Shown here piece after piece: positions 1-64,000 of a stretch of 64,000 nt of DNA. Origin of the DNA: Trematomus loennbergii (Eukaryota; Chordata; Actinopteri; Perciformes; Nototheniidae); NCBI GenBank assembly GCA_012861695.1, contig JAAOOA010000033.1:22439434-22503433 (forward strand). The letters are read 5' to 3'. Positions within the stretch are counted from its first letter, which is position 1. Every line of letters starts with the position of its first letter. The position numbers were made by a program, and so were the translations under genes. The notes below the pieces were generated by a model, which saw only the letters and a program-made list of their open reading frames with translations, had not been told where the DNA came from and made no database searches.

Positions 1-2944
1 GCTGCTGATAAATAAAAGAGAACCTACATGGCGATGTCTTGCGTGTCTTGCTTATTTCTCCTGACACTTTATCTTTATGGTGACCTGTGTAGCATCCTAT
101 ACATCACATGTAAGTGATTATTCTGATACCATCATGACACCATGAAACTGGCGAAGCTTTATTTATAGTGTCCCACCCCATACATGTGGCTTTGAAAAAG
201 ATCATTCCATTGTATTTCAAAATGGCGTCCATCAACACAAACACTATTTAAATAAATGGTTAAGTTTGTAATTAACAGTGTTGTGAGTTCAATATTTTAA
301 TTAATTATAGTAAGGGAACATAGGAGTTCGTGAACTGAGTTCCTCTCAGGAGGATATATAATAAAGGTGTTAACTGCTGAGCCTATTTACTGTGCAATAC
401 TACAGACATGTTAGTGGTATTATTTCTTATCTAACTCTTTCCTATGGTCAGACAAATCAGAAGTCATTTAAACTTAATTTGAGATTTTGTTCTTTTTTTG
501 TTTCTCAATTGATTTTCCAGAATATGCACCACCTAGGCATAGACTTTATATCACAAATGAATGACATGTACTACAGTAATTGATTATATTGATATTGCCT
601 ACTCAGATATAAATGTGTATAAAATGAAATCAATTCAAAGTTTCTTGCTGCTTTTAATGCAATTCATGGCTGCAGGGCACACGTCCAAAATCCTTATTCT
701 ACAATCATTTAATCAAGACACTTGTGTATATTTTACTTTAATTTGTAATAAACAAAAAAATATGAATGGTTGTCATCATTGCTCAGTATTACTTAGCTAT
801 TTTAAAGTACTTAAAAACTATTATAAATATTGAAAAGTCATGACTGATGAAGTGCATTGTTCTGCTGACAGTATTTCTACTCAGTATTTCACCTGTATGG
901 TGCGGTCTGGGCGACAACACACAGTGAAGATGATCTGCTGCACGTACGTAGTTCTTCAGGTGTGTATGCTTAACATGTATGTATTTATCACAGTAAAGAT
1001 GGTATCCAAAAGCTTTTTTAAGAGCCTTCAACCTCATCCCATTGTCTTTAACACACATTCAACATAATAATATACTCATTAATATACAAATATACAGTAT
1101 GAGTACTGTTTTGATACTGACATTTTATCTTTGCACTAAGGTGTGTATGCACTATTGTAATTTTGTCTGTTGACTGGGGTAAATAAAAGAGAGAACCAAA
1201 AGTACAAAAGATCAGCTTTATTGTCAATTTACATGTGTTCAGATGCGTCATAAGAGCTGTGCGCGTGTCTTGCCCCCCAGCCTCAACAATGTCTGGCGCT
1301 GGCCCATCAAGCTGGGTCGCCGGTAAGGCAGTCCATTCCTCCCTGTACTCATCACCACGACGCTCACACAGGTTATGCAATACGCAACATGCTGCCACCT
1401 GGATTTTGATATTGTCCATGTTGCAGTCGTTTCGCTTCATCAAGCACCGCCATCTGCCCTTCAGTCTGCCAAAAGCGTTCTCCACCACCACTCGTGCTCG
1501 GCTTGTTTTGCGGTTGTACACATGTTGCTGGGGTGTGAGCCTTCCTTGGAAAGGTTTCATCAGCCATCTTTGCAGGGGGTAGGCTGAGTCACCAAGGATA
1601 TAGTAACCCACATCATGTCCACCAATATTCTTGTTACATGAGGAAGTAGACCACCTCTATCCACACAACTAACCAGTGATGACAAGCTGAACACTCTGCT
1701 ATCATGCATGCTCCCTGGTAAGCCAACAAAAACACTCCAAAAGAGGCCCTTACCATCCACAACACCCTGCAGGATGACCGAGTGCCAGCCTTTGCGGTTG
1801 AAATACTCGTTGTGGTATTCCTCTGGTCTCAGAATAGGGATGTGTGATCCATCTACTGCACCTACACACTGTGGCACACCCCATCTGCCCTCAAAATATA
1901 ACGCCATCTCCTCTAACTTCTCAGAGTTCGGCCATGGCATGAACTCAGGAAGGAGTAGGTCACAACAGCGGAACAGAACTCCTGCACACAGCAACACACC
2001 GTAGATCTGCCGACTCCAAACAAATGAGAGATGGTCCTGTACTCAGAGTTGGTCGCAAGTTTCCACAGTGCTATGGCGATTTTTTTAGGCGGTAGTTGGT
2101 GTTGCGTCTCCCCAACGTTGCTTCCAGGCGCATACAGAGCAGTTGAAAAGAGCACTTGGACATTCGGAAATCTTTGATCCACTGCACATTGGTGTACGTT
2201 GGCACCACCTTTTCCCACCAGGCCGACGTTCTATTGTTCACCCAGAGAAAGCGCGGGACACGACGCGTTCCATAGTATTCGCATATCTGGAACACATACA
2301 AAGACACAAATTAGCCCTACATAACTCCATAAATCCTACATTAGATAGTATTAATGTGATTTACTGAACGTACCATTGCTGTTCTTTGGGCGTGATAACG
2401 GTCATCTCCTCAGCTGTCCTACGACGAAACATGTCCATAGCGTGTGCTTGTCGCCGTCCAGTCCTTTTGTTAAGGCTTCTTAACCGCCTTCGCCTCCGAA
2501 TCAGCATTGCTATTGCATTTGAATGGTCGATCTGTATTTGTGGCTGAGTTATTGGCTTAAATAACTCAGTTACGAAGCTGTGTAACACGAGCACCAAAAC
2601 CACAACTTCAGTCAACTCCATAGCGTGTCTGACTGAGGTCGGAAGGTAAACAGAAGCATACAGCGGAAGCGGAAGTTTTTTTTCTTCTTCTCTCGGTTTT
2701 TTGGCGGATTGCAACTTTAAGGTGCATACCGCCACCTACTGTACTCGCCGTGAAGTTGTTTGCGGCCTGCCAGAAAACCAAAGCAGAAGAAGAAGTGACG
2801 TCAGCGGCTCATTTGCCTAATCCACCCCCAGGAACTCATTTTGGTGTGAACGCGATCTGCTTTAGTTCATCAGAACTAAAAGAACTCTCATGAACTAAAG
2901 TTCTCATGAACTACTGTGGGAAAAGTACTTGGTGTGAACGCGCC
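1..2944 (-). mobile_element. PIF/Harbinger DNA transposon, copy 1 (left end outside window)
   Basis: The right terminus (about 2820-2944) carries the same subterminal block as the element at 40049-44714 and ends in the inverted-repeat motif GGTGTGAACGCGCC. On the minus strand the copy then runs through a transposase relic, and 900-1060 matches 41070-41200 in reverse. Bases 1-30 match 41265-41295 in reverse, so the element continues left of base 1. Bases 30-900 have no counterpart in the other copy and show no convincing gene. The adjacent bases after the right terminus are TAC. The family is inferred from the transposase and termini. Confidence 0.8.
1048..2735 (-). pseudogene. HARBI1-like PIF/Harbinger transposase, frameshifted
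   Basis: Recognisable as a DDE_Tnp_4 (HARBI1-like) nuclease, the cut-and-paste enzyme of PIF/Harbinger elements. A first exon (about 2621-2371; start either at 2621 or upstream at 2735) is followed by an intron of about 80 bp and a second exon beginning ICEYYGTRRVPR near 2295. Catalytic-type motifs visible are VGAVDGSHIPI (first Asp), GDSAYPLQRW (second Asp) and VVENAFGRLKGRWRCL (Glu region). The domain is split over three frames. Frameshifts lie near 2085 (an A7 run in the coding strand), near 1960 and near 1600, so no intact enzyme can be made. The 3' part tails into AT-rich sequence shared with the second copy. A functional HARBI1 host gene is excluded by these breaks and by the adjacent transposon terminus. 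Confidence 0.85.
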
Positions 2945-2949
2945 TACTG

Positions 2950-3092
2950 GCGGCTCTTGACGAAAAGGGGGACCTCCCTCCTTAAGGGCAAGACACTTCA
3001 CCCGAATTTGCTCCTGTGGGTATTGTCCACAGTACATGTATGATACTAATGTGTACTTGTAAAGCGCCTTGATGACTTTGAGGTGTGAAGAT
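2950..3092 (+). repeat. Headless partial SINE copy
   Basis: This stretch repeats the body of the SINE that follows it: the text GGGCAAGACACTTCACC through the GTCCACAGTACATG segment and a GTAAAGCGCCTTGATG tail. It lacks the tRNA-like head. It abuts the Harbinger terminus on the left and a full SINE on the right. Confidence 0.6.
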
Positions 3093-3310
3093 GGGCGGTG
3101 TGGCGCAGTGGGCTGTGCCTTGATCATCAGATCAAGGGGGCGAAACCCACCGCCGCTGCGTCTGTAAAGCCGTTGTGTCCTTGGGCAAGACACTTCACCT
3201 GAATTTGCTCCTGTGGGTATTGTCCACAGTACATGACCGTTACATGTGTAATGTGTATCTGTAAAGCTCTTTGGGTCATGGAAAAAGCGCTATAAGGAAT
3301 TATTATTATT
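3093..3310 (+). repeat. tRNA-derived SINE
   Basis: The head carries a polymerase III A-box-like stretch (GTGTGGCGCAGTGGG) and a degenerate B-box-like stretch (GGGGGCGAAACCC). A body shared with the partial copy upstream follows. The tail ends GAAAAAGCGCTATAAGGAA then ATT repeats, as in LINE-mobilised fish SINEs. Related heads occur in reverse orientation near 41460-41605. Confidence 0.7.
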
Positions 3311-3745
3311 ATGTTCTTCTCCTGCCCATTAGTGTTTTCCTTTTGGCAGAAGTTTTTTGAGGATATCTCAAAAATACTCTCACTCACTGTGAAAGTCTGT
3401 CCCCATATTGCCATATTTGGGTGCCAAGATTACAATAGATACAACTCGGGGCAATTGGATATTCTGGCATTCACTTCGTTATTGACAAGACGACTTCTTC
3501 TTCTTCTTCACTGGAAATCCAAAAAAGCTCCTTCCAATGCTAAGTGGCGCAGCGATGTTATGTCTTTTCTAAAACTGGAGAAAATGTAATATTCCTTAAG
3601 AGGCAGAACCTCTATGTTTTACACTCAGTGGCAACCCTTCTTAACCTTCTTCCAATCTCTCGCATTTTTGTCTACTGATTGATGGACACCCCCCCCCCCC
3701 CTCTTTATTATGTATTTATATAATTTTTTTGTTTAGTTCTGTTAG
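3311..3745 (+). pseudogene. 3' end of a Tx1/L1-type LINE ORF2
   Basis: The reading frame begins CPLVFSFWQKFF and continues through AIFGCQDYNR, LLTRRLLLLLHWKSKK and DVMSFLKLEKM. This resembles the C-terminal end of Tx1/L1-like ORF2 proteins in fish, which typically finish with an ARRLILLNWK-like block and a WxxD(M)xxFLxLEK block. The frame breaks near 3589, but the next 100 bp still read like the same tail (RGRTSMFYTQW in another frame). No reverse transcriptase core is present. It is a 5'-truncated relic placed directly after the SINE tail. Confidence 0.65.
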
Positions 3746-3749
3746 TCGG

Positions 3750-5640
3750 TACATCACTCCCTTATATTTTGGCTATCTGGTCTGTTCTAGTTATGAAGTG
3801 AAAATCAACCATGTATTGCTTGTCAATTCATGCACAATAGTAGAGACTAAATGGTTACTAGTAGCTTTGAACTGTGGTCCCTGTCAATGTACCAATTGTC
3901 TTTTCTATGTGTCTTCAATCAAAATATATATATTAAAGAAAGAAGAACAAGGACCTCAAAATGATACTGAAGTACAGTACTTGAGTAAATGTACTTGACT
4001 ACACCACTGAAGGCAGTGATATGTAGTCTGAGAGGACGAGGAGTGACCTTGTCCGACCTTCTCCTTCACTTCTCCCTCTGTTCCTCTCTAACAGGCTGCC
4101 AGGAGGAGGAAGAGGCAGAGGCCCCTAGGAGCCCCCGCAGAGACCACTCCGTGAGGGAAGCCCCAGCTCGCATTTCCTTCAGCAGTTTGTGGATACATCT
4201 GAAATGGTTATTTGTTGTATGTTGATACGTTTTGACATGTTTTATTCCTTTTAGTTTGAACTGTATCAGTTGGTGCATTGTGGGAGATGATCACGGCCTG
4301 GATGTCTCACACACATATGCACGCATTTAGAATATATTTAGGTATTTAAAAACCTAGTGAGGTCAACATATAATGTCTTTATGACAGGGTAATGGTGTTA
4401 GAGGGACAAACTAGTATAATAGTACAATATCAGAATATTAACCCGAGTTAAAACGTGTATTAGAAAATTCTACACAACTTCCGCCACTAGAGGTCAGGAG
4501 AGCACAACACGATAACATAGTATGTCATAAAAAAGCAGTAAAACAGTATATAATTAAAAAGCCATAAAATAGAATGTCATACAAATATTTTCTAGTATGT
4601 CATAACAATGTTACAGTACTGTCTGTCTTAAATAATTGATAAAATAGTTAATAGTATCATAGTATAGCATCTCAAAAAATAATTGATAATATAGTATGTC
4701 ATAAATAATAAATAATGTCACAAAAAGTCATAATGTGGTAACTCATAGAAAATGTATTTTGTAGTATGTCATTAAAAAACGTATTGACAACAAAGTAGGC
4801 TCTTAAAAAGTCAAAGTATATTATGCGATACAAAAAAATAAAATGTAATATGTCTTTAAATAGTCATAGTGTAGGCTGTCATTAAAAATAATTGATAATA
4901 TAGCACGTGATAAAAACTCATAGTATAGTAGATCACAAAAAAGGCCATTGTGACAGCCCCTGCCTCACCTCTGATATCAGGAATGCTTTTGCCTGTTCCT
5001 ATTTTCCGTTTGTCCCTGAAGGCATCATAGGAGCTGCCTGGTCCGGAGTCTCAGAGTCAGAGCTCCTCTCTCTCTCCTGGATCATCATCCTGCCCTTTGG
5101 TGTTACTGATGGACAGACTGATAATATGTGGCTTTTTCTTTACAATAAATACACCTTTATTCAACAGCATCCATTCTGTGTCTTCCTGTTTTTGTCATGG
5201 CTGAGAATACAAAAGTCATCATATTATATTTCATAAGGGACAGAAGCACTATCTTTCATGTTATAAAAAGTGACCACAAATGATACAAAATGTGAAAATA
5301 CATTGTCTTGAAGTCTGATTGGTGCACTAATCCTCATACTGAAGATATTACTGTAGATTTGGTTTAATATGCTCAGACTGTAAGTCAAAGTCAACTTTAT
5401 TGCCAATCTTTCAATTTGTGTGTAGACAGAGAGATCGAAATACCGTTTCCCACAATCCCGAATACAAGTCATACGTCTGTGAGATTTCTGCCTCCACCTC
5501 AGTAATAAGTTGTGCTGGTAAAAATCGCAAAATCATTTCTAAAATAATTCATCAGCAGCTTAGCAGAAACAGTTCCACTGCTACGAGGAATGGACTGGGA
5601 CTGAAAAATGGCCCTGAACTCTGACCACAACAATGACAGT
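3750..5640. other. Non-coding stretch with degenerate AT-rich repeat
   Basis: No supported gene. From about 4430 to 4930 a loose motif resembling ATAGTATGTCATAAAA recurs many times at irregular spacing, alternating with CATAAAAA and AATTGATAATATAG segments. It looks like a decayed AT-rich minisatellite. A short ACTTGAGTAAATGTACTTGACTACACCACTG piece near 3970-4010 is a fragment of the repeat seen complete at 35430-35877. Confidence 0.5.
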
Positions 5641-5666
5641 TTCAAATGCAATGTGACCACTGTCAA

Positions 5667-5694
5667 TTAATAATAATAATAATAATAATAATAA
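5667..5694. repeat. (AAT)n microsatellite
   Basis: About nine uninterrupted TAA/AAT units. Confidence 0.9.
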
Positions 5695-6415
5695 GTCATT
5701 CTGTGTGTGCATGATGAGTAGTAAAAGTCACCTCTGGGTAAGTGAAACACTTCTGCAGACTTTATCTGTTTGTCCTTCCACTGTTCATTTGACAACACAT
5801 TGATTATAAAGTGACTTATAATGTTGCTTTAGCAAAACACGCAGTAGCTTGACACAGCTAGGCTAACAACTATTCTGGTTAGCCCTAAACAATAGCTTAT
5901 CTTACATCTCTCAAATGACATTATTAGTTATTGAACCGTGGGATGCAAAAAGCAGCAGAATGCTACATGCAGTTAAACTGCTGGTGCCTTAACAATGGAG
6001 GACATGTCATTCCATGTGTGCATAAATAGTAGTTTCGGTCAAAGTCACCTCTGGGTACCGCACCTGCAACTTGTATCTGTTTGTTATTCCACTGTTCATT
6101 TCACAACACAAAGACTGGAGAACCAGCCACAGAATACCAATTGAGCTAGGGAAGTGATTTGTTTGCTGGTTTGGGAAAGCCTCGCTCCTACTTGGAGAAG
6201 GATGAATGGACATACAGTGTGCCCACAGGGACAACCAGAGACAACATACCAGGCCAGTCAGCTTGGCTCAGCTCTTTCCTTTTGCTTTTTGCAACTTCCT
6301 TTGCCTTGTTCTCCCTTCCTCAGTACGTTTTACCACCGTTGCTACAATGTGTGCAAGCTGCTCTCTGGTAACAGTGGCAGTAAAAAAGTTGGCTAGATGA
6401 TGCTTGCTCATAAGC

Positions 6416-6665
6416 AGGGGCGGCCTGGCCATCGGGACGTTCGGGACGAATCCCGATGGGCCGGTACTGAAGTGGTGCTGTTTTTTACAGGTTTACAGTC
6501 ATGTCAATTTTTTAAGTCAACGGGGCCATATTATGCTCATTTTCAGGTTGATATTAGTATTTTGTGCCTCTACTGTGACATGTCTCCATGCTTGAATGTT
6601 CAAAAGCTCTTTATTGTTCTCATACTGCAACACCTCTTTTCACCCTCTGTCTGAAACCAGAGCCC
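6416..6665 (+). repeat. Dispersed fish repeat fragments
   Basis: Starts with CAGGGGCGGCCTGGCCATC, a hAT-like terminus. The part 6525-6660 (GGCCATATTATGCTCATTTT onward to GTCTGAAACCAGAGCCCA) is repeated in reverse at about 28262-28405 inside a glb1l2 intron. No coding capacity. Confidence 0.5.
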
Positions 6666-7800
6666 AGCATAAACAAAGGAGTCCAAACTCATTACTCAGT
6701 ACAGTACAAATATAGAAGCCTACAGTACTTCAGACAATCACTTACTGTATAGAGAAGGTGTAAAGAGAGATTGTAAACTACTTTTAGAAAGCAGTGTATA
6801 CATCTTAGCTTTGTCACAGTGCTGCACATGAGTGACGGCTTCAGAGGGGCTTATTTCACTTCATAATCTGTTGCCTGACGTGCACATCTTACATGAAACA
6901 TTGTTTGTTTCTTGCCGTTATTCAGTGCATTACAGGGTCTATTAATGTGCACACAACCGTGGTTTTCTTTCAATTTTTACATTAAGGAACTTGGATTTTA
7001 ATCAAATCTTCCAAATGCGGGGGTGTCACATCATGCACAGCAATTATTTAGTAAAGGTTAGGCTTACATTTGCTGGATTACCCTCAGTAGCTTAGCATTT
7101 TTTTAAATGTCAAACCTTTCAAAAACAGGGAAAAGGAGCAATTAATCGATCAATTGTGGTGATCTCTCAAAGTCCACAAAATGTCACAGCGTCCCTCGTT
7201 TTAAAGGTGATTTTGTGATTTTTTAAGTCAGTGGCTTGGTAATTTTCCATCTCTTTCTCTTTTTTAGTCGCATACAAAGTGTGCACAGCTGATCAATTAT
7301 ACCTATCTTTCTCCTCATCCTCTATGGTTAATTTGAGGCTTTTGAGGGCAATATGTTCTGGTGTGTGGGTGATTTTATGTGTGGGCATTGTGCTTAGCTT
7401 GGCACCAAATTTTGAAATGTTTTCCGTAGTAGAAAAGGGCCACATGATCAGCGCCTGCCCGGAGAAGGTTGGAGCAAAGTGACGTGCTGCTGTGGCTGTG
7501 GGGGGGGGGGTCCAGCCCCTCCGGTCCTGGTTCCTTAGGACCCGGAGGTTCCTTAGGACCCGGAGGTTCCGGTGCCCCACCTGGCTCCACTTCCTACTGT
7601 TCCAGACTTTCAGGTGGTCACAACCTTCCCTTGTGTCCTGACAGCATGATGCAGAAAGAGAGTGACAGGTAGAAGGAGGGAAAAATAAGGGAAATAAAAG
7701 GAAATTACAAGATCCTGTCCTAGACTCTGGAAGCCCGGAGAATTAGAGAGGTGGCGTCTGTCATTCATCCTGACCAGACCTACTATGTACCCAGCAGGCT

Positions 7801-7867
7801 CAATGGGGACAATGTAAACTTAATTAGGATATTTTGGACCGAATTAAGTTTACATTGTCCCCCATTG
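7801..7867. repeat. Long perfect-stem palindrome
   Basis: Arm CAATGGGGACAATGTAAACT... (7801-7825) is the reverse complement of 7842-7867 except for one extra C, with a 16-bp loop. It can form a hairpin stem of about 24 bp. Confidence 0.8.
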
Positions 7868-7884
7868 TTTACATTGATATAAGA

Positions 7885-7923
7885 CTATACTATATAGCCA
7901 ATGAACTTGGCTATATAGTATAG
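7885..7923. repeat. Second palindrome, 16-bp perfect arms
   Basis: CTATACTATATAGCCA (7885-7900) and its exact reverse complement (7908-7923) with a 7-bp loop, 18 bp after the previous palindrome. Confidence 0.85.
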
Positions 7924-7940
7924 GCACATTTGAGCTGCTT

Positions 7941-8237
7941 TTGGGTTCAAACCAGATTTTAAAGCTAAGATCCGGGTTCTTGATAGTAATATTAAGTGTT
8001 CTGAAAAGAATTAGTGCTTCTTTTAGCATTGAAAGGTGGTTGAGGCAGGGATGCTCTCTCTTTGGCATGTTATATTCTCTAGTCATCGAGCCTCTGATCG
8101 ACAAACTCAGAAAAAATGTAATGGTGTATCTTTTCCTCCAGGCAGTATGTCTTACATGTTTGGTTTATGCAGATGAATTTGATTGTTTGGTAGAGACATC
8201 AAACATGATACTCAAACTGAAAAATAATTTGGTTTAA
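7941..8237 (+). pseudogene. Reverse transcriptase fragment of an L1/Tx1-type LINE
   Basis: A 98-codon open frame contains RWLRQGCSLFGMLYSLVIEP followed by LTCLVYADEFDCLV. This matches the RQGCPLS...L..A.EPL and YADD blocks of L1/Tx1-type reverse transcriptases, with the YADD motif decayed to YADE. The sequence between the blocks is shorter than usual. Bases 8240-8700 continue as LINE-like debris without a usable frame. It is a fragment; no upstream endonuclease is seen. Confidence 0.65.
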
Positions 8238-9077
8238 TCTCTTCTGCTAGCCCTAACCCTAACCCGGCTGAATTTAATTTGTACATGGGGCCTGGATCAC
8301 AGTCAGAACCAAACCAGAAACCATACCATACAGAACTAGGTGTCTGAGGAGTGCTGTCCTAAAGAGGTTTTTCAGCTATTTTCTGGCAAATTAAACAAAA
8401 ACCCTTGTCCAAATTGTCAGATGGTTGTAACTATCTGACAACCAAGCATTTTGCTTTCCAGATTAAAGTGTGTCAATGTAAGTGCCGACTTTCCTGCCTG
8501 TCAGAACATCTCTTCCTCAGTCCCGGGTGCTTTCCATGTACAAAAGTTAACCGGACGATTAATGAATTTGATTGACGCATCACTAACTTAAAAGCACAGC
8601 TCTAAACCATTGCCATCTATCACCACATCACCTTCAGATGGAGTTCATAGAACTTTAATGCAACAGTAGCCAAAAGTAAAGTTCTAGGATGCTGCAATCA
8701 AGGACTTTCACCGTCTCTCCCCTAACTCTGATGCCACAGCTCCGAGCTCAAACTGCCTGTGCCCTGTCCATGTTTGGAAGCCCCTACCTGTGAAAACAGA
8801 TGTTTACAATGATACATCTGAAGACCAAGCACAGAAAACCATCAGGGATGATTGCTACAGTACAAGACCTCAGGCAAGTTCAAAGCAACATCTCAGGAAA
8901 ACAGCATTTTACCTGCAGAGAACTAATAGGTTAGCATATATAAAAACCTTCAGGAATATACAATGGCAGGGAAATTCTAGATGGCTTCATCCGAAAATTC
9001 AAATGGGTGTTTGTCAATGCTTACATGACTGATTTCACGTTTGTTTCGATGCTTTAATGTAATGTTGTAAGTAAATC

Positions 9078-10340
9078 TATGAAGGTGGATATGGTGCAAA
9101 ATGCGAGAGCGTGTAAAACCTGATGTGAGCACTTGCAGAAAAGAAATCTGAGCTTGTGTGCAATACATTTACACTTGTATAAAATATCCACGTATCTGTG
9201 AACCAAATTTGAAGTCACAGAAGAAAAAAAAAGTTTTGTAGCTTGTAGGAAAAAAATGAACTTAGTGATGAAATGTTCACTTGCAGAAAAATATATATTT
9301 TTTAAATATATTTTCCATTACAACTGCAACTTGGTTATTACAACCTCTCAAATGAGTCATTACAACTTCATGAATCTGCTCTGTGGCAGTATAAATCGAC
9401 GATTGTGCTGCCTTGACTTTTGCTACACTTCTTGCGATGAATGTGTCGCAAAAGTAATTTTCACCTGTAGATGTGGGGGAGGAGGGAGGGGCTTGGAGCG
9501 AAGGGGCGGAGCTATCAGAACGACTAAGCCGTTTGTTCTACAGTATTATCCCACTTAACGCTTAACACTTGTCTATTTCGTTTTAACCTTCATATATACA
9601 GTCTATGGTTGTAACTTGCAGGACGATTAGCATCGTTAGCACAGATGTAGCTACCACTCGCTTACACGCGAACCCAAGCCTTAACATTCATTACGTAGCT
9701 GATTAAAATGATAAACACATAAATAAGTACTCAAATTTTACTTACCGCAAAACCGCATTCATGCACCGTCTGTTTTAACCGCAGGCGAGTCACAATAGTC
9801 CGATATAAGCATGAAGACACGGATCGTTAGCCCCGCAGTCATCCGGTTCGACCTGACTATGGCTGTGACTGTGTGACTGACCCGAGCCTCGTCGTTCTGA
9901 TAGCTCCGCCCCTTCGCTCCAACCCCCCTCCCTCCCCCCCCCACATCTACAGGTGAAAATGACTTTTGCGACACATTCATCGAAAGAAGTGTAGCAAAAG
10001 TCAAGGCCGTAGATTCGTCGATTTATACTGCCACAGAGCAGATTCGTGAAGTTGTAATGACTGATTTGAGAGGTTGTAATAACCAAGTTGCAGTTGTAAT
10101 GGAAAATATATTTAAAAAATATATTTTTTTCTGCAAGTGAGCATTTCATCACTAAGTTCATTTTTTTTCTACAAGCTACAAAACTTTTGTTTCTTCTTCT
10201 GTGACTTCAAATTTGGTTCACAGATACGTGGATATTTTATACAAGTGTAAATGTATGCACACAAGCTCAGATTTTTTTTCTGCAAGTACTCACATCAGGT
10301 TTTACACGCTCTCGCATTTTGCACCATATCTACCTTCATA
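9078..10340. mobile_element. Foldback-type element with about 445-bp inverted arms
   Basis: The left arm (9078-about 9523) and right arm (about 9895-10340) are close reverse complements, from TATGAAGG...CCTTCATA at the tips to the GGGGCGGAGCTATCAGAACG block at the inner ends. A unique-looking spacer of about 370 bp separates them. AATC directly flanks both outer tips (9074-9077 and 10341-10344), consistent with a 4-bp target duplication. No transposase is encoded. Antisense-mirrored ORFs in the two arms are simply the same sequence read twice. The superfamily is not identified. Confidence 0.8.
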
Positions 10341-10531
10341 AATCAGCCTCTTTTCACTTTTTTAATTAGTCTGGGCTCTCATAACTCAAACTTTGGGCCA
10401 GGCTGTCAGAAATGTGGGCTTCACCTGATTTATATGACACTGTTTGTATTTGTGTAGTGCCGTTGGCTTTGCCGATTTTAATTGGCTTAATGGGCTGAGA
10501 CAAGATCAGCTATCATGGTGGGCAGGTTCAC

Positions 10532-10717
10532 TGAAAAAAATGAAACGTTGACTTAAATTAAATGTGTTATGTCAACACATTTCACATAACTGTTTTAGGT
10601 TAAGTTGAACCTATTTAAACCCATTATAATTGCTTTCAACTAACCTAATACAGTTATGTGAAATCTGTTGACATAATACATTTAATTAAAGTGAATGTTT
10701 CAGTTTTTCCGTGTAGG
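10532..10717. mobile_element. Hairpin MITE, copy 1
   Basis: CACTGAAAAAAATGAAACGT at one end pairs with the inverted end AATGTTTCAGTTTTTCCGTG. Inside, TATGTCAACACATTTCACAT pairs with ATGTGAAATCTGTTGACATA, so nearly the whole element folds into one hairpin. Related copies are at 22160-22367 and 35055-35185. Confidence 0.75.
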
Positions 10718-13700
10718 GAAGCATATTTATTGCTCTTTTTCTGTCTCTCTCCTACTCACACCTCTGCAAGAATCAGATCATTATTAGCATTGATACAATC
10801 TAATGGCAGACCCTTTGCATTCATGTGCTGCAAGGGGAAAGGCTGGCAAAGGAAGGAGTGATGGAGAAATAAAGAGCGAGGGGAGCAGAACAGAGGGAGG
10901 GAGGGTACAGTGCCACTGAGCTGCTTCTTTCACATCTCTGTCTGCGAGCACTAGAACACAGCCTGAGCTCGGAAGCACATTCCCAACATGCACACCTGTA
11001 AGCCCTGTCCTTCATTCAGGGGTGTACACGTGTGAATGGCAGCGACACCGAAGAGACGTAAACGGTAGCAGAGAGGGCTTAAAACGTGTCTGGATGAAAT
11101 CATTTGAGCTCGGAGGCAGGAGAGGAAAAGGCGACATGCAGAGAAGTGGATGCTGAGCTACAGTTAAGGTCTGGAGCTTTCCTTTCTTCGATCTGTCTTT
11201 GATGCTTTCTCTTTATGGATATTTAGCTAGGTCTGCTATCATTGTGTGGGTTGAACCAGACAAGCTACAACAGATAGCAACTGATCTGCCTGAATTACAG
11301 ACAAGTTTTGTTGTTCACAATGTAACAATATCAGGAAAAATGGCTGCCCTCCAGTAAACATAATTGTGAGTTTAATGAAAAAAACTGCATTACTACGACA
11401 AGACCAAATACTTTATACATTGTACAAGAGTCAGCCATGTGTGTTCTAGAAACAGATAAAACGTTTAAAAAAATGAAAAACGTCTTATTTCTGAATTTAC
11501 AGAGTGACGGGACTTAAATGTCTGTTCTTTAACACTTGAAATGGTTCTTGCTGGTATAGTTGGTTCTAGAATTAATATCTGACAAACAATGCCTATTTTT
11601 ATTGTGCATAAGTTCAGGACATTCAACGCAAACCATTACACTTTAAACAAGCTCTGAAGGCTTGCTTTAAAAAAGCTGAGCTCTTGATCACATCATGTAC
11701 TGAGTCAGATCGTGTGAGGGTGTTGTTTTGGCCACTTGAAAGCTGATTCAGACCAAAGGCAAAGTCTTACTTCAAACAGAGGGATCTCTGCATAAGCAGA
11801 TCAATACACAAAGCAAGGCCGACCAAGCAGGATGCTGACTCTTCTGAAGTTCCTACTGAACTGTCAACCCAGTCTCACGGCATTTCGTGTTATAGTCACG
11901 ACATTTAATCTATTGATTTGTGTTCACCAACACGATTTCCCCCTTTTTTTCGTGTCACACAGAACGATTTTAAAAGCAATGTATTTCTATTGGTAGTATG
12001 TTTCGTGCCTGCACCACGTCTTTTTGTCCGGTCGGGTCTTGGAAGACCGGAAGCTGTGTGGTTCATAAAAACATTTTCTTACTCAATATCAAGCCACGAT
12101 TATTGCTTTTATTTTAAATCGTATAATGTCGGACTTTATTTGCCGTCCGTGAGGAAAATAAATGGGGCTCAGAGCCTCAGAATACTGAAATCTGTATTTT
12201 TTAAAATCTTTTTTTCCTTCTAATTTGTTATTCTTTTCTAAATAACACACTGTTATTTACTCAACAATAACACACAATTATCCTTGTTTTTATTTATTTG
12301 TTTAATTCTATAATCTCTGGCTTTTTGGCGTCCGTCAGGAACTGAATTTCAAAATAAAGTCACCGGAAACAGACGTAGGACTATAAGGGACATTTCGAGC
12401 ATCATTGCATACACACCCACTGAACTGAACTGGTCAGCAGTCTTCCCCATGATTGTGAAGCCGACTGAACCACATTGAGAGACCATTTAAAGGCTCAGGA
12501 AGTCTTCGCAGGTGTTTTGAGTTCATTAGCTGATTAGAGTGTGACACCGTGAGTCTACAATATTGAACTTTTTCACAATATTCAAATGTTCTGAAATACT
12601 GATTTTGGGGTTTTCATTAGCTGTAAGCCGTAATATTCAAGATTAAAACAAATAAAGCCTTGAAATATTTCACTTTGTGTGTAATGAATCCATATAATAT
12701 ATGAGTTTCACTTTTTGAATTGAATTAATGAAATAAATTAACTTTTCCACGATATTCAAATTTATTGAGATGCACAGTATACAGTTGATTTAATGTGACA
12801 CAAATAACACAGAAGAGCTAGATATGTTATATTATCAAAGTGTTCTTTAACTGTTCACATGCGGAGACTCCATCTTGAATGATGATCCCGGGTATGGTGA
12901 GGTGTCTCCCAGTTTCCAAGTAGGAAGTCCAACCTCAGGGGGCATTCCAGTTGAAATGTCCAACTGGAAACTCGGATACTCCACTCCACGTCCCAGTACA
13001 ACTGGATCGCACCATTAATGCTAACTTGGCTGTGTTTTCTTTGCAATGCCTAGCTGAGAGTGGTGGTAGATGTAATGTTTTCATCCTATCATAGCATATC
13101 AGGCAAAGTTCTTACAGTAGCAGTAGCAGCTGCCACTCAATTACCATCAATCCACCTCATATTTATTTAGCTCATGACCAACCCTAATGTCTAATATTAC
13201 ACTAACATTTGTGCTGCAAATACTCCATTACAACAACTAGTACAGCATTGAGAATAGTACTTACTGTAAGTTAAAGTACTGTGGACAGGAAAATGTACTC
13301 AACATTTTTAAAATAAATACAAAAATATAAAAACATTTCAAAAGGACAAGCAGCACTTTCTCACTTTTGAGTAAATGAAACCGTGAACTGTTGCTTAACA
13401 AAAAACAACATAAACAATTAGCATTTTTTGTCAACCCACTTATTGGGTGAGATGGGTTTCCCCCCTTAGCTGCACGGCCTCAGCAATATAAATCTGAATG
13501 TAGCATTACAAATGTGATTTACTGCAATAATAAATCATGTCTGATATGGGAATAATCTATTTGCTACCCTCAGAAAGCTTCATGCTGGTGAATGAAAATA
13601 CTATTCTCAGATTGCAATACAGTAGGCTAGATTTTAAAGCTTAAATGGTTGTAGACACCCAGCCAAACCACCTGCTCACTTACAACGTGTGTACTGTCAC

Positions 13701-15257
13701 ATTACACTATATACCTATCCTCTTAAATCAATGATGCAGCCTGATGCTTTTACAGTGCTCTCCGTCATCGCTACCTGTTGAGTTTTTTAGATTAGAGGAA
13801 TATTTTTCCCTATTCCATTATTAGAATTTTCAAGCACAGGGCTCCATTGAGAGTGCACTTCCTTTCATATGCAAGGAAATTAAAGTAAAATGAATAGAAA
13901 TGCCCTCAGTGTTGGACTGGTGAACCATGTGACTATAGCTGTTTGTGCCTCAGATAAACCGCACCCACATTCTGCATGACTCTCTCAATTTTTCAGATCC
14001 TGCTTCATGTACAATAAGGATTTCATTTGTGTGGCTGTGACATTTTTCATGTGATATATTTCATTGTCCTGAGTCCTCTGGCCGTGGCTGCACCCCCCCC
14101 CGCCCCCTTCCACCACCCGTCCCTTGCCATCAGCTTTGACAATCCCAGCCTTTGTTTTTGCAATGAGAAGCAGCATTCTTCCAGAGGGGTGACCTCCTGT
14201 GTCTCTGCAGGGGCTGGCACTGAGGACGCGACCCTCCCCGAGGATTGGATGGCACCAACCGGATGCTGTGCACGAAATCCACGAGCTGTCACCCCAACTC
14301 TGGTGCTCATATGTGCACCAAACACTGTCCTGTCCCAAGGAAAAGCGCTTGATGGATCGCTCTGTTCCTCACAGCTGAAACATCACGTCCCAGCTATGAT
14401 CAGTACATTCATCATTACCACAGAACCACAGGATTACATGTGATCATCACTTAATTCTGTAAGTAAACTTTTCTTTTTTAATGACTTAACACTTTATTGT
14501 AATTATGGCTCCTAGATGAACTTTTACATCAGTTGAAAAGGGTGCACATGAAACACCAGAAACAGTAAAACAGCAGATTACCTGAAGCCGTTCATCATAT
14601 ACAGAACAGGTGACCATTAGGATTTAAGGGATTAATATCAGTTGTTTCGATTCAGATTGCAGTAATTAGGACTTTCCTGATCATGTCTCTCCTGTGAATT
14701 TATTTGCAACTAAATATGCTTTATCTAACACTGACAATATTATAAACTCACTGCATAAGGAGCAAAACAATGGGATTTTCTTCAGTTTGACTCTGTCTGC
14801 CACCTGCCTCGAGGACCAGAGGATCTGCTCTGCTCTAATGGAAGTTGCACAGGATACAGCTTACAGTGTGAAGCCGAGGGCTGTTATGTTAGAGTTGAAC
14901 AAAAAAAGATAAATGCAAACGTGTAGTCATTGTGTTGTGGTTCAGCATAATGAAGCATTTTACCTGGATCCGACATTCGTTCCGCACAGTGCCCTGTTGG
15001 TTTTAACACTTTAAATTGAGGATCCCTCAGCCTGCTTTCAGTTTTCCTTTATTGCTCCTTGCAACTAGTAATAGTTTTCATGAGCTGTGCCAAACACAAT
15101 TTACAAAATGCGTTCGTTCTTTTTCAGAGTGAGGCTGGCACCATCTTCCACTTTCTCCTTTAACTCCTGGCTCTTTGATCCAGTGGAGGTCTCTCATCAT
15201 TAGTGAGCTCTGTGGATTCATTATGTTTGTGATTCAGCCCTGAGTAAGGCAGGTCCC
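10718..15257. other. Non-coding stretch
   Basis: No supported gene. Open frames here (for example 138 codons at 14027-14443) have no recognisable domain and overlap antisense frames of similar size. A dispersed-looking repeat with TTCGTGTTATAGTCACGACA lies near 11880-12400. A unit with GTCCAAC and CAGTTTCCAAGTAGG motifs lies near 12890-13050. Confidence 0.5.
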
Positions 15258-15260
15258 TAA

Positions 15261-16022
15261 TGGCGCGTTTCCACTACAGCGCGCAGCCCGGTTTAAGAGG
15301 GCTGTGACGTCAGCGGCCGTCTTTGGTTGCGTTTCCACTTGGCCTAGTACCGGGCCGGCGGGTCCTAATTCACAGTTTTTCTGGCCTCATAAAATCGTGG
15401 GTCCAGGGCCAGAGACAACGAGGCTGAGTCGGGCTGAGTATGCTAAACTAGAGAGAGCGTCGCTGGCAAGGGGGCTACAACTACAACAAGATAGCATATT
15501 TGACCGTGATTTAATTGTAATACACGTTTCAAAATGATGCCGAAGTAACAACATACTGATACCGGTTAGTACAAATCATGAATTAATGCTTTGTCAAGTC
15601 TGCAGACAGATGGCAGGGGAAAAACCTTTTAAAATGCTTGTTTTCTAAATGGAGATTGGCTAAGCTAACGCAGTATATGCTCCGACCGTCCGCACTCACA
15701 ACAACGGCCTATACAGACATAAATAAAGCAGCGACTGTATTCACCATGACACAGGCAGTCTGTGGTTTGTACTTGTTTAACTTTTGTCTAGTTTCTGAAC
15801 AGATATGAGGAGCTGTGAGCTCTGAGTGCTAACAGCTAACGGCTGTGTTGTTTTTCTGGGGTCCTCTGAAGATCACGTCACGGCTCCGCCTACACTGCGT
15901 TACTATAGATACTGCCCCAGTTCCTAAACTGTAATGGAAATGCGCCATAAAGTGAGCCAGTCCTAACGAGGCCCAGCCATACCGAGCGGGGCCGAGCGAG
16001 GCCGTGTAGTGGAAACGCGCCA
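15261..16022. mobile_element. PIF/Harbinger-type MITE
   Basis: Perfect terminal inverted repeats of 18 bp (TGGCGCGTTTCCACTACA at the left, its reverse complement at the right) with a TAA target duplication on both sides (15258-15260, 16023-16025). The 762-bp interior has no coding capacity. Confidence 0.9.
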
Positions 16023-16025
16023 TAA

Positions 16026-17758
16026 GCTTACCTGCACTAACTCATTACTCAGGTTTGTTTGGTCGTTTCCTGAAAGAAGCAATTCAAAAGCAACAATAAA
16101 AGAACGAGCCCTTTGATCCTTCCTTCTTTTAGTGATGATTTAGTCACCAACTATAAACAGCAAGACAATCCATTGACATCATCACCAGCTAAATTCATGA
16201 TGATTAAATCCAAACTCAAACCATCATAAATAATTGGGGGTATCACACATTTTCGAAAAATGTAGAAAGGCTAAGTACAAATGGCGAAAAACGTAACTGC
16301 AAGTCCATGACACTTCCATTTTTCAAGGCTATTTATTAAAATCAAAATAATTCTAGAATGCTTTTTTTCAACTATTGCCAGTTCAGCCCAAACAAGTCAG
16401 CCCTTTATCACACCAACATTTAATGCGAAGACTTTGCAGTATTTTTCAGAAACAAGTTAACAAACATCAGATTAGATCTAAACTAGCTTTGCAGAATGTG
16501 GGCAAGCTCCTCTCTTTGGACACTTCCCGTCTGATAGTCTGAAATGATTTTGCTGCTCAGGAACGTGGACATGCAACTAAAACCCTCCACCTGCTCACTT
16601 GACCTTATAAAGAATAAAGACAATGGATAAAGTCCTGTATGAGACTTTGTTAACTGTGTTGGATATTCTGGCTCAGTTTTAGATTGCTTTATAACCTATT
16701 AGTCTGGTCACTAAAACTAGTGTTGCTTCAGACTTGGTTCAAATTGCAAATACTAAAGCCGAGAGGAGCCAAATCATGACATAAGTGTTTTTGCAGTTTT
16801 TTCAATGACAGTGCAAACAATGGCTAGCTGTGTCACAAGATTGAATTGCAAGCATGACTTCTCCAATAATCTTCTATTTTTCCCAAACGACTTTCTACTT
16901 TCTATCATACTCATGATGAATAATTGATATGGGGATTCTTTGAAAAGAGCCCCAAATGTAGTCTATCCCTCCTTCTTTTCTCCTCAGACCTCTTTTCACT
17001 TTTGTTTCCATCTTTGTTTGTGGTCACTGTTTGATTAAAGTTTTGGCTTGTAGTTGCTGAGCCACTGATCTCCCATTCTCATTGTCCTCTATGTGTGTGA
17101 AGACCCAAAACCATTTCCTGTGTCTGCAGTTGGAGTTACCTTACCTGTGGCTTAAATTGGCAGAATAAGCCCAATTAAGATACATCCTACATGCATATAC
17201 TTCTGTCCCCTGCTTTGTTTTAAAATCCTTTTAAATATGTACCTTATTCTTACTTCGCAATAGAGCCTTTATACAAAAAGTGGGTTAACATTTTTGAAAA
17301 TATTATCCTGCTTGGACCCACAGGGATGTATTAACATTAGAAGACCATGACATCAGATGAATATCAAGAGAAAAACAAGAATTGTAAACCTCTCTGCAGA
17401 ATGCAGCTGCTTTATTTGAGTAATAAAAAAGCGTATAGCATAATTAAGAGCCCATAAATACAAAACACAATTTTTCCATGACAGGATTGAATTCCTTAAT
17501 CTAAAGGGTAACTTTTTGAACCCCACCACAATGGCTTTAAAGAGGTGTGACCATGTCATAACCATGTCATCACACCTGTCATGGACAAGAAAGAGTCTTT
17601 AGTTCACACATTCAGTGCTATGACTGTAACTACCAATCAACATCCGTGATAAGCTCCTTCCAAAATTCCTAAACACAGATCGAACAACTTCAAAAGATTG
17701 TAAAAAGAATGTATATCAAGACAGGCTGATTCTAATCCTGTGTGTTCTCTCTCTGCAG
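16026..17758. other. Non-coding stretch upstream of b3gat1
   Basis: No gene, RNA or clear repeat is recognised. It probably belongs to the upstream region or first intron of b3gat1. Confidence 0.4.
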
Positions 17759-17801
17759 GGATAATCGACCAAACCACCATGGGTGTTAGCTATAAAAACA
17801 G
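17759..17801 (+). other. b3gat1: Candidate non-coding 5' exon of b3gat1
   Basis: A pyrimidine-rich acceptor (TCTCTCTGCAG) precedes 43 bp that end at a strong donor (ACAG|GTAAGA). Splicing to the acceptor at 18353-18354 (CCCTGCAG) would place it upstream of the b3gat1 start codon. The ATG in this exon (MGVSYKN...) reaches a stop two codons after the junction, so it would be 5' UTR or a short upstream ORF. Prediction from splice signals only. Confidence 0.45.
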
Positions 17802-18385
17802 GTAAGATAATATGAATGACACTTATAGTGCTTTTATCCTAAATGATTTACTATCTTGTTTATTATCATATGGACAGTTAAAACAAATTTCCCTTTATAA
17901 TGAAATTATTAAATTGCGATTCCACTCTGAATGCAGTAGACCAGAATCAGATCTGTCAACTGTTAACTGTCAGAAGAGGGCATGACCCACTGTAGATCAA
18001 ATATTCTCTGCAAAACACCAGTATGCTTTCAGATGAGACACAAAGAAAGCTCTGAGCATTTTCTGACCCAGTTTCTGTTGTGCAGCAGCTTCAGCAGGCT
18101 GAGACTCTAACACAAAGTCTCTTCCCTTGTAGTTTGTGCCTTGCAACCAAAGTAAGTTGATGTTCAAAAAAGGGCTGTATAAGGGATTCCAAATGTAATT
18201 CACTTAGTGATGGGCCATTAGATGGGGAAACTCAGTGAACCTGCAACTATTCACAGGCTAAGACAGAAGGCTACATATAAATATAAAAGCTTTCAATGTT
18301 TACTTTAAGGATGACTGAATAGATTTGTGTATCTAACCGTACACTGCCCTGCAGGTAGTGACATGACTCAGTTCTGACCCCGGAG

Positions 18386-20726
18386 ATGCCGAAGAGACGA
18401 GACATCGTCGCCTTTGTGTTGATCGTGTTGCCTTGGACACTGCTCATCACGGTTTGGCACCAGAACACCGTCACTCCTCTGCTTTCTACTCGCAAAGGTA
18501 AGTGTAAAAGAGTTCAGAGTAACATTGTAAACAAATGTCCCATTCATATTTTTCATAGCCGTACGCAAAGGCAGTAAGGTGCTTCTGTAAGTTTGTTCTA
18601 ACTCAAGATAAAAAGGTCATGTGTTGATGAACCAAGGGTGTAACGCACAGAGAATTGGGTCTGTTTAAAAATTGTTCAGCATCAAATTGTCTCTACAGTT
18701 TAAAGTCAAACTTTTTCATTTAGGAAAACAAATAGTCAAGAACAAACCTATATATCATATATATGCATTAGCTTCATGTAGCACAAGCTCCCATCCAGAG
18801 GTGTACAGACTTTAAGAGTATTCCTACACTGGTACTTCTACTTTTACTCAAGTACAAGATCTGAGTACTTCTCCCACCTCTGTTAAAGACAGTCCACACT
18901 TTTTTGTACAACAACAAATTGTCAAGAAGAAACATTAATCTGAATATACAATAGCTACATGGTGTCAGTGTTTGACACAGAGCCTCACTGTAATCATTTC
19001 TTTTCCCCAGATGACAGAAGACTTAGTCGCTCAAACTCCAGGAATACTTTTGCTTTCAAGGAGTCGTGCTCACATCAGAACCGGGACATGGTGGAGGTGG
19101 AGCGCACCGAGTTTGTCTACAGCCGGCCTCCACCATGGTCCGACATCCTGCCCACTATCCACATCATCACCCCCACCTACAGCCGCTCGGTGCAGAAGGC
19201 CGAGCTGACGCGCCTGGCCAACACTTTGCTGCACGTCCCCAACCTGCACTGGATCCTGGTGGAGGACTCTCTGAGGAGGACCACTTTAGTCAGCAATCTC
19301 CTACAAGAGACTGGACTCAACAACACACCTCAATGTGGAGACACCGAGAAACTATAAGGTACGAGGGGACACTAAGGACCCCAGAATACCTCGGGGGACC
19401 ATACAGAGGAACCTGGCCGTGCGCTGGCTCAGGGAGACCTTCAGTGAAAACAGCATCCAGACCGGGGTGGTGTACTTCGCAGATGATGACAACACCTACA
19501 GCCTGGAGCTGTTTGAGGAGGTAAAGCAGAGCAACATTCTTAGAACTGAATTTCTCTCTACAGATGTGTTCACACCGGACACGAAGCAAGTTTGACATTT
19601 GTGTTTAAAGGGGCCCTATGTAGATACCACCTACAAACAAATAAACATACTTTGCCGTTAGGTTGTATTACCTGTATCAAAATGATGCCAAATAGCTACA
19701 GACTGATACTGATTGGTAAAAACAATGAATGAATGCTTTGACGAGTGTAAACCCAAGACGGCTGCCAAACAAGTTTTAAAATGCGTGTTTTTGAATGGAG
19801 ATCAGGCTAGGCTAAATTAATTCACCATGCCATTGACAGTCTGTGGTTTGTACATTTATAAACAGTTTCTGTACAAGTATGAGGAACTGTGAGCTCCCGA
19901 AACCCGACCCTTTCCCAGATGTTTTTACCTGTGTTATGTCTTTAGATGAATGTACATTTTGAAATGTTTAAATTGCTCATGAGAGATCTCTGCTTTTGTT
20001 TTCCAATTACCAGATGCGTTATACCAAAAAGGTGTCGGTGTGGCCGGTGGCCTTTGTGGGGGGCTTGAGATACGAGTCTCCTAAAGTAAACACCCTGGGC
20101 AAGGTGTACGGCTGGAAGACGGTATTTGACCCCCACCGACCTTTCGCCATCGACATGGCTGGGTTTGCAGTGAACCTGCGCCTCATTCTGTCCAATCCTC
20201 AGGCTTTTTTCAAGTTACGAGGGGTGAAAGGAGGTTATCAAGAGAGCAGTTTATTGAAAGAGCTGGTTATTCTCAGCGATTTGGAGCCTAAAGCTGCTAA
20301 CTGCACCAAGGTAAGAATAGGAGGCTCTCTGCTTCAATAAAATGACTTATATATAATAACTTTGAATTAGCAAAAAACATACTACTTCTGTAAATGCTGC
20401 TAATGTAAGACGATGTTTCTTGAGAACCCTGGCTTTCATAACAATTTAAAGCATTACACTGTCATCTTAAAGCCAATTCTTATTCACTTATCGCTCAAAA
20501 CACTATATTCTGCCTCTAGATATTGTGTAGCCAGCATGATGTAGTATATTGAAACTGCACAAGACGAAATGTTGGGATAAGTGTTTGATCATTTTTGGCT
20601 CTACTTCTGCTTGTCTCCATCACTTTATTCTTGCCGCAGGTATTAGTCTGGCACACACGGACAGAGAAGCCTGTGCTGGTAAATGAGGGCAAGAAGGGAT
20701 TTACAGACTCTAATGTGGAGATATGA
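18386..20726 (+). CDS. b3gat1: Beta-1,3-glucuronyltransferase 1 (HNK-1 epitope synthesis), one frameshift
   Basis: B3GAT1 transfers glucuronic acid from UDP-GlcA to terminal N-acetyllactosamine, a step in making the HNK-1 carbohydrate. It is a Golgi type II membrane enzyme. Coding exons: 18386-18497, 19011-19520, 20014-20310 and 20640-20726, all with GT/AG borders and matching phases. The product starts [20 protein letters not shown], a short cytosolic tail plus signal anchor nearly identical to human B3GAT1. [17 protein letters not shown] opens the GT43 domain. [15 protein letters not shown] (DDD near residues 196-198) is the metal and donor site. [24 protein letters not shown] and [12 protein letters not shown] follow, and the protein ends [10 protein letters not shown]. 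Restoring one 2-nt loss gives about 335 aa, against 334 in human. The oddity is that exon 2 changes frame inside an ACACAC run at about 19322-19329, giving a premature stop at 19357. All else is intact, so this may be a sequencing error or a recent allele. Confidence 0.93.
19655..19905 (+). repeat. Degenerate relative of the MITE at 15261-16022
   Basis: Within the second coding intron of b3gat1, segments such as TCAAAATGATGCC, ATTCACCATG and CAGTCTGTGGTTTGTAC occur in the same order as at 15530-15825. The terminal repeats are not preserved. It is an old, end-less copy. Confidence 0.6.
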
Positions 20727-22159
20727 CATACTTCACATCACACAGGTAATAGCAGAGATAAAAAAAATGCAAATTACTGCACTCCCACACAATTTTCATG
20801 TTTAGGGATGGGCCAAAGGAGAGCATATTTGCACCTGAGATGAGGACCTTACTTGAAATATCTGTCTGTATTTAAAGGTTTGTCTCATGCTGTTTTTTTA
20901 TGATTCGTTATCAAGTAGTAATGTTTTTAGCAAAACTAAGTGTCACTTTGGGATTGTAATGTTAGGCCAAACTGAGATATCTAAACCACTATTATGGCTT
21001 ACTAGAAGGCTTACACATAATATTCACTGTCCCCAGAGGATGAATCCCTTGACATTTAATTAATCGCTTTCATGAGCTTTTATTTAATTTTGTGAGTGAA
21101 TAATTAAATGTATCCATATCTACTGAATATAATACATATTTCAAATGGTGCCCATAGAATAAACCCAAATGAATATTGAAGTCTAACCACCTTTCACTTA
21201 GCACCATAAACAGGTCAATAAAAGGTTTTACATTTTAAATTTCTCCCCAAAAATGTTGGTTTATGCCAGAATACCTGCAAAACTGATGACATCATCAGCC
21301 TCAGGTTTCTTGTAATTAGTGCGATTTAGCAAATGTTACATGTAAAAGTGCTAGTTACTAATGATGAACAAGATAAACATTATGCCTGTTAAGCATCAGC
21401 GTGTTAGCACTGTCATTGTGAGCATGTTAGCATGCCAAAGTAAGCATTTAGCTCATAAGGGCTTCACTTAGGCGCTAAAGCTTTGCTGTATACTCTTAAA
21501 GTAATGCTTTTAACATATGTTTGTGCTTTGTCTGTGCTTTCAGGGGCAATTCTTCATTGGATTAGCTAGGGTCAAAGACATTATCAAAGCATAGTAGCTG
21601 TACTTCAGCAATTAATGCATACCTGTCCATCCAAGGAGGAAGCACAAGCATCGTGCTTAAACAGACTACAGTAAGCACAACTGCACAGAACAAGCCTGCT
21701 CAGAGCGATGGATGATGAGAGACACTAAAAGGAGTCGACAAAAGAAGCTTGCCCACTGAGGTCTCATCTGAGAGCTAAAACAAAGGATATTACATGATTC
21801 AAACTGCAGGAAGGGACGGCACGGCAAGCAATAAAGAGCCCTGTGAGTGCAAACAACACCAGCCGAGCATCCAATCAGCATTAAATAGGGCCCTTTTGTT
21901 CTGAAGCGAGCTGGCTGTCTGGCACAGGGCTGCGCAGCGGAACACAAGGGGCCCTTGTATAAAGTGAGTCAGCTCTGACTGACAGACTGCACTGAGGGAT
22001 CTGAGCCCTCCCCACTAGTACTGTACAACACTGAGCTATTAAGATAGCACCCTGAACCCAGCACTAATTAGGAGTCCTGTTACACCTCAACACACATTTG
22101 CGTATGCTCAGCTGTCACAGAAACACATGCACTTGAGAACATGGAGCAATGATTTATTA
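20727..22159. other. Convergent intergenic region / b3gat1 3' UTR
   Basis: Lies between the stop codons of b3gat1 (plus) and glb1l2 (minus). No ORF of note. AATAAA occurs at 21158-21163 and again near 22930, but which site is used cannot be decided from sequence. Confidence 0.4.
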
Positions 22160-22367
22160 CACTGAAAAAACTGAAACGTTGACTTAAATTAAATATATTA
22201 TGTCAACACATTTCACATAACTCTATTAGGTTAGTTAAAAGCAGTAATATTAAGTTGAACCTATTATTCATTTAAAGTTAATAGTATTGCTTTTAACTAA
22301 CCTAATACAGTTATGTGAAATCTTTTGACATAATACATTTAAAAAAAGTAAACGTTTCTGTGAACTG
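22160..22367. mobile_element. Hairpin MITE, copy 2
   Basis: Same family as 10532-10717: it begins ACACTGAAAAAACTGAAACG and contains the inverted pair TATGTCAACACATTTCACAT / ATGTGAAATCTTTTGACATA. It is the longest of the three copies here. Confidence 0.75.
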
Positions 22368-23213
22368 TATAACAGCAATGTCTTCTCTTACAGTCATTTA
22401 CTTAAGATTATTTTATTTATGATACAGTATGCTGTAAAACTGAGGTCTACTTATATATAGAGAATATGTAATATCCCTACTTTACATCTTCCTCAGCTTG
22501 TTAAGGTCCCTGATCGAACAGAAGGATTCTCAGAAGAATGATTTATTGTTCGATAGTAACTGGTACATTCACGTATTATTCGTGAGTTATGCATGTGCGA
22601 GTCCATGGAATATGAAGCCATTACTCTGAACACTGGACGTGCATCCTTTCAAATTGCCACATTAAACAATCACAATTATTCCCACCATGAATGGCCAACT
22701 GATGGGGGGATTCAGGATGATTTCATACCCCACTGACTTGCACTGGCACGACGTACAAATGTTATTTAGACTCTGGGACTGTTAGGAGTCTGGTCAGTTC
22801 TTCATGTGTCAGGCATTCAAAGACAATGTTCACTCAATGATAAATGACTTATGTTGCTGCAATACAACTTGTGTTTCATATTAAAGCTGTTCACATCAAT
22901 CATGCCTCAGCTCTGAGTGTCTTTGTAATGCAATAAATGTTAAGCCATACATATTTACTATAAACATCAAATATAACTTCCATCCCCAGCAGAACGTATT
23001 ACTTTTAAACAATTTGGAAGCCATTGGCAAGAGAATATACTTCTTCTCTATGTGTTAAAAACCACTTACACTAAAAGTATTCTATGTACATAGCTACACA
23101 ATACTCCCATTTGAACACCCCAATCTTTACATATGTGCACATAAAAAACAAAACAATAGTTCTGAATTGCAAATTTCAAGCTGATCTAAAAAGATCAGAA
23201 CTAGTGATAACAT

Positions 23214-26200
23214 TCACTGGATTTCTGCTGCCATTCCAAGATCAGGTGTATCCTCAAAGAGGACCTTAAAGTCACCCTCCTGCTCTTCAAACACTATGAC
23301 CTTATGATTCAAACAAAAAAGAGAGACAAAGAAGAGAGTTAGAGCTTTGAGACTTGACTCTGACTAGCTGGGGTAAAATGAATCTACCATTACAATGACA
23401 ATGAGAATTAAGTGTATTTCGAGAAGTCTGAAGCTATTCATTTAACAAATGCTGTTTTGTTAACATTTGTACCTGGTTGATTCCACTATTGATAAAGGGG
23501 CCGGGGAGGTAGAGAGCCTGCTGGGGGCCAATCGACCAGTAGCGGCCCAGATTAATACCGTTGATAAACACCGCGCCTTTCTCCCAGGCCTGTGGAGGCA
23601 AAGACATGGTTTCACAATGCAATCATGAAGTATTTCTTTTAAAAAACACACTAAAACTTTTACGTGGCATACAACTATGAGTTTCATTTAACTTACTGGC
23701 AGCTTCACAAACGTGTCACTCGGATACCCGTATGCAAACAGCCTTCCCATGAAAAATCCAGGGAAGCTAGGAGTTTCAGGGAGGGTTTTCCAAGGTGCCT
23801 GATAGAGACTGAAAAAAAGGTTTCCATTTAAACACAGTATTACAGCATAATGAAAGGGAAATGCTTTCATTTAAATAAAGCGTACAAACCTATCAATAAA
23901 GCCAGGTTTCATATCCAGGCTGTAAATCGTAAAATCCCGCAAGGGGATGTTGTTTAATAAAATGTCTCCCACAAGGCCTGCAAGAACATAAATCAAAATG
24001 AGCTTGTACTTGAGTGATTTAACAGCAGGCATGGCAATGAACTGCATATTGTCTGTAGATCACCTTTATGTTGTTTGTCAAGGTCCCTTCCCTGATGGAC
24101 TCTTCCACAGTTCTCCACCAGCAAACTTAAGGTGCGTCGTCCCTGTAGGGATAGATTGTGTTTTTTTTCTTTTAAAACGTTTACCAGTCAAGATGCCGAC
24201 ACTTCAGAATCCTTCCAATCAATTACTATGAATGAGTTGTACATTAGATAATGGACATTTGGCCTTCATGGTCAAACTTGAAGCCATACCTTACCACCAG
24301 GAACTGCAAGCTCCAGGTTCTGGCGCTTGAAAAGGCCGATGTAGCTTCTGTCTACGAACACCTAGGTAGAAAAATATTGATGTTGATAGCCCGGACTGAT
24401 ATGAAAGGAATAGTTTATCATTTTCGAAAACACACTTAGTCAGTTAGATGAGGAGATTGTCACTTATTTATTCCATTAAATCTACCTCTAAATACAGACA
24501 GTTAGCAAAAGGACCCAAAACAAGGTGAAACAGCTAGCCTGACTGTCTGATGTTAGCTAAACCGACCTAGCAGCACCTCTAATTCTTACCAACCACGTTA
24601 TATATCTTATATCTTCAAAAATTCAACATAAGTGAGTAAACAACGTGCTAGTAGGCACACTGTTAAGCTTTTTCATCAGGCTGTTGTGTTATCTTCATTA
24701 GCTAACCGGCTGTTGGCATTAGCTTCTAAGCTAACCCACCCTGGCTTTCGCTTCATATATTTTGTACATTTGAAAGTATTTATTTAGGATTTATGTTCTG
24801 AATTGTGGTAAGAGAGCATCTTCCCCCAAAGGTCAAACCTTTCCTGCATCTGCATTGGCGAGTGAGTCCATTCTATAACGTACAATAAAAACTCACTAGC
24901 GCTCGGTCTCGGACGTTATCCCCAGACTTCAACAACCCTCCGCTGGTGATGGTAGTTTCATACAGCGTGTATCCGTAGGACTGTCCGTTCCCATTGTTCA
25001 CAGGTAGATTCTCCATGCTCACTGGTTTGGGTGATTTAAATGGCTGCAAACATTTGAAGAAAATAAATTATCAAGGATTCAAAAGAATAATTTTTTCATT
25101 ACACATATATACAACTTATCTTACATAAAACATACTCCCTCAGTGAAGCTCAAAGCATCCCATAATGACAGGTGCTGGTACATGATGGCTGGTTCATAAG
25201 CCTCCCTGTAATGCAGGGCTGTCATGTCAGGTAAACTATCTCCTCCTGTACAACAAGGTCAAAGACAACATTAAAACAATAAATTAAGCCTACTTTAGAT
25301 TAGAAGATATTTTACGAGATAACTGCTACAAAACAACATCTTAAACATTGAAATTGACCATTATGTGGATTGTGTAACGAAGAAGAGGGTGAACATTTGT
25401 TTTTCTGATGTATATATGTTAAAAGATTATGGACCAATATCTAAAACTGGATAAAGCCACTTAATATTGAAAAACATAGTACACGGATAAAAATACAATT
25501 ATACCATTGGGTAAAATACTGTATTTACTAAGGTAAATCAAAATGCTAAAAATGCAATACAATTAGCTCTATCGGAGAATGGGATTATGGAACAATAAAT
25601 ATTATCTGCATGTCGTGTGAATCAGAAAAATAAAATTAAAAAGAATTACACATACAGGGGATTTGCTTTGGTATATGGTGCAAACAAAGACACAGAAAGT
25701 TCGCTTTGGGTGTATCGGACTGTCTAACTAGTTATTTAAAATGTAAAAGGGATCCTATAACCACAGTTTTTTATCCTTTTTTTTTTTTTTTTGTGTTTGA
25801 GAGCTGGTATTATCATCTCATCATACTGTTTGTCCTTTATGTGTATCTCTTGCCTGCACTATATAACATCAGGCAAAGAGGTATGTCATGGAATGTAATG
25901 ACATACTTCATTAAATGTAGTATTTATCTTACTGTTGTATCTGGAAAGTAGATCCCTGAGGAGATGGTATTTTGGAGTGTACTCCCCAGCTTCAGACAAG
26001 GGAGCGTCATAATCTGAAAAACATCATGATTTAACATAGATAAACTATCATCTGCTGCCACCTGCTGGGCGTTAAGGTCAATGCTGTTCTGAAGACGAGG
26101 ATCATTTCTTTAAGTCCTGACATGGAAGTGCTTCATCATTATAATAAAATCCTTGTAAATTTGCATCAGAGACGAAACTACTTTGTTTGTGAAAGGGCAG

Positions 26201-29200
26201 AATATAACCAACCGTAGCTGGGGACCAAAGCTTTGTAGGAAGGATCAGCCAGTGCTCCGCTCATGAAGCCAAAACTGGAGCCTCCGTGGAACATGTAGAG
26301 ATTCACAGACATGCCTTGCCTCAGAATTTCTCTCACAGTGGAAACCATATCTGACAAGAAGTTCAACAAGTTACATTTACAACAAATTCACTTCTTAAAA
26401 ACATAAATGTACAACAGGAAATCACATTACAGTGTTTAACCCAAGTCAATTAAAGCGTTTTGACCCTCTGCTGACCTCTTTGTCACAGGCTAGAATAAAT
26501 CAAAAGGAGATTGGCCTTAATTTCACATTTGCATTTCCATTGTTGTCATGTAGCTGGCGTTCTTCATGACAGCAGGACGAAAATACTAATTACTGAGTGA
26601 GATAGGAAGCATTTGTTTACAGCAGGGTGACTTGATATTAATTCGGCTGGTGGGTAAGAAATATTTATGAAGAGAGTCAGTGGCCTAGAAAAAGCCATCA
26701 GAACAGACATAATAAATTGTCTTTCTGTCCTGTGGCATATGAGAAACCAATGGCGTTCAATCTGAAAACAGCCTTACGTTAATGAGTTTTGTTTGTTGCA
26801 GAATTGGATTTTACCAATATGTTTTAGTAGATTTATTTCTGTCAAAAATGTACTTTAAAAGTGTTGCTGGTCAAAAAGCCACAAACAGACCAAGAAGAAC
26901 TTACATTCCTTGGGTCCCTTGAAAAGCGCTATATAAATGCAAGCTATTATTATTATTATTATTGTATTCTCCAGGGCACGAGTGAATCACATTTCATGAA
27001 AATATTTGTGTTCCAGACTAAAAGTGAAATAGTAAGTAATATTGGGAAACATTAAGACCTATATATGAAAAAGCAATGCTGAACAATCCATTCAGGAATA
27101 AAACTTGCAAAACAAATATTTCATTGAATGTTTTGAAGTAGCTGTGATCTAGGGAACTTCCATCAAATTTGCTAAATGTATCCAGCATATTTGTATTTGT
27201 TATGACCTTTGTTAGATAATTGAGAAACCGAAAAATGAGGGAAGGGAGAAAGGGGAATATCATGCAACAAAAGCTCAGGAACTATATTTTTTGTACAATG
27301 CTGCTAATTATTAGGATTTTCATTTTATTATGATTTATTTAGCAGGGATGTGTACTTATTTGATTTAATTAATGTTTGCTTGCCTCTTTTTTATATGTTA
27401 GCCTAGTGTCTTTTTGTCTGCACTGTCCTTTTGCTGTAACAATGTCATTTTACCAGCTGAATCAAGGATTTTCCGTTTCAGTTAAATGTATAAAGTATGT
27501 ACCTTAAACATTCAAATTGGGTAGTATGAAAACAAAATCGCCATATATAAAAATTCAGTGCAAGGATGATATAGGCTAATTAGCAATCATTTTCCCTCTA
27601 TAAAGACACTGACAAAAATAAGTGCCTTTCTTACCCTCTAGAGGAAGCACATGGTGGAGGTCCCCCCACACATCATATCCACCGGTCCAGTAGTCCATCA
27701 CCATCATGGGGCTGTTAGGCTGACACAGTGCAGAAAATGTCCAACATTTGGCTCACTGTCCAGTGTTTAATCACTGTTAGCGTGATATCTTCAATGTCAG
27801 AAAGTCACATATTGTGGAAAGTAAAGATACAGACCTGGATAGAGTTCAGATCCTGGATATCTCTCTGATTAAGCTTCTGCAGCTTCACTGATCTGATGGC
27901 TACAAGATAGGAGATCACAATGTATGTGTATTATTAAACAGCCTCCATTATGCATTTAGGGTTGTCCTTTTCCTGTAGTGTGTTATATAGGTTTTAGTGC
28001 ATATAAATGGTCTGCAAAGGCTAAAATCCCTGTGTTCCCTCCAGAGGGAGTTTCTCTCTTTTCACACACTCCCCACCTGCCTGAAACGCCTCCATTGGAC
28101 TCATTTGTTTACTTCCGTAACATAATGACATCACTACGTAAACATTTCACTTCTATTGGCTAGCGCTCAACACATTGTACGTGATAGGCTAAGGGGCGGG
28201 ATATCTCTAAGCTGTTGACCAATCACAACAGAGCCGGTCAGCTAACCAATCAGAGCGGACTGGGCTCTGGTTTCAGACAGAGGGTGAAAAGAGGTGCTGC
28301 AGCACAGGCAGTATGAGAAAAAGAAAGAGCTTTTTGAACATTAAAGCATGGAGACATGTCCCAGTAGAGACACTAAATAACCTGAAAATGAGCAGAATAT
28401 TACTTGTACCTCCATCCACACCTCCAGACTTTAATGTGTTGTGGTTGTCTGATGTGAGCAAGAGCTCGCTGATCCCTCTGGACTGTAAAGCCTTTCAAAA
28501 TAAAAAGAAATGTTGCAAAAGAAAATATATGAACACTATCATAATGATCCATTCTATCATTATCAATCTCTTTTTATACAAGTATGTATTTTTACGCAGG
28601 TTTAAAGTGGCAATTTGAATTAAGCAAGCCTAATACATCACCTCTTTAATAAACAGCATGTAACTTTCGTCCTTTGCATATGAACCATACTCGTTTTCCA
28701 CCTGCACTGCAATGATTGGACCTCCCTTCTTGAACTAAAAAACATAAACAATGACAGTAGGTTATATGATCTAGACGTAAACCAGACTTGGTTATATCTC
28801 TCACAGGCTCCGCCCTCTACTGGACTCTATGGGTACTACCTTATCATGCTAGCATTCACCTACTGAGTCTTCTATAGACGTAGCCGGCCCCGGGGCGGGC
28901 CTACCTGAATGCGCGTGCATCTCACCGTATAAAAGGAGGCCTCGCCTCCTGACCGTCATCCCTTTCTCTTCAGCGAGCGGAAGTGAACACTGAGCAAAGA
29001 CGTGAATAGAGAAAGAGAAGAAAAGTGGACTCACCACTCCTTGAGCCCCGGACCTGCCAGACATGCCCTGGCCTGATCGCAGGGGCTGATCCGCACCGCC
29101 TGTGCTTCCAGTGCCTGGGGCCGGACCACGCCGAAGACGGTCGCCGGCCTGCAACGCCTGCCGGATGATCCCTCGGCTAAACCGCCGACATCATGGGGAT

Positions 29201-32200
29201 CTTTTCCGGGTGAAGTTCGGCCAGGGGTCGGGTGGCCACGGTCACGGAGGAGGAAGACGACGAGGAAGCCTCGTTGTCTGGCACTTTCGGGTCCGGCGGC
29301 CAGGAAGGTCCAGCACAGGTCTGCGCGTCTGGACTTCCCGACGGTGATGACCCTGGCGGTGGAGCGTGTGGGCCTACCGCTCCCCCCCACCGCTGCCACC
29401 GAGGCCAGTAAGCCGCCTTCGACAGGGGTTTTACGGCCCGGTGCATCCGGCACAGCCGGCCTTCGTCTCGTCCCCGGTGCCAGATGTCTGGCAGTATGTG
29501 GAGGCGACGTGGCAGCAGCCATTGAGGACGAAGGCCCCGATAACAGCCATGGCAGGTATCATCAGGGTGCAGGGCCGCTCGGACACGGCGTGTCCCGGTG
29601 TGCCCCCCCTCGACGAGAGTCAGGCGGCCCATCTGCTTCCGCAGGCAGCTGGTTGGGCGGAGGGAAAGAAACCTCTGGCCCCGCTACCGCGGCCCCGAGA
29701 CACCTTAGAATATTTGGATAAAATATTCAGGCTCGGGGCACAGATGGCAGCTGCGACGAATAATCTCGGTGTGTTGGGTGTCTCCCTGTTTACCCCTCAG
29801 ACGGACACCCCCGCCCTCCCGCCTCAGGACGGGAGCGATTATCCGGACCGCTGCATCGGTCAGATGAATAATCGGATCCATGGAGTGGCCGCCGCAGCGG
29901 GGCGGGTGATGTCGCGTCACGTGTGGCTAGGACTCACCTTCCTATCCAAGAAGGGCCGAGAGTGTCTCCTTGTACCCCCCGTGTCTACGGAGGGGCTCTT
30001 CGGATCGATATCCTCGGTCACCCAGCGCTTCAGCCGCCTAGAGGAGGAGAGGGGGCAGCTTAGCCACATGCTACCGCTGGCTCTTCCTCAGGTGCCGCAG
30101 CGCGCTCCTCCACGGGCTTCCCTGCAGACGAGCGCAGCGCGACGGTGAGACGAAGGGAGAGGCGCCGGCACGGAGCTCCCGTGCCCGTGGCGCCCTCCAC
30201 CTCTTCGGCCCACCCCGTGGAACCGGCGTACCAGCACTCACGGGGGCGGGCTGCCTGACCTTGGCAGGCTCCTCAGCAGCAGAGAGCGGACGGGTGGGGT
30301 GCTCCGTCTTCACGGAGCTGGCGGGGGAGAAAATCTCTCGAATCCCGCCTCCTCCCTGTATATTGCACAGATCCATATTTTTTTATCTGTATCCAAGTCT
30401 GAGTGTCATTTGTTTCCACAATTCTACACTCACACACAATGTTGACCGTACAAATTCCCCACTCGCTGCCCCAGTGTAGCTCCTGTGAAGGAGGTAGCTA
30501 GTGGGCATGCGCAGATGAGAGTGATAAATCGCAGAAAGTGCTATCAGAGCGCTATGCGGGTACAGGGGCATTATGGCCGGCGTATTACTGTCAGGGAACA
30601 CAGTACGCCTAGAGTAAAGACTCTGATTAATGCCCTTTACCGTAGTGGTAAAGAGGACATTATGGTGGAGCGCACGCTCACACAAGAGCGCGCGGCGGTG
30701 CGTTCAGGGACCTCAGTAAAAAATCTGCCCTTTCTGTGTCAACCCTCCATGGGCAGAACCTCCCTTCACGGGGAGTTTTGCGGCGGAACGGGTCACCAGG
30801 GAGTACCACAGCTTCATGGCTGGGGCCCCACAGCTGAGGGCTTGACACAATGTTATGGGGAATGGAAACTCAGCTGTGTGTTAACAAAGTGGATGGACAG
30901 GACGCTGAAATGGGGTTATTCACTCCAGTTTTGCAGCATCCCACCTCCATTCAAAGGTATGCGAGAGGTAAATCTATTATCCCAGGAGGAGATGGGTTTC
31001 CTCTCGGCAGAGATTCCGCAGCCTGAATCGGCACATTGCCTGCAGAAAATTCATGTTAACTATAAAATAGTTACTGGGGCTAGTGCGACCGGGCGATTGG
31101 TTCACCACCATCGACCTGAAAGACGCATACTTTCATGTGGAAATTGCTCCGGAGCACAGAAAGTATCTGCGTTTTGCCTTCCAGGGGATAGCCTACGAGT
31201 ACAACAGATTACCGTTCCGCTACTCCCTATCCCCACGCACGCATCCATGGCATGAGAGTTTTATTTTACCTAGACGACCTCATAGTCATGGCCAGGTCCA
31301 GGGAACAGGCAATGTTTTGCACAGCGCAATTGATCCTACACCTAATCTAGTTGGGCTTTGTGATCAATTGGAAAAAGAGCACCCCCATACCTCACCAACA
31401 GGCGCTGTATTTGGGAGTGACGCTCGATGCAGGCGCACTGCGCGCCACCCTGTCAGAGAGCAGACGTGCGTCCCTGCGTCGGGTGACCCCTCCGGTTCTG
31501 GGGGGCCCGGATCACCTCCATCACAGTGTTCACGGAGAACAGGATGGGGAGGGACCTGCCTGAAGAGGGCTATAGGTGGGCGCTGGTCTCTAACAGAAAC
31601 ACGGCACAGTAGCCCCGGGCAGTAGTGTTGGTCCTCCAGCAAATCAAGCCCCTAATTCAGGGGAAACATGTACTGGTCAGGAGCGACAACAGCACCACAG
31701 TGGCATACATCAACAGGCAGGGCGGAGTCCACTCCGCCTCCTTGTTGCCTACAGCGGAGAAACTGTGGTTATGGGCTTCAGAGGTGGTGTTATCTCTGAG
31801 AGCCCTCCACATCCCGGGACTGGAGAACAGGGGGCCCGACCTCATGTCGGGGGGCGGAAGGGGTGAAGCAGGTCTGGGCCCAGTTCGGGAGAGCAAAGGT
31901 GGACCTGTTCGCCAGCCGGCGCAACAGCCACTGTGCCCTGTGCTTCTCCATGGCTCTGAGCGACGACCCGCCCTTGGGGGTGGATGTGTTCGCACACGAG
32001 CCATGGCCAAGAAAGCTGCTCTACGCCTTTCCACCGCTGCGTCTCATTCTCCCTCTCCTGGGGAGAACGTCTGTCAGTCATCCTAGTAGCACCGGATCGC
32101 GTCGGGGCACCGTGGTACTCAGAGATGACACAGATGAAGGTAGGCCAGCCCTCGGCGGTTCCCCAGTTCTGGGGGGCGATGTCTCAAGAGGCAGGTGCAA

Positions 32201-35200
32201 TCGGGGCGTTACCCACTCTGGGCCAACCTCTCCAGGCTTGGCTCCTGAGATGGACAGGCTGAGACAGGGTGGATTGACTGACAGTGTTATTCAGTCTATC
32301 CAGGCAGCTAGAGCGGGATCCACCACAGCCTGTTACAGGCCAAAGTGGCTGGGATTCCAGCGATGGTGTGAGGAGCGGAGAATAGAGCCCCTATCTTGTG
32401 AGTTGGGCTCTATGTCATCCTACTTACAGTTATTGGTGGACAGAGGGCTTGCTCATTCTACAGTGAAAGTATATGCAGCAGCCATCTCGGCCTGCCATGA
32501 GGGATTTGACGGCAGGTCAGCCTTTTTCTCAGCCACTGATGTCGCGGTTTTTACAGGGGGTCAGGAGGCTGCGCCCAGTAGTGCACGCCTCCGCCCCGCA
32601 GTGGGACCTGCCGTTGGTGCTCGAGGCTCTGGTCACAGAACCATTTGAGCCTCTGGAGCTCTCCTCCCTGAAAGACAGCATTGCTACTTGCCTTAACGTC
32701 AGCAAAGAGAGTGTCCGAGTTAACCGCACTGTCAGTGCACCAGAGTTGCTTGTTGATTCGGGGTGACCGGAGTGGGGCGACACTCAGACCGAACCCCTCC
32801 TTTGTGCCCAAGAGACTAAGGAGTGCGTTCAGGTCGAGGGGTATTCAGTTAGGGGGTTTAGTCTTGCACCCATAGTGGGGCCAGGGAAGCTAAATTGCAC
32901 CTCCTCTGCCCGGTGCGTGCGCTAGCATGTCATGTGGAGCGCACAGCTGCCCTTAGACGCACTGAACAGCTGTTTGTGTGCTTCGGGGGGGGTGACCGGG
33001 AGAGCTCTGTCCAAGAAACGCCTGGCAGGCTGGCTCTGCGAAGGCATTGCACATGCCTACGGACAGGCGGGGAGAGCCTGCCCCGCGGGGGTCCGTGCAC
33101 ACTCCACACGGGCTGTGGCTGTGTCAACAGCCTTATTCATCGGTGTGAGTGTGGGGGACATGGGGGCACTTGCGCTCTCCCCGTGCTCCTTAGGGACTCG
33201 GGAGAGGTGGTGCATAGTGAACCCATACAGGGCTGGGGACTTTCTCCGTCTGCCTATAGGCGGACGGGGGGAGCCCTCAGCACTGTTTCCGAGCACACTT
33301 TTCGCGAGGTAAGCACGTCAGGGTGTGTTCTGTCAGACGGACTTCTCCACGGTTACAACCGAGGGAGAGGTGAGTGAGGCGCAGCGGCGGCTAAAGCCGG
33401 TCAGGGACAGTGAGGTGGAACGGTGTGTTGAACGACAGTGCGTGTATACATGGGGCTCCGCCCACTGTACCCATAGAGTCCAGTAGAGGGCGGAGCCTGT
33501 GAGAGATATAACGAGGGGTTACGTATGGTAACCCTTGTTATATAAGCACAGGCGGAGCCCTCTATTCGGGGCACTGTCTGTCCTATACCGCTCGCTGAAG
33601 AGAGGTGTAGGATGACGGTCAGGAGGCGAGGCCTCCTTTTATACGGTGAGATGCGCGCGCATTCAGGTAGGCCCGCCCCGGGGCCGGCTAGGTCTATAGA
33701 AGTCTCAGTATGTGAATGCTTGCATAATAAGTTAGTACCCATAGAGTCCAGTAGAGGGCTCCGCCTGTGCTTATATAACAAGGGTTACCATACGTAACCC
33801 CTCGTTTCAGCTTTAGTGACTAATACTGACCTGCAGTGGAACCACTTTTGGTATGAGTTTGTCAAAGTAAGTATTGACAGCATCAGTGAAGCTTGGGTAA
33901 GTGGTTCTGAGTTTCATGCTGCCATCACGGAGGAGCCAGCTGCGAAGACACAGGAAACAAGAAGCTTAGTTATTCCTGAAGCCAAGAGCAGCCAGAACAA
34001 CAGAGGCACAGTAAGGCTTAGCATGAATTCATTCAGGAATTTAAGAATTTTAAATTGCTGGACAATGCTTCAATGTCTTCCCTTACCATGTGATTTATTC
34101 AGCTGACTCACCTCAAAAGTAGCAACTTTATGTTTCAGCTAGATTGATTTTGGGCTGCTGATATAAAGTTACAAATTAAATACCTTCATTCAACGATATC
34201 AACTTTTTGGACCTACTTTGGGTTTGAATGTATATACCCTATTTGTAGTTTATTTAGCGGTAGTAGGTTAGTGAGTGAGTCTTTTCTAACATATTCTTTA
34301 TAGTTTTATATTGTCTATTTTGTATTTTTTACTATGTAGATATAAATATGTAGATATAAATGTTTTTTTTAAGTATATATTTACTGGTTGTCTATTTTGT
34401 ATTTATATGCATGGACTTTTTACATGCTGCTGTAACAAAAACATTCCCAATTTAGGATAAAAAAGTATATCTAATCTAATTCAATTTATCTAAATCTGCA
34501 TCCTTGTTTTATACATACGAAGAAAAAAATGTCTAGATTGAATCCTGTATACATTTGGGTATTCATTTTAAATTAAATGTAAAGAATACTACCTTGGCAG
34601 CCCTCCTAGATCCAGCTCAGAGGAAATGTAGGGCCCTGGACGTAAAATCACCCACAGTCCCAGTTCAGCAGCGAGGTTAATATATGCTCTGAAACCAAGT
34701 CGGATAAGACAATGAATTAGCATTTTCTATTTAAAAACAAGTTTAGACCCAAAGTGAGCTCCATATCGTGTTGTTGGGGGAGTATGAAATGTGCTTTATG
34801 AAACTGTGACAGGCAAATGTCCCTGTTCACTCGTCACCACGGAGTTGTTAATTGCAGGACAAGCTCATGTTGTCTGGAATATGCTGCTGTTGTCAGGTGG
34901 GGCCTCAAGCCCCCCCCCCCCCTCCTCCGAGACCTGGGGCTTGGATAATGAGAAGAAGAAGAGAGTATTCCCAGCACACCTTAGAGCAGGTAATACTGTC
35001 AGAGCAGCAGGAGAGCTGGTGCAAGATGTTTTCATTCTTATTAGGGACATATGAACACTGAAAAAACTGAAACGTTGACCTAACTTAATATTATAGCTTT
35101 CAACTATCTTAATATAGTTATGTGAAATTTGTTGACAATACACATTTAATTAAAGTCAATGTTTAGTTTGTTCAGTTTAGGTTGCACATTTGGTTTAATG

Positions 35201-36678
35201 AAAGCTTGGGCAGCAATCCCATAAGAAATAAAGTGTAGTGATTTATCATGAATTGAATAACACTCCCCCTTACTCTAAATCCAGCTGTGTGTGGAAGGTG
35301 AACACCCCTCTCTCTGGCTGGTGCAGACTCCACGGCACATACCTGCAAGGATACATGATGTTGTTTGTTAACATTCAAGCAGCAGAGGTTAAAGTAGAAG
35401 TACCAGGGTGAAGGAATACTGTTACAAGTAAAAGTCCTCTATTCAAAATGTTACTCAAATAAAAGTAGAAAAGTATTAGCATCAAAATATACTTAAAAAA
35501 AGTAGTCATTGTGCAGATTGGTCCATTTCAGAATAATATATATGATATGTTCTATAATTATTGATCATTAAAGTGTTCTCAAAGCTGGTAAAGGTGCAGC
35601 TAGTTTGAATGACTTTGTATACTGCAGGGTAGCTTGTGAATTTACTCCAGGTGGAACTAAAGACTTGATTATATTTCACATCATTAATCCAAATCTGTAA
35701 AGTAACTAAAGGTATTAAATACATGTAGTGGAGTAAAAGTACCCCATTAAACTCTGAATTGGAGTGGAGTAGAAGTAGTACACAATTCAAATACTCAAGT
35801 AAAGTATAAGTCTCAAAATGTTACTTAAGTACAGTACTTGAGAAGATGTACTTAGTTACTTTACACCACTGTCAAGCAGGGACCAGTCTTGGGAAACAAT
35901 CACATTCATAGTAGTTTTCCTACGTAGTGAGAGTGTTGAGGCCACAAGCCTTCATCTTCATCAGCCGGTCCCTCCAGTAGGCCCTGGGCACCCGGAAATA
36001 GTGGATGGATCCCCCGATGATGCGGAAGGGCTCTCCCTCCAGGGTGAGCTGGGACGAGTTGGCGCTCAGACCCAGCTTCCTGCTCATGATCCGCCCCCCT
36101 GCTGGCAGCCTGAGAGAAGAGTTCCTGTGTGTCTCACTCACATAGTGTAGAACATAGGCTATTGTGCTTTGAAAGACCATATGACATGCTAGATAGGAAA
36201 TGTTTGAGAAACGCAAAACAGCAAGAATATATTTGTATTGAGAAGCAAGAGTGACTCTAACAGATGAGTTTAGTACTTCTTTAACCTTTTAAACTATAAT
36301 ATACACTTTTTCTCTTGATATGTTGGCATCACACCACTTATGCTGTAGTTAAAGTTGCTTTTATTCTATCTCCCTGTTTTACGCTAGGATAAAGGGATTT
36401 ACTGTATCTGCGATAGTTTTGGTGGGCTATCAAATCACACTTTTTGTTAAAGCATATCCATATGTCCAGGCCTGCAGCATTGATTTCTTAATTTAGTGGA
36501 TCATGTATTCACTGTTGGCACTGCATCAGGCCTACCAGCCTCAAAGTATCTCTAACTGAAACAATAATATTGAAAAATGTACTCACATGAGATATCTGTA
36601 AATGATGAAGCCAACAATGCCCAGGCAGATGAGTGCATATTTCCTCTTGTGCCAATTTCTTATCCTCAAAAAAGCCAT
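23214..36678 (-). CDS. glb1l2: Beta-galactosidase-1-like protein 2 (GH35), 19 exons, intact frame
   Basis: Glycoside hydrolase family 35, closest by eye to vertebrate GLB1L2. Exons in transcript order: 36678-36587, 36109-35924, 35342-35274, 34688-34593, 33939-33831, 28734-28642, 28491-28410, 27899-27835, 27719-27635, 26350-26213, 26013-25933, 25245-25136, 25043-24897, 24361-24290, 24142-24064, 23977-23890, 23808-23697, 23589-23473, 23300-23214. All borders are GT/AG, phases agree, and the total is 1908 bp or 635 aa (human about 636). The N-terminus ([20 protein letters not shown]) is a short basic tail plus one hydrophobic segment, a signal anchor or uncleaved signal. The TIM-barrel starts at [18 protein letters not shown]. 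The acid/base motif QVENEYGSY is kept (Glu199). The nucleophile motif reads [11 protein letters not shown], with Asp273 where the family has Glu. HGGSSFGF replaces HGGTNFGF. C-terminal sandwich motifs include [11 protein letters not shown] and LYLPGP. Catalysis is therefore doubtful, though the fold should be intact. Confidence 0.93.
26917..26965 (+). repeat. SINE/LINE tail remnant
   Basis: CCTTGAAAAGCGCTATATAA followed by ATT repeats, the usual 3' tail of LINE-mobilised fish SINEs, in a glb1l2 intron. Confidence 0.6.
27965..28405. repeat. Dispersed repeat filling most of a glb1l2 intron
   Basis: The segment TGGGCTCTGGTTTCAGACAG through CTGAAAATGAGCAGAATAT (28260-28405) is repeated in reverse at 6525-6660. 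Its edge comes within a few bases of the donor of glb1l2 exon 7 (GT at 28409-28408). The preceding 300 bp (GACCAATCACAACAGAGCC and similar) look like the rest of the same MITE-like unit. No coding capacity. Confidence 0.55.
29366..30148 (+). CDS. DIRS gag-like ORF (ORF1)
   Basis: A 260-codon frame with arginine/proline-rich ends and a central part ([20 protein letters not shown], then [18 protein letters not shown]). It occupies the gag-like position of a DIRS element. Function is inferred from position only, since this ORF is poorly conserved among DIRS elements. The start is uncertain and the frame ends at a stop codon before the RT region. Confidence 0.5.
   Translation: MWAYRSPPPLPPRPVSRLRQGFYGPVHPAQPAFVSSPVPDVWQYVEATWQQPLRTKAPITAMAGIIRVQGRSDTACPGVPPLDESQAAHLLPQAAGWAEGKKPLAPLPRPRDTLEYLDKIFRLGAQMAAATNNLGVLGVSLFTPQTDTPALPPQDGSDYPDRCIGQMNNRIHGVAAAAGRVMSRHVWLGLTFLSKKGRECLLVPPVSTEGLFGSISSVTQRFSRLEEERGQLSHMLPLALPQVPQRAPPRASLQTSAARR
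30900..31620 (+). pseudogene. DIRS reverse transcriptase, frameshifted
   Basis: The RT starts in one frame ([12 protein letters not shown]...) and continues in others: [39 protein letters not shown], then [14 protein letters not shown] (the YxDD catalytic block, about 31262) and [20 protein letters not shown]. At least two frame changes (near 31080 and 31240) and an in-frame stop after LILHLI break it. The motifs are characteristic of DIRS1-group RTs rather than retroviral or LINE RTs. Confidence 0.8.
31625..32260 (+). pseudogene. DIRS RNase H and following conserved segment
   Basis: [19 protein letters not shown] and [20 protein letters not shown] are the RNase H blocks. After a frame change comes [20 protein letters not shown] and [20 protein letters not shown], the region DIRS1-like elements carry between RNase H and recombinase, often described as a methyltransferase-like domain. 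The frame changes near 31860 and 32050 would prevent a single polypeptide. Confidence 0.7.
32245..33310 (+). pseudogene. DIRS tyrosine recombinase, frameshifted
   Basis: The N-terminal SAM-like part is in frame with [20 protein letters not shown] and [20 protein letters not shown]. The catalytic part includes [17 protein letters not shown] (first Arg of the R-H-R-Y set) and [20 protein letters not shown] (the HxxR block). Several frame changes occur (about 32555, 32690, 32880), and the terminal Tyr block is not clear. This enzyme would integrate the circular cDNA without target duplication. Confidence 0.75.
35055..35185. mobile_element. Hairpin MITE, copy 3 (internally deleted)
   Basis: Begins ACACTGAAAAAACTGAAACG and ends ATTTAATTAAAGTCAATGTTT. 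It matches the outer parts of copies 1 and 2 and lacks most of one arm's interior. It lies in a glb1l2 intron. Confidence 0.65.
35430..35877 (-). repeat. Dispersed teleost repeat (ACTCAAGTAC family), full copy
   Basis: On the minus strand it begins AGTGGTGTAAAGTAACTAAG and runs through AAATTCACAAGCTACCCTGC and GGACCAATCTGCACAATGAC. It aligns over its length with the copy split by the Harbinger element (40003-40048 plus 44715-45270). It lies in a glb1l2 intron and serves as an empty-site paralogue for that insertion. Confidence 0.8.
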
Positions 36679-36993
36679 CCAAAGAAAGTGAGATGTTTTA
36701 TTTGACAGAGGCAGCAGTCAGGTTAAGTCCACAGCAGCATCTGAGCACAGACGATGCTGGCATCAACAAGCACCGCCTCTTGGGAGGGCCTCTGTGCAGA
36801 GCTATGGAAATCAAACACACCCTTAACACAACAGGCTTTGCATGTGTTTGTATTGCTTCTCTGTAAAACGTATAGACGAGGATGACAAATGTAGTGCATC
36901 AAAAATTATTATTTTCTTGATAACAGTTGTTTAATCAAAAAAAAAACTTAAACTTTAGGTTTATCTAATGTTTAAAAATAGGGTACAGCATCC

Positions 36994-37507
36994 AAATCAG
37001 AAAACCTTTATTCGTCCCACAGAGGGGAAATTGTTACAACAAAAGTAAAGAGCCAAAGATAGCTTGATATTAATTAGAAGCATACATAAAATATTGAAGA
37101 TCAACATGGATATTACACAAACAACAATAGACACATCCAGTACCAGTGACAGTATTTAAAAAAATAAGTGTAGCGTATTAAATAAAACAGTGATAGCAGT
37201 GCTGTTGCACAGTTATTTGTTGAATTGTCTAACTACAAGATAGCAGCCAGTAATAATAATTACGAAGCTGTAAATATTGATATATAGCACATCGTTATAT
37301 TGCACATACTAATATTGTACAACAGGGGTGTTACAGTCTCTGTTGTTATATGTGTGGTGTTTTTTTAAATGTCTTATATATTTTTTACTTTAATACTTTT
37401 TAATGCATGTAACATATGTAACATTAAGCTGTCTGTGGCTCTTTTTCTGCTGTAACTATGTACATTTCCCCTCTGTGGGACTAATAAAGGTATTCTGATT
37501 CTGATTC
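36994..37507. repeat. Element with inverted ends (CCACAGAGGGGAAATT)
   Basis: AATCAGAAAACCTTTATTCG...CACAGAGGGGAAATT at the left is matched in reverse by ATTTCCCCTCTGTGGGACTA...CTGATTCTGATT at the right. The 430 bp between are AT-rich and non-coding. It may be two opposed retroposon tails rather than a true transposon. Confidence 0.55.
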
Positions 37508-37509
37508 TA

Positions 37510-38708
37510 CCAGGGGATGTGCATCTCCATCACTGAGGCCGATGCGATGCGCATCTCGATACGTTGCCAACGATACGATACATTAACGTTACATTTGAAG
37601 CACCGGGTGATGCGATATGATACGATTCACCCCTGTTACGATACAGTTCGATACGATTTGATTCAACAAAAAGTATTATTAAAACCATGTACATCATCAC
37701 CTTGGTCCCATCATATACTATGGGAAGAGAATATTTACTGTGCTTGAAAACTGGTATCACATCATCATGTGAGGTTGACTTTGTGACCTGGAGAACATTT
37801 CAGCTGCAACATTAGCTTGTTGATAAGCTTGGGATATGAGATATTTTTGTAGCCATTCGTGGTGAAGGCATCTGTGCTATTGTATGCATTATTTGACCCA
37901 ACATTTCTACAGGCATGACAGAATATGGCACTATTTTTACATTAATATTCTAGCCATTGTCTATTTTTATACCACGAGCTGCAAAATGACCGCCTTACCC
38001 CACTGTACCGGTGAGTTGGTTACTTGTTTAGATATACCTAGGCAGGCTCTGTTTTGCCGAGGTGTCCTGGCACCTGCGGGCCGCCGAGGTTCGGGAGACG
38101 AACACTGCTGCTCCGGGGCGAGGGCGGCGAGTCAGGCGGGAGTAAGCTAGTGTCCACGACGGTGGGTAACGTAACGTCCCCATCTGACCTGTTGCGATTG
38201 TCTGCAGTAGATTTTTAACCAGTTTTAACCATTTTCGTATATATCCATGATTATCCACAGATGTGTGTCACTGCTGTGGAAGCACTTTGGAAATGATGCA
38301 ACAGCATTCCACTATTGTTCTTCTGATTCTTTAATCTTCTTATTAGTGCGAATGCTGTGCAAATATCAAAAATATTCAGCCTTTTCAGCACATGATGGGA
38401 AACTTTAAACTTTTTCAAAATATTTTATACTTTTTGAAATATTCAGCGTTTTTAACATATAACTCAATGGGAGGAACCTTCAAATTCTCTTTTACCTACA
38501 CCGTGCGCCAAATGCTACTTCTTCCACATACGTTCAGCTAGAGACTTCATTCCAACTTTAAAACGGTCACAAGACATTCAGCTATTAAACTTGTATTCAG
38601 ATCTTTGATATTTTTTACACTTTTTGAGATATTTAACTTAGTTTGAAGCTTGGTAAAGAGGCCTTCTTCAGATTTTAACATTAGTGTGTATTGCGCAGCT
38701 CGTTAAGG
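37510..38708. other. Non-coding stretch with dispersed repeats
   Basis: A GATACGATACATT-rich repeat occupies about 37530-37680. AT-rich repeat text (AAATATTCAGC and ATTTTTTACACTTTTTGAG variants) fills 38260-38690. No gene is supported. Confidence 0.4.
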
Positions 38709-39201
38709 CTAACCCCTGGATTCTACCGGGTCTGTCTGCGCCGCGTTACGGCTGCGCCGCGGTTTTGGTCCAGCCTCCTCCGGCGTCATACCCTGCCAGG
38801 CGCGTTTCAGAAGCATTTCAGAAGCGGAGCGTCTTGCCTGCCGGCTCGCAGTTTTTGTTGATTTGGGCATATTTCCTGGACAGGCTACTTTGTACAGACA
38901 AAGTTAATAATAACTGTAATATCCCAGTTATAAACGACATGAATCAAAGATGTGTTGCTGTATTTTAGTGGTAAACAGGGTTCATACACTTTTTCACCAA
39001 TGATTTTCAATGACTTTTCAATGACTTCTCCATGATCATTACCTAATTTTCCATGACCGAAAAAAATTACTCTTTCTCAGCGGTACCACTGAAAATGGTT
39101 TATTTGAACATGGAACAGGAAAATAAGGTCAGCATATGAAACATGTTGTGCCTATCTAAAACAAATCAAATAGTTACTACACCAGCTTCTACACGCTAAA
39201 G

Positions 39202-39683
39202 CAGGGGTGTCAAACTCAATTTCATTACGGGCCACATTAGCATTATGGTTGCACTCAAAGGGCCGGTTGTAACTTTAAGACTATATCAATATTTAATATA
39301 TATAAAATAATGTTATTGCCTCTGCATTGGATATGGTAATAACGTCATAATTAACTACATCTGAAAGCAGAAGTCTAGGGCAAATAATTGCAAGTCCCTT
39401 CAGTGAGAATGTAACAAATGTTTTTAAAAGAAAAGCCAAATTCTGAAGAAAAAAAGTCACAAAAAAAAGAAGGTAACATTTGAGAAAAAAGTGACATTTT
39501 GAAAAAAAAAAAATTCAAATTTGAGATGCATTGTGGGACATGTAGTTAGGGGCAACGTGCTTCTGTAAATCGGCATGTAACCGTATAATACACATATTAT
39601 ATTCTTTCAGAGCTGTTGTGGGGCCGCATGAAATGAAGTCACGGGCCGGATTTGGCCCCCAGGCCTTGAGTTTGACACCCCTG
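39202..39683. mobile_element. hAT MITE with perfect 8-bp target duplication
   Basis: Termini CAGGGGTGTCAAACTC and GAGTTTGACACCCCTG are perfect inverted repeats. CGCTAAAG flanks both sides (39194-39201, 39684-39691). The GGGCCACATTAG and CGGGCCGGATTTGGCCC motifs are typical of the abundant Charlie-like hAT MITEs. Confidence 0.92.
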
Positions 39684-40002
39684 CGCTAAAGCAACTGTAG
39701 TCAGGGATGCAAACTCATCAGGTATGAAAAAGGTGACAAGGATCTGAGTCCCCCGACCCCACGGAATATCGGCTTTCAAATGAGGAATAACAGAGGATTT
39801 TAGCAGTCAGAAAAACTAAAGCAGCAGTGGTAATAATAACAGAAACGCCAAAGAGTCACATCTAATAGAAATATATAAAAGCATTTATTTTAATTGTGTA
39901 GCAGTCAGTTTATAATTTTGGCAGCACTGTTGAGCATTTTGAAAATGTATTTTCATGCCTCTGTGCAAAGCTTAGTCTTTCTAGCTTTATAGCCAGTGGT
40001 GT

Positions 40003-40048
40003 AAAGTAAATAAGTTCATAAACTCAAGTACTATACTTAGGTACTTTA
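40003..40048 (+). repeat. ACTCAAGTAC repeat, left piece
   Basis: CAGTGGTGTAAAGTAAATAA onward is the start of the repeat seen complete at 35430-35877. It is broken at 40048 by a Harbinger element and resumes at 44715. Confidence 0.75.
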
Positions 40049-40261
40049 GGGGCGTTCACACCAAGTACTTTTCACACAATAGTTCATGAGAACTTTAGTT
40101 CATGAGAGCTCTTTTAGTTCTGATGAACTAAAGCAGATCGCGTTCACACCAAAATGAGTTCCTGGGGGTGGATTAGGCAAATGAGACGCTGACGTCACTT
40201 CTTCTTCTTCTGCTTTGGGTTTACTGGCAGGCCGCAAACAACTTCACGGCGAGTACAGTAG

Positions 40262-40960
40262 GTGGCGGTATGCACCTTAAAGTTGCAATTCGCCAAAAAA
40301 CCGAGAGAAGAAGAAGAAAAAAACTTCCGCTTCCGCTGTATGCTTCTGTTTACCTTCCGACCTCAGACACGGTATAGAGTTGACGTTTTGGTGGTCGTGT
40401 TATACAGCTTCGTAACTGAGTTATGTAAGCCAATAACTCAGCCACAAATACAAATACAGATCGACCATTCAAATGCAATAGAAATGCTGAGTCGGAGGCG
40501 AAGGCGGTTAAGAAGCCTTAACAAAAGGATTGGACGACGAAAGCACACGCTGTGGACATGTTTCGCCGTAGGACAGCTGAGGATGATGGCCGTTATCACG
40601 CCCAAAGAACAGCAATGGTACGTTAATTAAATCACATTAATACTATCTAATGTAGGATTTATGGAGTTATGTAGGGCTAATTTGTGTCTTTGTATGTGTT
40701 CCAGATATGCGAATACTACGGAACGCGTCGTGTCCCGCGTCTCTGGGTGAACAATAGAACATCGGCCTGGTGGGAGGTGGTGCCAAAGTACACCAATGTA
40801 CAGTGGATCAAAGATTTCCGAATGTCCAAGGGCTCTTTTCAACTCCTCTGTATTCGCCTGGAAGCAACATTGGGGAGAGGCATCTGAACAGCATGGAAAT
40901 TGTAAATTGACAATAAAGCTGATCTTTTGTACAGTGGTTCTCTCTTTTATTTACCAGTCA
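40262..40960 (+). pseudogene. PIF/Harbinger transposase, catalytic domain deleted
   Basis: Exon 1 (to about 40618, including KRRLRSLNKR-like basic text) and exon 2 (from about 40705, ICEYYGTRRVPRLWVNNRTS, RMSKGSFQLLCIRLEATLGR) match copy 1. After LEATLGRG the sequence jumps directly to 3'-UTR-like text (CTGAACAGCATGGAAATTGT then GACAATAAAGCTGATC). About 1 kb is missing, including all three DDE motifs present in copy 1. It cannot encode an active nuclease. Confidence 0.8.
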
Positions 40961-41399
40961 ACAGACACAATTACAATAGTGCAGACACACTTAGTGCAAA
41001 GATTAAATGTCAGTATCAAAACAGTACTCATACTGTATATTTGTATATTAATATGAGTATATTATTATGTTAAATGGGTGTTAAAGACAATGGGATGAGG
41101 TTGAAAGCTCTTTAAAAAGCTTTTGTATACCATCTTTACTGTGATAAATACATACATGTTAAGCATACACACCTGAAGAACTACGTTACACACACACAGG
41201 TTAGTCTGTGTACCGCTGCACTGCTGCTGGTTTAAACAAAGACAGTCATGATGCTAGTGCCGTGCATGTAGGTTCTCTTTTATTTATCAGCAGCAGATCA
41301 ATAAGTGTCAGTAGTATCAAAACAATATAATAACAGTGGCAATATATATATATATATATATAATAACAATAGGTAGGCTCAGCAGCAGACACACCTTAG

Positions 41400-41620
41400 T
41401 GCAAAGTTAGGTGTCAGTATTAATAACAGTGGCATATATATATGATCACAATAATACAAAATTAACTGTCCCAGGTGTAGGCAATTTGGGGTGAAGTGTC
41501 TTGCCCAGGGACACAACGACATCCTGACTGCAGTGGGGTTTGAACCTGTGCTCCCCTGATCCGAACACCAACGCACCAGACCACTGCACCACACGCCTCC
41601 CAACAAGTCATTGTACAGTT
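41400..41620 (-). repeat. tRNA-derived SINE
   Basis: On the minus strand: GTGTGGTGCAGTGGTCTGG (A-box region), CACAGGTTCAAACCCCACTG (B box), and GTTGTGTCCCTGGGCAAGAC, which matches the body of the SINE at 3093-3310. Confidence 0.75.
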
Positions 41621-41624
41621 TATC

Positions 41625-44470
41625 AACGACGACGACAAGTTTTTCTTAATTTTTGTATTGAAGGCCTGTTGGATTTAATCAGCTCGCTTAGCACTGCCAG
41701 AAGCCCAGCCTGAAAGGTATTTTGTTGCTGGTCGTCCGACTCCTGGGCCTTGTGTGAATGCAGCAGCCGTTCGTCATGCGTCACTTTCCTAAGGTGAAAT
41801 ATGCAAGATACAAGATCAGTTTAATCGCAACAACGAGACAACATTGTCCAACATTGGACATGGTGCAGGCAGGGACAGTGTACAAAATGCCGGTGTAAAG
41901 TAGAAAATAAGATAGATAGATAGTATCAAATAAAGAATAAATATCAAAGTGCCCTTATTTATTGTTTGTGCTTAATGTATGTTTGAACTTTGTTTTATAG
42001 GGATTAGTGGACATCAGTTAGATGTGTAACCTTCTTTCAAGGCCAGAGTAGTTACAGTGTAAGTGGATTGACATCTAACATAACATGGCTGAGTACAATT
42101 ATAACAATCAATAAAAAAAAGGAAAAATAAATAGAATTTCAATTACATTTCTACTTAAATCAGGGTTGCCAACTCTCACGCATCTGGCGTGTGACACACG
42201 CTTTCACTCTCAATCTCACGCTCTCACGCCAAAAACAAGAATACCGAAGACTAGAAACGGTTTTGAAAACTTTTGTCACGTAGTGATCGTCTTCTCAATA
42301 GAACATCTTTGATAATGTCTTCTGGCCAATCAGAATCACGATAACGGCGTGGTGTTGTTGCACGAAGTCCCGACGGAGAATACTTTTGCGGTAGTACATC
42401 TCTATATACATCGATACAACATTACGTGTTGATGGAAATCAACACGTAATGAAATAAGACCCCACGGTTTGATGATTGATAGGTGTGTGGGCTGTCTTTC
42501 ATTTTGACACACAGAACAATGGGGGCTATCCACCCTTTATCCACAATGTAAAGTAATTCACACAGCCTCTTCCCTCATCTCTCTGTGAGGAGCAGCAGGT
42601 TCAGCTTTCAGAACAAAGTAACAAAAACTAAAATGGCATTCATTTTTTTAAATATGTCGTGTAGTAATAGATTTATTTATTTTTCTTCTCAAGAGAGTAC
42701 CAGAATGTGTATTTTATGTTAGTATTTCAAAAAATCTCCTGGGGGAGAATCCCCCCAGACCCCCCTGCAGGGGTTGGGTTTTCAGCATGTCAACTCTTTC
42801 ACTTGTGGGGAAATTGCAGGATTGGCTCCAGGTCGCCCTTTTTATTTACTACAAGCCAAATGTGCCTTTTTATTTCATACAGTTCAATTTGGATTGAGAG
42901 AGACGGGGAAATAATCTAAACCTCACGCGTGGCGTTTCACTGTCGGGGGAGCGTGTATGTAATTACAAATACTGACTTGAGCCCCACCACTGTATGGGTT
43001 AGCCCTACCATAGATTACCCAACAAAAATACTCTGGAGCCACAACTGCCGACCCGTATTGCGCATGCGCAGATCTAAGATCCAGTAGAAATGATAAAAAG
43101 TAAAAGTCTGCTGCTTATTGTTCTACTCGGCCAAAATAGAGTCAAAGAGTATGTGAGAGTGTGTTAATTAATATATTTGGCAGTTTGGAGTAAATCTGTA
43201 GATTTGTTTGTGTGTGTGTGTTTCATGTATAGGCCTCTCACGATAATTAATTTTGCGATACATTTTCCCGGAAATTATTGCGATAAACGATAATATTGTC
43301 GGCACCGTTGTATGACCATTTTAGACCACTGACATAATGATAATATATAATAATAATTCAAGTACATCCTTTCAAACTGCTAGTCACATCCTCATGTAAA
43401 TGGCAATTTATCGAGGTCAGAAAAGTTATCGAGTTCATTTTTATTTATCGTACGATAAGTCAATGAATTGCTTATCGCGACAGGCACACAATAAAACAGT
43501 GGAAACAAACATGTTTGACTTTCATTAGTGAATGAAACGGTGTGCCCTTTATAGTCTGTGTCCATTATTGTGTATTTGTATATATTGTATATATATATCC
43601 TATATATATGCTAAGGTCCCGCTGCTGACACGATAGCATTTCGTGCGCATATGTGTGCGCATATGTGTAATTAAACCGAATTAAACCCATGATATCAAAA
43701 TCTCACTCCAGCCAGGTACCCAAAGTTGGCAACCCTGCTTAAATGTGCAAAAATATTAGAACGTCAGTCTTTGTGGCATGCAGGTAATCAACTGTTTAAG
43801 CTTTTACCATTAACATGTAGAATGAATGTTGCAAATGACTTGAAATTATAGCAACTACAATGTATTGTTAAGAGGTAACAATACAGAGGTAGCATTATGT
43901 CCAGCTAGCATACTAATTGCTAACGTTATATTATCGTTTTATCCCGGAGGGGAAAACTAGTTTCTAATCCTGAGAGAAACACCTCGCCTGAAACACACGA
44001 TTAGTGCCATGAGTTAGTGAAGCAAATTACAGAACATTGCACACTTATTCACAAGTCAAAACGTGTTCATAGCGGGCATGGCTGAGAATAGCTAGCTAGC
44101 TAGATGTTATTAGCCAGCTTGGACCTATGATAGCAAGTTCTAGCATGGCTAGCTCGATCTACTGAGCAAATAAAAGTACATCTAAGACCAGTATTGTGCA
44201 GATTAAAACAGTGCAGTGCATGTATTTTATTTTACCTTCGTAGTCGTCCCGACATGACTTTGCCAGGTCTGCTAACTTTGCTGAGCCACGGAAACTGCAT
44301 TCAGTAGAAGCTTCTGAATGCGGCGCTTCGCGTCCTCCGAGTAAATCACCAGAAGCACCGACACATCCTCATCACTCCACCGCTCCGATGATTTATTTAG
44401 TGTTGCTATAATAACTGCTTTCACAAAGTAATCTCTTCGGGTGCGCTGGCCGAAGCGAGCAAATACAATG
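41625..44470 (-). pseudogene. Harbinger Myb/SANT-like DNA-binding protein, two exons
   Basis: Harbinger elements carry a second gene for a Myb/SANT-like protein that helps the transposase bind DNA. Here the first exon (about 44470-44236, ending at a GAAG|GTAAAA donor) reads RWSDEDVSVLLVIYSEDAKR and, after a one-frame slip, AKLADLAKSCRDDYE. The second (about 41792-41625, after a CACCTTAG acceptor) reads THDERLLHSHKAQESDDQQQ then AVLSELIKSNRPSIQKLRKT and stops. The long intron contains a hAT MITE. The assignment rests on the WSDED helix motif, position and orientation. No start codon is seen. Confidence 0.6.
42161..43737. mobile_element. hAT-type MITE, 1.58 kb
   Basis: Termini CAGGGTTGCCAACTCTCACG and (inverted) CAAAGTTGGCAACCCTG, flanked by CTTAAAT on both sides (42154-42160 and 43738-43744). 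It contains a further repeat with CACGATAATTAATTTTGCGA and TTATCGCGACAGGCAC near 43230-43490. No transposase. Confidence 0.8.
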
Positions 44471-44714
44471 GCCGCTTACAAAAAAAGTTCTGAGTCAAAC
44501 AGGCGTGGTTTGCATTCCGCACAGCCAATCAGACGTACGAACTATTTTCTCCCACAACAGTCCCTGCTCTCTAGCAGGGACTGAAAAGCGGGTCAGACGA
44601 ACTAATTTGAACTACTTTAGTTCCTGGGGCTTTTTGGTGTGAACGCAAATATATCGTAGTTCTGATGAACTATTGTGGGAAAAGTACTCCAAAGTACTCC
44701 GGTGTGAACGCGCC

Positions 44715-45270
44715 TAATGTTGAGATACTTTACTTAAGTATTTCAATGTGTTGCTACTTTGTTCTTCTTCTCCTTGTTTGTTCAGAGGTAACTGGTGTAC
44801 TTTTCCTCCACTACATGTATTTAATACCTTTAGTTACTTTACAGATGTGGATGAATGATGTGAATATAATCAAGTGTTAAATCAGACTTTAGTTCCACCT
44901 GGAGTAAATTCACAAGCTACCCTGCAGTATACAAAGTCATTCAAACTAGCTGCACCTTACCAGCTTTGAGAACACTTGAATGATCGATCATTATAAAACA
45001 CATCAATATATTATTCTGAAATGGACCAATCTACACAATGACTACTTTTACTGTCACTACTTTCACTATTTTGATGATAATACTTTTCTACTTTTACTTG
45101 AGGAACATTTTGAATGCAGGACTTTTACTTTAACAGAGTATTCCTACACTCTGGTACTTCTACTTTTACTAAGTACACGATCTGAGTACTTCTACTTCTA
45201 CTCAAGTACAGTACAAGACGTGAGTACTTCTACTTTTACTCTAGTACAATATGTACTTATACCACCTCCG
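44715..45270 (+). repeat. ACTCAAGTAC repeat, right piece
   Basis: Continues the copy begun at 40003, through AAATTCACAAGCTACCCTGC and the run of ACTTCTACTTTTACT motifs at 45150-45260. Confidence 0.75.
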
Positions 45271-46311
45271 TTTATAGCCTATGAATAAAACTAAGGCTAA
45301 AGCTAACGTTAGCAGATAGTGACAATGTATGCTAGTTAGCTAGGTCAACGATTCCTTAAATAATAATGCGACAGAAAAACGTTTCAGTGCACATCACGCT
45401 CTGCCGCTCCGACAGGGAGCTCTGCTCTGAACACCTGAACGGCACGCTCTAACAGCTGTTTGCCAGCCGTCCAGTCTGTGCCACAGTGACTCCGGACCGC
45501 ACAGTTACTGTTAACGAACGCACCGTAGGTAGCCGACAGGCAGGAAGACTCGAGCACACAGCTCGCGCTTCATATAAAAAAATAACACGATGCGCGTCAT
45601 GATGGCACATAACAGCTCGCGACGGCAGATTATTTCGGCGATTAGATCAAATGTAAATTATATTTGACGCAACTTTAGTTACATTTCCATGACTTTTCCA
45701 AAACTTTGGGAAAAATATTGTTTTCCATAACTTTTCCAGGGCCTGGAATTTGCATTTTGAATACCCATTACTTTTCCAGGTTTTCAATGACCGTACGAAC
45801 CCTGGGTACAAAATGCATTCATCATCATAATTATTCTATATATAATTTACACAGTGCCTGTAAACCGGAGAACGCTGGCATTCTCCTCCTACTTGAAAGA
45901 CTACGGAGGGATAGGGTCTGCAAAATTAGTTTGTGTGTGTGTATAGCAGTGACGTGCGGTGAGGTTCATGGCTGGTGAGGCACTGATTCTTTCAGAGTCA
46001 GATTTACAAATATTATATTTTGACCTTAATCGAAATATTCGGTTATTTTCAAAAGCTTTTTTAGTCTGATGCTTCGATTCATTTTAAACAGACCGTTCAA
46101 CAAAAGGATACCCAAAATCTAAATATTGGATTGTTCTTTCTTAGTAAGATCCCATTTTCATTACAAATGTGGTCTTACCTTGACTTGAAGATGAAGTCCA
46201 TGCTATCCTTCTGGACAGCAATCTCTATTACTTTTTTATAAAAGTCCTCCTTATCTTCCTGTAGTTTCAAAAGTCTAGCTTGTTGTTTGCGTCTACCGTC
46301 TCTGCGTAGAA

Positions 46312-47152
46312 TAGTGATGTGTCGGTCGCGAACGAGCCGGCTCTTTTAAGTGAACGACGGGAGCCGACTCGGGCCCGCGAACGAGCCGTTTTTTTGTTAA
46401 GTAATACAAGACAGAATGATATGATGATCTCCGCGCTACAGCTGCTCCGTGCATGCATGCAGTGACATGTAATATCCAAGGATTAGAGACTGTTGGATGT
46501 TGCTGTTTTGAGCATTGCAATACATTTATTTTTATTATGTTTTTTTATGATTAGAGACGGTTGGATGCTGCTGTACTGAGCATTGCAATATATTTATTTT
46601 CACTATGATATTTATTTATGATTATCCTTAGGCTCAGCAAAGATTTGATGTCAGCTGTTGCTGTCTTTTTTCTATAGTTAATACTGAAATAGAGCCCTGC
46701 TGTTTTGTCAGGCCTTTTCTTTAAATATAATTTTAAAATGTCGATACAGTAGCCCCTTTTTTTTAAATGTCTATGCTTAAGTTTTTATAGGTGTTGCTAT
46801 CTGCTTTGTGTAGCGTGGTTCTACAAGCAAGTCAGTGCATTCATTGGGTGGTATCAGAGAGATACAAGGGTCTGTAAATGCAATGAAAACAATTGGCCAC
46901 AGCAAATAATTGATATTAAACATGTAATTTTTACTTTTGAATACTTCAGTACAAAGGATGTATTGAATAATTTAAGTGATATGTGTACACATATAAATCA
47001 TTAATCAAAACAGGGCTACATTTGATTGAATTATAAAAGGTATAATATGTGGTAAACTGAAGAGCCGTTTGGGAGCCGAAAGAGCCAGCTCTTCTTGGTG
47101 AGCCGAGCCAAATGATCCGGCTCACCAAGAAGAGCCGGAATTCCCATCACTA
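46312..47152. mobile_element. hAT MITE (AGTGATG termini), perfect 8-bp target duplication
   Basis: Ends TAGTGATGTGTCGGTCGCGA and GAATTCCCATCACTA, with GAGCCGGCTCTTTTAAGTGA-type and GAGCCAGCTCTTCTTGGTGA-type subterminal repeats. GCGTAGAA flanks both sides (46304-46311, 47153-47160). Confidence 0.92.
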
Positions 47153-47486
47153 GCGTAGAATTACAGTAGCAACAAGAACCTGTGGGCTCACGTGCGCCCC
47201 CTTCAGTGCGGCAGAGGTTATGGCTGCCTCCCCTGGTGCTTTTTTCATTGCCGTTGTATGATGAGACCAGCGAGCCTAAATATCATATATACGTGAAATA
47301 AGTTATTTAGAGACTATGGATGGCGAGGATAAATATAATAAAGGGATCTACAAACATTACATTGGTGACCTACAGTGAGATGGTAACAGGCATGCGCTTA
47401 GGGCCCGCTTTCCAGCCAGTTTCTGTGGGGTGACGCATTCTGAGGTGAGGCAGAGCTCATCTGTGCCTCGCCTTACCCCACAGTAA

Positions 47487-48053
47487 CGGGCCGTCTCCAC
47501 GGCAGCGTTAAAAAATCTTGAAACGCTTCTGCCCATTCACTTTGAATGGGGTGACGTCACTTTTCGCTTTCGCCGAAATGCATTGTGGGCAGGCGAGCGG
47601 AGATTCTCAGGATTTTCAAGATCCAAAGTTGAACAATGTTCAACTTTTGAAGCTGAGGAGGAAGCGTCAGCCAATCTAATCCCGTGTACGCAAATCTGAC
47701 AGTTCAAGCTCTAGCCAATCAAACGGCGTGTATGCTGGGAGAGAAATACCGCAGGTCATTTCCTCATATTCCAAAACATGGAGGAGAAATTAGCGGTAGC
47801 GAATCAATCACCCGGTGCTTTATGACCAGACCTACCGGGATATAAACCGGAGGAGCCAGGCATGGAGGGAGGTGGCAGAGACAGTGGTAGGTTTTCGCCT
47901 GTTTTGGGGAGTTTATATCCAGTTTACTTCGGGCTTTTTTGCTTCGTATGTCGCGGGCGGGAGATTCATGTGATTGGTTGCTCGCAAAAAATCCTCAAGC
48001 TTCAGATACGCCCACCTCCAAGATTTTTTTAACGCTGCTGTGGAGACGGCCCG
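47487..48053. mobile_element. PIF/Harbinger-type MITE with TAA target duplication
   Basis: Termini CGGGCCGTCTCCACGGCAGC and, inverted, TGCTGTGGAGACGGCCCG. TAA is found on both sides (47484-47486, 48054-48056). The interior is non-coding. Confidence 0.88.
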
Positions 48054-48455
48054 TAACTGGCTTGAGCGCGCTCACAAAATAAGTGCCCGCGCTAAATTAG
48101 TGCCCGTGCTCCAGCAAGTTACTGTGGGCTTACGAGAGGCAGAGCACGTCCCTGCCTCACTTCTTATTGCTCCCGGAGCGGAGCTCGGCAAATTTGCTAA
48201 TTTTGACTATAAAAAGCGATTGGAATCATACATAAATCACACTTACAACACAGATCAGTGGAGACATTTTATTATTATTACTATTTAGTTTTACTTTAGT
48301 TGTTTTTCCGTTACATTGGAGTATGACAGGTGAGGCTCTGCCTCCCCTGCCTCCCCTGACTGCACGTCGCTGGTGTATAGCCTATATAGGCTATATATAT
48401 ATAGGCCTATGCTATATATGATCTGAACGTTCCACTTCCTGCCTGCCCGACATAA

Positions 48456-49090
48456 CCCCTAGATTCCACCGGGTCCGTCTGCGGCACGTTACGGGCGCGT
48501 TACGGCTGCGCCGCGTTGCTCACGGCAATTGCGGCCACTCTAGTCAATGGGTGCTATTCCACCACACGCGGCGCGTTACGGCTCAGAAGCGGCTCGGCGC
48601 AGGGCTCCTCTAAAATTAGGATCGAATCCTATTTTTGTTGCGGCACAGCCGTAACGTAAAGTCGGGCAGGCAGGAAGTGGAACGTTCAGAGCTATATATA
48701 CACACACAAACTCATTTTGCAGACCCTATCCCTCCGTAGTCTTTCAAGTAGGAGGAGAAATGCCAGCGTTCTCCTCCGATTTACAGGCACTGTGTAAATT
48801 ATATATATATAGAACAATTATGATGATGAATGCATTTTTTTAACCACTAAAATACAGCAACACATCTTTGATTCATGTCGTTTATAACTGGAATATTACA
48901 GTTATTATTAACTTTGGCTGTACAAAGTAGCCTGTCCAGGAAATATGCCCAAATCAACAAAAACTGCGAGCCGGCAGGCAAGACGCTCCGCTTCTGAAAT
49001 GCTTCTGAAACGCGCCTGGTAGGGTATGACGCCGGAGGAGGCCGGACCAAACCGCAACGTGGCGCAGACGGACCCGGTGTAATCTAGGGG
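48456..49090 (-). mobile_element. CCCCTAGATTCCACC MITE, inner copy inserted into its own family
   Basis: Terminal repeats CCCCTAGATTCCACCGGGTC and, in inverse, GACCCGGTGTAATCTAGGGG. Flanks are TAA (48453-48455) and TTA (49091-49093). It lies in reverse orientation inside the outer copy, which resumes at 49091 with TTACGTTACGGCTGCG. Confidence 0.9.
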
Positions 49091-49257
49091 TTACGTTACG
49101 GCTGCGTCGCGTAAAAAATAGGATTCATCCTAATTTTAGAGGAGCCCTGCGCCGAGACGCTTCTGGGATGCTTCTGGGACGCTTCTGAGCCGTAACGCGC
49201 AGCGTGTGGTGGAATAGCACCAATTGACTAGAGTGGCTGCGATCGCCGCGGCGCAGA

Positions 49258-49511
49258 TTGAAGCATTTTACTTTAAAATGTTCAAAAAATCTTCCCGGGG
49301 GGCATACCCCCGGACCCCCCTAGAGGAGGTGATGTCCACCCCCCAATTAAAACATGTTCATACAATACTGAATACATTTGAAGCCATTTTGACGTCTATT
49401 ACCTATGTCAATAAGTTTCTGTTTTTGTAGTGTATTTGTCTTTTGCAGAGATTTTTCATTTATTCTTTATATATAAAATCTCGCCTAGGGCAGCAAATTG
49501 GCTAGAACCGG
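49258..49511 (+). repeat. Remnant of another hAT-like element
   Basis: Contains CCCGGGGGGCATACCCCCGG and ends CCTAGGGCAGCAAATTGGCT...CCGG. With CCGGCCCTG after the Ginger element (61651-61659), the joined flank resembles the GGCCGGCCCTG end common to a hAT family. The Ginger element seems to have landed in that CCGG. Inference. Confidence 0.4.
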
Positions 49512-51319
49512 TGTTCCGGATTAACTGGTTTCCCGATCAACTGGGGCACAGATGTGAGGGGCGTGGCCTTCGACTGAAATACACATTTCGATCGCTTCTT
49601 CTGTCGTTTACATAAATCTTTTGGTATATTTGGCTCGGTAGGAAGACTTTGATGCACATTCAGTACCAGTGTGTGAGGTTGTGGTTACGATGGCGATATC
49701 CGGACGCGAACAGCGAGGACTACAAAAAGAAACGAGTTGACTGGGGATGTCTGTTCAAAACATTGCGAGCTACAATAAATCATTTAAACCAGCTATTGTT
49801 GCCAGACTTATTACTGAATATCGTTCTTAATGTGATACCAAGTCCATCTGAGACCTGTGTACACCTTCAGATAGCCTCCAAGTGAAGCGTACGTTGTTTA
49901 CTCACAGTTTGAAAGCAGCGTGGAGAACTCCTCAGCTGTGGTAAGCTGTGACCCGCTCAGGTAAACGGCGATCCGCCCAGGGAACTGGGACCCGCCCATG
50001 TTAAACTGTGATCCACCCAGGTTAAACTGTGTTAAGACTTCTGTGGCTATCTACCAGCGATCATGTTTAATATGAAAGACTACTGAAGTAAAAGATATGA
50101 TTCTACACTGTATTGAAGTAAACATGTATTATTTTGAATTGTATTTTAGTGAACATGTATTGTTTGAACTGTTTTAAGTAATCACAACTGTTATAGGTAA
50201 TCACAACGGTTTTGGGTAATCATATATATAGAAATGATATTCTTACTTTCAAACTCACTGACCCAGAGATTCTGTTTCACACATACACCGCTCCTTTTCA
50301 CCCCTCCACAACAGATGTTGTTTTTAAAGTCGTTAAAGACCTCCTTAAATATGTGGAGAAAGGTTTAAATGTCTGAAAAAGGATAGTTTATGTGAAAAAC
50401 TCTCATGGGAAAGGAATGGAGTTAAGATTGGGACGGAGATAAAGGTTGACTTTTGACCTTGTGAAACTTAGGAATTTGACGTTCTGGTCAGAACTATTGA
50501 ACCCGACCAGAAGTGAATCCAGCCAGTAAAAACACTTGGGGAGGTGAGCAGCTTAGACAGCTCCTCCTCACAGACTCTCTCATTCGCTTTGGAATAAAAG
50601 GGGAGGGGAAAAGTTAACACATCTCCGCCCCAAAATAAGGATATGAATACTGATGTTTTTTGTATGTAAAAATACTTTTTGGTTTGGTGAGTGGTTGGTC
50701 CCGACATCTGTGTCCGCATCGCATCACAAACCTGAAGTCCGGAGTACTCTGTATAACTTGTATGTGAGTGACTGGTCCCGACATCTGTGTCCGCATCGCA
50801 TCACAGACCTGAAGTCCGGAGTACTCTGTATAACTTGTATATGTGTTTGGTTTCCTACCAGAAGTAAACTCAGATAATTGTTATAACTTTTGATTCCGGT
50901 GTTTTCAATTCCTTTCTTTATTTTAATAGAGATTTCAGCCTCATCCAACGAACGGCGCGTAGCAGAGGGGGTGGCTATCAGCCACCACAATAGGTGTTCT
51001 GCTCCAACACTACACACACATTTATCCCTTATAAAAACTGTATTCTGCAGCACTCATCCAGATAAGATGTGACTGTTAACTCGTTTTGCAAAGATAGCAG
51101 CAGAAATGTCATTGCTGCATGTGCAGGGATGCTTAGACTTTAAAATGCTGATGGGTCATTAATGTTGGTCTCGGCAAACAATATTAGGAGTCCTCTATTC
51201 AAACGTAATATTCAGTGTCCATCGACATGAAAATAACAAAAAAGTTCATGCTGGACTCAAAACCGAATCCCAATAGCAAATTTCACTCCAGCCCTGCGCG
51301 TTATGAGTGCGCCACGGAC
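49512..51319 (+). repeat. Left inverted arm of the Ginger1-like element
   Basis: Matches 61650-59917 in reverse. Excluding the solo LTR at 50084-51009 the arm is about 880 bp. A run of short G/C-box repeats is found at 49950-50035 (GACCCGCTCAGG, GATCCGCCCAGG, GACCCGCCCATG, GATCCACCCAGG). The inner end (about 51240-51319) has tRNA-like A- and B-box text in reverse. Confidence 0.88.
50084..51009. mobile_element. Solo LTR of a retroelement
   Basis: A 926-bp insertion beginning TG and ending CA, flanked by CTAC on both sides (50080-50083, 51010-51013). The other arm of the Ginger element reads straight through this site (GAAAGACTACACACACAT), so the limits are exact. No second LTR or coding region is present. 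Inside, a unit of about 76 bp (CCCGACATCTGTGTCCGCAT...) is repeated twice in tandem at 50698-50845. Confidence 0.85.
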
Positions 51320-51384
51320 CCAACACGATACCTTCTGGAGAATCATAAACGAAATCATTGTGTTCAAAACACTGACGTCAATTA

Positions 51385-51600
51385 CATTACATGACATTGC
51401 ATTTACCAGACGCTTTTATCCAAAGTGACTTACAATAAGTGCATTCGACCAAGAAGATGCAAACTTGAAGAAAACAGAATCATATAAGTAGCCTACATCA
51501 GGTTTCATAGAGCGAAAACATTTCAAGTGCTAATCAACTGGCTTTAGAAAAGCCAGTCCTTTATTAGTATATAAGTGCTTTGTTAATCATTCTAACGTCA
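51385..51600. repeat. Dispersed fish repeat (ACGCTTTTATCCAAAGTGAC)
   Basis: TTTACCAGACGCTTTTATCC...ACTTACAATAAGTGCATTCG is a very common dispersed sequence of teleost genomes. It lies inside the Ginger element between the arm and the gene. Confidence 0.5.
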
Positions 51601-51821
51601 ATAAATCCGTTACAAACTATTCTTGTTGTCAGTCTTACATTTGTATCATATATCGTTATTAATATGATGTCGAGTCGATTTGATACCCGTTTATACTTTC
51701 ATGCAGTCTGTTAGTGAAACATACAATTGAACAACAGGTGTACAGACTTATCATTAATTGGGGCATGGGTCCAGTCTATATAAGTTGGATTAACCTTTCA
51801 CAATTTTGTGTGGTTAGTGAG

Positions 51822-51965
51822 GAGATAGCGAGATATAGAGAGACATAGAGAGATACAGAGAGAGACAGAGAGAGACAGATAGAGAGAGATAGATAGATAG
51901 ATGATAGACAGACAGATAAAGAGAGAGATAGCGAGAGATAGTGAGATATAGTGAGTGATTGAGCG
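51822..51965. repeat. GATA/GAGA-type microsatellite
   Basis: Imperfect run of GAGATAGAGAGA, GATAGATAGATAG and GACAGACAGATA units just upstream of the Ginger gene. Confidence 0.85.
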
Positions 51966-52514
51966 TTGCCTGTGATAGAGTGATTGTCCTGGTGAGTGAT
52001 AGTGGGTGAGTAATTGAGGTGCGACTGTGTATTTGAGAGAGGCTGGTATTGTACGTTTGCGTGTATTTGTCACTTTGTTTGTTTGTCTTTGTTGTATTAA
52101 TTAGTTTGTGTGTGAATACGTGAGGGTAAGTAGGTAGGGAGGTGTTGGAAAATGGATCCCAGAATTGTCAAACAAATTCTGGATGTGAAAGTCCACCACC
52201 AGTATCCTGAGGGGTCAACAAAGAAAGACAAATATGTCATGAAGAGGAGAGCTGACACCTTCAGGATAAAGGGTAAGGATGCATGCCATATGGACTCTAG
52301 AACACAATGATAATATGCTATGGTAAAACTAATACATCTAATATTATGACATATAAACACCAGATGGAGAACTGTACTACATCTGCAGGCGCAAAAAAAA
52401 TAAAGCTGAGCACCTTGCCAAAGTGGTCTCTTCTTCCGAACAAACAAACGAACTGTTTGAGGAGTTTCACTGCAGCAATATTGGTGGACACTGTGGAGTG
52501 GAGAAGACTCATTA

Positions 52515-53438
52515 GCCTCGTCTCAATACCCCTCCTCGACTCCTCCTTTCCCTCACTCGCGTCCCTTCCTTGCGTCTTAGCTCCACCTCCGTAAGATGCG
52601 AGCGAGAGACACGAGGAGGTGACGCGAGGACAGAGGAGTCCTCAGGTATTAATTGGGATGTCTTCGTTCACTCAAACGTCACTCTTAAACGACGTCTGTT
52701 AATGATGACATGTGCACAGCTCTATCCCCTCTCATCGGGCTTAACTGAATAACCCCTTAGAACCGGCCCATTTGTTGTTAAATATGTATTTAAATGAATG
52801 AATCTTTCTCTTGTTAGTCAAGGAATTCAATGTATGATGGTTGGTCCTGCTTTTGTGTTCCGTTTTGGTGTAAAATGTACATTTCAATCTAATTATAATA
52901 ATGTGTCCTGTAGATCCCCACATTCAGGACTGCATTTTAAATAATTTATCAATATTTTAACACAAAACAAAACAAATAATTGTTATTTATCAAGATCTAG
53001 CCATTTATGAAATAGCTTTCTTAATAGCTATGTTTTAGTGACGTTCAAGATCATTAAACATGACTTAAATTGTTAGTATAACCTTAAGAAATGAATTGCA
53101 CATAATAATTCCCACGGAGCTGTGAGCACTTAGACATTTATGTGACGCTTTTCCACTCATTCTTCCAGTTCTCCGTTTTCCTCTGTTGAAATCGACCAGC
53201 TGTGAAGGTGGGGGCGGGGCTTTTATACGCGAGTAGTGAAAACACTTCCGCGTAGTCTGCTCTCGTGTATCCTCCCTTTCGTCTCCTCCCGCACCCCTCC
53301 TCCCTCACCCCTCCTCGACTCCTCTGTGTGCATTTCAGCTATTGGGACGTCCTTCAACATGGCGTGTCTTGATCGATTTCCGGGTCAAGTCCCGGAGGAG
53401 GGGAAGAGAGGAGTCGAGGAGGGGTATTGAGACGAGCC
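52515..53438. mobile_element. MITE inserted in exon 2 of the Ginger gene (TA target site)
   Basis: Ends GCCTCGTCTCAATACCCCTC and, inverted, GGCTCGTCTCAATACCCCTC. TA lies at both junctions (52513-52514, 53439-53440). Removing the element and one TA restores an open frame from VEKT to ALYYWPGM, which supports the limits. The 924-bp interior shows no transposase. A TA site suggests Tc1/mariner-type mobilisation. Confidence 0.82.
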
Positions 53439-53856
53439 TACTGTGCGATTATTGCTCTGTACTATTGGCCTGGCATGGAGAATGACATACGCAAGTGGGT
53501 GAGTTGGTATCTTCAAAATAATGTGGTGGAATACACATTCAGGTTCAAAAGTAGAGGACAGAGGAGTGTAACGTGTATTTAAAAATTGCTGATGCTGTAT
53601 GCGCAAACACCCTATCAGTTTAAAATATAATATAGCACATTTATTTGCACTACATATTTGTCATAACTTTGAAATGATGTTTGTCTGTTTTAGATTGCTC
53701 AGTGTCCACAGTGCCAGGCCAAGAGAGCCAACATTAAAGAAAAGCTGGAGTACAGTCCGATAGAGGTAAAAATCAACAATGGCATACTGGTATTGTCAGT
53801 GTAGAAACACGTCAACAGTGATTTACTGTAATGCTCATGTCTTTTTTTTCCCCCAG

Positions 53857-54090
53857 GTTACGGAGCCTTTTGAACTGGTTGGGATGGACTTAGTGGGTAA
53901 ACTCACAGTAACTGATGGTGGCAACCAGTACATATGTGTAATGGTTGACTATTTCACCAAATGGGCAGAGGCCTACCCACTTAAGACTAAAACAGCAGAA
54001 GAGGTGACCAATTGTATCCTTGATTTCTTTTACAAATTTGGTGCACCTCAAAGACTGCTAACAGACCAGGGCTCTGAGTTTTGCAACAAG
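53857..54090 (+). pseudogene. Integrase core exon of the Ginger gene
   Basis: A 78-codon exon in phase 0 at both ends, between a CCCCCAG acceptor and an AAG|GTATAG donor. It carries the first two catalytic Asp residues (GMDL and TDQG) and the gypsy-type signature VDYFTKWAEAYPLKTKTAEE. This exon itself is undamaged. The third catalytic residue belonged to the next exon (54173-54239), where the sequence jumps from CETLNIKR to KLNGTIQR, removing roughly 15 residues that normally include the Glu. Confidence 0.88.
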
Positions 54091-56094
54091 GTATAGTGTT
54101 GATGCAGTATGAATCCCCAATATGTAACTGTAGTTGCTGTGCTAACCTGTTTGTCCTAATGATCATTTCAAGGTCAACTCTGGCCTGTGTGAGACGCTGA
54201 ACATAAAAAGAAGAAGAAATTGAATGGCACTATCCAGAGGTATTGGTTTTCAATATCTGATGTAATTTACGCTCTTCATAGAATAACAAACACATTTCCT
54301 AATGACTAATGATATGTTGCTTTATCATACATGAGAACCCATATGCTCTCCTGCTTCCTCATACCTATACTTGAATTCTGCATTTTAAGGTCGTTGAACA
54401 AAATGGTGGCTGGTCACCCCAAACGCTGGGACCAGGTGCTCCAGTCCACCATGTTTGCTCTTCGGACCAAAAAGCAGCTGACCACAAAATACAGCCCCTA
54501 CTATTTGATGTTTGGGAGGGAGGCTAGGTATCCTTCAGAGGTGCCAAAGGAGTACCTGGTAAGATGTTCTAATGTTGTCATCCTTTTCAAACGTTTTCAT
54601 TTGGATCATCTGCCTTCTAAAATTCTAACTGTCATTTGTTGCAGGTCAAAGAAGAGAAAGTCAGCAGGCTGGTCGAAACGGAGGAGATCCATGAAGGCTT
54701 GAACAAACAGGAGGCTGTATTCACAGAGGTGAAACACAATATGAAAAGAAGCCAGGACAACGTCCGCAAAAGTAAAGTCAAAAAGGGCCAGGAGGACAAC
54801 TTCCAAGTAGGGGATCAGGTGTTGCGGAGGAACGTGAGACAGGAGCAAAGAAAAGGGGAAAGCTGGAGGATGACTGGTTGGGACCATTCATCATCCTGGA
54901 ACTAGAGGGGAAAAAGGCCATTGTTGGTAAGAGTGCAAAGAAGCTGCAGACAATATTGACCATTTGACACATTATTTCCAGCCAGAGGAGAGGATCCCTG
55001 CCAAACTACAAAAGTTGTCCGATCCCTCTCCTCTGGCTGGTCCACAACACACAGACACACATCCACACACACAAACACCCACCACACAAACACCACAAGT
55101 GGCACCTCCATCCATGGACTGCGACCGAAATGGCACCAAAGGATCCTGAACTTTGTAAGTAAACAGACAGAAAGTACACTCCAAATGATGCATTTCACAA
55201 ATAATTGCTATATTTACAGTAATTCGACAAATATGGACAGGGAGGAGAAAGGAGACGCTCTGGTGCAAGTTTGGGCCATATAAAGTGTATTCAGAAAACG
55301 TAATGGACTTGGCCCCAGGGAAGTGGTTGGAGGGAGAGGTAAGTTACAAAACAAAAGAATATTGGACTGATATTTATTGAGATTGTATCACAAGTTTTTT
55401 TTGTACTCTCAGATCGTCAATTCATAATTTGACTATGGTGGGAAAGAAAGCTGGCGCTTTCCTGATAGACTCCTACCTCATGACGTCGCTCTGGGAGGGA
55501 ACCCACAAAGGTTCTTTGAGAAGTGTGAGTAGGACTATATAGTAGGATGATTTCTTTTTTTGTACATAAGTAGGCCTATGTATTTTGTGTATATGTATGT
55601 TTGTATGTCCATACACACAAATACATACTTATGTTAGTGTATACATTAGTTGTTGGAATTATAATATTTGTTTTGAAACATGATGTGGCAGTTGGAGCAG
55701 TCTGCCACCACGGACACTTGACACTGATTGTAAGTAATCTTCAACGTAAACAGATCTAGACGGAACCATGACACTATCTGATGTAGGGGTTGGTTATAAT
55801 TAGTATTTGCATTTCCATAGATCATGTACCTAAAGGAGAAGCGGTCCCTGTACTTGGACCCATTTGGGGCCACAGAAGCACAGATCGAAAAATGCAAGGA
55901 CGTAACAAGGTGAATGAAATGTCAGCTTTGATGTGTGCATTAGATAAATACATGTATTCATACACCATGGATCATCTTTTGGGAGCAACAAAAAGGTAAT
56001 TCAAGCATTTTTGTCCTTGAACAGGATTCAAGTGATCTTGAATTAAATGATTTGACTTGGGCATATGTTAAAAATGGCAAACTGTAATTTTATT

Positions 56095-57850
56095 TTTTAT
56101 TTAACCTTTATTTAACCAGATAAAAACATTGAGATAAAATCTCATTTTCAATGCTGACCTGGCCAAGAAGGCAGCAACGTTACACATAACACATAACACA
56201 ACATATAAAATACAGAGAACATAACAAAGAAACAAAAGACGAAAAAGCAGTCACTACATTGTGCACATTAGGACAATAAAAAAAGTACACTACTTGTTAC
56301 TGCAAGAGCAGCTGGTGGTGAGGACTTCAGACAACTTCAATTTAAAACATGATATAGAGACAAGTGCCCTCAGTTTAAGGCGTGATTGAAGGTCATTCCA
56401 AGACCAAGGACCATAATAAGAAAGACTCCTTTTTCCAGCCTCAGTCCGTACAGTAGGTACCTGGAACCGTATCCAGGCACTAGATCTGAGGTTGTAAGAG
56501 TCACAAACTGGGGCAAATCTGACACATATGTAGAGTGGAAGGTTACCTAAAATGGCTTTATACATTAATAAAAACCAGTGCTGCATCCTACGCATAGTAA
56601 GTGAGGACCATCCAGTTAGGCTATACAGTGTGCAATGATGAGTCCTATAGGGTGCATTTGATATATAACGCAGTGCAGCATGGTAAAGTGGGTCAAGTTT
56701 GGCCAAAACAGTGGGACAGGCAAATCTATAAATGGTATCACCGTAGTCCAGCTGGGACAGGAATAAGCCAGAGACCAACCTTTTACGGGATGAAATTGAA
56801 AAACAACATTTAAATCTGAAAAGGAAGCCAAGAGTGAATTTCAATTTCTTTGTTAAAACTTCAATATGGTGTTTAAAGTTCAGATTACTGTCCAACCAAA
56901 AGCCCAGATATTTGTAGGTATCAACAAACTCAACAGAAACGCCATCAAGGGTGTCAATGGAGAGGCAAGAGGAGGATGCTGACTTGGGAGCAAAAAGCAT
57001 TGCTTTGGTTTTCTTACTGTTCAATAGCAGTTTAGAATCAAGAAGCGCATGATGCAGCGTGATAAAATCTGATTTTAAATTGGCAACGGCCATATCCAGA
57101 GAAGGAGCACACGAGTATACAATAGTGTCATCAGCATACATATGATAGGTAGAAAATTGCATCTGATTACAAATATTGTTTACATATAATAAAAAGAGCA
57201 AGGGCCCCAAGATAGAGCCCTGTGGAACTCCCTTCTCCAAGGTGACAGGGTCAGAGACAGTACTACCCAACCTGATGCATTGAGTACGGTCGGTTAGATA
57301 ACTCTGAAACCAGCAAATGGCATTGTGACCGAAACGAGACACCAACATAACATTAGACATAATGTGGTGATCTACAGTGTCAAATGCTTTGGCTAGGTCA
57401 ATAAACAATGCAACACAAACTGATTTCTTATCCAAAGCAGCCTTAATATCGTCTAAGACTTTCAGACTGGCAGTCACAGTACTGTGCTTTGATCTGAATC
57501 CAGATTGCATAGGGTTAAGGATGTTGTGTGAATTTAAAAAAAGTTTTAGCTGAGTAGAAACAAGGGACTCAAGAATCTTTGATAACACAGAAAGATTTGA
57601 GATAGGACGATAGATATTCAACTCCGTGGGATCACCAGCTTTCAAGAGGGGCGATACCAGAGCTTGCTTCCACACAGCTGGCAGTGTGTGAGTGGACAGG
57701 GAGAGATTAAAAATATCAGTTACTGGTTGTGCTATCATCTGAGCTGCAATTTTTAAAAAGAACGGGTCAAGGCCGTCAGGCCCGGCAGACTTTTTAGGAT
57801 CAATGAGTGCAAACCCTGTAAGACTTCAGAGACCGAGAAATAAGCGAAAT
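56095..57850 (-). mobile_element. 5'-truncated LINE (L2/CR1-type)
   Basis: The insertion lies antisense in a Ginger-gene intron. The 3' end near 56095 has TTTATTTAACCTTTATTTAA and CTGACCTGGCCAAGAAGGCA, a fish LINE 3'-end sequence. The 5' end is truncated within the reverse transcriptase at about 57850. Confidence 0.8.
56290..57738 (-). CDS. LINE reverse transcriptase (partial ORF2), open for 482 codons
   Basis: Copies element RNA into DNA at the target site. Blocks in order: LVSPLLKAGDPTELNIYRPI, VCVALFIDLAKAFDTVDH, LEKGVPQGSILGPLLFLLYV, YHMYADDTIVY (YADD catalytic site), LLLNSKKTKAMLF and YKYLGFWLDSNLNFKHHI. It ends with the thumb and C-terminal part (PWSWNDLQSRLKLR). These are L2/CR1/Jockey-type RT features. 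The frame continues upstream of the first ATG (DPKKSAGPDGLDPFFLK) to a one-base slip near 57800. The endonuclease domain is missing through 5' truncation. The long open frame suggests a young insertion, younger than the broken gene around it. Confidence 0.9.
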   Translation of the reverse strand: MIAQPVTDIFNLSLSTHTLPAVWKQALVSPLLKAGDPTELNIYRPISNLSVLSKILESLVSTQLKLFLNSHNILNPMQSGFRSKHSTVTASLKVLDDIKAALDKKSVCVALFIDLAKAFDTVDHHIMSNVMLVSRFGHNAICWFQSYLTDRTQCIRLGSTVSDPVTLEKGVPQGSILGPLLFLLYVNNICNQMQFSTYHMYADDTIVYSCAPSLDMAVANLKSDFITLHHALLDSKLLLNSKKTKAMLFAPKSASSSCLSIDTLDGVSVEFVDTYKYLGFWLDSNLNFKHHIEVLTKKLKFTLGFLFRFKCCFSISSRKRLVSGLFLSQLDYGDTIYRFACPTVLAKLDPLYHAALRYISNAPYRTHHCTLYSLTGWSSLTMRRMQHWFLLMYKAILGNLPLYICVRFAPVCDSYNLRSSAWIRFQVPTVRTEAGKRSLSYYGPWSWNDLQSRLKLRALVSISCFKLKLSEVLTTSCSCSNK

Positions 57851-58250
57851 CAAAAACAATAAATGTGTGTTTTGTGTGTAGAGCATTGGTCCGCAAGAGG
57901 TGTCCGGCAATAGGGAGATGGGCATGCGCAACCGTTGCTCACCCTAAGCAACAGGACTCGGCATCATGTGGGGTGTTTGTGTGCAAGGTAAACATTTGAT
58001 TATATCTGTTGCTATTTCTCATTATTAAAAAGTGCTCCAAATTATACTTATCGGACACTTTTTAGCTTGCAGAGCAGAGATTGTCTGGCCAAACAGTCGA
58101 CTACCCTGTTGACCAGAAGGGTGTGGCCATGTTGCGGCTGGACATGGCAATGTCTCTGGTGACAAATTCAGGTATACAGAACTCAAATACAGAAGGTATA
58201 CTTGAATGTGTCTATATTGCCATTAAACTACATTATCTTATTGTTTACAG

Positions 58251-58790
58251 ATGACCTATCCCAGCTCTGCAGGGCTTGTGGGGAGCTCAGCTCGGTGGCT
58301 GACATTGATACGTGGGTATGTAGAGAAACTCATGTCCTGACCAACCTTCTGCTGGAAGACTGGGATGCACCTTGGATAGGTTACCTCAACATCACTGGGT
58401 GAACACTCACTATCACACAGCTATTGAAAATGTATAGTTTAATTCACCTAACTTGCATGTCTTTGCACTTTCGGTGGGCACTGGAGCAGCTGAAGGATCA
58501 TACCACAGACTCCAAACAGAAAGGACCACAGCTAAGATGTTAACCCTATATCTGACACCCATTGCCATACTATGTAAAGAAATAATGTCTAAGGAAGTTA
58601 AAACGGCTTCATTTTACATCCTAATCAGGATGATTGATGTGAACCTGACAAAATGTTTGACAGTATTCTAAGGTATTTATCTTTTTCCCTGTCAGATTGA
58701 GTGCACCACCTGTCAAATGTGGTATCACGTTGGATGCATGGGACTGCCCTCCACAGAGGATGAGTATTTTGCCCTGCATGCAAGTCTTGA
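58251..58790 (+). pseudogene. PHD-finger exons of the Ginger gene
   Basis: Exon 58251-58315 reads LCRACGELSSVADIDTW and exon 58696-58790 reads IECTTCQMWYHVGCMGLPS, then, one base out of frame, EYFCPACKS and a stop. Together these are the C4HC3 zinc ligands of a PHD finger, a module that commonly reads histone H3 tails. A single missing T near 58770 removes the last Cys pair from the frame. This is the C-terminus of the transposase. Confidence 0.78.
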
Positions 58791-58794
58791 GTAC

Positions 58795-59150
58795 AACCTG
58801 CCTCAGGAGCTGCTGATCCAGTTCTACTCTTTCTACTTTCAACTCTGTCTACCCATAATCCCCCCCCTCTCAATCAACTTCATCTTGACTGCCTTTTCTG
58901 TTTATTTTATTTGACTATATTCATTTGTTTGCCTGTCCTTGTTTGTCTACCCTCCATCATACTGTAAAGCGAGTTTGAGTTGAAGAAAAGCGGTATATAA
59001 ATATAATGTATTATTATTATTATTATTACTCTGCAATAATCCAGTCTGTTCTCTGTACATCCATCGCTGTGTGGTTTGGATCCCAACAGGACAGAAAAAG
59101 GCTATATTCCTTGTATGTGTACACATGCCAAATAAAGCTGATACTGAATC
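58795..59150 (+). repeat. LINE/SINE tail and small RT-derived fragment
   Basis: The piece ending GAAAAGCGGTATATAAATAT and ATT repeats (to 59030) is a LINE-type 3' tail. It is followed by a fragment reading AIIQSVLCTSIAVWFGSQQD and a GCCAAATAAAGCTGATACTG end, similar to the extreme C-terminus and 3' end of fish LINEs of the Rex type. Confidence 0.5.
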
Positions 59151-59916
59151 ATTACTATCATTGTTGTTGTCTTTCCTTTTGTCACACTAATGAGTAAGTC
59201 TATCTACTGTACTATACAGAAGCAAAGCTTGCATTGCATATTAGAACATGAATTTGGCCACTGTTATTATAGTTGCAATATGTAAAATTAGCCCTTAGCA
59301 CACCATAGGGGACGTGATGCCTATGCTGTAAAGTATTTTATTTTGGTGAGTCTGTCGCAAGACAGAAAAGACAGCCAGTATTGCTAGAATATAAACCTTT
59401 TTTAAAATTGCATTCTGTTTCTAGCGCAACAGCTTTGATCCAGGTTTACATCCTATCAGCTACTGCATTAGCAGACATAGCAACAGGAAATGGGGGCCTA
59501 TTAAAAAAGTTAGTGTTTAAAAATGTCTATATTGTGAGGCTAAATATTATATTATAGCATAATGTTGCATGGCAAATGTAACGACACACATGGCCTGATT
59601 TGCATATTGGAACTTTATGTGTGCACTAGAACACATTTATATGTACAATTAACAGTTATCACAACATAATGTGGGCTCGCAGGCTGATAAACTAGGATAT
59701 CTGATCTCGGTGGGTCTTAATGAGGCTTGATACAGACCTCAGTCAGTAGCCTATACTATTTCTAAGCAAATGCCTACTATAATATGTATATTATAAGTGT
59801 AGATTCATTCGCTCACATTATAAATGATGGTCGGGTTGCATCTTTCTGGAACTTTTTAACAAGGTTATAATGCAAAATATTAAAGTCTAGTGGTGTACAG
59901 TATAACTTTGTGTAGA

Positions 59917-61650
59917 TCCGTGGCGCACTAGTAACGCGCAGGGCCCGAGTGATTTTTGCTGTTGGGACTCGGGTTTGAGTCCAGCATGAACTTTTTGTTA
60001 TTTTCATGTCGATGGACACTGAATATTACGTTTGAATAGAGGACTCCTAATATTGTTTGCCGAGACCAACATTAATGACCCATCAGCATTTTAAAGTCTT
60101 ACCCCTAGATTCCACCGGGTCCGTCTGCGCCGCGTTGCGGTTTTGGTCCGGCCTCCTCCGGCGTCATACCCTACCAGGCGCGTTTCAGAAGCATTTCAGA
60201 AGCGGAGCGTCTTGCCTGCCGGCTCGCAGTTTTTGTTGATTTGGGCATATTTCCTGGACAGGCTACTTTGTACAGACAAAGTTAATAATAACTGTAATAT
60301 TCCAGTTATAAACGACATGAATCAAAGATGTGTTGCTGTATTTTAGTGGTAAAAAAATGCATTCATTATCATAATTATTCTATATATATAATTTACACAG
60401 TGCCTGTAAACCGGAGGAGAACGCTGGCATTTCTCCTCCTACTGAAAGACTACGGAGGGATAGGGTCTGCAAAATTAGTTGTGTGTGTGTATATATCTAT
60501 ATATATAATATGCTATATATAGCTCTGAAAGTTCCACTTCCTGCCTGCCCGACCTTACGTTACGGCTGCGCCGCGACAAAAATAGGATTCGATCCTAATT
60601 TTAGAGGAGCCCTGTGCCGAGCCGCTTCTGGGACGCTTCTGAGCCGTAACGCGCCGCGTGTGGTGGAATAACACCCATTGACTAGAGTGGCCGCGATCGC
60701 CGTGAGCACCGCGGCGCAGCCGTAACGCGCCTGTAACGCGCCGCAGACGGACCCGGTGGAATCTAGGGGTAAGTATCCCTGCACATGCAGCAATGACATT
60801 TCTGCTGCTATCTTTGCAAAACGAGTTAACAGTCACATCTTATCTGGATGAGTGCTGCAGAATACAGTTTTTATAAGGGATAAATGTGTGTGTAGTCTTT
60901 CATATTAAACATGATCGCTGGTAGATAGCCACAGAAGTCTTAACACAGTTTAACCTGGGTGGATCACAGTTTAACATGGGCGGGTCCCAGTTCCCTGGGC
61001 GGATCGCCGTTTACCTGAGCGGGTCACAGTTTAACACAGATGAAGACTTCTCCACGCTGCGTTCAAACTGTGAGTAAACACCGTGTGCTTCACTTGGAGG
61101 CTGTCTGAAGGTGTACACAGGTCTCAGATGGACTTAGTATCACATTAGGAACGATATTCAGTGATAAATCGGGCAACAATAGCTGGTTTTAATGATTATT
61201 CGAGCGGATCACAGCTTACCACAGCTGAGGAGTTCTCCACGCTGCTTTCAAACTGTGAGTAAACAACGTAAGCTTCACTTGGAGGCTATCTGAAGGTGTA
61301 CACAGGTCTCAGATGGACTTGGTATCACATTAAGAACGATATTCAGTAATAAGTCTGGCAACAATAGCTGGTTTAAATGATTTATTGTAGCTCGCAATGT
61401 TTTGAACAGACATCCCCAGTCAACTCGTTTCTTTTTTTGTAGTCCTCGCTGTTCGCGTCCGGATATCGCCATCGTAACCACAACCTCACACACTGGTACT
61501 GAATGTGCATCAAAGTCTTCCTACCGAGCCAAATATACCAAAAGATTTATGTAAACGACAGAAGAAGCGATCAAAATGTGTATTTCAGTCGAAGGCCACG
61601 CCCCTCACATCTGTGCCCCAGTTGATCGGGAAACCAGTTAATCCGGAACA
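59917..61650 (-). repeat. Right inverted arm of the Ginger1-like element
   Basis: Reverse match of the left arm. It is interrupted by the MITE at 60102-60769 and carries an extra tandem copy of about 180 bp (61028-61195 against 61210-61380; each begins near CTTCTCCACGCTGC and contains CTTCACTTGGAGGC and GGTGTACACAGGTCTCAGAT). The inner end, 59917-59990, has a tRNA-like A box (CGTGGCGCACTAGTAACGC) and B box (GGTTTGAGTCC). Confidence 0.88.
60102..60769 (+). mobile_element. CCCCTAGATTCCACC MITE, complete copy
   Basis: Perfect inverted termini of at least 28 bp starting CCCCTAGATTCCACCGGGTC. Flanks are TTA (60099-60101) and TAA (60770-60772). The left arm of the Ginger element shows the empty site (AGTCTAAGCATCC in reverse, near 51128). 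The size (668 bp) and 3-bp TWA-like target fit PIF/Harbinger-type MITEs. Confidence 0.92.
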
Positions 61651-61860
61651 CCGGCCCTGGTACCAGGCCTCAAGAGCCTTTCTTGTGCTGGCAGACACAT
61701 AGAAACAAATTGGCGGGGCGCACTTCGCACGCGCACACACTAAAAAATGTCACGCGCTCCGCGCTCACATTATGCTGGACCCACGTGCCTTAGCACCGCT
61801 GCTATGACTCCATCCTAGGGGAAACACTGGGTTGAGGCAAGCTCACTCCCACATCCTGAG

Positions 61861-62175
61861 TTGGTGTCCACAGAAGTGCAGTGGAAGGGTACCCTGTATA
61901 GGAAGGGCTCCTTTCTATGCATTAAGAATGAAGACTCAGTTGAATTTGGACAAATCGAGCTCATTCTGATGAAGGGAAACAAGTATGTGTACTTTCTGGT
62001 GACACCACACTTTTTATCCTATCTGGCAGAATATGGCCTCTATAACGTTGGAGAAGCAGCTAGACAAATGGTTTGCATCAATGCTGAACAGTGTTTGGAC
62101 TTTTATCCACTAGCTGCATATAGTCTATGTGGAATGACAGTCTTGTCCCTTAAACACAGTGTTCTGGATCAGTAG
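61861..62175 (+). CDS. Unrecognised ORF, 104 codons, probably a transposon-linked fragment
   Basis: The frame starts MVSTEVQWKGTLYRKGSFLC and ends YSLCGMTVLSLKHSVLDQ. It is open upstream of the ATG for several codons (the residue before is in frame), so the true start may be lost. The text has beta-rich spacing and an FGQIELILMKGNKYVYFLV core. I have the impression that similar short C-terminal pieces recur in uncharacterised teleost proteins linked to repeats, but I cannot name a family. No splice or domain signal assigns a function. Confidence 0.35.
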   Translation: MVSTEVQWKGTLYRKGSFLCIKNEDSVEFGQIELILMKGNKYVYFLVTPHFLSYLAEYGLYNVGEAARQMVCINAEQCLDFYPLAAYSLCGMTVLSLKHSVLDQ

Positions 62176-62439
62176 CTTACTGATTTAGCCACTGAAGACT
62201 TATGGGGTAGCATACTGTATTCGTTAGGACTGGGAATCTCACACGTCTATTTGATCTTGATTGTTGTAGTCATGATTTAATTCATAATCGATTCAGTGCA
62301 TACATTAGATTCCAGATAGTAGTTTGAGTTATTTTTGTATTAGGACTGCATTAGGCATATATAGCTCATATCTAGTAAAGGCATATATAGGCTAGCTCTT
62401 TAATACAAAGTATTCTCTTATTCACCCATTCACTCACTG

Positions 62440-62840
62440 TTACGAACTCAGACACTTAGGATGTAGGACCCAATTGCACGACCCGGGAGACAGAGGTAAA
62501 GTACTTGTAAGATACTTTATTTTCCAAATACAGCAATGAACAACAAAAAAGGTAACTATCAAATCTCTAACCGAGATGACAAAAATAGAGGAACAAAATG
62601 AAAGCGCTCACGTAGTGAGGAATCAAACTTTACTAGAGCACAAAGAGCATAGACCTGACCATAGCAAGAGACAATACGAACTGACAAAGAACACTTGGGA
62701 GACAGGGGAATATAAGCACAGGGTAACTAGACACAGGTGGGACCAATCAGGGGCGGGGCTGACATTGATGAGCACAGGAGACACAGGTGAAAATAATCAG
62801 GAAGCCTGGAATGAGAGAAAGCAAACGTAAATAACATGCA
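62440..62840. repeat. Probable dispersed repeat
   Basis: Text such as CACTTAGGATGTAGGACCCA, GTAAGATACTTTATTTTCCA and CAATCAGGGGCGGGGCTGAC has the look of a dispersed teleost repeat. The ORF through it (62576-62830) is lysine/glutamate-rich without a recognisable domain and is not called as a gene. Confidence 0.4.
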
Positions 62841-63049
62841 TCTCTCTAGCATTTCTGTCGGTGCACAACACTCACACACACTGATGGCAGGGCAAAGTGC
62901 CAGGATCAGGATTAGGAGTTAGCCATTCAGTGTCTTCGACACACTGGAGTCCGCATCAAAACAAGAACCTTCAGATTACCATACAACAGCTGTGCCTCAG
63001 CCTACAAAACCCCAGGTCAGCCAATAAAATGTATTTCACATTGAACTAC

Positions 63050-63200
63050 CATTAGGGATGGGTATCTTTAAGGTTTCAACGGTACTACTACTTTTATCGA
63101 TACCGCTTATCCATCCGGTCTTTTAACGGTACTTTTATCTGTTCTTTTGGAGAGAAAAAATAAGGTAAACTAACTAAACAAATTGTGAACAAAACTAACA
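63050..63200. repeat. Repeat with GGGATGGGTATC end
   Basis: TTAGGGATGGGTATCTTTAA, TTTATCGATACCGCTTATCC and TTTAACGGTAC motifs belong to a common fish MITE-like repeat. Only one end is clear. Confidence 0.4.
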
Positions 63201-63839
63201 TTTATTTTTATTTAAATGAAATACATAATATTTCACATCAAAGAAAACAACAGTGTTTTAACTAATTGTATTAAATAATCTGATGACAGAATTGTAAATA
63301 GAATAGCTGAAACTTGTTAGAAATTAAAATCAATGTTTTATAGCATAATTTAGTCGAAAACATACCGTCAGCTGTTTTATCCTGAAAAAACGGAAGTTCT
63401 CGTAAAATCTCAATGCCAAGCTTTTATTCTGAAAATCTTTCATCTCCGGTTAGCATTTAGCATGTGGCTAATATTACGTTTTCTAGAAATGTGAATGTAA
63501 AGTGAAAATGACACGGAATGTTGCACACCAAAACCTACTGATCTTAACACTACACCAGTCGAGATATTATAATTGCTGAATATTAAATGAAGGTACAGTT
63601 TATTTTAATACGTTTTGTTGACAGAAGTAGGTAGATATGAAGACTTCCGGGACTACAGTAAATGATAACTGCCGTAAATTATAACTGCTGAAAAGTACTC
63701 CTGGTATTACTAAAGAGGCTATTTACAGCCGTTATAATGCATTAAATAAAAAGTCATGAAAGAGAGTATGAGGAGATGAGGTGTGTGGAGTTATGCAATG
63801 AATGTACAACGTCTGAATCCTCTGTTATGCGCGATAACG

Positions 63840-64000
63840 GACATTGAAGACAGTGGAGGGAGGTCCCCCAGCAACGCGAACCGGCCCTTGAGGAGGAGCC
63901 AACAGAGGGGATATAACCAGCTGACGAGCGTTGTCTCGGAACTAGTCTTCACCCGGCGAGGCAACAGCTGCTGTCTCTCCTCTTACCCTCTGCTTGTTGT
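63840..64000 (+). promoter_or_regulatory. Possible promoter / first exon start at window edge
   Basis: GC-richer sequence with GGAGGAGCCAACAGAGGGGA, a GATATAA TATA-like motif at about 63909-63915 and downstream GC-rich text (GTCTTCACCCGGCGAGGCAA). It may be the 5' end of a gene or of a mobile element lying beyond the window. Weak evidence. Confidence 0.25.

Follow-up and report, generated by a model that had tools for sequence, protein, structure and literature searches.

The window, a 64,000-nucleotide stretch of Trematomus loennbergii DNA, holds a broken transposase gene between two long inverted arms, and both the gene and the arms are interrupted by insertions (Table 1). When the window was searched with up to two mismatches, the 17-mer TGTTCCGGATTAACTGG was found at 49512-49528 on the forward strand and, as its inverted partner, at 61634-61650 on the reverse strand; these were the sole two matches in the window, and none occurred in any of 100 shuffles. 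The element termini thus read TGT...ACA in inverted orientation, as is typical of Ginger1, and CCGG lies immediately outside each of them, so that the repeat tips and CCGG flanks described in the initial annotation are upheld.

Table 1. Features of the element, in window coordinates (strand "." where none applies)
Feature	Coordinates	Strand	Remarks
CCGG, left target-site duplication (probable)	49508..49511	.	CCGG again at 61651-61654
Left TIR, outer part	49512..50083	+	inverted match to right arm
Nested insertion, 926 bp, TG...CA, CTAC both sides	50084..51009	.	right arm uninterrupted: GAAAGACTACACACACAT
Left TIR, inner part	51010..51318	+	inverted match to right arm
Integrase-type transposase part, exons 1-7	52152..54926	+	YPYY-like, H2C2, DDE core, LGPF (GPY/F); frames broken
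Nested MITE-like insertion splitting exon 2	52510..53443	.	43-bp inverted ends, 91% complementary; junction approximate
Exon 5	54173..54239	+	without relatives' SLCSAYHPQTNGLVE; out of frame past gap
Ulp1/SENP-type (Peptidase_C48) part, exons 8-13	55220..58171	+	frameshift in exon 9
Nested non-LTR retrotransposon in intron 11	56090..57835 (ends approximate)	-	ORF 56290-57825
PHD finger, exons 14 and 15 around intron 14	58251..58775 (end approximate)	+	Pfam and relatives
Right TIR, inner part	59917..60101	-	inverted match to left arm
Nested MITE, CCCC...GGGG, 668 bp, flanks TTA/TAA (one mismatch)	60102..60769	.	left arm uninterrupted
Right TIR, outer part	60770..61650	-	inverted match to left arm
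CCGG, right target-site duplication (probable)	61651..61654	.	adjoins right end

The arms are 100% complementary over 221 bp (49508-49728 with 61434-61654) and run inward piecewise to about 51318/59917, confirming the reported large inverted repeat in the form of a compound terminal inverted repeat (TIR) of about 880 bp in total. In the outer four pieces, nested insertions excluded, 787 of 792 ungapped columns match, with 5 mismatches and 5 gap columns; with the innermost piece included, 859 of 874 columns are identical, the innermost 80 bp being 89% alike. Each end carries a 16-bp terminal direct repeat in 1.9 copies (the left one at 49514-49544) and a 21-bp subterminal repeat in 4.4-4.5 copies (left array at 49940-50029), and these repeats may be binding sites. 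The right arm contains an additional 184-bp unit at 61017-61200, about 90% like 61202-61386, which has no counterpart of its own in the left arm and is 91.3% alike to left-arm sequence. This unit shows that the arms were previously unequal or have since been homogenised. TIRs of 40-270 bp are given for Ginger1 as a descriptive range of the 2010 families of invertebrates (PMC2836005), and the present TIR is longer.

Beyond CCGG, a search for exact duplications of 2-12 bp in the flanks found none, the closest candidate agreeing at 4 of 8 bases. Since CCGG is palindromic, it is automatically included in the complementary arms, which leaves some doubt over a 4-bp duplication of the CCGG/CCGT type seen in Ginger1. 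As a palindrome, CCGG could itself be the tip of the repeat. Placing it inside the repeat would leave the element without any duplication; hence we favour CCGG as the probable target-site duplication, by the absence of any other and by the precedent of the family, for which 75% CCGG and 24% CCGT/ACGG targets are described (PMC2836005). The terminus reads TGTTC, with C at base 5, and the published Ginger1 end pattern is TGTNR, with a purine there (PMC2836005). We take the C as a one-base departure from a sequence preference.

An empty site was sought in the window via CAGGGCCGGTTCTAGCC with up to three mismatches, giving no matches. When joined, the flanks of the element resemble what we take to be a hAT element end. 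The candidate hAT duplication GTACCAGG had three matches in the window (1.4 expected), none useful, and a 79% match near 42.7 kb lacked a hAT-like end when read. A relaxed pattern matched nine times in the window, with 2.96 expected and nine reached in none of 100 shuffles; all nine carry 2-3 mismatches and none could be linked to the element flank. Among viral contigs, a single 17-base end match was found (L001), which is preceded by GCAT instead of CCGG and followed by differing sequence, and was judged to be due to chance; the P0001 protein gave no matches against the viral contigs.

As can be seen in Table 1, each arm provides the empty site for the insertion in the opposite arm. From ends and duplications alone, we infer that the 926-bp insertion is an ERV-like solo LTR and that the 668-bp MITE is Harbinger-like. 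Relatives of the latter occur at 48455-49091, where a 91% copy lies a short way to the left of the element, as well as at 38.7-39.0 kb and at 45.8-45.9 kb. At the insertion point in exon 2, relative P0002 is continuous. The ORF of the retrotransposon in intron 11 contains RVT_1 (Pfam, E 6.9e-34), with R2 and LINE-1 chains as top solved-structure matches; this LINE-type ORF, on the strand opposite to the transposase gene, is the sole reverse transcriptase found within the element. The span of 12,139 bp agrees with the 12.1 kb first reported, but this is not the native size, since four later insertions are included; without them, two having approximate ends, the element measures about 7.9 kb.

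Exon borders were placed with the help of relatives and of splice sites picked among candidates beside breaks in homology. Fourteen introns were inferred in this way, 13 of them GT-AG, and no AG acceptor was found before exon 10. Pfam searches of the joined exon translation (with X at lesions) returned Integrase_H2C2 at E 6.7e-18 and rve at E 9.6e-16; PF17921 and PF00665 exceed the Pfam cut-offs, whereas PF09337 falls below its own. The gene combines an H2C2 finger with a Gypsy-type DDE core; of the catalytic residues of this core, the third has been lost here through a deletion and is kept in relatives. Reading by eye against relatives placed a YPYY-like QYP...F...LYY in exons 1-2, before the finger, and a GPY/F motif was likewise read by eye, as WLGPY in P0001 and as an out-of-frame WLGPF in the window. 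Missing from exon 5 is SLCSAYHPQTNGLVE, which, by comparison with retroviral integrases, holds the catalytic glutamate; HPQTNGLVE is retained by relatives P0001, P0002 and P0012 and lost in the window copy. Frameshifts are located on both sides of GPY/F as well as in exon 9, and an insertion interrupts exon 2. As judged from the sequence, the gene is catalytically dead and an active transposase could no longer be made from it, because the glutamate-bearing stretch is absent and frameshifts follow. The spliced gypsy-type integrase gene of the initial annotation is thus present, with H2C2 and rve above cut-off, but is not intact, given the deletion, the frameshifts and the exon-2 insertion.

The downstream exons encode a Peptidase_C48 domain (PF02902, E 6.1e-05, 23.4 bits against a cut-off of 20.7) and a PHD finger (PF00628, E 7.1e-06, 26.4 bits against a cut-off of 24). 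Both clear the Pfam cut-offs by just 2-3 bits. The catalytic His, Asp, Gln and Cys, at positions that we assume from Ulp1, are all still readable in exons 8-13. Against solved chains, the window Ulp1 part gave no SENP match, adenoviral proteinase coming up with E values between 0.036 and 0.61; PHD fingers were among the solved-structure matches from E 5e-4. The unbroken reading of P0009 matched foamy-virus integrase at E 4e-29 and SENP1/SENP2 at best E 5e-10 among solved chains, and a Pfam search of P0009 at E 1e-3 was negative for PHD. Ginger1 transposases carry a C-terminal Ulp1 or OTU domain, the former being found here, and the additional PHD finger has a parallel in one listed Ginger1 family.

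Relatives of the window protein numbered 201 at E <=1e-3, and the following figures refer to the best 120 of these. Fish names are attached to 90 of the 120 (45 species by our own count), 85 of them in rows 1-87 and 5 in the last 33; the remainder are P0009 and P0049, which have no species label, and retroelement-like proteins of other or unlabelled sources. The top matches are notothenioids, and P0001 (Pseudochaenichthys georgianus) shows 87% identity over 44% of the query. Integrase, Peptidase_C48 and PHD occur together in 6 of the 120 (P0003, P0012, P0014, P0026, P0051 and P0059; precomputed domains). An alignment-based search yielded 209 relatives, the best 120 of which add a sea-urchin protein among others. 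The label Ginger1 is absent among the matches listed (best 120 of 201 and best 120 of 209) and from the tree rows.

A tree was built from 39 rows, the window plus 38 of 39 hand-chosen relatives, P0019 being dropped as a short match. The window integrase clusters, with 100/100 support, among 17 relatives, of which 16 have fish names and the other is P0009; the remaining 21 rows lie outside this group. We labelled 11 rows as retroelement polyproteins, and RT/RNase H is among the precomputed domains of 9 of them, the exceptions being P0103 and P0164; long branches were flagged for P0110, P0113, P0103, P0172 and P0094. This topology bears on the possibility that the integrase part of a Gypsy LTR retrotransposon was caught between inverted LTRs, with which the PFV and Ty3 integrases as best solved-structure matches of the window integrase, and the TG..CA ends common to LTRs, would be consistent. 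The tree, however, separates the window integrase from the retroelement rows, and Ulp1 and PHD parts lie downstream of the integrase. Moreover, in tblastn searches of the 12,139-bp span with eight retroelement proteins, matches were confined to the integrase core (53.8-54.7 kb), with no RT, RNase H or protease. A Gypsy remnant is therefore highly improbable.

Alternatively, the gene could be a Ginger1-derived host gene of the GIN1/GIN2 kind that lies by chance inside an old inverted duplication. GIN1 and GIN2, compared here by description, are reported to derive from Ginger1 and to have six to eight introns (PMC2836005), and GIN2 is reported in fish with eight coding exons and at a fixed location between OGFOD2 and ABCB9 (PMC3424704). 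Such a gene would not be expected to be disrupted by frameshifts, by a deletion and by an insertion in exon 2, to be followed by Ulp1 and PHD parts or to sit between arms with TGT/ACA tips beside CCGG. In addition, a single icefish, Chaenocephalus aceratus, supplies 15 of the best 120 of 201 relatives, as expected of a repeated element. Considering all of this, we regard a host gene as exceedingly improbable.

The architecture of an integrase with Ulp1/PHD is published for Ginger1, Ulp1 with PHD being described in Ginger1-9_HM (PMC2836005). With that family and other Ulp1-type Hydra Ginger1, the fish element shares the integrase, Ulp1, PHD, TGT ends, CCGG and introns (PMC2836005). By description, Ginger1-9_HM is set apart by its 3,758 bp, TIR of 120 bp and 2 introns (PMC2836005). 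The fish element, by comparison, measures about 7.9 kb without insertions, and its long TIR (about 880 bp) encloses a broken gene with 14 inferred introns. The published 0-4 introns are a descriptive range of the 2010 families (PMC2836005), which the fish gene exceeds. Among the relatives, P0001, P0002 (Chaenocephalus aceratus) and P0012 (Triplophysa dalaica) have an integrase followed by Ulp1 and/or PHD, as in the window; the gene models of P0001 and P0002 are incomplete, and all three were compared as proteins. Ginger2/TDD also combines an integrase-type transposase with TGT ends but, unlike Ginger1, is described with an AT-rich target and without GPY/F or YPYY (PMC2836005).

Since the element differs from published Ginger1 descriptions in the length of its TIR, in the number of its introns and in the fifth base of its ends, it might be thought to represent a separate superfamily of long-ended, intron-rich integrase transposons. 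CCGG, TGT/ACA, H2C2, the DDE core, GPY/F, the YPYY-like stretch and Ulp1 nevertheless match published Ginger1, where Ginger1-9_HM is listed with both Ulp1 and PHD (PMC2836005), making a separate superfamily very unlikely. We conclude that the locus very probably holds a formerly mobile DNA transposon of the cut-and-paste type, belonging to Ginger1 and within it to the Ulp1+PHD subtype; domains, relatives, tree, TGT/ACA ends and CCGG agree with the original assignment to Ginger1 in a fish. With these departures noted, the element is ordinary overall, of a known kind and not a new system.

Ginger has been counted in teleosts (PMC4746887 and PMC6404401, and as Ginger1 in PMC6505133), and for Ginger1, remnants have been reported from frog, coelacanth, turtle and alligator genomes (PMC9004415). 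Two further papers considered as Ginger sources (PMC9341512 and PMC10298351) matched solely through an author's name. In the passages retrieved from published papers, we found no description of an individual fish Ginger1 copy; where Ginger of fish is mentioned there, it is as summed counts in a table or list. The expectation that a legible fish copy would be uncommon needs correcting in that proteins related to this one are frequent among fish records (90 of the best 120 of 201) and that Ginger in teleosts was already published.

By analogy with the family and with retroviral-type integrases, the long inverted ends would have been bound by the transposase, which would then have cut at TGT/ACA and made the joins with a 4-bp stagger at CCGG, so that a CCGG came to flank either end. 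During transposition, sumoylation and chromatin were probably the targets of the SUMO-protease-like domain and the PHD finger. Arm divergence amounts to about 0.6% of the outer ungapped columns, while the gene bears several lesions. Near-identical arms around a ruined gene suggest that this copy may owe its movement to the transposase of another copy, acting in trans, or that its arms may have been evened by gene conversion.

More speculatively, and with considerable doubt on our part, teleosts might harbour a separate lineage of Ginger1 whose compound ends are very long, here with the 21-bp subterminal repeats and, on one side, the additional 184-bp unit, and whose gene is rich in introns. 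In such a lineage, the integrase introns could be the ancestral ones that the vertebrate host genes GIN1 and GIN2 have retained, and defective copies such as the present one would have been moved in trans. In the element described here, both ends, a probable target mark and the full domain order of a Ginger1 copy from a fish can be read. If intact copies have the same introns, it would become possible to ask which GIN1/GIN2 introns are transposon-derived, and the role of the SUMO protease and PHD finger in transposition would become addressable.

Joining the sequences outside the two CCGG copies (49265–49507 and 61655–61670) gives what looks like a hAT terminus, as judged by a motif which we take to be that of hAT ends. 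The Ginger1 transposon may therefore have inserted within a putative hAT terminal repeat.

Three further features of the window are listed in the table. The DIRS-like element has two pairs of inverted ends (160 bp at 94% and 46 bp at 100%) and an ORF at 31071–31625 matching RVT_1 (E = 1e-4; 22.5 bits, below the cut-off of 29.6), and ends and ORF together suggest its class. DDE_Tnp_4 matches in two overlapping frames (E = 4.8e-22 and 8e-12) point to a probable Harbinger-type transposase. The arms of the inverted repeat are separated by 434 bp; its extent is possibly a minimum, since the searched stretch ended at 10100.

Additional repeat features of the window
Feature	Position	Strand	Evidence
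Probable Harbinger-type transposase	1048–2042	−	DDE_Tnp_4 matches
Inverted repeat	9317–10100		175 bp, 93% complementary arms
Putative DIRS-like retroelement	28791–33806		inverted ends, reverse-transcriptase-like ORF

Among proteins related to the Ginger1 integrase, P0151 and P0154 combine an integrase with a PHD finger, without Ulp1 in the precomputed domain list. In P0153, from Strongylocentrotus purpuratus, the integrase is fused to a ubiquitin-specific protease domain (PF00443) in place of the Ulp1 or OTU of Ginger1, possibly representing one more Ginger1-like variant.
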